From Actinomycetes bacterium (GTDB taxonomy: Bacteria > Actinomycetota > Acidimicrobiia > Acidimicrobiales > Palsa-688), in contig JAKBAM010000002.1 of NCBI GenBank assembly GCA_021809105.1, positions 62,001 to 126,000 on the forward strand: a DNA stretch of 64,000 nt. Reading direction: 5' to 3'. The notes beneath the pieces are model-generated. The model saw only the letters and a program-made list of their open reading frames with translations, ran no database searches and was not told the DNA's origin. This document shows, in pieces, positions 1-64,000 of the stretch. The stretch's first letter is position 1; every line of letters starts with the position of its first letter. The position numbers were made by a program, and so were the translations under genes.

Positions 1-816
1 TGGGTCCTGTGGGCGGGCACGGTCGGGCTCGACAGTCCGTTGCCGGCGCGGATGGAGGCGGCGGTGGCGGGAGGGTTCGACCGGTTGTCCCTGGGTCCCC
101 TGGACGTCGAGGTTGCACGCGAGGCTGGGATTGCAGTGGAGGATCTCGGGCGGCGGATTCGGGACGCCGGTCTCGGAGTCGTGTTCGATCCGGTGATGGG
201 CTGGTACAGCGACGAGCCCGGCCCCGGTCCGTACGCAAAGTTCCGGATAGACGAGCTGTTGAAGATGGCCGAGGGGCTCGGGGCCGCGGCGCTGACCGTC
301 CTCGGCCCGTTCTCCAAGGGCGAAGCGACCCCTGCCGATCTCCAGGAGCGGTTCGCGTTGCTATGTGATCGAGCCGGCGATTTCGGCGCCCAGGTGCAGG
401 TGGAGTTCATGCCCTTCACCGTGGTGGGCGACGTGGGGAGCGCTTGGTCTCTCGTCGAGGGTGCGGGTCGCGACAACGGCGGCTTGGTCGTGGATACCTG
501 GCATTTCTTCCGCGGCAATCCGGACCTGGCAGCTTTGGAGGCGGTGCCCGGAGACCGGGTGTTCGCGGTGCAGGTCGCGGATGCGGACCCCGTGCCGAGA
601 GGCAGCCTCAGCGAGGACACCTTTCACAGACGGCTCCCCGGTGACGGTGCCCTGGATCTGATGGCGGTGATGGGGGCGCTCGATAGGATGGGGGCGCTGC
701 GGTGGGTAGGACCGGAGGTGATCTCGCCGGAGACGGCGGCGCTGGGGCCCCTGGACGCGGCGCGGTTGGCGGGCGAGCGGGTGCGCGCCCTGGTGGCTGC
801 GGTGAGAGCTCGATGA
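1..816 (+). CDS. Sugar phosphate isomerase/epimerase-like TIM-barrel protein (5' end outside window)
   Basis: The frame is open from base 1 and reads W-A-G-T-V-G-L before the first possible start (TTG at 40), matching the N-terminal strand of this family, so the true start lies upstream of the window. The visible 271 residues carry the GGFDRLSLGP first-helix region and a VVDTWHFFRG segment, where this xylose-isomerase-like TIM-barrel family usually has metal or substrate ligands (E/D/H). A paralogue lies at 17865-18722. The family isomerises or epimerises sugars or acts on keto-sugars and inositols; the substrate cannot be read from the sequence. The stop overlaps the ATG of the MarR gene by four bases (ATGA), so the two are translationally coupled. 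Confidence 0.8.
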   Translation, partial: WVLWAGTVGLDSPLPARMEAAVAGGFDRLSLGPLDVEVAREAGIAVEDLGRRIRDAGLGVVFDPVMGWYSDEPGPGPYAKFRIDELLKMAEGLGAAALTVLGPFSKGEATPADLQERFALLCDRAGDFGAQVQVEFMPFTVVGDVGSAWSLVEGAGRDNGGLVVDTWHFFRGNPDLAALEAVPGDRVFAVQVADADPVPRGSLSEDTFHRRLPGDGALDLMAVMGALDRMGALRWVGPEVISPETAALGPLDAARLAGERVRALVAAVRAR

Positions 817-1289
817 GCCCGCGCCGCCCGGCGCTTACTACTGCCGACGAACGGGTCGAGGAGCCGTCGCTCAACGAGGGTAGTCAGCTCCTGTGGTTGG
901 TTGGTCAGGCCTACCGCCTTACGAGGCGGCGGATGGAGCAGGTCGTTCGCGAGCAGGGGATCACCCTGGCGCAGTTCGGCATCTTGTACTCGCTGTTCGA
1001 GGAACCTGGGCTTTCGGGGATCGAAGTCGCAGACCGTGCTTTTATCACCCCCCAGGCCGCTCATGCCGCCGTGACCACGCTGGCGCGCAAGGCGCTGGTC
1101 GGGCGGCAGGAGAAGGCGTCGCATCGGCGCACCGTGCGCACTGTCCTCACCGACGAAGGGGCCCGGGTCCTCACCAAGTGCCTGGCCGAGCTAAGTGCTC
1201 TTGGTGTGGAGATGGGTGATGGTCTGACGACGCAGGCGCGCCGTGACCTGATCCGCCTGCTCGGGGAACTAGTTGATTCCAAGTCTTGA
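813..1289 (+). CDS. MarR-family transcriptional regulator
   Basis: A 158-residue winged-helix regulator. The core runs from about residue 30 (ITLAQFGILYSLF helix), through the recognition region LSGIEVADR...TPQAAHAAVTTL at about 70-95, to the wing RRTVRTVLTDEG near 115. MarR proteins bind short palindromes as dimers and are usually released by phenolic or acyl ligands. The ATG at 813 is preferred because it overlaps the upstream stop as ATGA; an in-frame start further upstream would add a low-complexity Gly/Ala tail unlike the family. It sits inside the catabolic operon it probably controls (inference from position). Confidence 0.88.
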   Translation: MSPRRPALTTADERVEEPSLNEGSQLLWLVGQAYRLTRRRMEQVVREQGITLAQFGILYSLFEEPGLSGIEVADRAFITPQAAHAAVTTLARKALVGRQEKASHRRTVRTVLTDEGARVLTKCLAELSALGVEMGDGLTTQARRDLIRLLGELVDSKS

Positions 1290-1367
1290 TCGGTGGCGGC
1301 TGCAACCCTAGAGTCCATACCGGGCGCCGACCGACCCGTGAAGCAGTCGTAAGAGGAGGAGAGGCTG

Positions 1368-2183
1368 GTGGACACCGGGCTGACTGGCCGCACCGTCGTG
1401 GTCACTGGTGCAACCGCCAACATCGGAAGGGCCATCGCGCTCGCGTTCGCCGCAGAAGGATCGAACATAGTGGTGGTGGGACGTGACGACGTGCAGGGCC
1501 CCAGGGTGTGCGAGCAGTCGATGGAGCGGGGCGCGAAGGACACGCTGTGGCTAGCCGCGGACGTCACGGATCGGGCGCAGGTTCTCGCCATGGCGGAGGC
1601 GGCACACGGTCGGTTCGGCGCGGTAGACGTACTGGTCAACAACGTTGGGGGAAGTGTGGATGTCGACCCGTTCGTCAAGTCGGATCCAGCGACGTGGGAC
1701 CGCGACATCGCGCTCACGATCGGAAGCACGCTGAACTGCACTCACGCCATCCTGCCGGGGATGATCGAGCGTTCGCACGGCCGGATCATCAACCTTGGTT
1801 CGACTTCGGGCATCGTGGGGGACCCGAACATGGCGGTCTACTCGGCCATGAAGGGTGCAGTCCATGCCTTCACGAAGGTTCTGGCGAAGGAGGTCGGCCG
1901 CTATGGGATCACGGTCAACGCCATTGCTCCCTACGGGACCTTGCCAGACGACCCGGAGCACGATGTCAGCTCGGGGAGCCGGTTCCACCCGCAGGGAATG
2001 TTCGCTCAGTTACTTGTCACGAAAGGGGAGATCATGGGAGCCATTGCCCGCAAGACCGTCATGGAGCGGCAGTTCGCCAAGCCGCCGGAGATCGGCGCCG
2101 CCGCCGTATATCTGGCCTCCGACGCCGCTGCGTTCGTTACCGCCCAGGTGCTCTGCGTCGACGGCGGCACGGTGATCGCATGA
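1368..2183 (+). CDS. SDR-family oxidoreductase
   Basis: A 271-residue classical short-chain dehydrogenase. Visible motifs are the nucleotide-binding TGATANIG (variant of TGxxxGIG) near residue 13, VNNVGG near 90, the catalytic Ser in LGSTSG, Tyr and Lys in YSAMK near 160, and a C-terminal VLCVDGGT. It should reduce or oxidise a keto/hydroxy group with NAD(P). The start is GTG at 1368 behind a strong AAGAGGAGGAGAG ribosome site. Its stop overlaps the next gene's ATG, placing it in one translational unit with the enoyl-CoA hydratase, NTF2-like protein and kinase-like protein, which suggests a beta-oxidation-like 3-hydroxyacyl step. The substrate is unknown. Confidence 0.9.
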   Translation: MDTGLTGRTVVVTGATANIGRAIALAFAAEGSNIVVVGRDDVQGPRVCEQSMERGAKDTLWLAADVTDRAQVLAMAEAAHGRFGAVDVLVNNVGGSVDVDPFVKSDPATWDRDIALTIGSTLNCTHAILPGMIERSHGRIINLGSTSGIVGDPNMAVYSAMKGAVHAFTKVLAKEVGRYGITVNAIAPYGTLPDDPEHDVSSGSRFHPQGMFAQLLVTKGEIMGAIARKTVMERQFAKPPEIGAAAVYLASDAAAFVTAQVLCVDGGTVIA

Positions 2184-2977
2184 GTAACGAGCTCGGTGCT
2201 GCAGGCCTGCGCTTCGAGCGCGACGGTGCGATCGCCTGGTGCATCATCGACCGTCCCGAGGCTCGCAACGCCTTCACGCCAGCGATGTACTACGGGATCA
2301 AAAGAGCTGTCCACCTCGTCAACCGTGACGCCGACCTCGCTGCGATGATAATTACGGGCAGCGGCGACGCCTTCTCTGCCGGCGGTGACCTCGGCGGACG
2401 ATCCAACGAGGCCGACGAGCCGGTACCTGACCTCGGTCATGAAATCCTGCCCTTCCTGACCATCCGGGACAGCAAGGCGCCTGTGGTCGCGGCCGTGAAT
2501 GGGATCTGCCAGGCCGGCGGCTTGCTCGTCGCCATGCTGGCAGACATCTGCGTGGCTAGTGACCGGGCGACGTTCCGGGCACCGGAGCTCTTGCGCGGCA
2601 TCGTCGATGCCACCTACGCAGCCGTGTTGCCGGCGCATGTCGGGATCGCCGTAGCCCGAGATCTCCTGCTCTCGGGCCGCCGATTCGACGCCGACGAAGC
2701 CGCCCGCCTCGGAGTGATCTCACGTGTGGTGCCCCACGACCAGCTCCGCGCCGCCGCTCTGGAGGCGGTCAAGGAGATACTCCAGACCGGGCCGATCGCC
2801 CGCATGCACGTCAAGCGCATGCTCAACGATCGCTACGGCCTGATCGACTACCAGACGATGTTCGCGTCGCTCGCCGATTCCGACGAGCCGCGCGAAGGGA
2901 TGCTGGCGTTCATGGAGAAGCGGCCGCCAGGTTGGGTGCCGGAGGGGCTCTGGCTTGAAGGCGGTCGCACCAGATGA
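2180..2977 (+). CDS. Enoyl-CoA hydratase/isomerase (crotonase) family protein
   Basis: A 265-residue crotonase. The N-terminal IDRPEARNAF, the first oxyanion-hole loop SAGGDLGG near residue 68, the second loop around GICQAGGLL near 110 and the C-terminal GPIARMHVKRML helix are all visible. The second loop reads CQAGG rather than the usual GGG, so the hydratase glutamate position is not certain and an isomerase or hydrolase activity is possible. The ATG at 2180 overlaps the preceding SDR stop (ATGA), which decides the start against the long upstream open frame. It acts on acyl-CoA thioesters in the cytoplasm, next to an SDR likely to supply the following dehydrogenation. Confidence 0.88.
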   Translation: MSNELGAAGLRFERDGAIAWCIIDRPEARNAFTPAMYYGIKRAVHLVNRDADLAAMIITGSGDAFSAGGDLGGRSNEADEPVPDLGHEILPFLTIRDSKAPVVAAVNGICQAGGLLVAMLADICVASDRATFRAPELLRGIVDATYAAVLPAHVGIAVARDLLLSGRRFDADEAARLGVISRVVPHDQLRAAALEAVKEILQTGPIARMHVKRMLNDRYGLIDYQTMFASLADSDEPREGMLAFMEKRPPGWVPEGLWLEGGRTR

Positions 2978-3423
2978 ACCCAGGCATGGCGTCGGATCTG
3001 CTGTCAGTGCGCGACGAGCTCGACATCCAGCGGGTGATCACCGATTACGCCTACGCATGCGACAACGGCGACTGGGCGCTGCTGAAGTCGGTCTTCGCCG
3101 ACGACGCCTATCTCGACTACTCATCGACGGGTGGCCCTACCGGTTCGCGCGGCGAGGTGGTGGCGTGGCTGGAGCAGTCGCTCGGCCAGGTATTGGGAAT
3201 CCAGCACGTGGTCTCAAACTTTCAGATCGACCTCGACCAGGATCGAGCCACGGTGCGGGCGATGTTCTTCACGTCGGTGCGGCTCCGGGGCCTCGACCAG
3301 CCGTTGATGACCGGCGGCTATTACGACGAGGAGTTGTTACGCACCGGCGGCGGCTGGAAGATCCAGCGCTTGGTCGAGGACAACCGGTGGATGCACCCGC
3401 CCACACCGGAGGGCGAAGCGTGA
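2974..3423 (+). CDS. SnoaL/NTF2-like domain protein
   Basis: A 149-residue cone-shaped NTF2-like protein. The N-terminal helix with DELDIQRVITDYAYACDNGDW, followed by FADDAYLDYSSTGG and a GGYYDEELLRTGGGWKI beta-hairpin, is typical of the SnoaL_4 type found beside crotonases and SDRs in actinobacteria. Members are isomerases, dehydratases or small-ligand binders; the acid-base residues (Asp and Tyr in the first helix) are present but the activity cannot be assigned. It overlaps its neighbours by four bases on both sides. Other NTF2-like genes here are at 21198 and 55717. Confidence 0.82.
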   Translation: MNPGMASDLLSVRDELDIQRVITDYAYACDNGDWALLKSVFADDAYLDYSSTGGPTGSRGEVVAWLEQSLGQVLGIQHVVSNFQIDLDQDRATVRAMFFTSVRLRGLDQPLMTGGYYDEELLRTGGGWKIQRLVEDNRWMHPPTPEGEA

Positions 3424-4463
3424 GCGAGGAGCCTGTGACCCTGGACTTCGAGCGGCTTGCCGATTGGATGGACGAGCAGGGCCTGCCCGGTACGGGCGCC
3501 GTGTTGGAGTCCAGGTTTCTCTCGGGCGGGACGCAGAACCACATCTACGAGATATGTCGCGGCGACCAACGCTGTGTCATTCGCATCCCGCCGCCGCAGG
3601 CGCCCCCCGACCGGGACAAGGGCATCCTCCGGGAGTGGCGGATCATCCAAGCCCTCGACCGCAGCGACGTGCCGCACGTGGCCGCGGTCGCCGCGTGCGA
3701 GGACCCCGCCGTGCTCGGCCGCGCCTTCTATCTGATGGGCTACGTCGACGGGTGGTCCCCGGCGCCTAAGGGATCGGATGAGTGGCCTGAGCCGTTCCGA
3801 AGCGACCTCAGCACGCGGGCCGGGATAGCGATGGAGATGGTCGAGGGCCTAGCGCTGCTGTCGAGGTTCGACTGGCGCGAACGCGGGCTTGACGGCTTCG
3901 GCCGCCCGGAGGGCTTCCACGAGCGGCAGGTCGACCGGTGGTCCTCACTGTTCGAGCAGTTCAAGGTGCGCGAGCTGGAGGGTATGGACGTGGTGACCGG
4001 ATGGCTGCGAAACCACAAGCCGCTCGACTACATCCCGGGCCTCATGCACGGCGACTACGCCTTCTCGAACGTGATGTTCCAGAAGAGGGCGCCGGCGAAG
4101 ATGGAAGCAATCGTGGACTGGGAGATGGGCACGATTGGCGATCCGAAGCTCGATCTGGCCTGGCTGCTCGGCAGCTGGCCGGAGGACACCTCCGCACGAG
4201 ATCCGACGAGCCCGGGCATCAAGGACATGCGGGGCATGCCGGGTCGCTCCCAGATGCTGGCGCGCTACGCCGAGGTGTCGGGTCGTCAGGTCGACGACTT
4301 CGACTACTACGTGATCCTGGCCCGCTTCAAGGCCGCGGTCGTGCTTGAGCGAGGGTTCGCCCGAGCCGGTGACGACCCGAAGCTTCAGAGCTTCGGGGCC
4401 TCGGTAGCCCGTGCCATGAAGGATGGAGCCGAGTTGGCCGAGACGACCGACTACGACCGCTGA
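3420..4463 (+). CDS. APH-type phosphotransferase family protein (ACAD10/11 kinase-like)
   Basis: A 347-residue aminoglycoside-phosphotransferase-fold kinase. The Brenner loop LMHGDYAFSNVMF (HGDxxxxN, about residue 205) and the metal-binding IVDWEMGTIGDPKLDLAWLL are complete. Proteins of this type are fused to acyl-CoA dehydrogenases in animals (ACAD10/11), where they phosphorylate 4-hydroxyacyl-CoA; in actinobacteria they sit in fatty acid, steroid or aromatic gene clusters. Here it closes an operon with an SDR and a crotonase, which fits phosphorylation of a hydroxyacyl-CoA intermediate (inference). The GTG start at 3420 is chosen for the GTGA overlap with the previous gene. It converges on the tannase gene with only seven bases between stops. 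Confidence 0.85.
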   Translation: MSEEPVTLDFERLADWMDEQGLPGTGAVLESRFLSGGTQNHIYEICRGDQRCVIRIPPPQAPPDRDKGILREWRIIQALDRSDVPHVAAVAACEDPAVLGRAFYLMGYVDGWSPAPKGSDEWPEPFRSDLSTRAGIAMEMVEGLALLSRFDWRERGLDGFGRPEGFHERQVDRWSSLFEQFKVRELEGMDVVTGWLRNHKPLDYIPGLMHGDYAFSNVMFQKRAPAKMEAIVDWEMGTIGDPKLDLAWLLGSWPEDTSARDPTSPGIKDMRGMPGRSQMLARYAEVSGRQVDDFDYYVILARFKAAVVLERGFARAGDDPKLQSFGASVARAMKDGAELAETTDYDR

Positions 4464-4470
4464 GAGGCGC

Positions 4471-6192
4471 TCACGCCGGGCTCGAAGACACGTAGCTCGA
4501 CGCCACACGCGGGTCTCCGCTGACATAGACAGCCTTCTGCGGGTACGGATAGATCGGCTGCGTCGCGTGATCTGGAGCCGGCAGGGGAGACTCAATTTCG
4601 ACCCGCCCCGGTTCGACGCCGCCTTCTACCCAATCCACCAGCAGGCGGTAGAACTGGCCGCCCCCCACAGCCGGTGGATTGGCGTCCTCATTCGACGTGC
4701 CATGCGGGGACATGTGCCCCCCGCCGGGGACGAGGTAGAGCTTGAAGAAGGTCCTCACGGCGTCCACGCCGCCCATCGACTTGGCCACAGCGTCGTAGTA
4801 GCGCATCGTGCTTTGCACCGGGATGGACTCGTCGTTCCATCCATGCCAGCTCAGGAACTTGCCTCCCCGCGCCTTGAAGGCGGAGAGATCCGGGCTGTTG
4901 CTAGAGACATCCGCCAACATCGAATCCATCTCCAAGCCGAGGTCGAACGCCTCGGCCAGCCGCTCGTAGGACATTTCCCGCCAGCGGCCTTGGCCGTCTC
5001 CGCTCTGGTTCTCGAAGCTGGGTCCGGCGATTGCTGGATCCTGCAGGATGAGGGCGGCTTGCTCAGAGCCCGAAGCGTTCCCGGCGGCGCTGGCTGCCCG
5101 CAGCACTTCGCGCATCCTGGGGTCCCGTTTCGTGAAATAGGCGACATACAGCGAGGTGCCCCGAGTCAGGCCGTACCAGAGCCGATCCCCCAGCGTGGTC
5201 GACACACCGTTGTCGACTTCTGGGTCGGGAGCCGATCCATCCGCTGTCACGCCGTACCATATCTTGTTGATGGCGGCCGCTTGGGCCTTCGTCACGCAAT
5301 GCGGTGAGGAGCTGTTGCCGCCATCGCTTACACATAGAACGTTGGGATCTCTGGTCGGGTCATAGTGACAGGACTCGTTGTCGAAGATGTAGCCGAGATG
5401 CTCGCCTCCCACCACATCGCTGGCGTGGATGGCAGCGTTCGAGACCAGATCCATCTGCTCTTCGGTCAGCTCGATACCGCCGAGATCTCTTTCGACCACA
5501 AGCCTCCGGTAGAGGCAGGCAAGGGCCCACTCGGTGAAGTTGACGGTCGGCAGGAGCGCAATGATCCCGTCGTAGTCCTCGGGATATTTCTGTGCCAGCT
5601 GGTAGCCGTGGCGGCCGCCGGTCGAGGCGCCCTCGTAATAGCAGTAGCTGGGTGCGGTTCCATAGTATGCAGTCGCCAACGCCTTGGTCTTCACCGCCAC
5701 CTCGTGCTGGGCCCGATGTGAGAAATCGATCCAGAGTTGGCCGGCAGGTGATCCGTCGGGGCCCATCACCCAGGCCGCATCACGGCTGGCATGACCTGAG
5801 TCCGTACTGGCCGCGACTGCACCCTCTCCTCCAGCAGTGAGTGCCGCGTAGAACCAGCCGACCTGTGTGGGTGACGAATGGTCTCCCCCGTCGTAGCCGC
5901 CCAGACCGCCGATGTTGTGAATCCGGCCGTTCCACGCTTCTCTCGTGGGCAACCACACCTCGATACCGATACCCCCTGAGGTCGACGGTGCGCCGGGGGG
6001 CCCGGGGTTGCCGGGCCCGACGAGCAGCTTGACGAGGAACAGATCGGCTGGGGCCGTGGGGGTGTAGTCCGCCGCTGGCTCCGACAGCACCAAGGGATCT
6101 CCCGCCTCGAAGGCCGTCACCAGTACAACGGAAGTCAGGGCGTCGGAAGCGAACAGACGCTCGGCGCACTCCTTCAAAGCTGTCGTGTCCAC
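4471..6192 (-). CDS. Tannase/feruloyl esterase family alpha/beta hydrolase
   Basis: A 573-residue member of the tannase family. Visible are GIGIEVWLPTREAWNGRIHNIGGLGG near residue 75 (shown here only as the family's conserved N-terminal strand), the nucleophile elbow EGASTGGRHG near 190, the paired-cysteine segment with NESCHYDP and PHCVTKAQA, the Asp region HGWNDESIPVQ near 470 and the catalytic His in VPGGGHMSPHG near 500. The family hydrolyses gallate or ferulate esters or related aromatic esters. No signal peptide is seen, unlike secreted fungal tannases, so it may act on imported esters. It is transcribed divergently from the HSL-type esterase. Confidence 0.85.
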   Translation of the reverse strand: MDTTALKECAERLFASDALTSVVLVTAFEAGDPLVLSEPAADYTPTAPADLFLVKLLVGPGNPGPPGAPSTSGGIGIEVWLPTREAWNGRIHNIGGLGGYDGGDHSSPTQVGWFYAALTAGGEGAVAASTDSGHASRDAAWVMGPDGSPAGQLWIDFSHRAQHEVAVKTKALATAYYGTAPSYCYYEGASTGGRHGYQLAQKYPEDYDGIIALLPTVNFTEWALACLYRRLVVERDLGGIELTEEQMDLVSNAAIHASDVVGGEHLGYIFDNESCHYDPTRDPNVLCVSDGGNSSSPHCVTKAQAAAINKIWYGVTADGSAPDPEVDNGVSTTLGDRLWYGLTRGTSLYVAYFTKRDPRMREVLRAASAAGNASGSEQAALILQDPAIAGPSFENQSGDGQGRWREMSYERLAEAFDLGLEMDSMLADVSSNSPDLSAFKARGGKFLSWHGWNDESIPVQSTMRYYDAVAKSMGGVDAVRTFFKLYLVPGGGHMSPHGTSNEDANPPAVGGGQFYRLLVDWVEGGVEPGRVEIESPLPAPDHATQPIYPYPQKAVYVSGDPRVASSYVSSSPA

Positions 6193-6304
6193 TGCAGGCT
6201 CCCCACTCCGCGCCTTGTCGCCGGTCCGCTCTGGACGGGATAAGATGCTACACAGATGTATAGCCTGGGCGCCTTTCAGGTGTCAAAGGACCGAGGAAGC
6301 GCAG

Positions 6305-7234
6305 GTGGACGTGGAAGCAGCCGGGTATCCCGATATCGACCCGTGGGTCGTCACGTGGTTCAGTGAGAACGGCCAGATGATGGACCAACCGGAGGACTAC
6401 AGCCCCGAGATCCTGGCCATGATGCGGCCGGCAGCCGCACAGCCGCCGGCGATCGACATCGGTGCGATCACCGCGGAGGTGATCTCCGACGTGCCGGTCT
6501 GGGTCTACCAACCTCACCAACAGGCCACCGGCGTGGTCGTCTACTTCCACGGGGGTGCGTTCCTCGGTGGCAGTCGGCTTCTCATGCACAACGTGGCCGA
6601 AGGGCTGGCCCGGGCCTCTGGGGCCGTGGTCGTCTCCGTCGATTACCGCCTGGCGCCGGAGGATCCTTACCCTGCCGCCCTCGACGACTGCGAGTCGGTG
6701 ACCCGATGGGTGGTCGACCACGCCGACCGCTTCGGCGTGGAGCGCACCCGGGTCGCGGTGGCGGGTGAGAGCGCCGGGGGGAACCTGTCGGCGGCGTTGA
6801 CGCTGCGGCTACGAGACCGCGGCGGCCCCATGCTCGCCGGCCAGGTGCTGCTGTACCCGGCAGTCGACGGTTCGGGCGGCTCGTACCCGTCACGGCGGGA
6901 CTACGACGGCCTCGTGCTGTCGGCGCGCAGCTATAGCCGGGTGGCCAAGATGTACGCCGGCAGCAGCGAGCTAGATGGGGATCCGTACATGTTCCCGATC
7001 CAGGCTGGGGACCTTTCCGGCCTGCCGCCGGCGTTCGTCATGGTCGGAGGATGCGACTGGTTGCGGGACGAAGGTCTCGCCTACTCCGCGCGGCTTCGCG
7101 CTGCAGGGGTTGCGACCGAGGAGTTGATCTGCAAGGGCCAGCCCCACGGCTTCCTCAACCTGGGTTTCCCGGCTTCCGCCGAGGTCTACGCTGCGGTCGG
7201 GCCCTGGCTTCGAACCGTCCTGGCCGGAGGCTGA
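6305..7234 (+). CDS. Alpha/beta hydrolase, hormone-sensitive-lipase type esterase
   Basis: A 309-residue esterase with the HSL-family oxyanion motif HGGAFLGG near residue 80, DYRLAPEDPYPAALDD, the nucleophile elbow GESAGGN near 155, an acid-containing VGGCDWLRDEG region near 250 and the catalytic His in GQPHGFLNL near 280. These enzymes hydrolyse short acyl esters. GTG at 6305 is preferred over in-frame starts upstream because a GAGGAAGC ribosome site lies directly before it. Similar HSL-type esterases occur at 27136 and 50158; the three differ clearly in their N-terminal caps. Confidence 0.88.
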   Translation: MDVEAAGYPDIDPWVVTWFSENGQMMDQPEDYSPEILAMMRPAAAQPPAIDIGAITAEVISDVPVWVYQPHQQATGVVVYFHGGAFLGGSRLLMHNVAEGLARASGAVVVSVDYRLAPEDPYPAALDDCESVTRWVVDHADRFGVERTRVAVAGESAGGNLSAALTLRLRDRGGPMLAGQVLLYPAVDGSGGSYPSRRDYDGLVLSARSYSRVAKMYAGSSELDGDPYMFPIQAGDLSGLPPAFVMVGGCDWLRDEGLAYSARLRAAGVATEELICKGQPHGFLNLGFPASAEVYAAVGPWLRTVLAGG

Positions 7235-7275
7235 GCAACGATCTTGCGCCGCCGGGCAGGGGTGGCCGAGGATCC

Positions 7276-8550
7276 CTACAAACTCCTTGAAGTCGTGAAT
7301 TCCAGGTGCAGGGCTTCCAGGCCGCGCAGTATGTACGACGGGGTGTAGCTCCAGCGCCTGGCGTCGGGCCGGCCGTGCTCGGCTTCAGACACCCTGATGT
7401 CATCGAGGCGGGCCAAGATGCGCTCGGTGGTGATCCGCCCCTCGGCTCGCGCTAGCGGACCTCCCGGGCAGGAATGTACCCCTCGCCCGAAGGCGATGTG
7501 CTGACGGGAGTCGGGCCGGTCGACTCGGAACTCAGCTGGGCATTCGAACCGACGAGGATCGCGATCGGCGGCGCTCAGCATGAGCATGAGGGTGCCACCC
7601 GCCGGGATCTGTACTCCCGCGAGGGTGGTGGTCTTACGCGCCATACGGAAGCTGATCTTCGTCGGACTGCTCCAGCGGAGAGCTTCCTCCACGAAATCGG
7701 GGATTCGCCCCGGATCCCGGCGCAGCTCCCGCTGGAGCTCGGGTTGCTCGGCGAGAAGCTGCAAGATGCCGACTTGGAACCGGGCTGAGGTCCCTTGGCC
7801 GCCTGCGAAGAGGATCACCGCGGCTCGCACCACCTCAATGACCTCTGGCATCGTCCCGTCGGGGAAAGTGGCCCGCGCCATCTGCGTCAGCACATCGTCC
7901 CGTGGCCCCTGCCGGCGTGCCTCTACGTATGGAATGAAGAACTCTTCTAGATATGCCAAAGGGTTGGCGGGAGGGGGTTGTCCGATGGACCCGGCCGGGC
8001 TATTAGCCAGAATGCGCTGGCGCAGAAGGGGCCGATCCTCCTCCGGTACCCCGAGCAGGTCGGCAATGACCAGAAGGGAGAACGGCTGGGCGTAATCGGC
8101 GACGAAATCACATCTCTCCGCCGCGGCGAAGCCGTCGATCTGATCGTCGGCAAGACGCCACATGAACTCCTCGTTCTCCTGGAGTCGCTTGGGTGTGAGC
8201 AAACGCATCATGAGCCCCCGATGAGCCGTGTGGGTCGGAGGATCGAACGTGACCAGGTTCTCATGGAACGCGAACTTGTCCCGGTGCTTGTTGATCAAGC
8301 CGGTCAAGTCGTCGCTTCCGGGCTCCTTGGGCAACTCGTGGAAAGGCCCTGCGAAACCGTTGCACGAGGAGTACGCGTCGAGATCCCGGAATATCGTGCA
8401 CAACTCCTCGTAGCCGGTGACGACGAACGCCCCTCGGACCGGTTCACACCAGACCGGGCCTTGCTCGCGAGCGAACTCATAATACGGGTAAGGGTCCTGG
8501 ATCAGCGAGTCGTCACTGAAGTAGTCGGTAGTGGATAAGTCTAGCGCCAC
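7276..8550 (-). CDS. Cytochrome P450 with atypical I-helix
   Basis: A 424-residue soluble bacterial P450. The EEALRW (ExxR) K-helix is near residue 280, the heme loop FGRGVHSCPGG near 350 supplies the Cys ligand, and the I-helix reads FAGGQGTSARF near 240. In most P450s the residue before the I-helix Thr is Asp or Glu; here it is Gly, which could alter proton delivery to the bound oxygen. The GTG at 8550 is chosen because an AGGGGAGG site sits nine bases upstream; a longer start exists at 8613. The gene lies downstream of an acyl-CoA synthetase on the same strand, so hydroxylation of an aromatic or aliphatic acid is plausible. No ferredoxin or reductase is adjacent. Confidence 0.9.
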   Translation of the reverse strand: MALDLSTTDYFSDDSLIQDPYPYYEFAREQGPVWCEPVRGAFVVTGYEELCTIFRDLDAYSSCNGFAGPFHELPKEPGSDDLTGLINKHRDKFAFHENLVTFDPPTHTAHRGLMMRLLTPKRLQENEEFMWRLADDQIDGFAAAERCDFVADYAQPFSLLVIADLLGVPEEDRPLLRQRILANSPAGSIGQPPPANPLAYLEEFFIPYVEARRQGPRDDVLTQMARATFPDGTMPEVIEVVRAAVILFAGGQGTSARFQVGILQLLAEQPELQRELRRDPGRIPDFVEEALRWSSPTKISFRMARKTTTLAGVQIPAGGTLMLMLSAADRDPRRFECPAEFRVDRPDSRQHIAFGRGVHSCPGGPLARAEGRITTERILARLDDIRVSEAEHGRPDARRWSYTPSYILRGLEALHLEFTTSRSL

Positions 8551-8649
8551 TGGATGTCCTCCCCTGGATGCGGCCGGATGCACGTACGATGACCCATCAT
8601 ATGCCGGGACCAATACGCCTGTATGGCCTCAAGGGACACGCGTGACCTT

Positions 8650-10317
8650 TCAGGAGGGTCTCTCGGCGAGCTCCTCGCGACGCTGCTGGCGGAGGATGAA
8701 GCGCTGGACTTTCCCGCTCGGGGTCTTCGGCAGCTGCTCGACGAACACTATGTGGCGCGGGTAGGCGTGGGCAGCGAACTTCTGCTTCACGAGAGTCTGG
8801 AGCTCATTGACCAGGCCGTCATCGCCGACGCAGCCCTCGGCGAGCACAACGTGTGCCTCCAGGACCTCGCCGCGGACCTCGTCTGGTACGGCTATCGCCG
8901 CGCTCTCGGCAACTGAGGGATGCATTGCCAGCACCGACTCCACCTCGAAGGGACCGATTCGGTACCCGGCCATGATGATGATGTCATCGTCGCGCGACCG
9001 GAAGAAGAAGTCGCCGTCCTCGTCGACGCTCGCTGTATCGCCGGTGTAGTACCAACGGCCGTCGGGGCTGAACTTGCTAGCCGTCGCCTCCGGCGCCTCG
9101 TGGTAGCCGAAGAACCACGCCAGGGGGCTCTCCGACATGTCGACCGCGACCCGGCCGATGTCGCCGGTGTTGGCCGGTATGTCGGCGTCGGGCTCCAGGA
9201 CGTGCATTGACCAGCCGGGCATGGGTCGCCCCATGCTGGCCCGCTTGAGCGGTCGCCGGAGGGCCGGGTGGTGGTGGTTGTTGACGAGCATTCCGCCCTC
9301 GGTCTGGCCGTAATGGTCATGGACCGGCGTGCCGAGGACATCGATCGCCCATAGGTTGATCTCAGGGGTGAGGGGTTCGCCGGCGCTCGACGCGCAGCGC
9401 AGGGACAAGCCGCGCGGCGCGGGAGCGGACGAGGCCCGCAGGGACCGGTAGACGGTGGGGGCGGCGGCGAAGTTGGTGACCCCGTGCTGGCTCAACACGG
9501 CCCAGGTGAGCTCGGGGGAGAAGGGCGCGTCCAGCAGCAGCGATGGCACGCCCAGGGTGAGCGGCCCGAGGATGGCGTAGTACAGGCCGTAGGCCCATCC
9601 CGGGTCGGCGGCGTTCCAGAACACGTCGTCGCTTCTGAGGTCGAGGGCGTACTTCATGTAGGTCGCGAACGCGGCTAGGGCCTTTACCGGTGCTACGACC
9701 CCCTTGGGCGAGCCGGTGGTGCCGGAGGTGTAGATGTGGATGAGCCCGCCGTCGCCGCCGACCGATGCGGGCTGGACCCCGAGAGCCCGATCGGCTTCGA
9801 GGTCGCTGAGCAGGAGATCGCCCGTGCGGCCCGTGGCATCCCCGGCAACCACTACCTGCCAGGGAGCGGCGGCCGGGATGTCCTCGCCCGGGTCGAGCTT
9901 CGCCCGCTGCGAGGGGTCGCACACGATCAACTTCGCCCCGCTGCCCACCAGCCGGATGGCGATGGCGGGGGGAGCGAACGCGGTAAAGAGCGGCACCTGG
10001 ACCGCACCCGCGCGCCAGATGGCGAGGAGCACGGTTACGTAGTCGGCGCTCTTACCCATCAGCGTCGCGACCCGGTCGCCGGGTCGGATGCCCCGGGCAC
10101 GGAGGGCCGTGGCCACCCGCTCCGATCGATCCCGCAGCTCCCCATAGGTGAGCGTAGTGGACCGGAGGTCTCGGTCCACTACGGTGAACGCTACTCGGTC
10201 CGCTCGGTGGTCGTCGCAGAGCAGTCGGGCCACGCTCGCATCGGGCCCCCCGTAGCGCTCGAGGAGGAGGTCGACGTCCGAGGTGGGATCGGGTGATGGC
10301 GTGGATCCTGCACTCAT
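8650..10317 (-). CDS. Acyl-CoA synthetase, AMP-binding family (module copy 1)
   Basis: A 555-residue ANL-superfamily ligase. The P-loop IYTSGTTGSPKG is near residue 210, the HDHYGQTEGG A5-type motif near 320, TGDTASVDEDGDFF near 425, the hinge AGYRIGPFEVES near 455 and the catalytic Lys in KTPSGKVQR near 530. It adenylates a carboxylic acid and forms the CoA thioester; overall form resembles acetyl/medium-chain or benzoate-type ligases, and substrate is undetermined. ATG at 10317 has AAGGGGAA upstream. It is a clear paralogue of 35559-37202, and both lie beside a large alpha/beta hydrolase and an amidase. Confidence 0.92.
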   Translation of the reverse strand: MSAGSTPSPDPTSDVDLLLERYGGPDASVARLLCDDHRADRVAFTVVDRDLRSTTLTYGELRDRSERVATALRARGIRPGDRVATLMGKSADYVTVLLAIWRAGAVQVPLFTAFAPPAIAIRLVGSGAKLIVCDPSQRAKLDPGEDIPAAAPWQVVVAGDATGRTGDLLLSDLEADRALGVQPASVGGDGGLIHIYTSGTTGSPKGVVAPVKALAAFATYMKYALDLRSDDVFWNAADPGWAYGLYYAILGPLTLGVPSLLLDAPFSPELTWAVLSQHGVTNFAAAPTVYRSLRASSAPAPRGLSLRCASSAGEPLTPEINLWAIDVLGTPVHDHYGQTEGGMLVNNHHHPALRRPLKRASMGRPMPGWSMHVLEPDADIPANTGDIGRVAVDMSESPLAWFFGYHEAPEATASKFSPDGRWYYTGDTASVDEDGDFFFRSRDDDIIIMAGYRIGPFEVESVLAMHPSVAESAAIAVPDEVRGEVLEAHVVLAEGCVGDDGLVNELQTLVKQKFAAHAYPRHIVFVEQLPKTPSGKVQRFILRQQRREELAERPS

Positions 10318-10405
10318 TGCTTCCCCTTGCTCACTTCCAACGTTCATGGGTGTCATCGTCAGACTGGCGCTCTGCTGCGCCACCGCATCCCCTGCCGATT
10401 AGCCA

Positions 10406-10415
10406 TACGATCGTA
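10406..10415. promoter_or_regulatory. Perfect palindrome TACGATCGTA in a divergent promoter
   Basis: A 10-base perfect inverted repeat between the divergently transcribed acyl-CoA synthetase (start 10317) and large hydrolase (start 10557). The same pattern TACG-NN-CGTA occurs in the other divergent region at 61254-61263. A TATGCT hexamer at 10462-10467 could be a -10 element for the rightward gene. Operator function is an inference from symmetry and position. Confidence 0.4.
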
Positions 10416-10556
10416 GAACATAGTTGGTCTTCGCCCCACAGCGATGGCTGCCATGCTCTAGTATGCTTTACGGACGGCCAACAGACTATCAGTCCGGAAT
10501 TGGGAAGGCTGCAGAGGAACATGCGGTCGCGGTGGACTGGGGAGAGGGGAAGTTTG

Positions 10557-11930
10557 ATGACGGTGACAGTCACGCCAGCGACGCTGTACCGGCCGGAGTT
10601 CGTCGAGGGCTCGCAACCGTTCATTCCAGGGATGGGTCACCAAGGTCGCCTCAGCGACTTCGACTACATCGAGGAGGAGTGGTTCGCCACAGGCGAGGAG
10701 GACGGGCGCCCCTATGTGACCACGGTGCTCGTGCGGATCCCACGCGACGCCAGCCGCTTCAGCGGGACGGTCATAGTGGAGCCTCTGCATTTCTTTCCCA
10801 TATCGCCGGTCTTCAGCTTCACATCCGAGTACATCATGCGCTCTGGGCACGGCTGGGTCTGCGTGGGTTCGCAGAAGACATCAATCGACATCCATGTCAA
10901 GCCGTCGAACCCTCAACGCTACGGTTCTCTGCACATCGAGGCCGAGCCGCTCCCGCCCGAGGCGCACCATCTGGACCTTGGCACCCTGCCCGCGGACATC
11001 AGCAATACCCACCTGTGGTGGGAGCACCTGCCACGCCAGAACAGGGCTTCGCACGCCATCCTGGCCCAGGTAGGGGCAGCGATCAAGGCCAGTGCCGGCC
11101 CGCTCGCCGGGTTCGATGTCTCATGCGCCGTGCTGGTCGGCCATTCTGGCACCGGATACCTCGTGTCCAGGTACATACGGGAGGGGCACGACGCACTGCG
11201 CCGCGAGGATGGGTCCTCTGTCTACGACGGCTACTTCCCGTCGGGGTGGCCGACGTCGGCATTCGGCCCGTGTGACGTCCCGATAGTGCAGGTAGTCACC
11301 CAGGGTGACTACGCCGGCGACAACGTCACGTTCTTCCGTCCCGGTTTCGACGGGCTGGCCTATCGGCGGCCGGACAGTGACGAGTCGGGGGATCGCTTCC
11401 GCCTCTACGAGTTGGCCGGCGTCGCTCATACCTCGACCCAGTACCCACCGATCAACGACATTGAGTTTTTGAAGCAGATACAGAGCGGGATCATGGCGGA
11501 GGCGGGGATGCAGATGAGCGGTATGCCCTTCAACCAGCTCTTCCAGGTGGCACTGGACCATCTGGTGGGCTGGGCAGCGGAGGGCATTGCGCCACCACGC
11601 GCCGAGCGCCTCGAGATGGGGGCAGACGGCTGGTTCGTCAGGGATGAGCATGGCAACAGCGTGGGTGGGGTCCGGACCGCCCATCTCGACGTTCCCAGGG
11701 CGACCTACACCTCGAACACGATCTTGCCCGGCGGCCAGCCGGGCTTTGCCTCGTTCGGGTTCGAGGAGCCCTTCGACGCCGCGACGATGAAGCGTCTCTA
11801 CCAGAGTAGGGACTCTTATCTCCGGCGCTTCAATCTACGTCTTGACGAGCTCATCGGCCAGGGCTGGTTCCTGGCTGACGATGCCGAGGAGTTCCGCGCC
11901 GAAGCCGAGAAGATCGTCGTCCCGTTCTGA
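10557..11930 (+). CDS. Large alpha/beta hydrolase domain protein (PF20091-like), intact
   Basis: A 457-residue protein of a poorly characterised actinobacterial hydrolase family. The N-terminal FDYIEEEWFATGEEDGRPY and FSGTVIVEPLH segments, the nucleophile elbow VGHSGTG near residue 196, the catalytic His in LAGVAHTST near 290 and a C-terminal helical FDAATMKRLYQ...FNLRLDELIGQGW tail are all present. ATG at 10557 has GGAGAGGGGA in front. The function within this family is not known to me; ester or lactone cleavage is likely. It is followed after 89 bases by an amidase, the same order as in the 34754-32834 module. This copy is the reference for judging the core-deleted relatives at 15915-16654 and 34221-34754. 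Confidence 0.8.
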   Translation: MTVTVTPATLYRPEFVEGSQPFIPGMGHQGRLSDFDYIEEEWFATGEEDGRPYVTTVLVRIPRDASRFSGTVIVEPLHFFPISPVFSFTSEYIMRSGHGWVCVGSQKTSIDIHVKPSNPQRYGSLHIEAEPLPPEAHHLDLGTLPADISNTHLWWEHLPRQNRASHAILAQVGAAIKASAGPLAGFDVSCAVLVGHSGTGYLVSRYIREGHDALRREDGSSVYDGYFPSGWPTSAFGPCDVPIVQVVTQGDYAGDNVTFFRPGFDGLAYRRPDSDESGDRFRLYELAGVAHTSTQYPPINDIEFLKQIQSGIMAEAGMQMSGMPFNQLFQVALDHLVGWAAEGIAPPRAERLEMGADGWFVRDEHGNSVGGVRTAHLDVPRATYTSNTILPGGQPGFASFGFEEPFDAATMKRLYQSRDSYLRRFNLRLDELIGQGWFLADDAEEFRAEAEKIVVPF

Positions 11931-12019
11931 CCCGGATCCTAGCCCACATTCTTTTAGTCCCAGGCTGGTTCGCAATTGTTTGATGGTATGGCGCAGCAAC
12001 CGAAACCGTGGAGGATGAT

Positions 12020-13381
12020 ATGGCCGACGAGCTGACATGGGCGCCTGCATGGCGGATCAGCGAGCTGATCCGGGCGAAGGAGGTGTCGCCGGTGGAAGTG
12101 CTCGATCATTTCCTCGGTCGGATCGAGCAGCACCAAGGGCTGCTTCGCGCCTTCGACCATCTCGATGAGGGCCGCGCCCGGCGGGATGCGAAGGTGGCCG
12201 AGGTCGCCGTCGCATCGGGGGATGAGCTTGGCCTCCTTCATGGGATCCCGATGGCTGTCAAGGGTCACCTCGACATCGAGGGCCTCCCCCAGACGATGCC
12301 GTTCGGCAACGGCATCGCGGAGCACGACGACCTGACGGTCGAGCGGTTGCGCGAGGCCGGAGCGGTGATCGTGGGACACACCGGGATGCCGGTCTACTCC
12401 AGCGACGGTAGTTTCGACTACGAAGCAACCGCCCGCAACCCGTGGGATCCGTCTCGCACCCCTGGAATATCTAGCGCCGGTAGTGCAGCTGCGGTGGCCG
12501 CCGGTCTGTTGCCGATGGCTATTGGCTCCGACGGCGGTGGCTCGACGCGCCTTCCGGCCGCTTACACGAGCCTGGTTGGCGTCCATCCGACCGGAGGCAT
12601 GGTTCCGTGGATGGGTGCCTTGGCGACGAGCGCAACCTCGACCATCGGGCCCATCGCGCGCGATGTGCTCGACGCCGCCACTGTGTTGGCGGTGATCGCT
12701 GGACCTGACGGGCGTGACGAGATCGGACTTCCGCTCGACCTCCCCGATCCCCGCAGCGAACTAGACCGCGGCATCGAGGGCCTCAGGCTGGCGTGGACCG
12801 ATGACTTCGGCTTCGCTCTCGACTACTCCGTCGAGGAGAGCCCCCGGGTCATCAGCCACATACGAGAGGCCGCCTTGGCCTTGAACGACATGGGTGCCAC
12901 CGTCGAGCCCACCGACGAGCAGTGGGAGGATTACGCCATCGTGATGCATGCCAACTTCGCCGCCGCGGGCGTGGCCAGCATGGGCCTCGGAGCCAGCGGT
13001 GACGTAGGCGAACTTCGCCGATCGGCGACCGCAGTGCGCCAACGGAACTGGCTACGATTTCGAAAGCTTTTCGGCCAGTACGACTTGCTGCTGTCCCCGA
13101 CTATCCACAGTGTGGCCCCGCCTATAGAGGTATTCGCCACGCGCATCCCCTCCGGGATGTCGCTCGTGGAGGGCGGTCCGGGACCGATGAGCTACTCAGT
13201 TTATACGGCCCAGTTCAACGTGCTGAGGTTCCCGGCAGTCTCGGTCCCGTGCGGTTTCGTCGACGGGTTGCCCGTCGGCATGCAGATCGTCGGATTCCCC
13301 GGGAGCGATGCGAAGATCCTCCGCCTCGCTCGAGCGTTTCGTCATGCCTTCCCCCACGACGCGCGGCCTACGATCAGCTGA
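12020..13381 (+). CDS. Amidase signature family protein (module copy 1)
   Basis: A 453-residue amidase. The Ser-cisSer-Lys machinery is visible: Lys in PMAVKGHLD near residue 82, the first Ser region in [15 protein letters not shown] near 155 and the nucleophile region [13 protein letters not shown] near 175. The C-terminal [22 protein letters not shown] block is also typical. It hydrolyses a C-N bond of an amide. ATG at 12020 is used because GGAGGA stands five bases upstream and its N-terminus then aligns with the paralogue at 32834-34210 ([12 protein letters not shown] versus [12 protein letters not shown]). The first Ser-loop reads SSAGS instead of the common SSGGS, a mild change. Confidence 0.92.
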
Positions 13382-13462
13382 AGACCGCTCGGCCCCGGCC
13401 ACGCACTTGACTTCCAGGCCGAAACCTCCTGGAGGATCGTCGAGCGTGATAGCGATGGGAGG

Positions 13463-13790
13463 GTGGGTCAGGTGTTCGACGAGATTGACCTGATCGTCGA
13501 GAGGGATCTGATGGTCGCGATGCGGGATGGGGCGGCCCTGCGTACTGACGTGTACCGGCCGCCGGGGCCAGGTCCGTTTCCTGTGGTGGTGAGCCGCACC
13601 GCTTACGCGCTCAGGGGCCGTCCGGTGACTGTCGGTCTGGCCGAGCAGGCGAAGTTGCTGGCGAGGCAGGGGTACGTGGCCATCATGCAGAATTGCCGGG
13701 GCCGGTTCGGCTCGGAGGGCGAGTTCCACCCAGGTCTGTGCGACATCGAGGACGGGTACGACACGATCGAGGTGATTGTGGGGGAGCGGG
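13463..13790 (+). pseudogene. N-terminal stump of a CocE/NonD family hydrolase
   Basis: The reading frame starts like the intact CocE proteins at 25145 and 47395: MVAMRDGAALRTDVYRP, then GPGPFPVVVSRTAYA, CRGRFGSEGEFHPG and EDGYDTIE. Homology stops at about base 13780, just before the segment that would carry the nucleophile elbow (GASYGG in the intact copies). The open frame continues without family resemblance and runs antisense into the GH43 gene. About 110 of roughly 580 residues remain, so the product cannot be an active hydrolase. The 200 bases from 13791 to 14000 hold nothing I recognise. Confidence 0.75.
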
Positions 13791-14000
13791 GGGGATATCG
13801 TGTTGGACCCGGTTGGGCGGCGGCCGAGTCGACGAAAGTATGTGTTCGCTGGCTCCAGAGGCTAGGCTCCCGGCTTTCCTCGCTGGAACGCCCGACGAGC
13901 ATCGCTCGGCCGCAAGGCCATCCCGACGATGTACTTGCGCACTGGGGGGTCACTCTCTTCTCGCCCTACTGCGTCCCCTCCGATCGGAGGCCTCAAGCCC

Positions 14001-15527
14001 CTAGCTGTCCGCGTTCGAGTCGAGATCGGACAGTTCGAACCAGTCGAATGACGCTTCCCCGCCGACCGAGTAAAGCCCGATCACTCGCCCGATGTATCCA
14101 GTCGCAACCTCGCTGGAAAGGAAGCGGCCATCTAGCTCGGCCAAGACCAGGAAGGACCCGTCGGTCTGCTCGAAGCCCAGATGCACCAGATCCGGCCCAT
14201 CCGTCTTTCCGGCGGCCTCGTGGGTTTCGAGCCTGAGCACCAAAGGCGACGTCGGCGCCGGGGCCTCGGCAACGATGCTGGTGAGCGGCCCAATGCGCGC
14301 CCGAACGATGACCAAGTCCGAGGCCACCGCCACCTCGTAGTGAGCACCCTCGTGCATCCGGATGGCGAGGCCGGCCTCGGCGGCATCGGCGACATCGACC
14401 CGGGTGCGCGCTCGGCATTCAAGGTACTTCTGGCGACGCCCCACGAAGACCGGTCGGAGGTCATCCATATCTCCCCTGGCACCGCGTAGGGTCAGCCACC
14501 CGGGCCGCTCCGTGAGGGACGCGGCGTCGCCTAGCGGGCCCCGCACCGAAACATACTCTGGGCTGAGGATCGGCGCATCGAAATCGTCCAGTACAACTGC
14601 CGGCGTAAGAATGTAAGGACCCGGGGGTCGCGTCGGCATGACGAGATCTAGCGCGCGGGGCGCCGGCCAGCCGTCCAGCCAATCGACCGGGACCAGGAAG
14701 GTCTCCCGGCCGAGAACGTGGAACATGGGGGACCGACCCTTTGGGCGGACGCCCAACAGAACCATCCACCAGGAGCCGTCATCGGCCTCGACCAGGTCCG
14801 CATGACCGGTGTTCTGTATAGGGCGATCGGTGCTGCGGTGACTGAGGATCGGGTTAGCCGGACAGCCTTCCCAGGGGCCCTGCGGCGTCGGCCCACGAGC
14901 GATCGAGACGCAGTGCCCGCGCTCAGTGCCTCCCTCAGCGATTACCAGGTACCACCACTCGTCGCGGCAAAACACGTGGGGAGCCTCGGGAGCGAGAAGC
15001 CCGGTGCCCGACCACGTCAAATCCGGGCCTTCGATCACCGAGCCGGTCTGGTCGTCGATCCGTGCCCGTCGGATGCCGAAAGCGGAGAAGTGTACCCAGC
15101 AGGCTCCGTCCTCATCCCAACAGAGGTCGGGGTCGATGCCCTGGATGTCCACCTTCACCGGGTCGGACCAAGGCCCAGCGGGGTCGTCGGCGGTGACTAT
15201 GAAAGCGACAAGATCGCTGTCCCGGAACACGGTTGTTATCAGCCAGAGGCGACCCTGGTGAGAGCGGATAGTCGGCGCGTATATGCCCCGGGACGACGAT
15301 GTCGTCGGAACCAGCTTCAGCTGAGACTCACGCGTAAGTGCGTTTCCTACGTGAGCCCAGGTCACCAGATCGGTTGATGTTAGAATCGGTACGCCGGGGA
15401 AGTAGGTGAACGACGAGGTCGCCAGCACGTAACCGTCTCCCCATCGACAAACGCTCGGGTCCGGATAAAAGCCCGGGACGACTGGGTTGCGGTAGCAGTC
15501 ATCCTGCACCGGTGTCTCGGGCGGCAT
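14001..15527 (-). CDS. Glycoside hydrolase family 43 protein (beta-xylosidase/arabinofuranosidase type)
   Basis: A 508-residue five-bladed propeller glycosidase with a C-terminal beta-sandwich. Catalytic candidates are the Asp of GFYPDPSVCRW near residue 24, the Asp of IDPDLCWDEDG near 140 and the Glu of LLAPEAPHVF near 190. The C-terminal half (VSVRGPLGD ... LTLRGARG) resembles the GH43 C2 concanavalin-like domain. No signal peptide is apparent. It should cleave xylosyl or arabinosyl residues from oligosaccharides or glycosides. ATG at 15527 is preferred: AGGA lies nine bases upstream, whereas ATG at 15536 abuts that site. It is an intact gene between two broken ones. Confidence 0.85.
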   Translation of the reverse strand: MPPETPVQDDCYRNPVVPGFYPDPSVCRWGDGYVLATSSFTYFPGVPILTSTDLVTWAHVGNALTRESQLKLVPTTSSSRGIYAPTIRSHQGRLWLITTVFRDSDLVAFIVTADDPAGPWSDPVKVDIQGIDPDLCWDEDGACWVHFSAFGIRRARIDDQTGSVIEGPDLTWSGTGLLAPEAPHVFCRDEWWYLVIAEGGTERGHCVSIARGPTPQGPWEGCPANPILSHRSTDRPIQNTGHADLVEADDGSWWMVLLGVRPKGRSPMFHVLGRETFLVPVDWLDGWPAPRALDLVMPTRPPGPYILTPAVVLDDFDAPILSPEYVSVRGPLGDAASLTERPGWLTLRGARGDMDDLRPVFVGRRQKYLECRARTRVDVADAAEAGLAIRMHEGAHYEVAVASDLVIVRARIGPLTSIVAEAPAPTSPLVLRLETHEAAGKTDGPDLVHLGFEQTDGSFLVLAELDGRFLSSEVATGYIGRVIGLYSVGGEASFDWFELSDLDSNADS

Positions 15528-15914
15528 ATCAATCATTCCTGACTGTGGGGAGTAGCGAGAAATATAACAAAGCCGGTGGCAGGGGGGCGGTGATGAGGTG
15601 CGGAAGTTCCGACGGATCTGACGCGTAAGAGTTGCACGCGCGGCGTAGAGCGATGCCGCAGAGATCACGACGAGGGCCCTCGAGCGGTTCTGCGAGGGAT
15701 GCGTCCGTTATTGGATGAGCATCAGCGCCGGATTCTGTTGGGGGTGTCGGCGGAGATGCTGGGTCCCGCCCAAACGCCGACCCCGCTTGGCCCTCAGTTG
15801 TTCCTGGCGGCACCGGGTCGAACAAGAGCAGGCCGAGGCGCTGGATCGGGTTGAACGGCCTCGCGTGGGGGGCTAACGCCGCCGCCTCCCGGGGAGGGTC
15901 CGGTTCCTCACAGT
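15528..15914. other. Intergenic stretch without a recognisable gene
   Basis: An open frame on the minus strand covers most of this interval, but its product is Pro/Ala/Arg-rich, has no ribosome site that I can see and resembles no family known to me. The interval lies between the GH43 start and the end of a core-deleted hydrolase and may hold further decayed sequence. Confidence 0.4.
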
Positions 15915-16654
15915 TCAAAGCGGCGCCATTTCGGCTTCTTCCTGTTGCAGCCTGTCGCCATCTACAGCCAAAATCCAGCCGCCTTTGATCGTCGCGGCAA
16001 TGCTTTGGTTGAAGCGGTGGAGATAGTTGGCGCGCGTCCCGTAGAGCTGCTGTAGTTGCTCGAGTGTGAACGGCACCTCGACGCGGACGAGGTTGCGTAC
16101 GTAGCGCGTCGCGACATGGCGGGCGGTCGGAACATCGACATAGGGTGACCGCACTCCGCCCTTGGCGTTGCCAAATTCGTCCGTCACGAACGCGCCGTTC
16201 GCGATCTTGATGGCGGCTGCGTGTGGCGGGACCACGCCTATCGTCACCCAGTCCACGAGGCGGACGAACGCTGCGTGACTGAACGGGGCAGACGGAAACT
16301 GACTCAGCCGTTCGCCCGGTTCCAGAGTGACGCCGAGCTGGGGGATGCCACTGACATCGCGCAGGCCCCGGGTTGGCAGGTGCGGGCAGGCGGTCACTTG
16401 GTAACAGCGGCAGCGGTCGTCGGTCTTGTCGGTGTCGGGCCGCGCCGCTGTATTGCTCGGATTAGCAGGGAGGTCGTATAAGGCTGCCCGTCGAGCGCGC
16501 CTGAGATGAAGTACTCCTCTTCGACGTAGCCATGATCCCGCAGGAGATCGGACACCGGCGGATCGGACAGCCCCACCGGCGATGCTGCGCCGCCGGAAGG
16601 CTTGCCAGACTCGGCCGTCACAGGGATCGGTCCCGCTACCTTCAGGATTCCCAC
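15915..16654 (-). pseudogene. Core-deleted remnant of a PF20091-like alpha/beta hydrolase
   Basis: Reading leftward, a GTG at 16654 with GGAGG upstream opens a normal family N-terminus (VAGPIPVTAES, HGYVEEEYFISGALDGQPYTTSLLIR) that ends near 16445. After a short junk segment and a frame change, a family C-terminus follows from about 16390 (FVRLVDWV, FVTDEFGNAKGGVRSPYVDVPTA, NYLHRFNQSIAATIKGGW) to the stop at 15915. The roughly 200-250 residues in between, which should hold the nucleophile Ser elbow and the His loop, are missing. It is the second of three members of this family here that are near the intact amidase module and one of two lacking the core. Confidence 0.8.
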
Positions 16655-16832
16655 GCCTCCATCCCGTTCGTCAGAACCTTGCTCCCCCTGAGCAGGTGGG
16701 TGCCATCCTACAAGGTGGCCGAAGGCGCTGTACGAGAGCGAATTCGCACGACCGACGGATCCCTGAAGAGGGCACGCGCCTGCCCGCTCAATGGGACGTC
16801 CCGACGAAGCGGCGTAGCGAGGTGTTTGGCAG

Positions 16833-16853
16833 TTGCACAAGATGCCCGTGCAA
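16833..16853. promoter_or_regulatory. Inverted repeat TTGCAC-N9-GTGCAA upstream of tetR-type gene
   Basis: Two perfect six-base arms with a nine-base spacer end 11 bases before the TetR-family start at 16865. A TAGTAT hexamer at 16859-16864 lies directly downstream and could be the -10 element. The position is what one expects for an autoregulatory operator; binding is an inference. Confidence 0.4.
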
Positions 16854-16864
16854 TCGCCTAGTAT

Positions 16865-17491
16865 GTGTTTGTGCCGTCGGCAACCAGGCCACCCACGACG
16901 CGGGCGCTTCTCCTCGACGCCGCGGAACGACTCCTCCTCCGGGAGGGCTACGCCGCGGTTACGTCGCGTCGAGTGGCCGCCGAGGCTGGCGTGAAGGCCC
17001 AGCTTGTGCACTACTACTTCGGCTCCATGGACGACCTCTTCCTGGATATGTACCGGCGGCGGTTCCAGGAAGGTTGCGAGCGATTGCGCTCGGCGATGGA
17101 GGTGCACCCGTCGCTGCGAACGGTGTGGCGTTTCGGTGTCGATCGGTTCGGGCTCGCGTTCAGCCTGGAGTTCGTGGCGTTGGCGAACCACCGCAAGGCG
17201 ATCCGCGACGAGATCAGCTGGAGCGCCGAGCGCTTTCGGGACCTGCAGCTCGACGCCATCGCGACGATCCTGCGCGATCGTGGCATCTCGCCTGAGGTGT
17301 GCCCGCCCGTCGTGGTGCTGCTGGCGATGTCGGGCGTCAGCCAGACAATCGCTATAGAGGAGGCGCTTGGCATCACCTCAGGCCATGAGGAAATGGTGCA
17401 GTTCGTCGAGCGGTGGATCGACCAGGCGGAGCGCGACTTCCCCGCATTGGCCGGCTTCGGCGGCCGAAGCGGTCACAGGCACAACGAATGA
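16865..17491 (+). CDS. TetR/AcrR-family transcriptional regulator
   Basis: A 208-residue regulator. The N-terminal helix-turn-helix is clear: LLLREGYAAVTSRRVAAEAGVKAQLVHYYFGSMDDLF (residues about 23-60; the recognition helix is AQLVHYYF). The rest is the alpha-helical ligand domain. TetR proteins repress nearby genes and release DNA on binding a small ligand. Start is GTG at 16865 or the in-frame GTG at 16871; no good ribosome site is present, so a short leader or leaderless transcript is possible. It overlaps by four bases the region of the broken SDR and is divergent from the broken hydrolase, so its original targets may have decayed. Confidence 0.88.
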   Translation: MFVPSATRPPTTRALLLDAAERLLLREGYAAVTSRRVAAEAGVKAQLVHYYFGSMDDLFLDMYRRRFQEGCERLRSAMEVHPSLRTVWRFGVDRFGLAFSLEFVALANHRKAIRDEISWSAERFRDLQLDAIATILRDRGISPEVCPPVVVLLAMSGVSQTIAIEEALGITSGHEEMVQFVERWIDQAERDFPALAGFGGRSGHRHNE

Positions 17492-17507
17492 CACGACGGG
17501 GGCACGA

Positions 17508-17851
17508 ACGGGAAAGTTCGAGGTCCAGGTGGCGCTCATCACGGGCACCGGGTCCTGCATGGGCAAAGCGTCGGCGAAGGTGTTCGTGCGCCAGGGCGCC
17601 TGTGCCGTCGTTGCGGACATCAACGGGGCCGCACAGGACGCGGCTAAGGAGCGGGGTAACGCCGCGCTGGCACTGCACTTTGGACGTCCGCCCGACGCGT
17701 TCTTCAGTCACGCCAGCGCCATATCCCCGGGTTAGGTCCTCAGCGAGGAGATGGGCACCGGCCTGGACCGGATGCGCGACGGGATCGAGCCGAGGTCACC
17801 AATGGTGCCGTCATGACCGTCGACGGTGGCTACGGCATCCGGTTCGCGTGA
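17508..17851 (+). pseudogene. Core-deleted SDR-family dehydrogenase remnant
   Basis: The first part encodes an SDR N-terminus in one frame: VALITGTGSCMGKASAKVFVRQGACAVVADI, covering the Rossmann Gly motif. The last 20 codons, in a different frame (from about 17792), encode a typical SDR C-terminus, NGAVMTVDGGYGIRFA, ending at a TGA at 17851. About 170 residues between them, including the catalytic Ser-Tyr-Lys region, are gone. Intact SDRs for comparison are at 1368, 45748 and 58955. The next gene starts 13 bases later, so the original operon order tetR-SDR-isomerase is still visible. Confidence 0.78.
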
Positions 17852-17864
17852 GGCGGGCGGCCTG

Positions 17865-18722
17865 ATGGAGACCCCGGAGATCGGCCTCGGCTGCGCCAAC
17901 CTGCTCCAGGCGTCCCTGCCGGAGCTCATCGACGTTGCGACCAAGAGCGGCTTTCGGAGGATCACCGCTCGGCCTTACACGTTTGCCGCGGCGTTGGCGA
18001 ATGGGTGGTCCGAGGATGCACTGCGCCAGCAGCTAGCGCTGGCAGGCATCGAGGTAACCATGATCGACGCCTTGACGCACGTGTTGCCAGGCGTGCAGCC
18101 ACCCGAGTCGCTCGACCCGGAGACGCGTGCCGTCATGCCTCCTGACGTACTTCATCCTCCGACGGAGGAGGCGGTCTTCCGCTCCGCGGAGGTTCTGGGC
18201 GCGTCGATCGTCAACGTCACCCACTACCTCGGGGTTCCGGTCCCGATCGAGCAGCTGGCGGAGGCGGTAGCCGGCGTCTGTCGCCGGGCGCGAGAGCGCG
18301 GGCTGACAATCGCGCTGGAGTTCATCCCCGACACCGGCCTGCCGACCCTTCCCGTGACTCAGGCGGTCATCGAGGCCTGCGGCGAGCCGAACTGCGGGCT
18401 GACGCTCGACGTATTCCACCTTGATCGGTCCGACGGCACGGTCGAAGACGTACGCCGCCTTCCGCCCGACGCCATAGCCGGGGTCCAGATCAGCGACCGG
18501 ATCCGGCCCCCGGCCGGGTCAGCGCACGTGCCCTTCCAGGGCCGATGCCTGCCCGGCGAGGGTCGCCTGCCATTACGCGACCTCATGTGCGCCGCGTTCG
18601 AAAACAGCCCGGGGGCGACCCTGGACATCGAGGTCCTCAACGCCGACCTCAGCAGCCTCCCGATCGACGATGCGGCGGCGCGGTTGGCCGCCGCGGCGCG
18701 GTCGTGGCTGGCGACGTGGTGA
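17865..18722 (+). CDS. Sugar phosphate isomerase/epimerase-like TIM-barrel protein
   Basis: A 285-residue xylose-isomerase-like barrel. It begins IGLGCANLLQASLPELIDVATKSGF, like the protein truncated at the start of the window. Metal or substrate ligands are likely in the ALEFIPDTG (Glu), LTLDVFHLDRS (Asp, His) and LDIEVLN (Glu) strands, the usual positions in the family. ATG at 17865 is the first start after the broken SDR. It is followed closely by a Gfo/Idh/MocA oxidoreductase, a common pair in pathways that oxidise then isomerise or eliminate from sugars or glycosides. The exact substrate is unknown. Confidence 0.84.
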   Translation: METPEIGLGCANLLQASLPELIDVATKSGFRRITARPYTFAAALANGWSEDALRQQLALAGIEVTMIDALTHVLPGVQPPESLDPETRAVMPPDVLHPPTEEAVFRSAEVLGASIVNVTHYLGVPVPIEQLAEAVAGVCRRARERGLTIALEFIPDTGLPTLPVTQAVIEACGEPNCGLTLDVFHLDRSDGTVEDVRRLPPDAIAGVQISDRIRPPAGSAHVPFQGRCLPGEGRLPLRDLMCAAFENSPGATLDIEVLNADLSSLPIDDAAARLAAAARSWLATW

Positions 18723-18747
18723 CGCAGCGGATGACCAGGGAGGTGCC

Positions 18748-19707
18748 ATGCGAGTAGGGATCGTCGGGCGAGGCTGGGGCGAGCGGGTCATCGCGCCGGC
18801 CTTCGAGCGAACCGAGGGCTGCGAGGTGGTCGAGGTCGTGACGCCCCGGGATGAGGCCGGCGTCGCAGCCCTGTGCGCGCGGAACGACGTCGACCTCATC
18901 TCGGTGCACTCGCCGCCGTTCCTGCACCTCGAACACGTCCGGATGGCGATGGAGGCGGGTCATGCGGTGTTGTGTGACAAGCCCTTCGGCCGGAACGCCG
19001 AGGAAGCCAGATCCATGTGTGCGATGGCCGAGGAGACCGGGCTGCTGGCGTTGCTCAACTTCGAGCATCGCTACGACGACAGCCGTCGGCGACTCCACCA
19101 ACTGGTGAGCGACGGTGTCATCGGTGAACCCGAGCACGTCAACTGGATCATGCTGCTCGCGTGGACACGAGTGCCGCTAAGGCCCTCCGGCTGGATCTTC
19201 GATGAGGAACGGGCCGGGGGGTGGTTGCGGGCTGCTGGATCGCACCTCATCGACTTCGCGCGGTGGACCTTCGGTGAGATCATCGAGGTGTCGGGCCAGT
19301 TGCGAACAGCCGTCACCGAACGTCCGGGCATGGGCGGGATCACCGAGATCTGCTCGGCAGACGATGGCTTCGTCGCTAACCTGCGCACAGAGCGCGCCGT
19401 GACGTTGGTGATCGACAGCAGCTCGGCCGCGTCGGCGACCCTGCCGCCCAGGATCGTCGTGACCGGTTCGACCGGCGTCCTCGAAGTGGTCGGCGAGCGC
19501 GTCGTGCTGCACGACCGTGGACGCGCGATCGACATGTTCGTCCCCGAGAGTGATGTCTACGACGCTTTCGCACCGCAGCATGCGTTCGCGGCCGTCGTCC
19601 GCGACGCCGTGCGTGACGGCTCCCTCGACGGCATACCGACGTTCGCCGACGGACTGGCTTGCGTCGAGGTGATGGACCAGTTGCTTCCCGGCAAGCAGCG
19701 ACCGTAG
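18748..19707 (+). CDS. Gfo/Idh/MocA-family oxidoreductase
   Basis: A 319-residue NAD(P)-dependent sugar or polyol dehydrogenase. The N-terminal Rossmann motif is GIVGRGWGERVIAP, VHSPPFLHLEHV and the family's VLCDKPFGRN (Lys near residue 80) follow, and GGWLRAAGSHLIDFARW near 160 carries the catalytic His region. ATG at 18748 is preceded by GGGAGGTGCC. It lies 25 bases after the TIM-barrel gene. Family members oxidise a ring hydroxyl of inositol, glucose or glycosides; the pairing suggests a 3-keto-sugar type route (inference). Confidence 0.88.
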   Translation: MRVGIVGRGWGERVIAPAFERTEGCEVVEVVTPRDEAGVAALCARNDVDLISVHSPPFLHLEHVRMAMEAGHAVLCDKPFGRNAEEARSMCAMAEETGLLALLNFEHRYDDSRRRLHQLVSDGVIGEPEHVNWIMLLAWTRVPLRPSGWIFDEERAGGWLRAAGSHLIDFARWTFGEIIEVSGQLRTAVTERPGMGGITEICSADDGFVANLRTERAVTLVIDSSSAASATLPPRIVVTGSTGVLEVVGERVVLHDRGRAIDMFVPESDVYDAFAPQHAFAAVVRDAVRDGSLDGIPTFADGLACVEVMDQLLPGKQRP

Positions 19708-19764
19708 GGAGCCACAGACACCGTGAGAACCACATTGACTGTAGAAACCATATAAAAGGAGCCC

Positions 19765-20169
19765 ATGATGGAATCCACCGTCGCCACCGGGGAACGCCTT
19801 GCCGTAACCGGCGTCTCCCACCTCGAGTTCCACGTCACCGACCTTGATGCCAGCATCGCCTGGTACGGCAGGGTTGTCAGTTTCACGCCAGTCAAGGAGG
19901 GGCCAGGCAGGCGAGCGCAGCTTGCTCCCGAAAGCGACGCGTTCAAGCTCGGCCTGAGCGAGACTGACCCGGCCGACCTACACAGCCAGTACGGCCACCT
20001 GGCCATCGCGTTGCAGAGCATGGACGTGCTGAGAGCATGGGTCGGGCATCTCGATGCAATAGGCGTCTCCCACACACCGATCAAGGAGAACCCTTACCGG
20101 CCCGGTGTCTTCTCCATCGACGTGTTCGACCCCGATGGGCACGAGATCGAACTCATCTTCGAGCCGTGA
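19765..20169 (+). CDS. VOC-family (glyoxalase/bleomycin resistance/dioxygenase) protein
   Basis: A 134-residue protein with two beta-alpha-beta-beta-beta repeats. Candidate metal ligands are the His in VSHLEFHV near residue 19, the His in QYGHLAIAL near 73 and the Glu in HEIELIFEP near 131, the last arranged as in extradiol-dioxygenase-like and glyoxalase-like members. ATAAAAGGAG precedes the double ATG. The family includes dioxygenases, isomerases and epimerases, so no reaction can be assigned. It stops one base before the convergent epimerase stop. Confidence 0.82.
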   Translation: MMESTVATGERLAVTGVSHLEFHVTDLDASIAWYGRVVSFTPVKEGPGRRAQLAPESDAFKLGLSETDPADLHSQYGHLAIALQSMDVLRAWVGHLDAIGVSHTPIKENPYRPGVFSIDVFDPDGHEIELIFEP

Positions 20170-21093
20170 TTACCTGGCGGGCCGCAGGGCGCCGGGATAG
20201 CAGGTCTCCACCAGTGCTCGCATACCATCGCGCCAGGAGATGCCGGAGGGCCCAGTGATGGACAGCCGCTTGGTCGTGTCGCAGATGGCGCCAGGGTAGC
20301 CACCGCCGCTGGTGGCTGCGGCCAGGTCGACTTCCTTGCCGGTGAGCTCGGCGAAGTACGCGCACCAGTCCTCGGGGCCGACGACGTCGTCGCCCCCCCA
20401 GTTGACGATCGTGGCCGGCACGCTGGCCGCGGCGAGCATCCGTTCGGTCTGGAGGCTGATGTCGTGAGTGTGAATCGGGTTGACCTTGGTGCCCGGCGCG
20501 CCGATCAAAAGCGGCCCGCTGTTCATGATGGCGTCCAGGTGGCGCACGATCAGACCGCCGTGGGGTCCATAGGCGCTATTCATGCGGGTGATGACCACCG
20601 GCAGGTTGAAGAGCCGGGCGCAGGAACGGGCCAGGGCCTCCTGGGCTATCTTGGAAACCGAGTAGGTGGGCAGCGTGGGGACCAGGCCTTCACCGAGCGG
20701 ATCGTCCTCGACATAGACGTGCGAGGGATCCCCGGACCGGCGGTACACGGCAACGGCCGACATCACCAGCGCGGAGCGGGCGTCCCGGCAGTGCTGCAAC
20801 AGCAAAGCGGTGCCTTCTGCGTCGGTGCGCAGCGCGGCGTCGAAGTCGGTGGTGTCGCCCCGGTAGGTGGCAAGGTGGATCACATGGTCGAAGTCGTCCG
20901 GCAGATCCCCGAAGTCGCCACTGGGGATGTCGATGGCACGGGTCGTGGCGCCGGCGGCTTCGACACGATGGCGCGCCGCCGTATCCGTGAACCGGGAAAT
21001 CCCCCATACCTCGTTGTCCGGTGCGAGATGCTCCACCAGCGGCAGACCGATCAGACCCGCCGCTCCGGTGACGAGAACTTTCAAACCCTGCAC
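20170..21093 (-). CDS. NAD-dependent epimerase/dehydratase (extended SDR)
   Basis: A 307-residue extended SDR. LKVLVTGAAGLIGLPL at the N-terminus is the GxxGxxG cofactor loop, VIHLATYRGDT follows the fourth strand, and YSVSK near residue 145 carries the catalytic Tyr and Lys. The C-terminal half is the sugar-nucleotide or substrate domain. GTG at 21093 has GGGAGGT eight bases upstream, which is better than the ATG at 21195. It lies alone on the minus strand between two plus-strand genes. The likely substrate is a sugar or hydroxyacid. Confidence 0.85.
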   Translation of the reverse strand: MQGLKVLVTGAAGLIGLPLVEHLAPDNEVWGISRFTDTAARHRVEAAGATTRAIDIPSGDFGDLPDDFDHVIHLATYRGDTTDFDAALRTDAEGTALLLQHCRDARSALVMSAVAVYRRSGDPSHVYVEDDPLGEGLVPTLPTYSVSKIAQEALARSCARLFNLPVVITRMNSAYGPHGGLIVRHLDAIMNSGPLLIGAPGTKVNPIHTHDISLQTERMLAAASVPATIVNWGGDDVVGPEDWCAYFAELTGKEVDLAAATSGGGYPGAICDTTKRLSITGPSGISWRDGMRALVETCYPGALRPAR

Positions 21094-21197
21094 GCGTACC
21101 TCCCATCGACGGCCGGGGCTGACTATGGCACAACGCCCGCGGTGCGCTGGGCCGCGGGCGGCTGAACCCAACGAAGCAACAAACGAATGGAGCAATC

Positions 21198-21626
21198 ATG
21201 TTCAAAGACCCAGGCCGTCTGCCCGAGGTAGCCGAGCTAGCCCTCAGCTCGGCCGCGCAGCTGGTGATCACCGAGCTCAACGCCCGGCTCGACCGATGCG
21301 ACATCGAGGGCGCCGTCGACCTCTACGCCGACGACGCCGTGCTAGTGGCCGTACGAGGAAGGGACGCGATCCGCAAGACGATCATGCATTCGGCGGCGGC
21401 GGGCGCCAAGCAGCGGGCTTGCCACGTGGTGAGCAACGTGCGGGCGGTCGTCGAGGAGGACACCGTGACCATCGACTGCACACAAGTCGCTTACCTGCTC
21501 GAAGGTCCTCCCCCCTACCCCGCTTCGATCATCCTCGAGGTGCACTACCTCCTGAAACCATCGGCCGACGGCAACCTACGGATCGTCGAACAGCAAGTCC
21601 CCGGCTACCAGCTGAACTACGGCTGA
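21198..21626 (+). CDS. SnoaL/DUF4440-like NTF2-fold protein
   Basis: A 142-residue NTF2-like protein. LVITELNARLDRCDIEGAVDLYADDAVL is the first-helix signature, GRDAIRKTI the following loop, and SIILEVHYLLK and RIVEQQV the beta-sheet. GGAG lies before the ATG. Such proteins are isomerases, dehydratases or ligand binders; nothing seen here decides between them. It is only weakly similar to the other NTF2-like genes at 2974 and 55717. Confidence 0.75.
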   Translation: MFKDPGRLPEVAELALSSAAQLVITELNARLDRCDIEGAVDLYADDAVLVAVRGRDAIRKTIMHSAAAGAKQRACHVVSNVRAVVEEDTVTIDCTQVAYLLEGPPPYPASIILEVHYLLKPSADGNLRIVEQQVPGYQLNYG

Positions 21627-21772
21627 GATCCCACCCAGGCTTCAGCGAGGTGGCGGTAGGTCCATTCCTCGGCCAGTGGGCGCCTTTTGCGGTACACGAT
21701 GGCGGCCTCGGCCAGCGAAATCTAGCCATCGGTTTGCGTTCGACGACGTGCCGGGATGCTGTACGTATGTAT

Positions 21773-21780
21773 GGTATGCT
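21773..21780 (+). promoter_or_regulatory. Extended -10-like element immediately upstream of the acyl-CoA dehydrogenase
   Basis: The sequence TGG-TATGCT (TATGCT at 21775-21780) sits 12 bases before the ATG at 21793, and no ribosome-binding site lies between. A transcript starting six or seven bases after the hexamer would be almost leaderless, as is common in actinobacteria. The same GTATGCT string occurs at 10461-10467. Confidence 0.45.
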
Positions 21781-21792
21781 GGCCCTTCGACT

Positions 21793-23916
21793 ATGACCAC
21801 GGCCGACTCCCCTGAAGCAGCCCTCTACCTCGATCCCGAACACGCCACCGCGCTGCGGCAGCGGCTGAGGGCGCTGATCTCCGCTCATCTTCCGGCTGGC
21901 TGGCTCGGACCCTTCACTAACGACCGTTCGGACCTCGAGTTGAGCAACCGGTTCTGCGAAATCCTGGCTGCCCAAGGTCTTCTGGTCCCCAACTGGCCGT
22001 CCGAATACGGCGGTCGAGACGCCGACCTCATCTCGTCGATCGTCATGCGGGAGGAGATGTGGGCCCACTTCGAGCCCCGAGGTCCGCAGTACTACGGACC
22101 GAACTGGGTCGGACCGTCGATCGCCGACTACGGAACACCCGAGCAGAAGCAACTGCACCTGCCACGTATCGCCGCTGGGCAGGCGATTTGGTGCCAAGGC
22201 TTCAGCGAGCCCGACGCCGGGTCGGACCTGGCCAACATGAAGACGCGCGCCGTGCTCGACGGGGACGGCTACCGCATCAGCGGACAGAAGATATGGACCT
22301 CTTGGGCACTGTGGGCGGAGTGGTGTTACCTGTTGGCCCGGGTCGAGGGTGCGGGTCCGGGCAAGCATGCTGGCATCACAGTGTTTCTCATCCCGATGGA
22401 CCGTACCGGCATAACCGTTCGGGGACTGGACGGGATGCCTGGCCCTCATCATCTCACGGAGGTCTTCTTCGATGACGTATGGGCTTCCTCTGGCGAGGTC
22501 CTTGGTCCGGTGGGAGACGGTTGGCAGGTGATACGCGACGCCCTGTCCAACGAACGAGTTGGAGTGGCGCGCTACGCTCGCGACGACCGCCTGATTGCCG
22601 AGGTCTCGGCCGACAGGACCTACCGGGACGCCTTACCCCCGGAGCGATGGCTGCAGGCAAGAGTCCGAAACCGGATGTCCCGGCTCATGTGCCGGCGGGC
22701 GCTGTGGTTCCAGGACGACGGTGGGTCACACGACTTCATCGTCTGCGCGGCCAGGCTGATCACTACTCGCAGCAACCTGCTGGTCGCAGACACGCTGAGC
22801 GAAGCAGTCGCGGACCGGTTCTTCGAGAATCGCTATACCCCCGGCGCGGCCGCCGGCGGGGCGATCGAGTGGTTCTGGCGCTACATGCAGTGCGGAACCA
22901 TCGCGACTGGGACCACCGAGATGCTGCAGCGCCAGCTGTCGAGAGCGATGTTCCGTGGAGAGCGGATCCGGGTCACACCGCAGGCCGAGGAACTCCGGAG
23001 AAGCATTGACAAAATGCTCACGGCGCGTGGCGGCATTGGGCTGGCCCGCAATGCCATGCTCGAGCCCCTCGTCCGCCAAGAGCTGGTGGCGGACGTGGAA
23101 ACCATGATCGAATCGATGGACCCGCGCCAGGGCCACCTCGAGGGCGTCGCCGCTGCTGAGGTCTGCCGGGGCGCCGGGCACGTCGTCCTTCCCCTACCGG
23201 TCGAAGCGCTGATCCTTCGCCGTCCTTCGGGGCGGCCCCTGGGAATGCTCTCGCCGCACGGTCGCCTGGAGCACGGAGACCTTTTCCCGGAGTGGGAGGT
23301 CCTCGGCAGCGACGGAAGCCTGCTCCGTGTCCCGGCTGCCACAGACCTGCTCGGATCGAAGATCGGCCCCTTCGTCAACCGCACCCCGCTCACCGTCCTC
23401 GGCCCGGGAGAAGCGCTATCGCCGACCGAGGAGGCGCTTCTGTCCGTGCTCGGCTCGTGGTACGTGCTCGGCGCGCTGGAGGGAGCCCTCGACCTCGCTA
23501 CCGTGTATGCGACCGAGCGGGTTGCCTTCGGCGCACCCATCGCCTCCTACCAGGGCGTCGCGTTCCCCCTCGCCGATGCCTGCTCCGAGCTGCAGGCGGT
23601 GTATGAGCTGGCACTGCATGCGTTGTGGAGCATCTACGAGTCGCCAGCGACGGCGCGCGTCGATGCGCTGGCGCTGCGTTGGGCCACGCTCGACACGGCC
23701 CGGCAGGTGATGCGTATTGCGCACCAGGTGCTCGGAGCCGTCGGACTATGCGACGAGCACGACTTGACCATTATAAGTTTCGCCCTTCAAGCCCGACTTC
23801 GGCTGCCGCGTGACCTCAGTGCATCGATGACCGCTCTCGAGCAAGCCGCGGAACGCGATGGATTCGACAGCATCTACCTTCCGGTGGGTCTGAGCAGCTC
23901 CCCGGGGTTCGGGTGA
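21793..23916 (+). CDS. Two-lobed fused acyl-CoA dehydrogenase
   Basis: A 707-residue protein, about twice the usual size. Residues 1 to about 400 form a full acyl-CoA dehydrogenase lobe with GFSEPDAGSDLANMKTRAV near 137, KIWTSWALWAEW and a C-terminal TTEMLQRQLSRAMF. Residues from about 430 to 707 form a second, shorter lobe with AERV-type YATERVAFGAPIASYQGVAF and an IAHQVLGAVGLCDEHDL helix, but without the SEPDAGSD FAD segment. Fused dehydrogenases of this shape occur in actinobacterial steroid and branched-chain catabolism, where one lobe is catalytic and the other structural. It should introduce a double bond into an acyl-CoA. No ribosome site precedes the start. Confidence 0.86.
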   Translation: MTTADSPEAALYLDPEHATALRQRLRALISAHLPAGWLGPFTNDRSDLELSNRFCEILAAQGLLVPNWPSEYGGRDADLISSIVMREEMWAHFEPRGPQYYGPNWVGPSIADYGTPEQKQLHLPRIAAGQAIWCQGFSEPDAGSDLANMKTRAVLDGDGYRISGQKIWTSWALWAEWCYLLARVEGAGPGKHAGITVFLIPMDRTGITVRGLDGMPGPHHLTEVFFDDVWASSGEVLGPVGDGWQVIRDALSNERVGVARYARDDRLIAEVSADRTYRDALPPERWLQARVRNRMSRLMCRRALWFQDDGGSHDFIVCAARLITTRSNLLVADTLSEAVADRFFENRYTPGAAAGGAIEWFWRYMQCGTIATGTTEMLQRQLSRAMFRGERIRVTPQAEELRRSIDKMLTARGGIGLARNAMLEPLVRQELVADVETMIESMDPRQGHLEGVAAAEVCRGAGHVVLPLPVEALILRRPSGRPLGMLSPHGRLEHGDLFPEWEVLGSDGSLLRVPAATDLLGSKIGPFVNRTPLTVLGPGEALSPTEEALLSVLGSWYVLGALEGALDLATVYATERVAFGAPIASYQGVAFPLADACSELQAVYELALHALWSIYESPATARVDALALRWATLDTARQVMRIAHQVLGAVGLCDEHDLTIISFALQARLRLPRDLSASMTALEQAAERDGFDSIYLPVGLSSSPGFG

Positions 23917-24084
23917 AGCCGATCTCAGGCCTCGGTCTCCGCGCTTAACGAAATAGCGGCCCTTGCACACCCGGCGCAGCACAAATACCTTCGGAGCCAG
24001 CGTCCATTGACCGTACGTCGGATAGGAGGGACGTGCGATCCGTAAATCCCAGCCGAGGAGAGCGCGTGGCTCTCGCGGGTCGGG

Positions 24085-24440
24085 TTGCCGTCTTCGCGGA
24101 TTGCTACATTCAACTATGGCTGCCCGGCAGCGGGTGTCTACGCCGCCAGCACGTACCAAGCGGCGGTGCTGAAGTTCCAGCAGGCCGGTGTCACCGACGT
24201 GACCGCCGCCGGTCTAGCTGGCTGGCCATTTGTGTTCACCCGGTATGCCGCCCAGCAGGGATTCAAACCGAAATACGGCCTTCCTGACCAGGACGTGGAC
24301 TCGATCCTGACCGTCGGCACGAACACCGCTGACAGCCCAAATGATGCGAACCTGGCGGGCGCCCTGCTCATCGCGACGGGTCAGTACGGGGCGGAGCACA
24401 CGCCTGGAATGACTCTCGACAGGGCCGACCGCCAAATGCA
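24085..24440 (+). pseudogene. Internal fragment of a LIV-type periplasmic solute-binding protein
   Basis: The frame encodes YAASTYQAAVLKFQQAGVTDV, WPFVFTRYAAQQGFKPKYG, then DSILTVGTNTADSPNDANLAGALL. This is the middle of a type-1 periplasmic binding protein like those at 39378 and 54453. The N-terminal lipobox part and the C-terminal third are missing. The frame then runs without family likeness into the LivF remnant below. The piece is therefore a decayed gene. Confidence 0.65.
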
Positions 24441-25148
24441 ACGGGATACTTCAAACGAGCGGCCAGCTGCCGGTAGTCCAGGCTCCATACGGCGGCCAGG
24501 CGTGGGTCGAGCAGCTCGACTTCTCGTATGGCCAACTGCAGTGCTGTTCGAAGTTACGATGGAGGTACGCCGAGGGGAGGCATTAGCTTCTGGGAACGAA
24601 TGGAGCGGGCAAATCGACGCTCCTGCGGGTCATCGCAGGCTTGGAGAGACCCCAAAAAGGATCGATCACCTGCGACGGTCGCGACATCACCGGGCTGCCG
24701 GCAGAGTCCCTCGCCGGCCCGGGCCTGGTCCTCATCCCAAGTGGCCGGGCGGTATTCACCGACATGACCGTCGACGAGAACCTGCAGATTCAGGGACTCT
24801 GGCTCAGGACGCAACGAGAGGTGCTCAAAGGGCGCAGAGAGCGAGCCCTGGACACCTTCCCGCGCCTCGCCGAGCGTCTGCGCCAGCAAGCAGGACGCCT
24901 GTCCGGCGGCGAACAGCAACAGCTGGCTCTCGCCAGGGCGTTGATACTCGACCCTAAGGCGCTCTGTATCGACGAGCTGTCGCCGGGGCTGCCCCTGTAA
25001 TCGTCGGCGAGTTGATGGAGATTGTGCAAAACCTGAACAGAAATGGGATCACGACAATCGTCGTCGAGCAGAGCCTGAACATCGCCTCGAAGCTCTGCGA
25101 GAGAGCAGTCTCTCTCGAAAAGGGCCACGTCCGCTTCGAGGGCGCTAT
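24441..25148 (+). pseudogene. Frameshifted LivF-type ABC ATPase
   Basis: Read across three frames, a LivF ATPase can be reconstructed: LDFSYGQLQ, VLFEVTMEVRRGE, LLGTNGAGKSTLLRV (Walker A), LSGGEQQQLALARALILDP, CIDELS (Walker B) and ITTIVVEQSLNIASKLCERAVSLEKGHVRFEG. Small losses at about 24540 (one base), 24586 (two bases) and 24990 (one base) break it. The C-terminus is cut off where the convergent CocE gene ends. It matches the ATPase half of the MFS-LivF fusion at 40695-42941 closely in plan. LivH, LivM and LivG genes are absent here. Confidence 0.75.
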
Positions 25149-26977
25149 GCGCGGGGGATTACGGGCAGGATCAGACGTGACGGGTGAGTGGCGTCGTGGA
25201 AGACCTGCTGGGTCGCGGACACCACCTGGCCGGTGTCGTGGGTTATGCGCCCTCCTGTGTTTGGGTTCAGCTCATAGGTCGGAAACTCGCTCGATGAGAC
25301 GTACAAGCGGATCTGGTGGCCGGCTTTGAACACGTTGCTCGTGGCCCACATGTCAATATCGAAGCGATAGATCGCCCCGGGCCGCATCGGATGCGCGGCG
25401 ACAAAGCGGCTTCGGACTATCCCCTGGCAGATGGTGACGACTTGACCATCGGGGAACGCGTCGAGGAGTTTGGCGGTGAAATCGGTATCAGCCACCGATG
25501 AGGCGGCCCAGAGCTCGAGGGTCACCGGGCCGGTGACCTCGATGTCGTCCACGAGAGGTCGCGTGGTATAGACGAGTACGTCACGGCGGCGACCAGTGTT
25601 TCGAGGGTCGATGTCGTCGCCAGCGGTCAGCCCGATGCCTATGGGACCTGGAACCGGATGGTGGGGGTCGTAGACGTATTCATCGGCCGGTTCAGTTGCG
25701 GGTGGACGCCGCGAGACGGTGCCGTCGCCGTCGATCGTGTTGGCACGGCCATCGCTGTGAAGGTAGTAGCTCGTCCATTGCGTGCGCGCGAGGGGCCACT
25801 CCCACTCCTCACGCCAATAGTTGTCGCCCATGACGAAGATCCGTACTGGGGGCTGCTCGTCGAATTCTGGGTTCTCGCCCCTGAGGTGGTGGCGGAAGAA
25901 CTCCATGACGGGGGAGTCGGAGTGGAGGGCGTACATGTCAGGATGCCCTGGGCCAGATGGGACGTCGGCTCGAGGGACGACTCCTGGTACGTGAGACCAG
26001 GGTCCGACCACGAGGCGTTGGGTCTTTCGAATTGCCTCGCTGGTGCCGTACTGCTTCATTGTCTCGTAACCATCGAGCACGCCGTTGGTGAAGAAGTCGT
26101 ACCAGCCGGTCATGTGTTGAATGGGTAGCGTCAGGGATTCGATGTGCGCGTCGGCGTCCACTTGGCGCCAGTACGGGTCGTTGGGGTCGTAGTGGTCGCA
26201 CCAGTCTTGCCACCAGGGCGCCAACTCTCGCAGCTCCTCGATGTCGCGGAGCGGTCTTCTGGCGAGCAGTTGCTCGAGCAGCGCCCCTTGTTCCAGGACG
26301 GCCTTCTCGAACGCGGCCGGGTTAAGGGACATCTCCTGCATGGAGCGTTCGATCTCGGCGAACACCGGCAGCGTCTGAGGGACCCCCCGCCGCTCGGCTT
26401 CCCAGGTGGTCATCTGCCCCGTCCACATGAGCGCGAAGCCGACGCCCAGTACGCCTCGTGTCCAGTACCAGATGTTGCAACCGATGAACGACCACGACGC
26501 CGAGACGGGTGCGATGGCTACGAGGTGCGGCGGTCGGGCGATCGCCGCGAGCCAGGCCGCCAGCCCGCCGTATGATGCACCGAACATCCCGACCTTACCG
26601 TTCGACCACGGCTGCGACGCGGCCCACTCCACCGTGTCGTAGCCATCTTCGACATCGGGGTGGAACGGATAGAACACGCCCTCGGAGCCGTATCGCCCGC
26701 GGCAGTGCTGGAAGACGACGACGTACCCCTGCCCGGCGACCTCCCGGTTCCGCACGTCCATCATCCCGTCAGCCACCGAATACGGGTAACGGCACAACAG
26801 CACCGGGAATGGACCGGGGCCGGAAGGTACGTAGACGTCGCTTCGCAACCGCACCCCGTCCCGCATGGGGATCATGACGTCGTAGTTCACGCGAAGTTCG
26901 TTGTCAGCTTCCACTGATCCGGGCGCTCCTTCCATGCGTTGGCGGGCTCCAGCTGGCCGGCGGCCGCTCTCGGTCAT
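25145..26977 (-). CDS. CocE/NonD family (X-Pro dipeptidyl-peptidase S15-like) hydrolase
   Basis: A 610-residue hydrolase. The N-terminal strand VMIPMRDGVRLRSDVYVP, CRGRYGSEGVFYPFHPDVEDGYDTVEW, the nucleophile elbow MFGASYGGL near residue 135 and the C-terminal jelly-roll (TLELWAASSVADTDFTAKL) are all in place. The family cleaves esters such as cocaine-type benzoyl esters, lactam-acyl bonds or peptides. A GAGGAGGACGAG site precedes ATG 26977. It is a close relative of 47395-49131 and of the stump at 13463. No secretion signal is seen. Its last codons overlap the LivF remnant on the other strand. Confidence 0.88.
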   Translation of the reverse strand: MTESGRRPAGARQRMEGAPGSVEADNELRVNYDVMIPMRDGVRLRSDVYVPSGPGPFPVLLCRYPYSVADGMMDVRNREVAGQGYVVVFQHCRGRYGSEGVFYPFHPDVEDGYDTVEWAASQPWSNGKVGMFGASYGGLAAWLAAIARPPHLVAIAPVSASWSFIGCNIWYWTRGVLGVGFALMWTGQMTTWEAERRGVPQTLPVFAEIERSMQEMSLNPAAFEKAVLEQGALLEQLLARRPLRDIEELRELAPWWQDWCDHYDPNDPYWRQVDADAHIESLTLPIQHMTGWYDFFTNGVLDGYETMKQYGTSEAIRKTQRLVVGPWSHVPGVVPRADVPSGPGHPDMYALHSDSPVMEFFRHHLRGENPEFDEQPPVRIFVMGDNYWREEWEWPLARTQWTSYYLHSDGRANTIDGDGTVSRRPPATEPADEYVYDPHHPVPGPIGIGLTAGDDIDPRNTGRRRDVLVYTTRPLVDDIEVTGPVTLELWAASSVADTDFTAKLLDAFPDGQVVTICQGIVRSRFVAAHPMRPGAIYRFDIDMWATSNVFKAGHQIRLYVSSSEFPTYELNPNTGGRITHDTGQVVSATQQVFHDATHPSRLILPVIPRA

Positions 26978-27135
26978 CTCGTCCTCCTCAGGTGATTAGC
27001 CTGTCGAGACACCCGCCTCGGCCAAACCTGCGCCAGCGGGCTCGGGACGTCCCCGGGAACTCGCCGTAGGTTTCGGGCAAGCAACGTCTGACTCCGGCGG
27101 GAGTCCGCCGGCTGGCTGACCCGCCAAGACGACTC

Positions 27136-28113
27136 TCAATACAACAGGGCTTGAATGAATCGGCGAACCTCATCGGTGATGTCTCGTTCTTCCGGAGTGT
27201 CCGCCATGAATCCACCGTGCGGACCGGCCTCCATAACGTGCAACTCGGCGTGGACGCCGGCTGAGCGCAAGGCCCTATGCATCCGGACGGTGTTGGATAG
27301 AAAGAAGTCTCGCGTGCCGCTAGTCAACAGGGTGGGCGGGAAGCCTTTGGTGAAGTCACCGAAGAGCGGCGAAAGGTACGGATGAGACAGATCATGGCCA
27401 TTGGCGTAGAGCAGGTTGGCTGGCATCAAACTCTTGCCTCCTCCAACGGTGTCGATTCCTACCATGGTCTTGAATGTGTCACCCGACTCGGTGAGGTCGG
27501 CCTCCGGGCTGAGGAGCACTGCTCCGGCCGGCGGAGGTAATCCCTCGTCCCTGGCTCTGAGGATGAGCGCGGCGGCGAGGTTGCCGCCGGCGGATCCCCC
27601 ACTCACCACCACCTGCTGAGGATGATGTCGCCCCAGGACTCCCCGGTAGGCGGCGATGCAGTCGTCGAGAGGGGCAGGGTAGGGATCGTCCGGGGGCATG
27701 CGGTAATCCGGCGCATAGACCCGGACCCCGAATCTGACGGCGGTTCGTGTAGCCATGATCCGACACATCTCTCCGGCGCCGTTTACCAAAGCGCCGCCGT
27801 GGATGTCGAGAAGGGCGCTGGTGTCACCGGGGTCGAGACCATGGGGAGTGACCACGAAGGTTGGGACGCCTTCGAGATCGGTCGCTTCGACCTCGACCTC
27901 CCCATTTGGCACACCGCTCAGCATCGTCAGTACGGTCCGAGCAGTTGCGGCGATCATCTTTCGCCATGCGGCGAGGTCGTCGAGTGGGGGGTGCTCCCCT
28001 CCTTCAATTACACCCCTGGCGAGGACGGCCTGGGCCTCGGGGCTGATGGATCTTGGTACGGGAATGTCGCGTTCGGGTACCCGCAGCACGGGAGGCGACT
28101 CGGTCTCGCTCAT
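27136..28113 (-). CDS. Alpha/beta hydrolase, HSL-type esterase with N-terminal cap
   Basis: A 325-residue esterase. IHGGALVNGAG stands at the HGGG position near residue 125, YRMPPDDPYPAPLDD follows, the nucleophile elbow SGGSAGGN near 195 is complete, and the His lies in EAGPHGGF near 300. The region LSPLFGDFTKGFPPTLLTSGTRDFFLSNTVRMHRALRSAG is nearly the same as in 50158-51174, its closest relative here. AGGAGAGGACCAA stands before ATG 28113, which rejects the longer upstream frame. Substrates are likely small acyl esters. Confidence 0.86.
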   Translation of the reverse strand: MSETESPPVLRVPERDIPVPRSISPEAQAVLARGVIEGGEHPPLDDLAAWRKMIAATARTVLTMLSGVPNGEVEVEATDLEGVPTFVVTPHGLDPGDTSALLDIHGGALVNGAGEMCRIMATRTAVRFGVRVYAPDYRMPPDDPYPAPLDDCIAAYRGVLGRHHPQQVVVSGGSAGGNLAAALILRARDEGLPPPAGAVLLSPEADLTESGDTFKTMVGIDTVGGGKSLMPANLLYANGHDLSHPYLSPLFGDFTKGFPPTLLTSGTRDFFLSNTVRMHRALRSAGVHAELHVMEAGPHGGFMADTPEERDITDEVRRFIQALLY

Positions 28114-28479
28114 TTGGTCCTCTCCTCGAAAGTTCGGCAGGTCACCGTGAGGGCAACCACTGGGGCGTTTCCTGGGATCGGGTCTCAATCGGCCGCTTCC
28201 ATTACAACCGTATAGGATACCCGTAGCGCCAACAAGGGGGAAATTGTGCTCGTGAGGTTCGCTTCGTGGGCGACGAAGCCGTGGCCGCGGGCGCAGATCT
28301 GTAGGGGCGAGAGCGGCCGCCTGAGGTTTCAGCGTCGCCCTGCCCTGGTGGCCGAGGCACGCCGTTAGAATGTGAGGGTGGACACGCATGGCGGCCTGGC
28401 GCCCGTATATGGGAGCGATAGTGCAACCACCTCGAGGTTCAGTCTGTTGGCGACGGTCACGGTTGATTGAGGGTGACGG
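28114..28479. other. Divergent intergenic region
   Basis: This 366-base stretch separates the leftward esterase (start 28113) from the rightward quinone reductase (start 28480). I see no gene in it. An AT-richer patch near 28195-28220 contains the dyad GTAT-AGG-ATAC, which may be part of the leftward promoter or an operator. Confidence 0.45.
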
Positions 28480-29445
28480 GTGTTTGCTCACCGGATAGTT
28501 GAGTACGAGGGCCCGGAGGCGGTCGAGTGGCGCGAGGTCGAGGATCCCTCGGACAAGGGTCTCGTCATTATCGAAGTGGTCGCCGCCGGAGTGTCGTTCG
28601 CGGACCTGTTGCAGACGCGGGGTGCGTACCAGCTCAGGCCGCAGCTCCCATACAGCCCTGGGATGGATGCGTCTGGGTTCGTGCGCTCGGCTCCCCCAGA
28701 ATCAGGCTTGGAGGCCGGTCAGCGCGTCGGGGTACTCCTGAGGCACGGGTGCTGGCAGGAGGTGGTCGCCGCACCTGTAAGCCAGGTGCTGGCCCTCCCT
28801 GATGACGTCGCCTTCGAGGGAGCCGCTCTGGGACTGAACTATTTGACTGCGCTGTTCGCATTGTGCACGCGGGCCCGAGCTGAACGAGGCGAGACTCTGC
28901 TGGTTCATGGGGCGGCGGGAGGAGTTGGCACGGCGTCCATTCAGATTGGTAGGGCCCTCGGGCTGCGGACGATAGCGGTGGTGAGCGACGAAGGGAAGTG
29001 CAATTTTGCGCTGGCAAACGGAGCTCACGAGGCGGTAACGCTTGAAGGGTGGCTCGCCGCCGTGGAGGCTATAGCAGGAAAGCGGGCGGTGGACATCGTG
29101 CTTGACCCGGTTGGCGGCGATCGAGTGAGGGACAGTGTGCGTTCGCTGGCCCCTGGAGGCCGGCTCGTGGTTGTCGGCTTCGCCGACGGGGGGATCCCCA
29201 CCGTGAAGCTAAACCGGCTATTGCTTGGAAACAGTAGCGTTATCGGAGCAGCGTCCCTCGAGTACTTTGGACTCAAGCCGGACGCGGTCGGCGACCTTTG
29301 GGCGATGCTGATGCGCTTGCGGACTGGGGGGTCGCTCTTGCCTCCCCCCGTCGAGGTGTTCCCCTTCGTCGACGCGCGTGGAGCGCTCCGAGCTATAGAA
29401 GGCCGGACGGCAAGAGGCAAGGTCGTCCTCAGGAAGGATTCCTGA
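28480..29445 (+). CDS. Quinone oxidoreductase-like NADPH-dependent reductase (MDR family, zinc-independent)
   Basis: A 321-residue medium-chain reductase of the quinone-reductase subfamily. The N-terminal GroES-like fold with GVSFADLLQTRGAYQLRPQLPYSPGMDASGF (broken here by name only) leads to the Rossmann motif LVHGAAGGVGTASIQIG near 140, then DIVLDPVGGD and LVVVGFADG. No structural or catalytic zinc cysteines are seen, as expected of QOR-type members. These enzymes reduce quinones or alpha,beta-unsaturated carbonyls and acyl-CoAs with NADPH. Start is GTG at 28480. It converges on the GH2 gene. Confidence 0.87.
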   Translation: MFAHRIVEYEGPEAVEWREVEDPSDKGLVIIEVVAAGVSFADLLQTRGAYQLRPQLPYSPGMDASGFVRSAPPESGLEAGQRVGVLLRHGCWQEVVAAPVSQVLALPDDVAFEGAALGLNYLTALFALCTRARAERGETLLVHGAAGGVGTASIQIGRALGLRTIAVVSDEGKCNFALANGAHEAVTLEGWLAAVEAIAGKRAVDIVLDPVGGDRVRDSVRSLAPGGRLVVVGFADGGIPTVKLNRLLLGNSSVIGAASLEYFGLKPDAVGDLWAMLMRLRTGGSLLPPPVEVFPFVDARGALRAIEGRTARGKVVLRKDS

Positions 29446-29470
29446 CCATCGGGCCCGTTCGACGGAAACG

Positions 29471-31939
29471 TCACGACTCATCTTCAGCTCGCGGATCATC
29501 AGGCTCAGCCAGGATCTCAATTGTCGTTGCAGCGCATCCGGGCGCGGATACGCCGACGCGCACAGTTCCGGTCCCAGTCGGCCGGATAGCCGCAAGTGCT
29601 CGCCCTTCGAAGGTGCTGTGGGTGCGCTGCGAGAAGGATTCGTCGGTGACTGGGTTGCCGCTACCGAATCCTTGGAGTTGGGCCGGGCCCTCAACGGTCA
29701 GGGTCAAGGGTCGGTCCACGACGAATGCGTTGCCGGCCTCATCGACGACACTAACAGCGAGGTATGCCAAATCGGTTCCGTCGGCCCTCAGAAGTGTGCG
29801 GTCGGCGTTGACGGCCAGCCGCGCCGGGCCGCACGCCGAGGTCAGAGTTGTGCGCTCTGCCGCGACGCCGTCTCGATAGGCCACGGCTGTGATGGTCCCG
29901 GCCAAGTACACAGTGTCGAACTCGCAGCGAAATCTATGCGGCGCGCCGGCTGACCGGCGGCCGATGGAACGATCATTGATCAGCAGCTCGACCTCCGGAG
30001 CGTCGCTGTACACTTCCACCGTCACCGGCTTGCCCTCGAAGCCGTCCCAGCTCCAACTCGCGGTACTGTCGGACCACGTCCAGGGTCCAGCCTCGAACGA
30101 CTGGCCGGACCTCGCCGGGCAGCGCACCGAGACGTATGGGTCGGACCGGAGCCCGAAGACTATCTCTCGATAGTATGAAGCCGGCCGGCGATGACCTGTT
30201 ATATCAATATCACCACACCACGCTGTGAGCCACGGGTATTCGCCATGAAAGTCGGCAGTGTCCGCCTTCTGATCGGGATATCGGCCGCGGCCTATCCCGA
30301 CCTCGCCGAGGTAGTCCCATCCGGTCCAGGTAAAGTCCCCGAGGACGTGTGAATTGGTTAGGACGAGATTCCAATTCTTGTCAATTTGGGTAGGGAAGGT
30401 CTCGGTGCCCACAATAAGCCGATTTGGAAATAGCTGCCGATCTGTCTCGTAGCGGTCTTCAAGATAGTTCATGCCGGAAATATCTAAGACTCCGAAGGAC
30501 TCGGTTGTCTTCTGCGTCACAATCTCTGAGGAGCCGATCCAGTTCATGAATCCACCGACGTCCGACATAAGTGTATTGATGCCAGGGGCGTCATCGACCA
30601 CCGGCTCGTTGGGGTCCTGGCGCATTGCAACGATGTCGTCCATCACCGCGAGCATGCCGTTGATCGCGTTTGTCACGAACCGGGTGCCGTCGAGGGAGCG
30701 AACCTTCTCCGACAGTCTACGACCCCAGACGCCTCCGAGAGGGGTACCGGTCTCGGGGATTTCGTTGCCGATGGAGTAGAGGATCACGCTGGGATGGTTG
30801 AAGTCCTTGGCAATCATCGACTCGATATCACGCTCCCACCACTCAGGAAAAGCGAGCTGGTAGCCGAACTCGGTTTTGCCGACTGTCCAGGCGTCGAAGG
30901 CTTCGTCCATCACGAGCATTCCGAGCCGGTCACACGCTTCGAGCATGGCTACGCTGATCGGGTTGTGAGCCGATCTGATGGCGTTGAACCCGGCGCTCTT
31001 GAGGATCTCCACCCGTCGCTCATCGGCGCGGCCGATCGTGGCTGCGCCGATGATGCCGTTGTCGTGGTGTACGCACGCCCCCCGGAGCTTGATCGTCTTG
31101 CCGTTGATACGCAGGCCTTGCTCGGGGTCCAACTGGAGACGTCTGATGCCGAAGGTCCCCTTCCGTGTCTCGAGGGGGGCGCCTGCGTCGAAGAGCTCGG
31201 TCTCGAATGTATAGAGGTGGGGCGAATCAGGGCTCCACAACTGCGGATTGCCCACGTAGAGACGGTGCCGGGTGATCGCTGACTCTCCAGCTAGAACGGT
31301 GACACGAGTTGACCCGGAGGCGACGTTGTTTCCGCTCGGGTCAGCAAGGTGGGAGGCGACGTCGACCGTCTGCAAGGTTGCGGATTCGTTTGAGACCTCG
31401 ATCTCTATCTCGACCACAGCTCGCGCTGGCTCGATATCCGGAGCCGTGACGCGGATGCCATCGATACCAAAGTGCACCGGATCCAGTAGGTGAATCCATA
31501 CATCGCGATAGATGCCTGCACCTGTGTACCAGCGGCCATCGCCGTGGGCGCGTGCTTCGACACGGATCTGATTAGATTCGCCAGGATGGACGAGGTCAGT
31601 AGCGTCGACCAGAAACCGGGCGTATCCGTAAGGGCGCTGACCGGCGAATACTCCATTGACGTGAATGGTGGCGTCACGATAAATTCCCTCGAAGTCAAAG
31701 ACTGTGCGGCGGTGGGGAGGACCCACGGGAATATCGAAGGTCTTTCGATACTCGAACGTCCCGCCCGGAAAGAATGCCCGCCAGGCGCCGAGATGAAGGT
31801 GTGGATCTCGCGGCTGGCCGATCATTGCATCGTGGGGGAGCTCGACATCTGCGTAGGGACGGCTGGCTCTTCCCATCTCGGCGAAGGGGTTTACCTTCTC
31901 CCTGAACTGCCATCCACGATTGAACAGGATACGGGCCAT
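29471..31939 (-). CDS. Glycoside hydrolase family 2 protein (beta-galactosidase-like)
   Basis: An 822-residue GH2 enzyme. Domain order: sugar-binding jelly-roll (residues 1 to about 160, with YTGAGIYRDVWI), immunoglobulin-like domain (about 165-275), TIM barrel (about 275-570) and C-terminal beta domains (DUF4982-like and Big-like). The acid/base Glu is in YSIGNEIPE near residue 390 and the nucleophile Glu in IVGTETFP near 513. AAGGAGATCTG precedes the ATG at 31939. No signal peptide is present. It should remove a terminal beta-linked galactosyl, glucuronyl or mannosyl unit; which one cannot be said. Confidence 0.9.
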   Translation of the reverse strand: MARILFNRGWQFREKVNPFAEMGRASRPYADVELPHDAMIGQPRDPHLHLGAWRAFFPGGTFEYRKTFDIPVGPPHRRTVFDFEGIYRDATIHVNGVFAGQRPYGYARFLVDATDLVHPGESNQIRVEARAHGDGRWYTGAGIYRDVWIHLLDPVHFGIDGIRVTAPDIEPARAVVEIEIEVSNESATLQTVDVASHLADPSGNNVASGSTRVTVLAGESAITRHRLYVGNPQLWSPDSPHLYTFETELFDAGAPLETRKGTFGIRRLQLDPEQGLRINGKTIKLRGACVHHDNGIIGAATIGRADERRVEILKSAGFNAIRSAHNPISVAMLEACDRLGMLVMDEAFDAWTVGKTEFGYQLAFPEWWERDIESMIAKDFNHPSVILYSIGNEIPETGTPLGGVWGRRLSEKVRSLDGTRFVTNAINGMLAVMDDIVAMRQDPNEPVVDDAPGINTLMSDVGGFMNWIGSSEIVTQKTTESFGVLDISGMNYLEDRYETDRQLFPNRLIVGTETFPTQIDKNWNLVLTNSHVLGDFTWTGWDYLGEVGIGRGRYPDQKADTADFHGEYPWLTAWCGDIDITGHRRPASYYREIVFGLRSDPYVSVRCPARSGQSFEAGPWTWSDSTASWSWDGFEGKPVTVEVYSDAPEVELLINDRSIGRRSAGAPHRFRCEFDTVYLAGTITAVAYRDGVAAERTTLTSACGPARLAVNADRTLLRADGTDLAYLAVSVVDEAGNAFVVDRPLTLTVEGPAQLQGFGSGNPVTDESFSQRTHSTFEGRALAAIRPTGTGTVRVGVSAPGCAATTIEILAEPDDPRAEDES

Positions 31940-32074
31940 CAGATCTCCTTAAAGCATATGGACGTCGAGATGCCCTGCGCTACGTAGTCCGCCACCAGTA
32001 GGAGTCTCCTCGGTGAAAGCCGTGACCAGGGAAGTAGCGGGGCTATCCCGACTACTCGCCGCCCAGGAACCGGC

Positions 32075-32827
32075 TCACCGGGAAGTGACCAAGTCGTTCA
32101 GCATCGCGCCCAGCGCCTCGGGCCGGCTGATCATGCACATGTGGCCTGCGTCGAGATCGATGACGGGGCAGTTCCCGACGTTGTGGGCGAACCGGAGTTG
32201 CTTTTCCGGCGAGACGATGATGTCCTGCAAGGTGCGGACCCAGGTTCTGGGTATCGTCGCACGGAGAGGCGATAGGTCGACCGGGTCCGTTGTGAGGTGC
32301 GGGGCTTCGGGTACGAGTCGTTCGACGCACCAAGAGAGCTGTTCCTCGTCGAGATCGTTGCCGAGGACGATCTTGGCAAGCGCCGGCTCCATCGGACGAG
32401 GATCAAATGACTCGGGTGCCTCGCGGATCCTCGACTGGATGTCTGGCTCCAACGTGTCAAACGCGCTGCACCCATTTTCGGGCACCGTGCAGGCAACGAA
32501 GACGGCGTGGTGCACGCGGTGGCCGAGCAGGTCGACCATGGCGGGCATCGAGCACCCGGCTAGCGAGTGGCCGACAAGGACGACTTCGGCGAAGCCGGCG
32601 GCATCGATGTCGTCGACTACCGCTGTCGCGCAGTCGGCCAGGCGGACCGAGTGGAGCGGAGCCGGGTGCTCGCCGCGCCCGGGGAGGTCCACTGCGAGTG
32701 CTGGCCCGGCCAGGTGCGGGAGGAGTCGATCCCAGCACCGGCTATCCAGGCCACCACCATGGATGAAGACGAGAGGAGTCATCGGGCGTTCGTCACTGTT
32801 CTGCAAGAGGTCGCCATCGCTCGTCAT
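32075..32827 (-). CDS. Alpha/beta hydrolase (esterase EstA/MenH-like fold)
   Basis: A 250-residue small hydrolase with FIHGGGLDSRCW near residue 22 (oxyanion HGGG-type), the nucleophile elbow LVGHSLAG near 90 and the catalytic His in LDAGHMCMISRP near 228. This pattern resembles plant methylesterase/hydroxynitrile-lyase-like proteins and bacterial relatives. It starts six bases after the amidase stop and is the last gene of the minus-strand operon that begins at 37202. The start may be ATG 32827 or the internal ATG at residue 16. The substrate is unknown. Confidence 0.84.
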   Translation of the reverse strand: MTSDGDLLQNSDERPMTPLVFIHGGGLDSRCWDRLLPHLAGPALAVDLPGRGEHPAPLHSVRLADCATAVVDDIDAAGFAEVVLVGHSLAGCSMPAMVDLLGHRVHHAVFVACTVPENGCSAFDTLEPDIQSRIREAPESFDPRPMEPALAKIVLGNDLDEEQLSWCVERLVPEAPHLTTDPVDLSPLRATIPRTWVRTLQDIIVSPEKQLRFAHNVGNCPVIDLDAGHMCMISRPEALGAMLNDLVTSR

Positions 32828-32833
32828 CCTGCC

Positions 32834-34210
32834 TCAGCTGACAGGTGGGCGCTCGTCACGAGGGAATGTCTGCTGGAAGGCCCGTGCGAGCCGGAGGATT
32901 GTGGGGTCGCTGCCTGGAGGGCCGACGATTTGGAGGCCAACTGGTAATCCGTCGACGTAGCCGCACGGCACCGAGACGGCGGGGAATGCGAGCCAGTTGA
33001 ACATGGCTGTATAGATGGCGTAACCATCCATGCCCAGGCGGCTTTCGTCCATCGCCGTCGGTCCCGACCACCAGTGCCGCCATCGGTCGAGGGTTGGCGC
33101 CACGGATTGGATGGTTGGGCACAGGAGAAGGTCGTGGTGTTGGAAGAGCTTCCGGAATCGGACCCATGTCCGCTGGCGAAGGTCGGTGGCGGACTCCCAG
33201 GCTCCGGCGGGTACGGCGGCACCGGCTTCGGGTCCTAGGATGGGCATGTCGGAGAAGACGGATCGGTGGATGTGGAGCGCAGGGATGTAGTCCTCCCACT
33301 GCTCCCCGGTCGACTCGACTTCGGCACCGATGTCAGTGAGGGCGAAGGCGGCGTGGCGGATTTGGCTGATCACACGCGGGCTTTCGTCAACGGCATAGGA
33401 GGATGCGAAGCCGAAGTCATCGGTCCAAGCCAGCCGCAGACCCGCTGCGCCCCTGTCGAGGTCGCTGAGGGGATCTGGAAGGTCGATCTTGAGGCCCATG
33501 TGATCACGACCGTCGGGACCGGCGATCACGGACAGGACCGTCGCCGCGTCGCGGACGTCACGGGCCATCGGGCCGATGGTGGTTCCGATGCGAACGGCCC
33601 AGGGTCGGTGGTCGACCCAGGGGACCAGGCCGCCTGTTGGGTGGACACCCACAATCCCCGAGAAAGCTGCCGGCAGCCTCGAGGAGCCGCCGCCATCTGA
33701 CCCGAGCGCGACCGGTAGCATCCCGGCCGCGACGGCGGCGGCCGAGCCCGAGCTGGACGCACCCGGCACTCGAGTGGGATCCCATGGGTTGCGGGCGAGT
33801 GCATCCCAATCGTATTCCCCGATGTTGTTCATCACGGGCATCACGGTGTGGCCGACGATCACCGCCCCCGCTGAGCGGAGGCGCTCAACGGTCAGGTCGT
33901 CGCGGTCGGCTACGCCGTGCCAGAAGACGAACCCAGGGCGGGGAAGTCCCTGAATGTCGATATGGCACTTGACCGCGGTCGGCACGCCATGCAGCGGTCC
34001 CAGGTCCTCGCCCGCCAGCACGGCTGCCTCCGCGGCTTTCGCCTGGAGTCGGACGCGATCGGGCTCGACGTTCGAGAATGCCTGCAGCATCGGCTCGTGC
34101 TGCTCGATCCGGCCGAGGAAGTGCTCGGCCACCTCGACGGGTGACACCTCCCGGGCCCCTACGAGCTCTCGGATGCGCCACGCCGGCGCCCAGGTCAGTT
34201 CCTCAAGCAT
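32834..34210 (-). CDS. Amidase signature family protein (module copy 2)
   Basis: A 458-residue amidase. Lys in PTAVKCHIDIQG near residue 82, the [12 protein letters not shown] Ser-loop near 152 and GSDGGGSSRLPAAFSG near 172 make up the Ser-cisSer-Lys site. It is a close paralogue of 12020-13381 over its whole length, including the unusual N-terminus LTWAPAWRI and the TDDFGFA segment. It lies ten bases downstream of the core-deleted hydrolase at 34221-34754, the same order as in copy 1. Hydrolysis of an amide of unknown identity is expected. Confidence 0.92.
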   Translation of the reverse strand: MLEELTWAPAWRIRELVGAREVSPVEVAEHFLGRIEQHEPMLQAFSNVEPDRVRLQAKAAEAAVLAGEDLGPLHGVPTAVKCHIDIQGLPRPGFVFWHGVADRDDLTVERLRSAGAVIVGHTVMPVMNNIGEYDWDALARNPWDPTRVPGASSSGSAAAVAAGMLPVALGSDGGGSSRLPAAFSGIVGVHPTGGLVPWVDHRPWAVRIGTTIGPMARDVRDAATVLSVIAGPDGRDHMGLKIDLPDPLSDLDRGAAGLRLAWTDDFGFASSYAVDESPRVISQIRHAAFALTDIGAEVESTGEQWEDYIPALHIHRSVFSDMPILGPEAGAAVPAGAWESATDLRQRTWVRFRKLFQHHDLLLCPTIQSVAPTLDRWRHWWSGPTAMDESRLGMDGYAIYTAMFNWLAFPAVSVPCGYVDGLPVGLQIVGPPGSDPTILRLARAFQQTFPRDERPPVS

Positions 34211-34220
34211 CCGGTCCCCC

Positions 34221-34754
34221 TCAGAAGTCGATGTTCTTGGCTTCGCTGCGCATGTCGCCAGCGTCTTCGGCTAGGAGCCACCCTTGGTCGACGAGCTCGT
34301 CCAGTCGACGGTCGAAGCGCTCCCGGTAGGCTGACGGGTCCTGGTTAAGGGCCCGTAGCGTCGCCCGATCGAACGGTTCGTCGGTGCCAACCGTGAGGTG
34401 GCTCGGCGCTCCGTCTGTTTGCACGTGCATGTCAAGCGTCGTCTTCTGCGCCGTGACCTCGACCCACGCGTGCCCAGAACGCAGGATGTAGGGGGCGCAG
34501 TAGATCCAGATCGGCGCGATGCCGTGGACATGCAGCGGCTCGACGATCAACGTGCCGCTGAAATGGTCGACCTCTCGGGGCCGGCGCACGCACGGCGTCG
34601 TGGCGTAGGGGTGGCCGTCCTCCTCGCCGGTGGCGGTCCACGCCTCCTGGACGTAGTCGTAGTCATCCAGCGGCGGCACATCTGTGCCGTGAGGCGTGAA
34701 CACCCCCGAACCGTCCTCCTCCAGTCGCCGGAGCGCAGCAGGGTAGACTTTCAC
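34221..34754 (-). CDS. Internally deleted PF20091-like hydrolase lacking its catalytic core
   Basis: A continuous 177-residue frame joins the N-terminal about 120 residues of the family (YDYVQEAWTATGEEDGHPY, HFSGTLIVEPLH, QKTTLDMHVQ) to its last about 55 (DEPFDRATLRALN, RFDRRLDELVDQGWLLAEDAGDMRSEAKNI). Compared with the intact 457-residue copy at 10557, roughly 275 residues, including the nucleophile Ser and catalytic His, are absent, with the frame kept. The GTG start overlaps the enoyl-CoA hydratase stop, and the stop lies ten bases from the amidase, so translation coupling is intact. It cannot be a hydrolase. It is either a recent deletion or a retained small protein with another role. Confidence 0.8.
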   Translation of the reverse strand: MKVYPAALRRLEEDGSGVFTPHGTDVPPLDDYDYVQEAWTATGEEDGHPYATTPCVRRPREVDHFSGTLIVEPLHVHGIAPIWIYCAPYILRSGHAWVEVTAQKTTLDMHVQTDGAPSHLTVGTDEPFDRATLRALNQDPSAYRERFDRRLDELVDQGWLLAEDAGDMRSEAKNIDF

Positions 34755-35566
34755 GGCCTCTCCCTCACGGTCGTCGGCACTGCGGCGATCGGATCGTCTT
34801 CATTGTGCCGCGTAGCGAAGGCGGCTATGGCGGCGCGGCTCTCCGAGGCTCGCAAAAGCATGTCAAAGGCCTCGTTCTCCCTATGCCGCCCTTCTGCGAC
34901 GGCACGCGTGAACGTCGCGGCGATCAGACGCTTGGACGCGACCAGCGACGCGAGGGGGTGGACGGCCAGCCGGCGGGCGTGGTCAAGTGCCTCGGTGAGG
35001 AGGGCGGCGTCGGGCACGACTTTCCATGCCAAACCAGCCACTTGGGCCTCTGTGGCATCGATCCACTCGGAGCTCATCAGCATCCAAGTGGCGGCTTGCC
35101 TGCCGACAAGGAGCGGGAAGGTGACGCTGGCCGCGGCCTCGGGCGCCAGCGCAAGACTGGTGAAAGGGCATCTAAACCGGGCCGTCTCTGCGACGAACAC
35201 CAGATCGGCGAGTCCCAGCATCGTCACGCCCAGACCGACCGCGATCCCGTTAACGGCACAGAGCAATGGCTTGGTGAAGCCAGCCAGGTGGTCGACCAGC
35301 CTCTCGAAGTTGTGCGGTGCATCGACGTTGCCCCGGAAGTCGCCGCTCTCGGCCAACTCGTAGAGATCGGTGCCGGCAGAGAACGCCCGACCTGCCCCGG
35401 TGACAACGACGACCCGAACGCTGTCGTCGCTCTGGGCCGCCAGCAGGGCGCCGGAGAGCGATGCGCAGAGGGCCTGGTTGAAAGCGTTCAGCTGGTCGGG
35501 CCGGTTCAGGACCAAGGTGCGGACCCCGTCGCAGTCGTCGATCAGGACGACGTCCGGACTAGGCAT
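34751..35566 (-). CDS. Enoyl-CoA hydratase/isomerase (crotonase) family protein
   Basis: A 271-residue crotonase: LVLNRPDQLNAFNQ at the N-terminus, the oxyanion loop SAGTDLYEL near residue 65, NGIAVGLGVTMLGLADLVFVAE near 105-125 and SLALAPEAAASVTFPLL near 140. The second loop reads AVGLGV rather than GGGxxL, so the Glu pattern is that of isomerase-like or unassigned members (PEAAAS holds a Glu as in enoyl-CoA isomerases). ATG 35566 overlaps the acyl-CoA synthetase stop by eight bases. It links the ligase to the hydrolase-amidase pair in one operon, a gene missing from module copy 1. Confidence 0.87.
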   Translation of the reverse strand: MPSPDVVLIDDCDGVRTLVLNRPDQLNAFNQALCASLSGALLAAQSDDSVRVVVVTGAGRAFSAGTDLYELAESGDFRGNVDAPHNFERLVDHLAGFTKPLLCAVNGIAVGLGVTMLGLADLVFVAETARFRCPFTSLALAPEAAASVTFPLLVGRQAATWMLMSSEWIDATEAQVAGLAWKVVPDAALLTEALDHARRLAVHPLASLVASKRLIAATFTRAVAEGRHRENEAFDMLLRASESRAAIAAFATRHNEDDPIAAVPTTVRERP

Positions 35567-37202
35567 CGTCGGCAGCCGCCATCTGGGCTCGCCTCTCTTC
35601 GCGAAGAAGGAAGCGCTGGATCTTCCCCGACGGTGTCTTCGGCAGGGACTCGACGAAATGGACTGCACGCGGGTAGGCGTACGCCGCGAGGTTGTCGCGC
35701 ACCCTGTCCTTGAGTTCGACGGCCAGCTCATCCCGGTCACCGACCGCTCCCTCGAGCACCACGAAGGCCTCGATGACTTCGCCCTTCAGCGCGTCCGGGA
35801 CCGCTATAACCGCACATTCGGCCACATCGGGGTGGGTGAGGATCACCGACTCCACATCGAAAGGGCCTATCCGGTAGCCGGCCATGATTATCACATCGTC
35901 ATCACGAGCCATGAAGAAGTAGTGGCCATCGTCATCGCAGCGGCCAGAGTCACCGGTGAGGTACCAACGGCCGTCCGCGGTGAACTTTTCGCGGGTCGCA
36001 TCTGGAGCGTCGACATATCCGTCGAACCACGCGGCCGGACTGGCCTGCACGTCGACAGCCACACGACCGACCTCCCTGGGCGCGGCGACGACATCCGACT
36101 CCTGCCCCAGAACCCCTGTCGTCCATCCCGGTAGCGGGACACCCATCGAACCCGGCTTCAGCGGCCTGCCGAGCGAGGGGTGGTGATGGTTGCAGAACAC
36201 CATGCCCAGCTCGGTCTGTCCGTAATGGTCATGCACACTTATACCCAGATGCGATTCCGCCCATTGGTTGACCTCTGGCGTCAACGGCTCGCCCGCACTA
36301 GACGCCTTGCGCAACGCCACCGACGCTGGCGCGGCTAACCGAAGCGCCCGGTACGCGGTCGGCGCGGCCGTGAAGTTCGTCACCCCGAGATCGGCCAGGA
36401 TTCTCCAAGTAGCGTCAGCGGTGAACCTGTCCCCGTGCACGATGCTCGTCCGCCCGGCCGCCAGAGGCGCCAATACCGCGGCAAACAGCCCGTATGCCCA
36501 GCCGGGATCGGCTGCGCACCAATACACGTCCTCCTCGGTGACATCAAGGCCGAACTCGAGATACAGCTGCCAGGTAGCCATCGCGGCGACCGGGATAGCC
36601 ACACCCTTGGGTCGCCCTGTCGTGCCCGACGTGTACATTCTCACCATCGGACCCCGCCCCCCGACCACGACCGCCGGCCGGGGCGAGCCGCGAGACGAGA
36701 CAAAATCGCGGAAATCTATATCGGGCGGTGACAGCTCCGTGCCCGGATGGCTGCGCAGGTGGACCACCCGCCACGGCGGAACGGTCCCAGCAGGACGGTC
36801 AAGCTTGGTCCGCTGACCGGAGTCGGTCACGACTACCTTCGCGCCGCTGCCCTCCAGCCTCATGGCAATGGCCGGCGGCGCGAACGCCGTGAACAGCGGG
36901 ACGTGCACCGCGCCCAGACGCCAGATCCCGACGACAGTAGACAGATACTCTGCGCTCTTGCCCATCAGCGTCGCTACCGGATCGCCCGCTGAGACACCCA
37001 GCCCCGCCAACCCAGCCGCTACCCGCTCCGAGCGCTCCCGCAGCTCGCCATAGGTCAACCTCCCACTCGAGAAGTCCTGGCTGACGACTGTAAAGGCGGC
37101 GGCATCCGGGTCGTGCCGATCACACAGCAGGTCAGCCAGACATGCATCAGGAGCCCCGAAGCGGGCCATCAGCTCGTCTACGCGCTCGTTCACCGAACTC
37201 AA
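35559..37202 (-). CDS. Acyl-CoA synthetase, AMP-binding family (module copy 2)
   Basis: A 547-residue adenylating ligase. MYTSGTTGRPKG near residue 200, HDHYGQTELGMV near 315, TGDSGRCDDDGHYFF near 420, AGYRIGPFDVES near 445 and KTPSGKIQR near 520 give the full ANL motif set. It matches 8650-10317 along its whole length. The TTG at 37202 has GGAGG eight bases upstream; a GTG at 37193 is an alternative. It is the first gene of a five-gene minus-strand operon (ligase, crotonase, deleted hydrolase, amidase, hydrolase). It should activate the acid that the module releases or consumes (inference). Confidence 0.92.
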   Translation of the reverse strand: MSSVNERVDELMARFGAPDACLADLLCDRHDPDAAAFTVVSQDFSSGRLTYGELRERSERVAAGLAGLGVSAGDPVATLMGKSAEYLSTVVGIWRLGAVHVPLFTAFAPPAIAMRLEGSGAKVVVTDSGQRTKLDRPAGTVPPWRVVHLRSHPGTELSPPDIDFRDFVSSRGSPRPAVVVGGRGPMVRMYTSGTTGRPKGVAIPVAAMATWQLYLEFGLDVTEEDVYWCAADPGWAYGLFAAVLAPLAAGRTSIVHGDRFTADATWRILADLGVTNFTAAPTAYRALRLAAPASVALRKASSAGEPLTPEVNQWAESHLGISVHDHYGQTELGMVFCNHHHPSLGRPLKPGSMGVPLPGWTTGVLGQESDVVAAPREVGRVAVDVQASPAAWFDGYVDAPDATREKFTADGRWYLTGDSGRCDDDGHYFFMARDDDVIIMAGYRIGPFDVESVILTHPDVAECAVIAVPDALKGEVIEAFVVLEGAVGDRDELAVELKDRVRDNLAAYAYPRAVHFVESLPKTPSGKIQRFLLREERRAQMAAADDA

Positions 37203-37322
37203 AATGGGCGCCTCCGCCTCGCAGTTGAGGTACGCTACTTGGTATCACAGTACTGAGCGACGTATCAGACGGCAACCTTCTCCGGCGTAGCTTGCCCGCG
37301 TGATGGCCCGTATCCTGCCGCG

Positions 37323-39074
37323 ATGACCGATCGGGCGTTCGAGGACCGGTCACTCCCGATAGATGTGCGCGTAGAGGACCTTCTCGCCCGGATGTCGGTC
37401 GAGGACAAGGTGGGCCTGTTGTTCCATACCTTTGCCCGCTCGGGAACGCTCGACGAGGGGGTGCCCCCCTTTGGCATCCCTTCCATCCGCTCGATGATCG
37501 TCGAGCGTGGGATGACTCACTTTGCGGTGATCGGTGCGCCGAGCGATGGCCGCGCATACGCGGAGTGGCACAACGCCGTGCAGCGTCTAGCCGCCGATCA
37601 ACCGCTTGGAATTCCCGTGACTCTGTCGTGCGACCCGGTGCACCACTTCAACGAGAACCCGGCGACGTCTTGGCGTGCCCCGGCGTTCTCGCAGTGGCCC
37701 GAACCGCTCGGCCTTGGCGCCATCGGCTCGGAGGAGGTCGTTAGTACCTTCGCCGACATCGCCCGGCAGGAGTACGTGGCGGTAGGCCTCCGGGCTGCGC
37801 TGCATCCCCAGATCGACGTGGCGACCGAGCCGAGATGGACCCGCGTCGGCGGCACCTTCGGGGAGGACGCGGCTCTTGCCTCACGGCTGGGGGCGGCCTA
37901 CGTGCGCGGCTTCCAAGGCGAGCACTTCGGGCCGGGATCGGTGTCGATGATGGCGAAGCATTTCCCGGGGGGTGGACCGCAAAAGGGCGGCGACGACCCG
38001 CACTTCGCTTGGGGGCGGGAGCAGGTCTATCCCGGCGGCCGCTTCGACTATCACCTGGAGCCGTTCCAGGCTGCGATCGAGGCAGGCGTTCGGCAGATCA
38101 TGCCGTACTACGGGATGCCGTCTGGCACGGTCTACGAGGAGGTGGGCTTCGGCTTCAACCGGTCAATCATCACCGGTATCCTGCGCGATAAGCTCGGCTT
38201 CGGCGGCATCGTATGCACGGACTGGGGGCTCGTCACCGATTGGCCCGGCGCCGGTCCTCTCAATCCGGCCCGCGCCTGGGGGGTCGAGCACCTCAGTCGC
38301 GAGGAGCGCATCCTCAAGATCCTGGGCGCCGGGGTCGATCAGCTCGGAGGGGAGCACTGCACCGAGATTCTTGTCGCACTGGTCGAGAGGAGCGATGTCC
38401 CGCAAGCGCGGATCGACGACTCCGCGCGACGCCTGCTGCGAGAGAAGTTCGCCCTCGGGCTGTTCGACGACCGGTACGTCGATGCCGAGGCAGCGGCTCG
38501 GGTAGTCGGCTCGCCGGAGTTTCGCGCGGCAGGGTTGCGATCGCAGCAGGCGGCGCTGACGTTGTTGACGAACGCGGCGACGACGCCGGTTACCCGGAGG
38601 CTGCCGCTCAGGCGAGGCATCCGAGTTTATGCAGAGGGCGCAAACGAGGTCCTGCTCGCCGAGTATGCGACCGTTGTCAGCGATCCGACCGATGCCGAGG
38701 TCGCAATCGTGCGGCTCGAGGCACCCCACGACGACGAGCGCGTCGGGCGCTTCCATGCCGGCTCCCTGGAATTCCCCGCTGGCGTCATCGAGCGTGTCCG
38801 GTCGTTAAGTGCAGCGGTGCCGTTGGTGATCGACGTCTACCTCGATCGGCCGGCGATCCTGACCCCGCTGGTCGAACTGGCCAGTGCTGCCGTCGTCAAC
38901 TTCGGCATCGCCGAAGCGGCGCTCTACGAGGTCCTCTTCGGGGTCGAGGAGCCCCAGGGCCACCTGCCTATCGACCTCCCACGCTCTGCCGGAGCCGTGG
39001 CCGCCAGCAGAACGGACGTGCCTTTCGATACCGAGAATCCACTTTTCTGCTTCGGTCACGGCCTGCGCTATTAG
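37323..39074 (+). CDS. Glycoside hydrolase family 3 protein
   Basis: A 583-residue GH3 enzyme. DLLARMSVEDKVGLL at the N-terminus, EPRWTRVGGTFGEDAALAS near 165, the KHFPGGG loop near 212 and the nucleophile Asp in GIVCTDWGLVTDW near 298 are present. The second alpha/beta sandwich (about 410-580) carries the acid/base region and ends early; the C-terminal fibronectin-III-like domain seen in the GH3 at 51282 is missing. It should hydrolyse beta-glucosides or related glycosides. No signal peptide. It is divergent from the acyl-CoA synthetase operon, separated by 120 bases containing an AGTACTG string at 37249-37255. Confidence 0.88.
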   Translation: MTDRAFEDRSLPIDVRVEDLLARMSVEDKVGLLFHTFARSGTLDEGVPPFGIPSIRSMIVERGMTHFAVIGAPSDGRAYAEWHNAVQRLAADQPLGIPVTLSCDPVHHFNENPATSWRAPAFSQWPEPLGLGAIGSEEVVSTFADIARQEYVAVGLRAALHPQIDVATEPRWTRVGGTFGEDAALASRLGAAYVRGFQGEHFGPGSVSMMAKHFPGGGPQKGGDDPHFAWGREQVYPGGRFDYHLEPFQAAIEAGVRQIMPYYGMPSGTVYEEVGFGFNRSIITGILRDKLGFGGIVCTDWGLVTDWPGAGPLNPARAWGVEHLSREERILKILGAGVDQLGGEHCTEILVALVERSDVPQARIDDSARRLLREKFALGLFDDRYVDAEAAARVVGSPEFRAAGLRSQQAALTLLTNAATTPVTRRLPLRRGIRVYAEGANEVLLAEYATVVSDPTDAEVAIVRLEAPHDDERVGRFHAGSLEFPAGVIERVRSLSAAVPLVIDVYLDRPAILTPLVELASAAVVNFGIAEAALYEVLFGVEEPQGHLPIDLPRSAGAVAASRTDVPFDTENPLFCFGHGLRY

Positions 39075-39377
39075 GGACTGTGTAGGCATCGCTCGCGCAG
39101 TCTTTCGAAGGAAGCTCCGTGATTCCGGACGCCACATGGCTACGGCCGCGCGAGCTGTGTCGCAGCGGGCCCTAAGCGGTGATCGCCCTCCGGGGCTCGG
39201 GCCGCAGGCCCCACTAGACACAAGCGGGAAACCGTAGGTAGAGTACTGGCGCGGTCCCCAGAGTACTGCTAGGATGGTAGCGCTAACGGCGTAAGGAGGG
39301 GATGCGAGATGGCAGGAAGTGCACGCATACCTGGCCGCTGTTCAGCTGGATGAGCCCAGGATATCGGGAGGGAAGCC
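39075..39377. other. Intergenic region upstream of the transporter operon
   Basis: No gene is seen in these 303 bases. The right half holds the direct repeats described at 39240-39268, a TAGGAT hexamer at 39270-39275 that could serve as -10 element, and TAGCGCTA, a perfect eight-base palindrome, at about 39278-39285. This would give a leader of roughly 95 bases before the solute-binding protein gene. Confidence 0.45.
39240..39268. promoter_or_regulatory. Tandem direct repeat AGAGTACTG with 20-base period
   Basis: AGAGTACTG occurs at 39240-39248 and again at 39260-39268, exactly 20 bases apart, about two DNA turns. Its centre AGTACT is itself a palindrome. The pair lies just upstream of a possible -10 hexamer of the transporter operon. 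A related AGTACTG lies at 37249-37255 before the GH3 gene. An operator for a regulator binding side by side is suspected. Confidence 0.4.
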
Positions 39378-40655
39378 ATGCGTAAAAGTGTTCTGATCGC
39401 GGCCAGCTTGGCCATAGCGACGTTTGGCTTGGAGGCGTGCTCCTCCAACGCAGCCCCGGGTGCTAGTAAATCCCCCCCCGCGAGTTCGGGCCAGGGACTT
39501 ACTACACAGACGCTCCGGGTCGGGATGCCGTACCCGAATCTCGCACCGGTTCGCGCCCTTGGCGTGGACCTGAACCAGGGCAACTGGGCCGACGCATACA
39601 ATGCGCTGGTAGCCAATATGAACGCGCACGGGGGGATCGATGGCCGGAAGATCCTGCCCTACATAGTCGGTGTGGATCCGATCGGGACCGCCCCGTCAGA
39701 GACGGCATGCACGCAGCTCACTCAAGACGACAAGGTCTTTGCCGCCTTAGCGCCGGTGGAGCCGGACTGTTACCTCCTCGCACACGTGGCTACCATCAAC
39801 GGGACCTTCCCCGGGACCCTGCCCTCCGGGGCGGCGCCCAACTTCTCTCTGACTCCGCCGGACAATGCGTTCGATCCTCTCCAGTTGGCCGTCTTTGCAA
39901 AGATGGGCGCTTTCAAGGGCAAGAAGGTGGCGTTAGTCGGGGCCCCGTCGGACAAAAGCGAGATGAGCGTCGTGCAGTCCACGCTGCAAAAGATGCACGT
40001 GGACGTCGTGGAGTCTGCCATTGAGACGGCTCCGGCTAACGACCAGGTGGCAGCTGACGCCCAGGCCACCAGCTTCGTCCAGCGCTTCAAGAGCGAGGGT
40101 GTCAACGAGGTTGTGGGCGTCGGCTCAGGCTCGGCTTGGGCATCGGCGCTGAACAACATACGGAGCACGTACAACCCACCGTGGATCGCGACCAGCGAAT
40201 CAAGCCTGGCCAGCATTACAGGGGGGACAACCAAGATCCCTGCGAAATACCTCGACAGTGTGTTGGCTGCTACATCTACCCTCCCCGATTACGTGGTTTG
40301 GAACGAGCCCTCGATACAGAAGTGCGTCTCGATCGTGCGTAAGGCCTATCCCAGCGACAAGATCGCAACGCCGACGCCTACCGAGACCGGCTCGCAGCAG
40401 ACCGCCACTTCCGTCATCGGGGCATGCGAAAACTTGGCGCTCTTTTCGACTATCGCGAAGGCCGCCGGCAAGAACTTAAACGAGGAGACTTTCGCCAGCG
40501 CAGGCTACGGGTTGAGGAACGTAGTCCTACCTGGATCCACGGCCCCGATATCGTTCGGTCCCGGGCAGCCTTACGCCATCGGCCCCGTCTATGTGGTGAC
40601 CTACGATCCGAAGACAAATCTGCTCAAGTATGCCACGACTGCTTCCAAAGGTTGA
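39378..40655 (+). CDS. LIV-type ABC transporter solute-binding lipoprotein
   Basis: A 425-residue type-1 periplasmic binding protein. The signal peptide MRKSVLIAASLAIATFGLEAC ends in a lipobox with Cys at residue 21, followed by a Ser/Pro/Gly-rich linker. The mature part has YNALVANMNAHGGIDGRKI near 75, GKKVALVGAPSDKSEMSV near 180 and the C-terminal lobe with NLALFSTIAKAAGKNLNEE. Many LIV-type members bind amino acids, but actinobacterial ones also bind aromatic acids and amides, and the neighbours suggest a non-amino-acid ligand. It is the first gene of the operon with the MFS-LivF and LivH-M-G fusions, 39 bases upstream. Confidence 0.88.
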   Translation: MRKSVLIAASLAIATFGLEACSSNAAPGASKSPPASSGQGLTTQTLRVGMPYPNLAPVRALGVDLNQGNWADAYNALVANMNAHGGIDGRKILPYIVGVDPIGTAPSETACTQLTQDDKVFAALAPVEPDCYLLAHVATINGTFPGTLPSGAAPNFSLTPPDNAFDPLQLAVFAKMGAFKGKKVALVGAPSDKSEMSVVQSTLQKMHVDVVESAIETAPANDQVAADAQATSFVQRFKSEGVNEVVGVGSGSAWASALNNIRSTYNPPWIATSESSLASITGGTTKIPAKYLDSVLAATSTLPDYVVWNEPSIQKCVSIVRKAYPSDKIATPTPTETGSQQTATSVIGACENLALFSTIAKAAGKNLNEETFASAGYGLRNVVLPGSTAPISFGPGQPYAIGPVYVVTYDPKTNLLKYATTASKG

Positions 40656-40694
40656 CATGCGCCTTACCACAGCCAAGTTGTCGAGCATGCCCTC

Positions 40695-42941
40695 GTGAGC
40701 GGCCCGGCATCGCCTCCCGCACCGGGCTCGCCCGCCGGAGACCTCAGCCCGGGAATCCAGGCGGACTTCGCCCGAGCGGTCCTCGATACAGAGGCTGACC
40801 GCCAGCAGGCCCATACGCAGGCGCAGGCCGACGTCGTACTTCCCGACGACCTTCTTCCGGGAACCCGCGAGGAGTCGATATCGCTTTGGAGCGGCCTGCG
40901 GCGCTACGGATCCGGCACATTTGGGATCTTGATGACAATCGTGGCGCTCGACAACCTGCAGGGGGCTGGCCTGTCGACACTCGCGCCGAACATACGTGCA
41001 TCGTTCCACGTGAGCAACGCAGTTATCACTTTTATCGGTGGCATATCGGGAGGCTTTCTGATCCTGGGAGTCCTCCCGATGGGATGGCTGAATGACCGGT
41101 ATCGCCGTGCTCCGATTGTCGCAGTCGCTACTTTCATTTTTGGTCTTATGGTGTTCGCCACCGGCGCGGCAAGGGCAATCTTCTTGTTTGTCCTGGCTCG
41201 CTTCGGCGGGGGAATATCGCAAGCCAGCACGTCGACGGTCCACGGATCGCTCCTAGCAGACACGTACCCGATCAGCCTCAGAGGTCGGCTGATCGGCGCC
41301 TCGTCGCTGGTTGCGACCGCCGGTGCAGCTACTCTCAGCCCGCTCCTCATGGGTGCTATCGCGACCTGGGCAGGTGGTCCGAGCGGTTGGCGTTGGGCCT
41401 TTTACATCCTTGCTGTCCCGATCGTACTGATGGCGCTCGTCGCGTTTCGCATCAAGGAACCGCCCCGTGGGCAGTTCGAGAAGCTAGACGTGCTGGGCGA
41501 GGTGCTGGCCGATACCTCGCCCGCGCCGCCCTCGCTTGAGGCGGCGTTTGACCGCGTGAAGCAGGTGAAGACGATGAAGACGTGTCTCGTGGCCTTCTGT
41601 GCCCTCGGTTTCACCTTCTTCACCGTCCCCACCCTGTCCAGCCTCTTTTTACAGGACCACTATCACCTGGACACGATCCAGCGAGGGGTCCTGGGCACGA
41701 TTACGGGCATTGGAGGTATCGTCGCGCTGCCGCTGATCGGCCGCTACTACGACCAGGTGTATCGAAAAGACCCAGCCAAAGCGGTCAACCTCATTGGCAT
41801 CATGCTCCTCCCGGTCGCCGTCGTCACGCCCATCCAGTACTTCATGCCCAATGTGGTGCTGTTCGCGGTGCTGGCTGTCCCGAGCGGAATCCTCACCGTC
41901 GGCGCTTACGCCATGATTGGGCCGGTCCTGGCCTCGGTGGCACCGTATCGTTTGCGGGGCCTGGTGGGTGCGGTGGGGGGGATCTACGTCTTCTTCATCG
42001 GTGCGCTTGGAGGGGCGGTCGTGTCGGCCCTGCTCGAGAGCGCGTTCGGGGTGAGGCCTGCCGTTCTCCTGCTGGTGATCCCGGCGGCCATCGTCGGCGG
42101 GTTGCTGTTGATGCGGAGTTCTAAATACATTCGCAACGATCTTTCGCAGATCGTGATCGAGCTCCAAGAAGAGCTCGATGAGCATCGCCGCCAGGAGAGC
42201 GATCCCGGGTCGATCCCGGTCCTGCAGCTGAGTCGGGTCAACTTCAGCTACGGGCACGTGCAGGTACTCTTCGACGTCAGCTTTGACGTTCGCCCCGGGG
42301 AAGTATTGGCGCTCCTTGGTACCAACGGGGCGGGCAAATCGACCGCTCTTCGGGTGGCGGCGGGTCTCGAGATGCCCGGACAGGGGGCCGTGCGTCTTCG
42401 TGGAGGCAGCATCACTTACACGTCGCCTGAGCAGCGGGCTCGCCTCGGTATCCACATCTTGCCTGGAGGCAAGGGCGTCTTCAGGGACATGACCATCTAC
42501 GAGAACCTGGAGATGGGTGGCTTCGTCTACCGGTCAGATCGCGGCGAGCTCAATCGGCGCATCGAGCGGTCGCTGGACATGTTCCCGGACCTCGCCCACC
42601 GCCGTGGACAGCGCGCCAGCACACTCTCGGGCGGCCAGCAGCAGATGCTCGCACTGGCGATCGCCCTGTTGCACGATCCTCAGGTCCTCATGATCGACGA
42701 GCTCTCGCTGGGGCTCGCGCCCATCGTCGTCCAGGACCTGATCCATGTGGTCGAAGGCCTCAAGGAGGCTGGGCTGACGATGATCATTGTCGAGCAATCG
42801 CTCAATGTGGCAGCAGCCCTCGCCGATCGAGCGGTGTTCCTCGAGAAGGGCCGGGTGCGGTTTTCCGGACAGATCCGGGACTTGATGGAACGAGACGACC
42901 TCGCGAGAGCGGTCTTCCTCGGGGGCGAGGTTTCGGGCTGA
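40695..42941 (+). CDS. MFS transporter fused to LivF-type ABC ATPase
   Basis: A 748-residue chimera. Residues about 65-480 form a major facilitator with about 12 hydrophobic segments and the MFS loop signature GWLNDRYRR near 130. After a basic/acidic linker (ELQEELDEHRRQ) a complete LivF ATPase follows from about residue 505: LGTNGAGKST (Walker A, near 541), LSGGQQQMLALAIALL (signature), VLMIDELSLGLAP (Walker B) and IIVEQSLNV. The frame is continuous across the join. Normally LivF is free and pairs with LivG; here it would be tethered to a second membrane domain. Start is GTG at 40695. The next gene overlaps the stop by one base. Confidence 0.9.
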   Translation: MSGPASPPAPGSPAGDLSPGIQADFARAVLDTEADRQQAHTQAQADVVLPDDLLPGTREESISLWSGLRRYGSGTFGILMTIVALDNLQGAGLSTLAPNIRASFHVSNAVITFIGGISGGFLILGVLPMGWLNDRYRRAPIVAVATFIFGLMVFATGAARAIFLFVLARFGGGISQASTSTVHGSLLADTYPISLRGRLIGASSLVATAGAATLSPLLMGAIATWAGGPSGWRWAFYILAVPIVLMALVAFRIKEPPRGQFEKLDVLGEVLADTSPAPPSLEAAFDRVKQVKTMKTCLVAFCALGFTFFTVPTLSSLFLQDHYHLDTIQRGVLGTITGIGGIVALPLIGRYYDQVYRKDPAKAVNLIGIMLLPVAVVTPIQYFMPNVVLFAVLAVPSGILTVGAYAMIGPVLASVAPYRLRGLVGAVGGIYVFFIGALGGAVVSALLESAFGVRPAVLLLVIPAAIVGGLLLMRSSKYIRNDLSQIVIELQEELDEHRRQESDPGSIPVLQLSRVNFSYGHVQVLFDVSFDVRPGEVLALLGTNGAGKSTALRVAAGLEMPGQGAVRLRGGSITYTSPEQRARLGIHILPGGKGVFRDMTIYENLEMGGFVYRSDRGELNRRIERSLDMFPDLAHRRGQRASTLSGGQQQMLALAIALLHDPQVLMIDELSLGLAPIVVQDLIHVVEGLKEAGLTMIIVEQSLNVAAALADRAVFLEKGRVRFSGQIRDLMERDDLARAVFLGGEVSG

Positions 42942-45751
42942 TGCTCCTTGGTGCATCCTGGATCAACAGTCAGGTCGTCTTCGACGGGCTCGTGCAGGGC
43001 CTGGCGATCGCAGTGCTGGCGGTGGGCCTGGTGCTCATCTACCGCTGTACGAGGATAATCAACTTTGCGGTGGCCAACATGGGCGTGGTCGGTGCGACCA
43101 CGTTGCCCCTGTTGACGTTGCAGTACCACTTTCCCTTCTGGGTCGCGCTGGTGCTTTCGCTTCTCATTGGGTTGGCGCTCGGTATCCTCGTCGAGATCGG
43201 GATCATCCGTCGCCTTCGAAGGGCACCGCGGGTCGTCCTCCTGGTGGCTACTATCGGCCTGGCCCAGGTGGCATTGGCCATAGGGCGTGAGATCCCTTTA
43301 CCGGCTGACCAGAGCGCGCACTACCCGGTCGGAATCAACGTGTCGTGGGTGCTGGCTGGCATCACCATCCGAGGTGCAGATCTGGATATCGTTATCCTGG
43401 TGCCCGTCGCCATCGTCGGGCTGGCATGGTTCCTCGAGCGCACCATGCTCGGCAAGACAGTCAAGGCATGTGCCACCAACCCGGAGTTGGCGCGGTCGGC
43501 CAGCATCAGCCCGAAGCTGGTGTCGACCCTCGTGTGGGCCCTCGGTGCCGCGCTCGCCACCTTGTCGCTGGTGCTCATCGGCGGTGAGACCAGCTTGGCG
43601 GGTGGGCTGGCGTCGCTAGGGCCCGAGACGCTTGCCTGGGCGTTGGCGGCTGCACTATTTGCACGGATGTCCTCATTTCGTCGCGCCATGATCGCTGGAA
43701 TCCTCATCGGTATCGGGCAGAGCCTGGTGAATTTCAACTTCATCGCCGATACCGGTTTGATCGAGCTCCTGGTCTTTGGGACCGTCCTGCTCGCAGTCGT
43801 CCTGTACGGCCGAGAGCGCGTGGCAGATGAGGAGGTCTTCGCCTTCACGCCGCGGTCTCGCCCTATTCCTCAGAGGTTGCGGTCGAAGTGGTGGGCGAGG
43901 AACATCGACAAGAGTGGCCTGATGCTCCTCGGCGTGACCGCCTTGATCCTGCCGCTGCTCGTGACTGCACCATCCTCCCAACAGCTCTACACGGCCGTGC
44001 TCGCCTTCGCGATCTGTGCGTCGTCGCTGACGGTGATCACCGGTTGGCAGGGCCAGCTCTCCCTCGGCCAGATGGGCATTGCCGGTATCGCCGTCTTGTG
44101 CGCGGCGCGCCTTGTGCATTCGGGGGTGCCGTTCTGGTTGGCCATTGTCATGATGACCATCGGGGCGGCGGTGTTGGCCGCCGGGCTGGGGATCAGCTCA
44201 CTCCGAGTGCGGGGACTGTACCTGGCGGTAGTCACGTTCACGTTTGCCCTCGCCGCCGAGCAATACGTCTACTACCTGCCGGCCCTTAGCGGCGATGCGC
44301 CTGACGGTGCCAACGTCCCGTTCCCAGTGGGACGACTGTGGTTCATCTCCTTCCCTGGCCAGCGGACCTACTTCTACGTGGTCTTGGTCATCTTGGTCCT
44401 CGTGATCGTGGTGTTGAGTCGATTTCGGGACAGCAACATCGGCCGGACGATGAAGGCCGTCCGGGACAACGAGAACGCCGCGGCTGCCTACACACTGGCG
44501 CCGGGCCGCATCAAGATCCGTGCCTTCGCTTTCGCGGGCGCGCTCGCCGGGCTGGGTGGGTGCCTGCTCGGCGGCGCGTTCGCCAATGTGCCGTTTACTG
44601 CGAGCTTCTTCCTCGTCGACAATTCACTGGCACTGGTCACGATGGTCGTGATCGGCGGCATGGGCTCGGTGACAGGAGCCCTGTTGGGCGCCATCTGGGT
44701 CATCGGCATTCCCGCAATTGCTCCAAACAACACAACTCTCTCGCTGTTGACATCGAGCCTCGGTCTTTTGGCGATCCTGCTTTACTTCCCACGAGGATTG
44801 AACCAGATCAGCTTCGCCGTGCGAGATGCCATCATGGATTGGGCGGATAGTCGGTTCGGGAAGGATGTCGGACCCGAGAGCGTGACCTATCCTCAAGGTC
44901 TGCGAAGGAGGGAAGGGCCGTTGGATCCCGCGGTCCCGGCGCTCGCGGTGTCCGATCTACGGGTCATCTTTGGCGGTAATGTTGCAGTCAACGATGTGTC
45001 GTTGGCCGTTGACAGTGGCGAGATCGTGGGGCTCATCGGAAGCAACGGTGCAGGCAAGTCGACCGTCATGAACGCAGTTGGTGGGTTTGTCCCAAGTCGA
45101 GGATCGGTCCGGATCCTCGGCCAAGAGGTGTCCGGCCGGCCGCCGTCCTCGCGAGCATCGCTTGGACTGGGTCGAACCTTCCAATCGGCGACACTCTTCC
45201 CCGAGCTCACGGTGACCGACACGCTCTTGGTCGCTCTCGAGGCGAAAGGGAAGACGGCGATGGTGTCGACGGCATTGCGTCTTCCGAGCGCCAGGCGACG
45301 AAGTCGGGCCTCGTCGGCCGAGATAGGCGAGCTGGTCCACTTCCTGGGCCTCGGACCCTACCGCGACCACTACATAGATGACCTGTCCACCGGCACCAGA
45401 AGGGTCGTGGAGTTGGCCGGTCTTCTGGCACTGAACGCCAGGGTAATCTGCCTGGACGAACCGACAGCAGGATTGGCACAACGCGAGACGGAGGCCTTCG
45501 GTCCGCTCATCAAGATGGTTCAGCGTGAGCTGCAGGCCTCGGTGCTGCTCATCGAACATGACATGCCGCTGGTACTGAGCATCAGCGATCGCATGTATTG
45601 CCTGGAGGCCGGCGCAGTGATCGCCGAAGGGATCCCTTCCGAGATTCGAGACAATCCGCGTGTGATCGCTAGTTACCTGGGTACGGACGAGCGTGCCATC
45701 AGGCGCAGCGGAGCGACCACTGAGGCGCCGAAGCGTGGTGTAACACCGTGA
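42941..45751 (+). CDS. LivH-LivM-LivG triple fusion, branched-chain-type ABC permease/ATPase
   Basis: A 936-residue protein carrying three Liv subunits in one chain. LivH-like permease covers about residues 1-290 (GLAIAVLAVGLVLIYRCTRIINFAV), LivM-like permease about 320-625 (TGWQGQLSLGQMGIAGI, SLRVRGLYLAVVTF), and LivG-like ATPase about 665-925: GSNGAGKST near 700, LSTGTRRVVEL near 813 in place of the LSGGQ signature, and VICLDEPTAGL near 833. With the LivF attached to MFS, the operon supplies both permeases and both ATPases plus the binding protein. The following SDR starts inside the last codons (GTGA). Confidence 0.92.
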   Translation: MLLGASWINSQVVFDGLVQGLAIAVLAVGLVLIYRCTRIINFAVANMGVVGATTLPLLTLQYHFPFWVALVLSLLIGLALGILVEIGIIRRLRRAPRVVLLVATIGLAQVALAIGREIPLPADQSAHYPVGINVSWVLAGITIRGADLDIVILVPVAIVGLAWFLERTMLGKTVKACATNPELARSASISPKLVSTLVWALGAALATLSLVLIGGETSLAGGLASLGPETLAWALAAALFARMSSFRRAMIAGILIGIGQSLVNFNFIADTGLIELLVFGTVLLAVVLYGRERVADEEVFAFTPRSRPIPQRLRSKWWARNIDKSGLMLLGVTALILPLLVTAPSSQQLYTAVLAFAICASSLTVITGWQGQLSLGQMGIAGIAVLCAARLVHSGVPFWLAIVMMTIGAAVLAAGLGISSLRVRGLYLAVVTFTFALAAEQYVYYLPALSGDAPDGANVPFPVGRLWFISFPGQRTYFYVVLVILVLVIVVLSRFRDSNIGRTMKAVRDNENAAAAYTLAPGRIKIRAFAFAGALAGLGGCLLGGAFANVPFTASFFLVDNSLALVTMVVIGGMGSVTGALLGAIWVIGIPAIAPNNTTLSLLTSSLGLLAILLYFPRGLNQISFAVRDAIMDWADSRFGKDVGPESVTYPQGLRRREGPLDPAVPALAVSDLRVIFGGNVAVNDVSLAVDSGEIVGLIGSNGAGKSTVMNAVGGFVPSRGSVRILGQEVSGRPPSSRASLGLGRTFQSATLFPELTVTDTLLVALEAKGKTAMVSTALRLPSARRRSRASSAEIGELVHFLGLGPYRDHYIDDLSTGTRRVVELAGLLALNARVICLDEPTAGLAQRETEAFGPLIKMVQRELQASVLLIEHDMPLVLSISDRMYCLEAGAVIAEGIPSEIRDNPRVIASYLGTDERAIRRSGATTEAPKRGVTP

Positions 45752-46500
45752 CGGGGCGTCTGGAGAGCAAGGTTGCGGTGATCACCGGGGCTGGATCGGG
45801 CATAGGTAGGTCCATGGCCAAGCTGTTCGCGGCGGAGGGCGCCCGGGTTGTATGTGCCGACATCAGCGGCCGTCAGCATGATGTCGCAGCGGAGATCGGT
45901 GACGCCGCGATCGCCGCGCAGGTCGATCTAGCAATTCCCGCTCAGATAGCATCCATGATCGACACTGCCGACAAGGCCTTCGGGCGGCTCGATGTTCTCT
46001 GCAACAACGCTGGCTTGGGCGGTCCAATCATGCCGCTGGCCGAGCAGACCGAAGACAACTGGGATATGATCCATGGTGTCAACCTCAAGGCCGTGTTCTT
46101 CGGAATGAAGTACGGCATCCACTCGATGCTGCGCACTGGCGGTGGCTCGATCGTTAACACTGCTTCAGCCGCGGCCTTGGTCGGTTGGAAGGGACACGGC
46201 GTTTACGCGGCGGCGAAGGCCGGCGTCATCCAACTGACGAAATGTGCGGCGCTCGACTACGCGGAGGCAGGGATACGGGTTAACGCCATCTGTCCCGGGA
46301 ACACCTGGACTGGCCTGGTCAAAGCCTCGAAGGATCATGCCGTGCCACCACCGGATGCCCGGACTCCGCCCAGCGTGCCCATGAACCGATGGGGTCTTCC
46401 CACCGAGTTGGCCGCTGCTGCGCTCTTTCTCGCGAGCGACGAGGCGTCGTTCATCACTGGTGTCGCTCTCCCGGTCGATGGGGGCTACGTCGTGCCCTGA
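45748..46500 (+). CDS. SDR-family oxidoreductase in transporter operon
   Basis: A 250-residue classical SDR: TGAGSGIGRSM near residue 14, DVLCNNAGLGG near 85, Ser in NTASAAA near 140, YAAAK near 155 and VDGGYVVP at the C-terminus. GTG at 45748 overlaps the LivHMG stop by four bases, so the dehydrogenase is made together with the transporter and probably acts on the imported compound. The last codons touch the region of the downstream TetR gene. Confidence 0.9.
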   Translation: MTGRLESKVAVITGAGSGIGRSMAKLFAAEGARVVCADISGRQHDVAAEIGDAAIAAQVDLAIPAQIASMIDTADKAFGRLDVLCNNAGLGGPIMPLAEQTEDNWDMIHGVNLKAVFFGMKYGIHSMLRTGGGSIVNTASAAALVGWKGHGVYAAAKAGVIQLTKCAALDYAEAGIRVNAICPGNTWTGLVKASKDHAVPPPDARTPPSVPMNRWGLPTELAAAALFLASDEASFITGVALPVDGGYVVP

Positions 46501-46586
46501 GCCATCCTGCTAGCTTGACGCCCCGTGAGGTCGGGTTCGTGGCAGGCGCCCGTCGCCAGGGGCGTTGTCGGTGTAGGGGTGCGGTC

Positions 46587-47213
46587 ATGACGCCGCCGCG
46601 GTCGGTAGCCGGACCCTCTCGGGGCTTGTACCGCGACGTCCAGGCGAAGCGCCTGAATGAGGCGCGTCGCGGCGAACTCCTGACCATATTGGAGAGCCAA
46701 GTACTCGAACACGGTTTCAGCGCGTCGACTATGGATGATTTCGCCGCCTATGCCAGGTGCTCGAAGACGACCTTGTATGCGCTGAGCTCCAGCAAAGAAG
46801 GCTTGCTCGCGACGCTGTTGCGCAGGTTCTTTCGCGAGGCCACCAGCAGGATCGAGGTCCGGATCGGTCCGTTTGAATCGGAGCGGGAACGGATCGCTGA
46901 ATACCTGTCGGGCGTGGGCTTCGAGATGAGCCGGATGTCATCCACGTGCTACTTCGATATGATGCAACTTCGAGTCACGAGGGACATCTATGAGCTCAAC
47001 TCTCGGGCGGCTGCCGACCGGGTGCACGGGTTTATCGAAGACGGCATCGGCTCTGGCGAGTTCCGGGCGACGAATGCTCGCTTCATCGGCGAGTCTGTTT
47101 CACTCCTCATCGACGGCATCATGCACGGCATTCTTCTCGAGCGTACGGACCTGACCTCCGGGCAGGCCTACAGCGAGCTTGGATCACTCGTCCTCAACGC
47201 GCTGACGAAGTAG
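46587..47213 (+). CDS. TetR/AcrR-family transcriptional regulator
   Basis: A 208-residue regulator. The helix-turn-helix reads FSASTMDDFAAYARCSKTTLYALSSSKEGLL (about residues 45-75), and the rest is a helical ligand domain with RVTRDIYELNSRAAADRV near 130. ATG at 46587 is preferred because a frame reaching back to 46389 would run through the end of the SDR gene. It is 86 bases from the transporter operon's last gene and 181 bases before a CocE hydrolase, either of which could be its target. Confidence 0.86.
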   Translation: MTPPRSVAGPSRGLYRDVQAKRLNEARRGELLTILESQVLEHGFSASTMDDFAAYARCSKTTLYALSSSKEGLLATLLRRFFREATSRIEVRIGPFESERERIAEYLSGVGFEMSRMSSTCYFDMMQLRVTRDIYELNSRAAADRVHGFIEDGIGSGEFRATNARFIGESVSLLIDGIMHGILLERTDLTSGQAYSELGSLVLNALTK

Positions 47214-47273
47214 CCCTCCGGGGTGGCCAGGTTGGGATCGCGACAGCGCTACTTTGCCCTCCTCGCTTGATTG

Positions 47274-47300
47274 TATGACACGTGGACGGGTACTGTCGTA
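47274..47300. promoter_or_regulatory. Imperfect inverted repeat between tetR and cocE-like genes
   Basis: TATGACA and TGTCGTA are separated by 13 bases and match as reverse complements at six of seven positions. The site lies 95-121 bases before the hydrolase start at 47395 and after the TetR gene, a fitting place for that regulator's operator. Evidence is symmetry only. Confidence 0.3.
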
Positions 47301-47394
47301 TCGAATGCGGTATGCGCATCGGGGCCGGCGCGGATCAGCAGCGACGGTATCCCGAGTCTCGCGATCCGGCCGCCTAATTGGAAGGAGCCGTTAT

Positions 47395-49131
47395 ATGGCT
47401 GAGAACGACGAGGTGACTGTCGAGAAGGACGTAATGGTGCCCATGCGGGACGGGATCCGCCTGCGCGCCGACGTCTTCCGGCCTGCGGTTCCGGGTCGGC
47501 ATCCGGTACTGGTGCAGCGCTACCCGTACAGCAATCGTGACGGGTACATGGCGATAATGGGGCAGATGATTGCAGCGCAGGGATACGCAGTGGTGGTGCA
47601 GAGCTGCAGGGGCCGGTACGGCTCTGAGGGCGACTTCTACCCGTTCCAGCCAGATGTCGAGGACAGTTACGACACGGTGGAGTGGGCGGCCGCCCAGCCA
47701 TGGTCGAACGGCAAGGTCGGCATGTACGGGGCGTCTTACAGCGGGCTCACGCAGTGGACGGCGGCTATCGCCCGGCCGCCACATCTTGTGTGCATCACGC
47801 CGTTCACATGCCCCTGGGACTGGGCCGATAGCGGGTGGTACTACGCCCCTGGTGTGATGACCCTGGGCCTGGCGTTGATCTGGAGCGCTCAGATGACTGC
47901 CTACGAGGCCGAGCGCAGGGGGGTAACACCTCCGCTGCCCGAGGTCGCCGAAGCCGCTTCGCTCCTCGAGGGGGGCGGGTCTGACTTCATGGAGCTGATT
48001 GCCAAGGCGTTCGACTTGCAGACCAGCGCGGTCCGGCCGCTTTTCGAGCGCCGGCCTCTGCGTGACATCGAGGAGCTACGGGACTTGGCCCCGTGGTTTC
48101 GAGACTGGTGCGACCACGACGACCAGCAGGATCAGTACTGGCGGCGGACGAGCGCGGCCAGACACATGGAGCAGATAGAGCTGCCGATCCTGCATCTGGC
48201 TGGCTGGTACGACTACTTCGCAAGAGGAGGGATCGAGGCTTTCGTCACGATGCATCGCTACGGGGTCACAGAGCAAACGCGGCGCGGGCAGCGCCTCGTC
48301 ATCGGCCCCTGGAACCACAACAGTGCCCAGGTCCGACCCGACGCCGACCCCAACGCCGGGATCTTCTTCGACTTCAGTCCGGGCGCACCCGTCATGCGGT
48401 TCTTCGCCCACCATCTCAAGGGGGAGTTTGGCGGGTACGACGACGAGGCACCGATCCGGCTCTATGTGATGGGCGAGAACACATGGCGTGACGAGTACGA
48501 GTGGCCGCTGAGTCGGACGCACTGGGCCTCGTACTATCTTGGTAGCACTCATGGTCATCGCAGCCTTGGCACAGATCCGCCGGGCCAGGAGGGACCCGAT
48601 TCCTTCGTCTACGACCCGACCGATCCGGTTCCTGGGCCAGTGGCGATTGGCTTCACCTTCAACGATCCCGTCGATCTCGAGGCCATCGCTGCGCGACCTG
48701 ATGTTCTCGTCTATACGACGTCGCCCCTGGTGGAGGAGCTGGAGATCACGGGCCCCGTCACGCTCGAGTTGTGGGCATCCTCGTCGGTGGAGAACACCGA
48801 CTTCACAGCGAAGCTGATCGATGTCTTCCCTGACGGCCGCGCCATCCATCTGTGCCAGGGCATTGTGCGCACCGGCGTCGGCGTCGCGCGTCCTCGAACG
48901 CCCGGAGCTGCATACTGCTACGACATCGACTTGTGGGCGACCAGTGTCGTCCTGAAGAAGGGGCACCGCATCCGGCTAGACGTGTCCTCGAGCGAGTATC
49001 CCACCTACGACCTGAACCCCAACACCGGGCGTCGCATCACTGCCGACGCTGGCGTCGTGGCGGCCACCCAGACCGTATTCCACGATGAGCTCCACCCGTC
49101 GCGCTTGATCCTGCCCGTCATCCCCCGCTGA
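47395..49131 (+). CDS. CocE/NonD family hydrolase
   Basis: A 578-residue relative of 25145-26977 with the same plan: VMVPMRDGIRLRADVFRP, CRGRYGSEGDFYPFQPDVEDSYDTVEW, the elbow MYGASYSGL near residue 116 and the C-terminal jelly-roll (TLELWASSSVENTDFTAKL). The nucleophile elbow reads GASYSG rather than GASYGG. GAAGGAG lies before ATG 47395. Ester or amide cleavage is expected. It is the first gene of a plus-strand run with the esterase at 49161. Confidence 0.88.
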   Translation: MAENDEVTVEKDVMVPMRDGIRLRADVFRPAVPGRHPVLVQRYPYSNRDGYMAIMGQMIAAQGYAVVVQSCRGRYGSEGDFYPFQPDVEDSYDTVEWAAAQPWSNGKVGMYGASYSGLTQWTAAIARPPHLVCITPFTCPWDWADSGWYYAPGVMTLGLALIWSAQMTAYEAERRGVTPPLPEVAEAASLLEGGGSDFMELIAKAFDLQTSAVRPLFERRPLRDIEELRDLAPWFRDWCDHDDQQDQYWRRTSAARHMEQIELPILHLAGWYDYFARGGIEAFVTMHRYGVTEQTRRGQRLVIGPWNHNSAQVRPDADPNAGIFFDFSPGAPVMRFFAHHLKGEFGGYDDEAPIRLYVMGENTWRDEYEWPLSRTHWASYYLGSTHGHRSLGTDPPGQEGPDSFVYDPTDPVPGPVAIGFTFNDPVDLEAIAARPDVLVYTTSPLVEELEITGPVTLELWASSSVENTDFTAKLIDVFPDGRAIHLCQGIVRTGVGVARPRTPGAAYCYDIDLWATSVVLKKGHRIRLDVSSSEYPTYDLNPNTGRRITADAGVVAATQTVFHDELHPSRLILPVIPR

Positions 49132-49160
49132 AAACCCAGACCCGGAGGTCCGCTGTCACC

Positions 49161-49982
49161 ATGATGATTGCCGAGCCAGTGCAGCTGTGGGAGGGTCTTG
49201 CTCCTGGGTCCGACGGATGGACCTGGGAAGAGCGCCGACTGAAGGTCCCCGTACCGGCCGCGGAGTGCGAGTTCCTGCTCAATGTCGTCCACCCTACGCT
49301 GACCCCCGTCCTGCCGGATCCCGCGGTCGCTACCGGCGCGGGCGTCGTCGTGTGTCCCGGAGGGGGATACTTCATGCTGGCGATAGCCCACGAGGGCTTC
49401 GACGTTGCCCGGTGGCTCGCCGATCGCGGCGTCGCCGCGTTCGTGCTCAAATACCGGGTGATGGAGACGCCCGAGGGGCAGGATATGACTGCATTAACGC
49501 AAGCAGCGGACCCCGCCGGGTTGGCCACGCTCCTCCGGCGAATGGACGAGTTCGCAGGGATCCCCCTCGCCGATGGGATAGCCGCCTTGCGGTGCGTTCG
49601 CGACCGAACGGCGCAGTGGGGTCTCCAGAGCGACCGGGTCGGGGCCCTTGGCTTCTCGGCGGGCGCCCGTCTTGTGCTCGACCTGGCCGCCCACGACGAC
49701 CGAGACGTGCGGCCGGCCTTCGTAGGAGCGATCTATGGGCCCAGTCGCACCGGGTCCGTTCCCGACGACGCACCGCCGCTCTTCACCGCGGCCGCCGCCG
49801 ACGACCCGCTCTTCGAAGGATCGATAGAGGCGCACGCCGCGTGGCGAAAGGTCGGGCGACCTGCTGAGGCCCACCTCTACAATCGAGGCGGCCACGGCTT
49901 CGGCCTGCTAGAGCAGGGCTTGCCGTCCGACCGCTGGATAGAGCAGTTCCACGCGTGGATGATGTCCGACGTACTCAGTTGA
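49161..49982 (+). CDS. Alpha/beta hydrolase, acetylxylan-esterase/BD-FAE-like
   Basis: A 273-residue hydrolase with VVVCPGGGYFMLAIAHEG near residue 65 (oxyanion PGGGY motif typical of polysaccharide deacetylase-like esterases), the nucleophile elbow LGFSAGARL near 160 and the His in NRGGHGFGL near 250. Such enzymes remove acetyl or other short acyl groups from xylan or sugars. The start may be either Met of the tandem ATG. Its final codons, 49914-49978, are duplicated at 51221-51285. It converges with the GH3 gene across the inserted HSL esterase. Confidence 0.84.
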   Translation: MMIAEPVQLWEGLAPGSDGWTWEERRLKVPVPAAECEFLLNVVHPTLTPVLPDPAVATGAGVVVCPGGGYFMLAIAHEGFDVARWLADRGVAAFVLKYRVMETPEGQDMTALTQAADPAGLATLLRRMDEFAGIPLADGIAALRCVRDRTAQWGLQSDRVGALGFSAGARLVLDLAAHDDRDVRPAFVGAIYGPSRTGSVPDDAPPLFTAAAADDPLFEGSIEAHAAWRKVGRPAEAHLYNRGGHGFGLLEQGLPSDRWIEQFHAWMMSDVLS

Positions 49983-50066
49983 TGAATCGCAGGTCTACCG
50001 TCTCGTAGCGCCTCCCTGCGAGACGGTGAAACACCACGAGCAGGCGGGCAGGCCGACCGACGCAAG
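49914..50066. repeat. Duplicated junction, copy A (esterase tail plus GH3 remnant)
   Basis: Bases 49914-49978 are the end of the esterase gene and match 51221-51285 with five mismatches in 65. Directly after, 49984-50066 match the C-terminal part of the GH3 gene (51453-51540), including CACGAGCAGGCGGGCAGG, although no GH3 gene continues here. The 167 bases that separate the two blocks near the GH3 end are missing in this copy. The result is a decayed GH3 fragment between two intact genes. Confidence 0.8.
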
Positions 50067-50157
50067 GGACGCGCCTACCAGCTGGGCACGCTGGAGGTGC
50101 ACCCTTAAAACCACGCGGCGCAAGGCCGCATTCGACGATTCAGAGCGGAGGCTCAAC

Positions 50158-51174
50158 ATGACGGATTCCCCTTCCACAGAACACCAGTACGCGCAGATGC
50201 CGATCCCCACGACCATCAGTCCAGCGGCCCAGGCGATCCTGGCTGCCTCGATGCAAATGGCGCCGCAGCCCAATCCGGAGCCAGGCGACGCCGAGGGGTG
50301 GGCGGCGATGGCAGCCCGAGCCGCAAGCACCGATCCAGCGACCATCGAAGCCGTCGCGAAGGTCACGACCGCGTCTGTCGACACGGGCCTTGCCGCCCCG
50401 GCCGAGTCCTACGAAGTGGACGGGGCGAAGTACTTCATCGCCACGCCAGAGGGCCTCGGAGACGACGACCGCGTGCTGTACTTCATTCACGGTGGTGGGT
50501 TCGTCTTCGGCGGAGGAGCGACAGCGAGCCGTTCGACGGAGCTCGTCGCAGGCAGTTACGGCGTCCGGACGTGGGGCATCGACTATCGGCAGCTGCCGAC
50601 CGACCCCTATCCCGCCGGCCTCGACGACGTTCTGGCCGTCTACCGCGCACTACTTGCCCACTACCGACCTGATTCGATCGCCCTTGCTGGCCAGTCCGGC
50701 GGATCCAATCTGGCTGCTGCGCTACTGCTGCGCGCCCACGACGAGGGGCTCCCGCTTCCCGTCGCGGTCGGACTCATCTCACCACCCGCAGATCTGACCC
50801 AGGCGGGCGACACCTTCCAGACGAATGCCTTCACCCTCGCGCCAGGTGGCCTCACCAACCTGGCGGCGTTCTACGCGGGCGGCCGTCCGCTTGACGACCC
50901 CTACATCTCACCGCTCTTCGGTGACTTCACCGCCGAGTTCCCGCCGACCGTCCTGACGGCGGGCACTCGCGACTTCCTGCTGTCCGACACCGTGCGCCTG
51001 CACCGCAAACTGCTGAAGGCCGGCGTTCGCGCGGAATTGCACGTCTGGGAGGGAGCACCCCACGGCATGTTCATGGGCGAGGCGCCTGAGGACTTTGAGC
51101 AGGTCGCGCAGGTGCGTAGCTTTCTCGAGGATGCGTGGGAGGCGGCGCGCGCTGGACTCCTCGCCGGTGAGTGA
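50158..51174 (+). CDS. Alpha/beta hydrolase, HSL-type esterase
   Basis: A 338-residue HSL-family esterase. HGGGFVFGGG near residue 112, YRQLPTDPYPAGLDD, the elbow LAGQSGGSNLAA near 180, GTRDFLLSDTVRLHRKLLKAG near 290 and the His in EGAPHGMFMG near 305 are visible. The elbow is GQSGGS rather than GDSAGG. It is closest to 27136-28113. GCGGAGG lies before ATG 50158. It sits between two copies of the esterase/GH3 junction sequence, so it probably entered this place as part of a duplication or insertion. Confidence 0.88.
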   Translation: MTDSPSTEHQYAQMPIPTTISPAAQAILAASMQMAPQPNPEPGDAEGWAAMAARAASTDPATIEAVAKVTTASVDTGLAAPAESYEVDGAKYFIATPEGLGDDDRVLYFIHGGGFVFGGGATASRSTELVAGSYGVRTWGIDYRQLPTDPYPAGLDDVLAVYRALLAHYRPDSIALAGQSGGSNLAAALLLRAHDEGLPLPVAVGLISPPADLTQAGDTFQTNAFTLAPGGLTNLAAFYAGGRPLDDPYISPLFGDFTAEFPPTVLTAGTRDFLLSDTVRLHRKLLKAGVRAELHVWEGAPHGMFMGEAPEDFEQVAQVRSFLEDAWEAARAGLLAGE

Positions 51175-51220
51175 GGCGACGCCGTCGTTAGGCGATCTCG
51201 TCGACCTCGGCCTGCACAGG

Positions 51221-51285
51221 CAGGGCTTGCCGTCTGACCACTGGATCTAGCAGTTCCACGCGTTGATGATGTCCGACGTACTCAG
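51221..51285. repeat. Duplicated esterase tail, copy B
   Basis: This 65-base block repeats the last codons of the 49161-49982 esterase (49914-49978) in the same orientation with five differences; one creates a stop (CTAG region) in the esterase frame. It ends exactly at the stop codon of the GH3 gene. There is no esterase gene in front of it, so it is a fragment. Confidence 0.85.
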
Positions 51286-53549
51286 GTGCACCTGACCGTG
51301 AACGGTCCCACGGCGTTGGGATCTGGGTGCGCGACCTCGCCGGCCACGGCCACGGTCGTCGCCGTCGGGCCGATCAGGAAGGTGACGTCCCCGGGTTCGA
51401 CCCGGAAGCGGAGGTCGGTGCCGTGGAAACCGAGCCTTCCGGCTGGGATCGTGAATCGCAGTCTTACCGTCTCGCCGCTCGTCGCTGCCACCCGGCGAAA
51501 CGCCACGAGCAGGCGGGCAGGCCGACCGACCGACGCGAGCTCGTCGCGTGCGTAGATCTGAACTACTTCGTCGCCCGTACGATCGCCCGTGTTCGTGAGG
51601 GTCACGTCGATCCGGATGTCCTCGGTGGTGGACCCAGCCTGCACGGCGACGTCGTCGTAGGACCACGTCGTGTACGACAAGCCGTGTCCGAACGGGAAGA
51701 GGGGGGTCACGGGCCCGTCCGTGTAGTCGCCGTACATAAGGCTTCGGCCGCCCCCATGGTGGTGGCCTGGGTAGCCGCCCACCTGCCCGACGGAGTGGAG
51801 CAGGGACACCGGCAGGCGTCCACCTGCGTCAACATCACCAGTAAGGACGTCCGCGAGCCCGCGCCCACCCTCGTCACCCGGTAGCCAAGCCATCACGAGG
51901 GCAGCGGCATGTGGAAGGACCTCGCTGAGGGAATGGGCGCGCCCGCCGATCGCCACCACCACGGTCGGTACGCCAGTCGCCGCGGTCTGCTCGATGAGAG
52001 CCAGCTGCTCGGGAGGCAGGCGGAGATCGCTCGCATCGCGGAACTCACCCGACGTGTCTTCCTCGGACATCCCGCTCCGGCCACCGACGAGCACGACTGC
52101 GACGTCGGCGGCAGCCACGTCATCTGCGATCTCGAACCGATCACGAAGAGCAGATCGCGGCGTAGGAACCGGCCGCGCGATCCGGCGCAGGTCGTTGGGT
52201 GAGACAACGTCGGACACGACCTGGTTCGGTCCGATGTGGATGGACCGCCCTGGGAATGAGTAGTCGCCATACAGATTGCGCGCGTCGTCAGCCGACGGGC
52301 CCAGGACTGCGAGGCGTAGTCCCGGCTGCAGAGGAAGCGTCCCGTCGTTGGTCAGGAGCACGATGGAACGGGCCGCCGCGCGCCGGGCCAGGTCCAGATC
52401 CTCGGGTGACTCGATCTCGCCGGCGGCGACGGTTCCGACATACCGGTCGTGGAACAGTCCAAGGGCGGCCTTTTCCCGGAGGACCCGCCGGCAGGCCCGG
52501 TCGACGATCTCCTCGTCGACTCTGCCAGCATGGACCTGGCGGGGGAGTGTCGCGTAGTAGTCATACGACGGGAGCTCGACATCGATTCCGGCCTGCAGGG
52601 CCAGCCTGGCTGCCTCTTCGCGATCTGCGGCTATGTGGTGGAGCCCGTCGAGGTCGTTGACGGAGTAGTAGTCGGCCACGACACAGCCCTCGAAGGCCAA
52701 CTCCCGCCGAAGAAGCTCATTCATGATCTCCGGGGAGCCAACGATAGGGAGCCCGTCGAGATCGTTGTAGGCGTTCATGACGGTGGCGAGGCCGGCTTCG
52801 TGGATGGCGGCACGAAACGGTGCCGCCTCGACGTCGCGCAGCCGCCGCGGCCCCAGGACCACCTGACCGTGATTCAGGCCGCCGAGGGTGGTGCCGTGGC
52901 CCACGAAGTGCTTCCCGCAGGCGTGCACACCTTGGCCTTGCATACCTCGTACGTAGGCGACACCCATACGGCTCGCCAGCTCTGGATCTTCCCCGTAGGT
53001 CTCCTCGAGACGACCCCAGCGGGGGTCCCTGGCGATGTCGAGCACCGGCGCCAGCGCCAGGCGCCCCCCGACCGCACGGACCTGCCTTCCGGTGACTGAG
53101 GCCACCTGCTCCACCAGCTCGGGATCCCACGTCGATGCGAGGCCAATCGCTTGGGGGAAACTGGTCGCCCCGGGCCCCATGAGGCCGGTCAGTGCCTCCT
53201 CATGGGCGATGACTGGGATGGCGAGCCGCGTCCGCTCCTCGAGAAAGCGCTGGATCCGGTCGATAGCCTCGGCCGCCGGTACCGGGTCGAACCCGGTACC
53301 GGCAATACGGGTGATCTGGCCGAGGCCCTGTGACAGGTGCTGCTCCATGAGCTCGTCGCTGAGCTGGCCCTCGACGAGCAGGGCGCTGTACCAGACGCCG
53401 CCGAGCTGAGCGCACTTCTCCTCTAGCGTCATGCGCCCGAGGAGTGCCTCGACCTCGGTCACGGAGTACTCGGCCTTGGCAGCTCGGCGCGGCGTACCGT
53501 CGAGCCCGGCTGTGCCGGCGATCTCGAGATCTTCGTCAAATGAGGTCAC
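51282..53549 (-). CDS. Glycoside hydrolase family 3 beta-glucosidase with fibronectin-III-like domain
   Basis: A 755-residue GH3 enzyme of full three-domain form. The N-terminal TIM barrel has DPRWGRLEETYGEDPELASRMG near 185, KHFVGHG near 220 and the nucleophile Asp in CVVADYYSVNDL near 292; the alpha/beta sandwich covers about 370-620 (TNDGTLPLQ, VVVAIGGRAHSLSEV), and a fibronectin-III-like domain the last 110 residues (VTLTNTGDRTGDEVVQIY). The nucleophile context is VADYY instead of VSDWW. GTG 53549 with AGGGGAGAG upstream is preferred over a start at 53690. No signal peptide. The 3' end lies in the duplicated junction. Confidence 0.9.
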   Translation of the reverse strand: MTSFDEDLEIAGTAGLDGTPRRAAKAEYSVTEVEALLGRMTLEEKCAQLGGVWYSALLVEGQLSDELMEQHLSQGLGQITRIAGTGFDPVPAAEAIDRIQRFLEERTRLAIPVIAHEEALTGLMGPGATSFPQAIGLASTWDPELVEQVASVTGRQVRAVGGRLALAPVLDIARDPRWGRLEETYGEDPELASRMGVAYVRGMQGQGVHACGKHFVGHGTTLGGLNHGQVVLGPRRLRDVEAAPFRAAIHEAGLATVMNAYNDLDGLPIVGSPEIMNELLRRELAFEGCVVADYYSVNDLDGLHHIAADREEAARLALQAGIDVELPSYDYYATLPRQVHAGRVDEEIVDRACRRVLREKAALGLFHDRYVGTVAAGEIESPEDLDLARRAAARSIVLLTNDGTLPLQPGLRLAVLGPSADDARNLYGDYSFPGRSIHIGPNQVVSDVVSPNDLRRIARPVPTPRSALRDRFEIADDVAAADVAVVLVGGRSGMSEEDTSGEFRDASDLRLPPEQLALIEQTAATGVPTVVVAIGGRAHSLSEVLPHAAALVMAWLPGDEGGRGLADVLTGDVDAGGRLPVSLLHSVGQVGGYPGHHHGGGRSLMYGDYTDGPVTPLFPFGHGLSYTTWSYDDVAVQAGSTTEDIRIDVTLTNTGDRTGDEVVQIYARDELASVGRPARLLVAFRRVAATSGETVRLRFTIPAGRLGFHGTDLRFRVEPGDVTFLIGPTATTVAVAGEVAHPDPNAVGPFTVRCT

Positions 53550-53800
53550 GACTCTCCCCTGGTCACAGCTTGGGTACTCCCGATCCCGATACACGCCGAG
53601 CGAGCGCCTCGCCGGGTCGGCAGATGCATACGCTTGCAGACCGTCGCTCGGGTAGCAAGCAGCCACGAGGCGGATGGCTTGCACGGCCAAGGGGGAGCAT
53701 CTGGTTGTGCCCGTTGTGGTGGATTTGCGATCCTCGGTCGAGCTGAAGCGGCGGTCACGGGACGAGCCCGGGCCGACCGGTGGAAGCTCGAGGAGGACAG

Positions 53801-54220
53801 ATGTACCGCAGCATGCTGAAGTCGAAGATCCACCGCGCCACGGTCACTCACGCCGATCTCCACTACGTGGGCTCGCTGACGATCAGCGCCGACCTCATGG
53901 AGGCCGCCGATCTGTTGCCCAACGAGAAGGTCGACATCGTAGACATCGACAACGGAAGCCGGCTCACCACGTACGTGATCGAGGGTCAAAGGGGTGACGG
54001 CACGATCGGGATCAATGGTGCGGCGGCGCGTCTGGTCCACCCTGGCGACACAGTGATCATCATCAGCTACGGCGACTACAGCGCCGAGGAGATCCCGCTG
54101 TATCGGCCCACGGTCGTCCACGTCGACGCTCTCAACCGGGTCGTGGCGACCGACCATGACCCGGCGGCGCCAGTCCCCGGCTCCCACGATCTCCGCAGAG
54201 GGGACGCGGTGCAAGCCTGA
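53801..54220 (+). CDS. panD: Aspartate 1-decarboxylase proenzyme
   Basis: A 139-residue PanD. The N-terminal [16 protein letters not shown] is near-invariant in the family, and the self-cleavage pair Gly24-Ser25 (YVGSLT) generates the pyruvoyl cofactor. Lys9, Arg54 region (NGSRLTTY) and Tyr58 are present, followed by [25 protein letters not shown]. It decarboxylates L-aspartate to beta-alanine for pantothenate and so CoA. GAGGACAG precedes ATG 53801. No panB or panC is near; its location between a GH3 and a transporter lipoprotein is unusual. Confidence 0.96.
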
Positions 54221-54275
54221 CGTTCAGGGGGGCCCGGCGGGGTGGGCTCCCAGTTGACGGCATGGCGCCGTATGA

Positions 54276-54291
54276 CTGTTTAAACGAACAG
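54276..54291. promoter_or_regulatory. Inverted repeat CTGTT-N6-AACAG
   Basis: Two perfect five-base arms around TAAACG lie in an AT-richer island between panD and the solute-binding lipoprotein gene. The TTGACC at 54294-54299 and GTATGATAC at 54307-54315 follow. The arrangement suggests the promoter/operator region of the lipoprotein gene, which starts 162 bases on; no exact promoter spacing could be fitted. Confidence 0.35.
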
Positions 54292-54452
54292 GCTTGACCG
54301 CTTGATGTATGATACGACCGAACAGCTCAGGGGGATCTGACGATGCGTCTACGCCACGCTCTGCGCGGCGCGACCACAGTGCCGGGCACCTCTACTCAAC
54401 GCACCATCAAAGCTTCCAGCACCGTTTACCCGATCGAAGGAGAGTCATCGTC

Positions 54453-55697
54453 GTGAGCTCGAGACGGAAGTTGTGGTCCACCGCCTGCGGAGTAGCTGCA
54501 ATCGCTCTCCTGTTGGGGGCGTGCGGGTCCAGCAGCAAGCCGCCGGCGTCGAGCCCGACCTCGGGGGGCTCTCCATCGAGCGCAGCATCTGGTACCCCGA
54601 TAAAGGTGGGCCTCATCTGCAGTTGCTCTGGATCCCCGTTTGGTGTGTTCAACGTGCCGGCGGAGGACGAGTACAAAGCATGGGCGGACTCGGTCAACGC
54701 GGCGGGCGGCATCAACGGGCATCCCGTACAGCTGATCGTCAAGGACGATGCCAACAGCCCTGGCACATCCGTAACTGACATCCAGGCGCTCATCTCCGCC
54801 CAAGTGGTGGCGATCGCTGACACCTCGAACTTCGACTCGGCCTGGGCTAGCACGGTTGCGTCCGCCAACATCCCCGTCGTCGGGGGATACTCAAGTGGTC
54901 CGCCGTTCAGCACCAGTCCCGACTTCTATGCAGAGGGCCAGACCAACGGCTCTGCGATCTACGCGGTCTTGTCCACGGCGAAGGCCGCGGGAGCGACGAA
55001 CCTCGCAAACATTTACTGCGCCGAATCTCCGATCTGCGCGCAGAGCGTGCCTGCCTTCACGGCCACAGGCCAGCAGCTGGGGCTGCCGGTGGTCTACAAC
55101 GCGGAGATCTCGGCAACTGCGCCGAACTACACCGCCCAATGCGTGGCGGCTCAGCAGAAGGGTGTTAAGTCGGTCTTCATCGGGGACGCCTCGGCCATAA
55201 TCGTCCGGGTCGCCACTGACTGCGCCCAGCAGGGATACACGCCGATCTATGTCCAGGAGGCCGGGGGGATGAGTCTCAGTGAGGCCTCCGCCCCGGGGCT
55301 GAAGAGCACACTCCAGCTCGAGTCTCCAACGTTGCCGTTCTTCGCCACGACTTCAGCGGTGCAGGCGTCCAACGCCGCGATGGACAAGTACTTCCCCGGA
55401 GTCCGGGAGAACAACAACGTGTTCACTCAGGACGCATTCACCCTCTGGATCTCGGGCAAGCTGCTGCAGGATGCCATCAAGGCGGGTGGCCTCACAGCGA
55501 GCGGTACGCCGAGCGCTGCTGAGGTGACCACCGGCCTCCAATCGCTGAACGGGGACACCGTAGGTGGCCTGACGTCGCCGCTTACCTTCCCTGCCGGCCA
55601 GGCTCACAACGTCAACTGCTGGTTTACTGCTCGTGTCAGCGGCGGGACGGCAACTGCGACGAACAACAACCAGCCGACCTGTCAGACCGCCGGGTAA
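54453..55697 (+). CDS. LIV-type ABC solute-binding lipoprotein
   Basis: A 414-residue type-1 periplasmic binding protein. The signal sequence ends in the lipobox LLGAC (Cys near residue 24), followed by a Ser/Gly/Pro linker. The mature protein has KVGLICSCSGSPFGVFNVP, WADSVNAAGGINGHPVQLIVKDDANSP and TVASANIPVVGGYSSGPP, as in LIV-type receptors. GAAGGAGAG lies before GTG 54453. No permease is beside it; it may serve the LivH-M-G/MFS-LivF system at 40695-45751 (inference). Two pairs of Cys (SCSG, CAES...C) hint at disulfides. Confidence 0.88.
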   Translation: MSSRRKLWSTACGVAAIALLLGACGSSSKPPASSPTSGGSPSSAASGTPIKVGLICSCSGSPFGVFNVPAEDEYKAWADSVNAAGGINGHPVQLIVKDDANSPGTSVTDIQALISAQVVAIADTSNFDSAWASTVASANIPVVGGYSSGPPFSTSPDFYAEGQTNGSAIYAVLSTAKAAGATNLANIYCAESPICAQSVPAFTATGQQLGLPVVYNAEISATAPNYTAQCVAAQQKGVKSVFIGDASAIIVRVATDCAQQGYTPIYVQEAGGMSLSEASAPGLKSTLQLESPTLPFFATTSAVQASNAAMDKYFPGVRENNNVFTQDAFTLWISGKLLQDAIKAGGLTASGTPSAAEVTTGLQSLNGDTVGGLTSPLTFPAGQAHNVNCWFTARVSGGTATATNNNQPTCQTAG

Positions 55698-55716
55698 TCG
55701 CCTGCTGGCCCTGCTG

Positions 55717-56172
55717 TCATGGGCGGAAGCGCATGGCCTGGAGTGGGATGGAGGGTTCGACTACACCCTGGATGTAGATGTCCATGCGCCGAATCTTGCC
55801 ATCCTCATTGAAGTCGAAGACGTTCATTGAGTTGACAACATTGACTTTGCTGTCCGTGATGTGGCGCTCCTCGATTTCGTAGAAGACCTTGCTGGCAGCC
55901 TCCGTAATCCGCAAGACTCTCGTCTCGAGTCCCTTCCGCCTCGCAAATTGGGTCTGGAACGAGACGAACTCCTGCCAGTTCATAACTTCACGCCAAATGC
56001 CTACCCGCTCGAACTCCTGCGTTGCTACGAGCTCGGCCAGGGGGGCCCACCCAGTGTCTTCGAAACCTGGCTGTTTGGCCTCGTCCAACAGCCGCACGAC
56101 CGTACCAGTGAACTGCATCACCTTGTCGGTGAGGGAGGTGCCGTTCCCTGCGCTTTCGTTGGTGCTATGCAT
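55717..56172 (-). CDS. SnoaL/NTF2-like domain protein
   Basis: A 151-residue NTF2-fold protein with FEDTGWAPLAELVATQEFERVGIWREVMNW-like helices near 45-75 and a C-terminal sheet FYEIEERHITDSKVNVVNSMNVFDF followed by KIRRMDIYIQG. ATG at 56172 is used. The YIQG ending and the RMD motif are typical of SnoaL-type proteins. Function is unknown. It converges with the lipoprotein gene and is divergent from the thioesterase (64-base gap). Confidence 0.72.
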   Translation of the reverse strand: MHSTNESAGNGTSLTDKVMQFTGTVVRLLDEAKQPGFEDTGWAPLAELVATQEFERVGIWREVMNWQEFVSFQTQFARRKGLETRVLRITEAASKVFYEIEERHITDSKVNVVNSMNVFDFNEDGKIRRMDIYIQGVVEPSIPLQAMRFRP

Positions 56173-56235
56173 GCGTACAAGGCTAGCAGCGCTCTGTAAG
56201 GGGCCCAGGATCGGCCTCGCTGGCATAATCGGGAT

Positions 56236-56607
56236 GTGAAAGCGACCTTGGCCCCCGGCATCACCTACGAGGCCCGCCACCTCGTCACCAAGGCGATGTC
56301 CCCCGGACATCTCCCCGTCGACGTGCTGTCCACGCCGTCAATGATCAGCTACATCGAGGCGGCGTGCTCGAACGCGGCAGAGCAGCACCTCGACGGCGAC
56401 GAGGCCACGGTCGGGACTCACGTGTGCGTGAGCCACGACGACGCAGTGCTCGAAGGACGCGAGTTCATCGTCCGGTGCCGTTTGGCGTCGGTGGTGAAGC
56501 GCAGGCTCAACTTCGAGGTGGAGGTCGACGGTCCTGATGGTCAGGTCAGCCGCGGGACCCACCAGCGAGCAGTGGTCGACCCGTCCAGGATGGGCGGAGC
56601 ACCCTAA
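56236..56607 (+). CDS. Hotdog-fold thioesterase (FlK-like)
   Basis: A 123-residue hotdog protein. The N-terminal VLSTPSMISYIEAAC (Thr and Glu) and GTHVCVSHDDAVLEG (His) match the Thr-Glu-His arrangement of fluoroacetyl-CoA thioesterase FlK and its broad family. It should hydrolyse small acyl-CoA thioesters. Start is GTG at 56236. It overlaps the convergent molybdopterin-subunit gene by four bases at the stop. Release of CoA from a dead-end acyl-CoA is a reasonable role. Confidence 0.82.
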   Translation: MKATLAPGITYEARHLVTKAMSPGHLPVDVLSTPSMISYIEAACSNAAEQHLDGDEATVGTHVCVSHDDAVLEGREFIVRCRLASVVKRRLNFEVEVDGPDGQVSRGTHQRAVVDPSRMGGAP

Positions 56608-58958
56608 GGTCGTGCGTGTTCGAGAAGGTCGATGATCGCGGCGGGTGTCAAGGGCAGCCGGTTGATCGATACGTGGAAGGGGGAGAGGGCATCCGCGACT
56701 GCGTTGGCGACGGCCGGCACGGAGCCGAGGACCCCGCCTTCGCCGACGCCCTTGTAGCCGCCTGGACCCGGGCCCGGCGTGTCGAGATGGCCATATTCGA
56801 TCACGGGCACCTCGCCGGCGGTCGGGACGAGATAATCCATGAACGTAGTAGCGACCGGATTGCCGGCCTCATCATATGCGAGGTGCTCGTAGAGGACTCC
56901 GGCGATTCCTTGCACGGTGCCACCTGCGATCTGCCCCTCCACCACATTGGGGTTGATCATGGCTCCACAGTTCTCGCTCACGATGTGGCGCAGCAATGTG
57001 ACGCGCCCGGTGGTGATGTCGACCTCGCAGGTGCAGATATGCGCGGCGTTGGCCCAGTTGAAGCGGGTAACCGCCTTGTAGCGCCCGGTCGCTTCGAGTC
57101 CGGGAGGCACCTCCGGCGGCAGCGCATCGGGTTGGAAGTAGGCGAGCGACGCGATCTCGGAGAATGGGATGGCTACCGCGGGAGTTCCCCGTACGGTCGC
57201 TCGACCTGCGGACAAGTCGATGTCCTCCGGGGCAGCTTCCATGCGGTGGGCGGCGATGGCGACGATGCGCTCCTTGAGTACCCGGGCGGTCTCGCTGACG
57301 GCGCCGGCAGTCATCGAACCACTCCGGCTGCCCTGGGTCCCGGCCCCGAACCCGCTCAACGCGGTGTCACCCTGCATGACGGCCACGTCAGCGATGTCCA
57401 CACCGAGGGCGTCGGCGGTGAGCTGAGCCACGGTCGTCTCGATGCTGTTGCCGCTGGAGCCTCCGGCGACGTAAACGTTGACCTTCCCCGACGGCTCGAT
57501 ACGGATCGTCGCGCCCTCCGTGGAGCTCATGCCTCCCCCCGGGGTTGTGGGTTCGACGTAGTTGCACACGCCTACCCCGAGATAGCGGCCGGCTAGTCGA
57601 GCCCGGGCCTGCTGCCGCCTGAACATGTCATAGCCGAGGATGTCAAGTGCCTGCTCGAAATTCTCGAGGGGAGTGATGTAGTCGAACGGCAGGCCGTTGG
57701 CGTTCGTATAGGGCATATCCGAGGCCCGCAGGAGGTTGCGCCGGCGCAGCTCTACGGGATCAATGCCGATTTGGCGTGCAGCTTTGTCCAGCAGCACCTC
57801 GCGTGCCAGGGACTCGAATACCCATGGCCCCCGGTACGCCGAGCGGCCAGGGGTGTTGGTGTAAATGCACTTAGTGGTGTAGCTGGATCTCTCGACGCGA
57901 TATGGTCCGGGGAATAGCGTGCCGACTGAGGACGTCACCAACACTGGCCATGGCGTCGGGTAGGCCCCGTCGTCCTCGACGTAGTCGATATGCGCTGCCT
58001 GGATGATCCCGTCCTCATCGAGGGCGATACGGACTGATCCGTGCTCGTGGCGTGCCTGGCCCGCCGCCATCAGGTTCTCGCGCCTGTCCTCTATCCACTT
58101 CACCGGGCCGTCGACTTGCAAGGCGGCCAGCATGAGGCACATCTCCTCCCGCTGCACCATCACCTTTTGGCCGAACCCGCCGCCAGTGTCTTTCATCAGG
58201 ACCCGGATCCGGTGTTCCGCCATGCCGAGAAGGCGGGCGCAGAACGCCCGTACCTCGTGCGGTGCTTGCGTGGCCGCCCAGATGGTGATCTCGCCCTGTG
58301 AGTGGTGGACCACGATCCCACGGGTCTCCATCGGTACGGCGGCCTGAGCCTGCTGATAGACCGTCTCGGCGACCACGTGCGTGGCTCCGTCGAATAGCTC
58401 CTCCATGCTTTCGCTCGGGGGAAGGTCGATACCACCAATCAGGTTGCTTCCGTGAGCGGCGTGGACCAGGTCGTCCGCGGCCTCGGCGGTCGTGTAGTCG
58501 ATCACCGGCGTCAGGGGCTCGTAGTCGACCTCCACCAGCTCGCAGGCGTCTTCGGCGATATAGCGGCTCTCGGCGACGACCAGCGCCACAGGGTCACCCA
58601 CGAAACGTACCTCCGCCTCGGCTAGAGGTGGACGAGGAGTTTCAGGACCGCCGGGTCCGAACAGGGTATGCCACTGCTCGTGGACGCCCGGATTTAGCTC
58701 ATCTGCAGTGAATACCGCTATGACACCCGGGAGGGCCACAGCATCGGCGGTGCCTACCCGGATTATGCGGGCCCGGGGGTAAGGGCTGCGGACGAAGCAA
58801 GCGTGGACCATGCCCGGAAGTGCCACATCGTCTACGTACAGGCCTCGACCGGTGAGGAGCCGACTGTCTTCGACCCTGTGGACACGCCCCCCCGAGTAGC
58901 GCATCGGACCTCCAACGGCCAGCGGCGTCTCGGTCGCGCCGATGGAATCCGGGCTCAA
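56604..58958 (-). CDS. Xanthine-dehydrogenase-family molybdopterin-binding (large) subunit, orphan
   Basis: A 784-residue large subunit of the molybdenum hydroxylase family. The Moco contacts are KDTGGGFGQKV near 255, AYRGPWVFE near 380, GSSGNSIETT, GTQGSRSGSM near 570 and the catalytic Glu in KGVGEGGVLG near 745. The AYRGPW motif differs from the AYxCSFR of form I CO dehydrogenase and AYRGAGR of form II, so it is not a CO dehydrogenase. FAD (medium) and 2Fe-2S (small) subunits are absent from the window. The TTG at 58958 overlaps the SDR stop; ATG at 58904 with GGAGG upstream is the alternative. Hydroxylation of an aldehyde, aromatic or N-heterocycle is likely. Confidence 0.88.
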   Translation of the reverse strand: MSPDSIGATETPLAVGGPMRYSGGRVHRVEDSRLLTGRGLYVDDVALPGMVHACFVRSPYPRARIIRVGTADAVALPGVIAVFTADELNPGVHEQWHTLFGPGGPETPRPPLAEAEVRFVGDPVALVVAESRYIAEDACELVEVDYEPLTPVIDYTTAEAADDLVHAAHGSNLIGGIDLPPSESMEELFDGATHVVAETVYQQAQAAVPMETRGIVVHHSQGEITIWAATQAPHEVRAFCARLLGMAEHRIRVLMKDTGGGFGQKVMVQREEMCLMLAALQVDGPVKWIEDRRENLMAAGQARHEHGSVRIALDEDGIIQAAHIDYVEDDGAYPTPWPVLVTSSVGTLFPGPYRVERSSYTTKCIYTNTPGRSAYRGPWVFESLAREVLLDKAARQIGIDPVELRRRNLLRASDMPYTNANGLPFDYITPLENFEQALDILGYDMFRRQQARARLAGRYLGVGVCNYVEPTTPGGGMSSTEGATIRIEPSGKVNVYVAGGSSGNSIETTVAQLTADALGVDIADVAVMQGDTALSGFGAGTQGSRSGSMTAGAVSETARVLKERIVAIAAHRMEAAPEDIDLSAGRATVRGTPAVAIPFSEIASLAYFQPDALPPEVPPGLEATGRYKAVTRFNWANAAHICTCEVDITTGRVTLLRHIVSENCGAMINPNVVEGQIAGGTVQGIAGVLYEHLAYDEAGNPVATTFMDYLVPTAGEVPVIEYGHLDTPGPGPGGYKGVGEGGVLGSVPAVANAVADALSPFHVSINRLPLTPAAIIDLLEHARP

Positions 58959-59737
58959 GGGCCGCCTTCGCCTTTCGGACCGCCATTGATCCAGAGGGTT
59001 TGACCTGAGCAGTAGCTTGACGCGTCGGATGCGAAGAAGTGCACGGCGTAGGCGATCTCCTCAGGTCGCCCGATCCTCCCGATCGCGTTACCCGGAAACG
59101 CGGATCCTTCGTCGAGGTACCGCCGGGCTTCGTCAGTGAGCTGGCCGGTATCCACCGCGCCGACGGCGATGGCATTGACGCGGACGCCCCTGGGGGTCAG
59201 GCCTGCGGCCAGGACGCCCGTCAAATGGTTGACCCCGGCTTTGGCCACGCCGTACGGAGCGGCGTTCGGCATGGTCAGGTAGCTGGCGCCCGAGGAGATG
59301 TTGACTATGGCTCCCTTTCCCGCGGCCATCATGGGCACCGCCGCGCTGCGCGATAGGAGCCACACGCTGTCGAGGTTGAGGGTGAGCAGGTCTCGCCACT
59401 CCTGAAGCGACCACTCCATGAGGGGCTTCAGGGAGCCGCCCCCAGCGTTGTTGACGAGGATATCAATCCGGCCGAACTCGCCCAGCACGGCATCGACCAG
59501 CCCTTCGCACTGGTCGGGGTCCGTCACGTCGGTGGGGACGGCGACCGCCCGGGGTCCCAGCGCCGCGATCTCAGTTGCGGCCTGCTCCAGCGGCCCGGGC
59601 CTCCTGCCAGCCAAGACCACGGTGGCGCCATGCTGAGCGAGGACCGAGGCCGTGGCACGACCGATACCGGTACCGGCGCCGGTGACGATCGCAACCCGAC
59701 CCTGGAGGGAGTGGGGGGACGGCATCACGGCGGTCAA
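58955..59737 (-). CDS. SDR-family oxidoreductase
   Basis: A 260-residue classical SDR: TGAGTGIGRAT near residue 20, ILVNNAGGGS near 95, Ser in NISSGASY near 145, YGVAK near 162, and GQTLWINGG at the C-terminus. The TTG at 59737 overlaps the aldehyde dehydrogenase stop; ATG at 59725 is an alternative start. It lies in one operon with the dehydrogenase upstream and the molybdopterin subunit downstream, which suggests successive oxidation of an alcohol, aldehyde and ring or acid. Confidence 0.9.
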   Translation of the reverse strand: MTAVMPSPHSLQGRVAIVTGAGTGIGRATASVLAQHGATVVLAGRRPGPLEQAATEIAALGPRAVAVPTDVTDPDQCEGLVDAVLGEFGRIDILVNNAGGGSLKPLMEWSLQEWRDLLTLNLDSVWLLSRSAAVPMMAAGKGAIVNISSGASYLTMPNAAPYGVAKAGVNHLTGVLAAGLTPRGVRVNAIAVGAVDTGQLTDEARRYLDEGSAFPGNAIGRIGRPEEIAYAVHFFASDASSYCSGQTLWINGGPKGEGGP

Positions 59738-61191
59738 AGTGCTATGCCGACGCCTTTGACCCGGAGGAACTCCTCTAGACCGAGGCGACCGCCCTCTTTG
59801 CCGACCCCGCTGAGCCCGATGCCGCCGTAGGGCCTGTTGACCATGAGGTTGGGTGCACCGTTGACCAGGACCTCGCCGGTGACAAGTTCTTCGCTCACCC
59901 GGAGGGCCCGGCGCAGGTCAGCGGTCTGGAGGTACCCGGAGAGCCCGTAGCGGCTGTTGTTGGCGATATCGATAGCATCGTTCTCGTCGTCGAATGGGGT
60001 GATCGCCAGTACCGGGCCGAACACCTCGCTTTGGGCGAGCTCGGAGTCGGGATCGACGTCCGCGAAGACGGTGGGAGCGATGTAGAAGCCGTCCGACAGC
60101 CCACCGCCCAACCGGTGGCCACCGGTGACGAGGCGAGCACCGTCCGATTTGGCTCGCTCCACCATCCCGAGGATGCGCTCGAGGGCCGCCTCGCTGATGA
60201 CCGGGCCAGCCACGACGCCGGGCTCGAACGGATCCCCGATCGTGAACGCTTCGGCCGCCGCCCTGACCCGGGCGATCACGTCGTCGTAGATGCTGCGTTG
60301 TACCAGCATCCGGGTCCCGAAGTTGCAGCTTTGGCCTGCCATGACTGCGCAAGACAGCGCCGTCCCCTGGGCGACGGCCCGGTCGAGATCGGCGTCCTCG
60401 AAGATGATGTTGGCCGATTTCCCGCCGAGTTCGAGCACGACGGGTTTCATCGTCTCGGCGCAGGACTGCAGGATTTTCCTCGCCGTGGTCATCCCGCCGG
60501 TGAAGGAGACCTTCTTGACCAGGTCGTGGCTGACGAGGGATTCACCGGCTGCTGCTGAACCCGGCACCATGTTGATGACGCCCGGGGGGAAACCGGCTTC
60601 GGCGACTAGATCCATGTATCTCTCACCGGTGAACGGGGTCAGCTCGGACGGCTTCACCACGACGGTATTGCCTGCGGCGACGATCGCCGGGAGCTTCATT
60701 GCCAGCGACAGCAGGGGAGCGTTCCAAGTGATAACTGCCCCAATGACTCCGTACGGCTGTGCCAGGGTGTAGCTGAACGCGCCGCCATCAGCCAACGAAC
60801 CAACGACGTCACTGGACAGCTTGTCGCACCAGCCGGCGTAGTAGCGCGTCCACTCGGCGGCGATGGAGGCCATCACACCTGTCGTTGGTATTCCGTTGTC
60901 CAGCGTCCCGAGCCGACCGAACTCCGCGCCGTTGGCCTCGAGCAGGTCAGCGAGGCGAAGGAGCGCCTGGCGGCGGAGTGCCGGACGGCTCTGGCGCCAC
61001 GCCTGGAAGGCCTCATGCGCGCTTTTCGCCGCGGCGTCGACCTCTGCGGGGCCGGCCAGGGGGATAGTGCCATCGACCTTCCCGGTGCACGGATTGACGT
61101 GGCCGTGTTGCCCCCCGGATCCCTTGTCCCGGCGCTCGTCGCCGATCCTCAGCGTGACACTTGGGGGTGTACGGTCGATCGCTTCAGTCAT
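59734..61191 (-). CDS. Aldehyde dehydrogenase family protein
   Basis: A 485-residue NAD(P)-dependent aldehyde dehydrogenase. ITWNAPLL near residue 150, KPSELTPFTGER near 175, VSFTGGMTTARKI near 230, the catalytic Glu in VLELGGKSANI near 255 and the catalytic Cys in GQSCNFGTR near 288 are all visible, as is the C-terminal MVNRPYGGIGLSGVGKEGG. GGAGGGAAC precedes ATG 61191. It oxidises an aldehyde to the acid and is the first gene of the operon with SDR and molybdopterin subunit. It is divergent from the luciferase-like gene. Confidence 0.92.
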   Translation of the reverse strand: MTEAIDRTPPSVTLRIGDERRDKGSGGQHGHVNPCTGKVDGTIPLAGPAEVDAAAKSAHEAFQAWRQSRPALRRQALLRLADLLEANGAEFGRLGTLDNGIPTTGVMASIAAEWTRYYAGWCDKLSSDVVGSLADGGAFSYTLAQPYGVIGAVITWNAPLLSLAMKLPAIVAAGNTVVVKPSELTPFTGERYMDLVAEAGFPPGVINMVPGSAAAGESLVSHDLVKKVSFTGGMTTARKILQSCAETMKPVVLELGGKSANIIFEDADLDRAVAQGTALSCAVMAGQSCNFGTRMLVQRSIYDDVIARVRAAAEAFTIGDPFEPGVVAGPVISEAALERILGMVERAKSDGARLVTGGHRLGGGLSDGFYIAPTVFADVDPDSELAQSEVFGPVLAITPFDDENDAIDIANNSRYGLSGYLQTADLRRALRVSEELVTGEVLVNGAPNLMVNRPYGGIGLSGVGKEGGRLGLEEFLRVKGVGIAL

Positions 61192-61250
61192 GTTCCCTCC
61201 GTCTTCACCGTCGACACCTACCCCGCCGTGCCGAAGGAGTCGGTCAACTA

Positions 61251-61266
61251 TTATACGGCCGTACAA
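61251..61266. promoter_or_regulatory. Palindrome TACGGCCGTA in the ALDH/LLM divergent promoter
   Basis: The perfect 10-base palindrome at 61254-61263 extends to TTaTACGGCCGTAcAA over 61251-61266 with one mismatched pair. It lies in the 132 bases between the divergent aldehyde dehydrogenase (61191) and luciferase-like gene (61324). It has the same TACG-NN-CGTA form as the site at 10406-10415, suggesting a common regulator (inference). Confidence 0.42.
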
Positions 61267-61323
61267 GCTAGCGGCGGTGGGCCATCCAGTCAAGGGCAGT
61301 GGCTCCCGCCAGGGAGGACAGCG

Positions 61324-62238
61324 GTGCGAATAGGCTTGACTGCCAAGGGGACCACGGTCGAGGAGGTCGTCGAGCAAGCCGCCCGAGCCGAACGAGACGG
61401 CTTCACCAGCCTGTGGTTCGGCCATCTCATGTTCGGCGACCCGCTTGTCGCTATGGCTATTGCCGGGCGCGCGACCTCGTGCATCGAGTTGGGCACGTCG
61501 GTGCTTCAGACGTATCCCTGCCATCCACTCCTCCAAGCGAACCGGGCGTCTGCTGTCGCTTCGGCTATCGGGCGCGCGGGCCTGACGGTGGGTGTCGGCC
61601 CTTCCCATCAACACATCGTCGAACGGGTTTATGGCCTATCCTACGATCGCCCTGGTCGGAACACCGAGGCGTACGTCCGGATCCTGAGCGCGCTCCTGCG
61701 GGGTGAGCCGGTGGAAGAGGAGGGGGAGGATTGGAGCGCCCGAAGTGCCAATCGGCTGGTACCCCCACCTCATCCGGTTCAAGTGCTGGTCGCGGCCCTC
61801 TCACCACGCCTCCTGCGTGTGGCAAGCGAGTACGCCGAGGGCACGATCCTCTGGATGGCTACCGCAGCGGCCATCGAATCTCGGGTGGCACCAGTCATCC
61901 ACGCGGCGGCGTCAGCGGCCGGGCGCAAGCCCCCCCGCATCGTCGCCGGCCTGCCAGTGGCAGTGCACGACGACCGCGGGGCGGCACGAGCAGCGGCCAG
62001 CAACTCGGTTGGACCGATCGATGAGGTGCCCAACTACCGGCGCATCCTGAGCGCAGGCGGCAACAAGAGCGCGGCAGAAGCCGCAATAGTGGGCAGCGCT
62101 AGCTCGGTCCGTGGCCAGCTGCAGGCTCTGCTCGACGCGGGGGCGACCGACATTTGGGCTGGGATCTTTCCGGTTGGCGACGACCCGCTTGCGTCGGTGC
62201 GCCGGACCTACGAGGTCTTGGGGGAGCTGGTCGGATAA
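61324..62238 (+). CDS. LLM-class luciferase-like flavin or F420-dependent oxidoreductase
   Basis: A 304-residue TIM-barrel oxidoreductase. RAERDGFTSLWFGHL near 22, CIELGTSVLQTYPCHPLLQANRA near 55, LTVGVGPSHQHIVERVYGLSYDRPGRNTEAYVRIL near 85-120 and the PVQVLVAALSPRLLRVASEYAEG block resemble the F420-dependent group more than bacterial luciferase. Start GTG 61324 has GGGAGGACAGCG before it. The cofactor (F420 or FMN) is not decided by sequence alone. A hydride transfer or monooxygenase step is expected, alongside the divergent ALDH operon. Confidence 0.86.
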   Translation: MRIGLTAKGTTVEEVVEQAARAERDGFTSLWFGHLMFGDPLVAMAIAGRATSCIELGTSVLQTYPCHPLLQANRASAVASAIGRAGLTVGVGPSHQHIVERVYGLSYDRPGRNTEAYVRILSALLRGEPVEEEGEDWSARSANRLVPPPHPVQVLVAALSPRLLRVASEYAEGTILWMATAAAIESRVAPVIHAAASAAGRKPPRIVAGLPVAVHDDRGAARAAASNSVGPIDEVPNYRRILSAGGNKSAAEAAIVGSASSVRGQLQALLDAGATDIWAGIFPVGDDPLASVRRTYEVLGELVG

Positions 62239-62282
62239 TCGGGATCCGGCGAGCCCCTCGCCGGGGCTAGAAGGCGGCGAGG

Positions 62283-63668
62283 TTAGAAGCCGGCGGGCAA
62301 GCTTGACCTGGCCTCGGCAACAAGGAGCTCGACGTCCCGAGCGAGCAAGACGCCGGCGTCGAACGCCGATCGAGCGGCCTGCTCGAAGGCCTCGAGGTAC
62401 GTGGCGCTGTCACCGTAGCGGGCGCGCAATCGCTCGGGGGAGAGGGGCCGGTAGGTGCCTCCGAGCCGGCTCTGCGGGTCCGAGTCGACCGGCAGGGAGC
62501 TGTTGCATGCCACAGGACTCTCCACCTGCGGTAGCCGTATACCTCCGATGGCCAATCCGTCCTCATCGCGCATTATCCGAGGGGGGTCGCCGCTGAAGAC
62601 GATACGCGGCTGCACCGGGGGTGGAGGGCCACCGGCAGCCCAGTGGCGCATGTGGTGCAGGGCCGCCTCGAACACCGGGCGGGTCGAAACCCGGTTCATC
62701 CCCTCAGGCACCGGCAGAGCGAAGCCGAAGTCGCGTTCCACCACCTGCGACAGCGTCCGCATGACTTGGGCCGAGCTATGAGCGGTGCCGGCAAGCTCCC
62801 ACCAGCGGAAACGATCGGTGTCGGGCTGTCGGACACGATGACAGGGCACGGCCTCCAGCTCCGAGTTCAAGATCATCACGGGGACGTCGGCATCATCGCG
62901 CAACAGGTGTGACCCCCGTTCGGTCAGGCTTCGGAACGCCTCGGGATCGGCGACGTCGAATACGGCGTCGCCCACCTCGAGGGGCGAGCCCGTCCCGAAG
63001 TAGACGGTGAGAAGGAAACCGTCGATTACTCCGCTCAGGGGCTGGACGGCGTTGACGTATGTGGCCAGACGTGCGGCTGACTGTGAACCTCCGCTGGCGA
63101 TTACGTGGCGCACCGCCGCGCCACCCATCGGATCGACGCCATCAGCCCTGCGCCGGGGTCCGACAGCCTGCGACACCTGGGAGAATATGTCGTAGGAGAA
63201 GTCGTCGCTGGGAAGTGACAGCGACCCGTAGCGATCTACATCCCAGGCCACCAAACCCATCGGCGAGCGGCCTTGGCCGTGCACCCCCACCCGTTGGGCG
63301 GTAACCCCGACTACGGCGTATCCGTCACGGAGCAACCCGGCGCAGTCAACGACTCCGAAGGCGTCGAACCCGCCGGAGACGTTGTTCCAAAGCAAAAGCA
63401 CGGTCCCGTTGAAGTTCGCGGGCTCGGTCGGGCGGATTACCACCATCCTCGTCCTGAAGGGCGAAGTGCCGGTCGGGCACACCTTCCAGCGTCCGTCCGT
63501 GGACAGGGAGTGGCCCGCTGCAAGTCCGTAGCGGGTGGCGACGCCCTCCATGAAAAACTCGTCCGCTCGGTAGCCGGCACGCTCGAAGTCCAGGATCGGC
63601 AGGCCAAATGCCCAGCCATGAGATCCCCCGGTTACAGGACCGTGCACCATCGTCGCCTCGGCGCTCAT
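62283..63668 (-). CDS. Large alpha/beta hydrolase domain protein (PF20091-like), intact
   Basis: A 461-residue protein of the same broad family as 10557-11930 but more distant. Visible are FNGTVLLLWNNVSGG near 100 (the strand before the core), the nucleophile elbow ASGGSQSAARL near 195 (GGSQSA, GxSxxx form), the His in LAGTAHSSAQ near 280 and the C-terminal LRARYGDSATYLEAFEQAARSAFDAGVL helix. The start is ATG 63668 or an internal Met. It is intact, unlike two of the other family members here. Substrate unknown. Confidence 0.78.
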   Translation of the reverse strand: MSAEATMVHGPVTGGSHGWAFGLPILDFERAGYRADEFFMEGVATRYGLAAGHSLSTDGRWKVCPTGTSPFRTRMVVIRPTEPANFNGTVLLLWNNVSGGFDAFGVVDCAGLLRDGYAVVGVTAQRVGVHGQGRSPMGLVAWDVDRYGSLSLPSDDFSYDIFSQVSQAVGPRRRADGVDPMGGAAVRHVIASGGSQSAARLATYVNAVQPLSGVIDGFLLTVYFGTGSPLEVGDAVFDVADPEAFRSLTERGSHLLRDDADVPVMILNSELEAVPCHRVRQPDTDRFRWWELAGTAHSSAQVMRTLSQVVERDFGFALPVPEGMNRVSTRPVFEAALHHMRHWAAGGPPPPVQPRIVFSGDPPRIMRDEDGLAIGGIRLPQVESPVACNSSLPVDSDPQSRLGGTYRPLSPERLRARYGDSATYLEAFEQAARSAFDAGVLLARDVELLVAEARSSLPAGF

Positions 63669-63688
63669 AGTGACTGGGCGCTCGGTGC

Positions 63689-64000
63689 CTACGTGGACCT
63701 AGTCGAAGTGGCCCGCTTGACGCTGCTAGTGCGCCTTGTCGCCTTCTGCCCCGATCGCGACGGATTGACCTCGATCCGCTCGAGATAGCCCTCAACGAGA
63801 TCGATCACGTCGGCACGTCCCTTGACCACCCCGAGGTCGGCGTCCATGAGGAGGAGCTTCGGCAGGCCAGTGAGAAGGACCAGCAGCGCGTCGATCGATA
63901 CGACCGAGCCCTCGAACCGGTAGGTTCTCGGGACCTTGGCGAGGGCCTCCCTCTCGGCCCGGTGAAGCCGCTCGGTAACTGCGGCTATCTCGGTGCGGAT
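63689..64000 (-). CDS. C-terminal end of an unidentified protein (cut by window edge)
   Basis: Reading leftward from base 64000, 103 codons stay open to a TAG at 63689-63691, rich in charged residues: ERLHRAEREALAKVPRTY, then SIDALLVLLTGLPKLLLMD and VVKGRADVIDLVEGYLERI, ending in a Lys/Arg/Ser/Thr tail. No start lies inside the window, so only the C-terminal part is visible. The family is not recognised. The ordered heptad-like leucines suggest a helical C-terminus. The frame may simply be the end of an unknown gene upstream of the hydrolase on the same strand. Confidence 0.5.
   Translation of the reverse strand: MRTEIAAVTERLHRAEREALAKVPRTYRFEGSVVSIDALLVLLTGLPKLLLMDADLGVVKGRADVIDLVEGYLERIEVNPSRSGQKATRRTSSVKRATSTRST

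Follow-up and report, generated by a model that had tools for sequence, protein, structure and literature searches.

A core-deleted PF20091 hydrolase frame ahead of an amidase gene is probably the remnant of a recent in-frame deletion

Gene decay is widespread in bacteria (PMC522871), and internal-deletion pseudogenes form part of it. The short frame analysed here, which lies between a hydratase gene and an amidase gene, resembles such pseudogenes in that the loss of its core is seen in one genome only, broken genes lie in its neighbourhood and an intact paralogue is present; it differs from them in that it has stayed in frame and its ends have not drifted. Because the frame is kept and the ends are undrifted, automatic annotation would list it as a gene. 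The family to which it belongs, PF20091, was not mentioned in the literature searched. We propose, with a probability of roughly 0.8, that the short frame is the remnant of a recent in-frame deletion and at most a translated spacer in front of the amidase.

The window, i.e. the whole stretch of 64,000 nucleotides that was analysed, carries one cassette of CoA ligase, PF20091 hydrolase and amidase twice, in diverged copies (Table 1). Copy A spans 8650-13381 and its hydrolase is intact. In copy B the order is CoA ligase, hydratase, short frame, amidase and alpha/beta hydrolase, all on the minus strand. Over the retained ends the two PF20091 hydrolases are 48-52% identical. Both amidases contain the Lys and Ser motifs that characterise the amidase-signature family.

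Table 1 Features of the two cassettes and of the broken hydrolase genes in the window.
Feature	Position	Strand	Basis or remark
Short PF20091 frame, core-deleted	34221..34754	-	177 codons; ORF, Pfam and paralogue alignment
N-terminal retained segment	34416..34754	-	Paralogue residues 1-114, 52% identical
C-terminal retained segment and stop	34221..34415	-	Paralogue residues 390-455, 48% identical
Enoyl-CoA hydratase/isomerase (PF00378)	34751..35566	-	Stop overlaps the GTG of the short frame
Amidase-signature amidase (PF01425), copy B	32834..34210	-	Lys-Ser-Ser motifs; own GGGGGA upstream
Alpha/beta hydrolase (PF12697)	32075..32827	-	Downstream of the amidase, same gene run, copy B
CoA ligase, copy B	35559..37202	-	Pfam and comparison with copy A
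CoA ligase, copy A	8650..10383	-	57% identical to the copy B ligase
Intact PF20091 hydrolase, copy A	10563..11930	+	455 aa; PF20091 match nearly end to end
Amidase, copy A	12008..13381	+	62-63% identical to the copy B amidase; ATG at 12020
S15/CocE-type hydrolase remnant	13454..13771	+	First ~100 residues only; directly after amidase A
Second PF20091 remnant	15915..16645	-	Core deleted, frame changed at about 16450

The short frame begins with GTG, ends with TGA and is clean, with a normal codon-position GC of 0.70/0.46/0.82. The Pfam profile PF20091 (Abhydrolase_10) matches it in two stretches (E 1.9e-25), and the score of 90.2 bits against a gathering cut-off of 23 places it within the profile; the homology indicated by this match is far above chance. 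When the intact paralogue of copy A was used as the reference, its residues 2-114 aligned at 34416-34751 and its residues 390-451 at 34230-34415, and residues 114 and 390 are exactly adjacent in the short frame, with nothing intervening. The join lies near 34415, with an uncertainty of about 34383-34411 at the DNA level. Compared with the intact hydrolase, the ends of the short frame are alike (about 50% identity), whereas about 275 codons (825 nt) of the centre are gone. The missing residues 115-389 include Ser195 (in GHSGTG) and His289 (in GVAHTS), presumably the catalytic residues according to the alpha/beta-hydrolase pattern, and this sets the short frame apart from the functional enzymes of the family. 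Judged from its sequence, the product cannot act as a PF20091-type hydrolase, because the nucleophile and the His are absent. Intact homologues thus exist beside a frame that lacks the essential parts, as expected of a remnant. The in-frame loss of a catalytic core, nucleophile and His included, with which the preliminary description began, is borne out by this alignment, as is the fusion of the two ends of a hydrolase; the sizes are revised to about 113 N-terminal and 64 C-terminal residues instead of about 120 and 55, the comparison protein has 455 instead of 457 residues, and the join moves away from base 34380.

The junctions of the short frame with its neighbours were also found as previously described: its start and the hydratase stop overlap as GTGA, and 10 bases, within which GGGGGA is located, separate its stop from the ATG of the amidase. 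This arrangement had been taken as a hint of a retained small protein. Any internal deletion, however, leaves both ends of a gene in place, and the kept coupling is therefore no additional evidence; nor is the kept frame beyond chance, as one deletion in three preserves it, in agreement with the earlier estimate. The coupling would count only if in-frame deletions were selected, out-of-frame ones starving the amidase of ribosomes, which is possible. Such a selected spacer, in which the frame is kept since translation through the remnant feeds the amidase, is a sub-case of the remnant reading; the GTGA overlap upstream and the 10-base gap downstream are consistent with it, but the ATG of the amidase is preceded by a GGGGGA of its own, the survival of the coupling after any internal deletion is not a sign of selection, and the amidase of copy A is not tightly coupled. 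We consider it rather unlikely. In copy A the hydrolase and the amidase are separated by 77-89 bases, so tight coupling is not common to both cassettes.

The same short form was looked for in related genomes, as had been suggested, and was found in none of the genomes or plasmids searched. Samples of 32 genomes of the family, 397 of the order, 365 of the class and 396 of the phylum (partly overlapping), and 150 genomes from the family to which the only good relative outside these belongs, contained matching frames of at least about 420 aa and no short form. Two scans of GTDB genome contigs gave no short form either (nothing in one, one distant match of 24% in the other), and the plasmid records gave one distant partial match and no short form. 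A genome of the same genus (G001) had no match at E 1e-8. The closest outside protein, from genome G730, is full-length and 44% identical to the intact paralogue. The short form is thus restricted to this genome within the genomes and plasmids searched, an outcome that the preliminary description had held to speak against a retained protein. It is not conserved across species, as expected of a remnant, and the sampled close relatives carry no cassette; the nearest relatives are only about 50% identical, and the absence, as read from these sequences, is that of the whole cassette and not specifically that of the short form.

The comparison with other genomes also bears on the proposal that the fused ends constitute a non-catalytic small protein with a job of its own, for example as an amidase partner or amidase chaperone. 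The open frame and its position in the operon agree with this proposal, but the short form occurs in no other genome searched and the amidase of copy A adjoins a hydrolase of full length, with no short form next to it. A partner should accompany the amidase elsewhere; relatives of the amidase in two genomes (G131 and G035, 50-52% identical) had no short or long PF20091 frame in the 10-13 kb around them. In one of these relatives (L045, G035:C111, 5939-7334) the match shifts frame between residues 123 and 127-135, and the gene is possibly broken or carries a sequencing error. A structure model of the short frame was of low confidence (mean pLDDT 51, pTM 0.43; 3 aligned sequences only) and, as a model, speaks neither for nor against a fold; the model of the intact paralogue was likewise of low confidence, with 3 aligned sequences only, and no solved structure was matched to the paralogue by sequence.

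The rate of change in the retained ends was compared by counting private changes in the short frame and in the intact paralogue, with the G730 protein as outgroup. In the N part (111 columns) each carries 13 private changes, and in the C part (64 columns) the short frame carries 5 and the paralogue 8. Relaxed selection, which had been named as a further argument against a retained protein, was not seen, as neither end has an excess of private changes; similar numbers of private changes indicate that the retained ends have not drifted unconstrained for long. Pairwise pN between copies A and B is 0.32-0.33 for the hydrolase ends, compared with 0.25 in the amidases and 0.31 in the ligases. The pairwise dN/dS of the short-frame ends is below 1, a value that mostly reflects the time before the deletion, in data in which synonymous sites are strongly diverged and no relative is closer than about 50%. 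These values suggest either that the deletion is young or that the ends are still constrained; both fit, because pairwise values also take in the period that preceded the deletion. Of the two, a recent deletion is more economical than continued constraint. The lack of acceleration in either segment and the dN/dS below 1 can be set to the credit of a small protein, but the latter mostly mirrors the time before the deletion, and together with the results from other genomes this makes a retained small protein very unlikely. Of the earlier interpretation, the in-frame core loss and the kept junctions stand, and the small protein or amidase partner is left without positive support. It is highly improbable that the two joined ends make up a new non-catalytic protein, retained for a function of its own within the operon such as holding or regulating the amidase; if such a function were demonstrated, the short frame would exemplify the birth of a small protein through deletion.

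An artefact of assembly or strain mixture, in which assembly would have dropped the core from a gene that is in reality full-length, was also considered. The source genome (3.65 Mb, 92% complete) is in 118 contigs and probably metagenome-derived, and a PF20091 gene on another of its contigs has a gap inside it (L006), which would be in keeping with such an origin. Against this, the window is without Ns, no repeats flank the join (one 11-mer pair, attributable to chance, occurs in another part of the gene), and an orphan core was looked for on the other contigs of the 92%-complete assembly and none was found. An artefact is therefore unlikely. Collapse between the paralogues was rejected, as their DNA is only about 64-69% identical, too distant for a k-mer collapse.

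Besides the short frame, two more hydrolase genes are broken in the same 64 kb. In the second PF20091 remnant, the N-terminal part runs to about paralogue residue 58 and is followed nearly directly by about residue 269 onward in another frame. A tetR-type gene starts just past this remnant on the opposite strand. The S15/CocE-type remnant has intact relatives at 25145-26977 and 47254-49131. Losses of cores and ends thus recur among the hydrolase genes of this partly decaying catabolic region, and that the frame was kept in one of them needs no special cause. The intact hydrolase of copy A, the adjacency of residues 114 and 390, the lack of a second core in the 92%-complete assembly and the two other broken hydrolase genes thus argue for a remnant, as do the confinement of the short form to this genome and private changes no more numerous than those of the paralogue, as a young deletion predicts. 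The clean frame, the normal codon-position GC and the absence of extra changes, which resemble a functional gene, count against a remnant.

We propose the following course of events. The catabolic cassette would have been doubled, either by an old and since diverged duplication or by two related acquisitions. In copy B, as comparison with copy A shows, about 825 nt were lost internally; the catalytic core was thereby taken from a presumed full-length ancestor, and the frame was kept by a one-in-three chance. The undrifted ends make a recent date of the deletion probable. If the remnant is translated, its only likely effect would be that ribosomes are passed on from the stop of the hydratase to the amidase start; polarity would thereby be avoided, and in-frame deletions could survive more readily than out-of-frame ones. 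Provided that the two hydrolases were redundant, the loss would be tolerable given the intact one of copy A. An in-frame core deletion can thus leave a clean, well-placed open reading frame that resembles a purposeful small protein, and caution is needed in reading such frames; the neighbouring out-of-frame PF20091 remnant displays the same kind of decay.

Other frames in the window were noted in passing. The frame at 24085-24957(+), of 290 codons, has no Pfam match; its start looks by eye like that of a ligand-binding protein, and a tblastn comparison with the window's two binding proteins gave no match. The frame at 40695-42941(+) encodes a 748-aa protein in which an MFS transporter domain (83-439) is joined to an ABC ATPase domain (526-669), and that at 42941-45751(+) joins a branched-chain-type permease to a second ABC ATPase.
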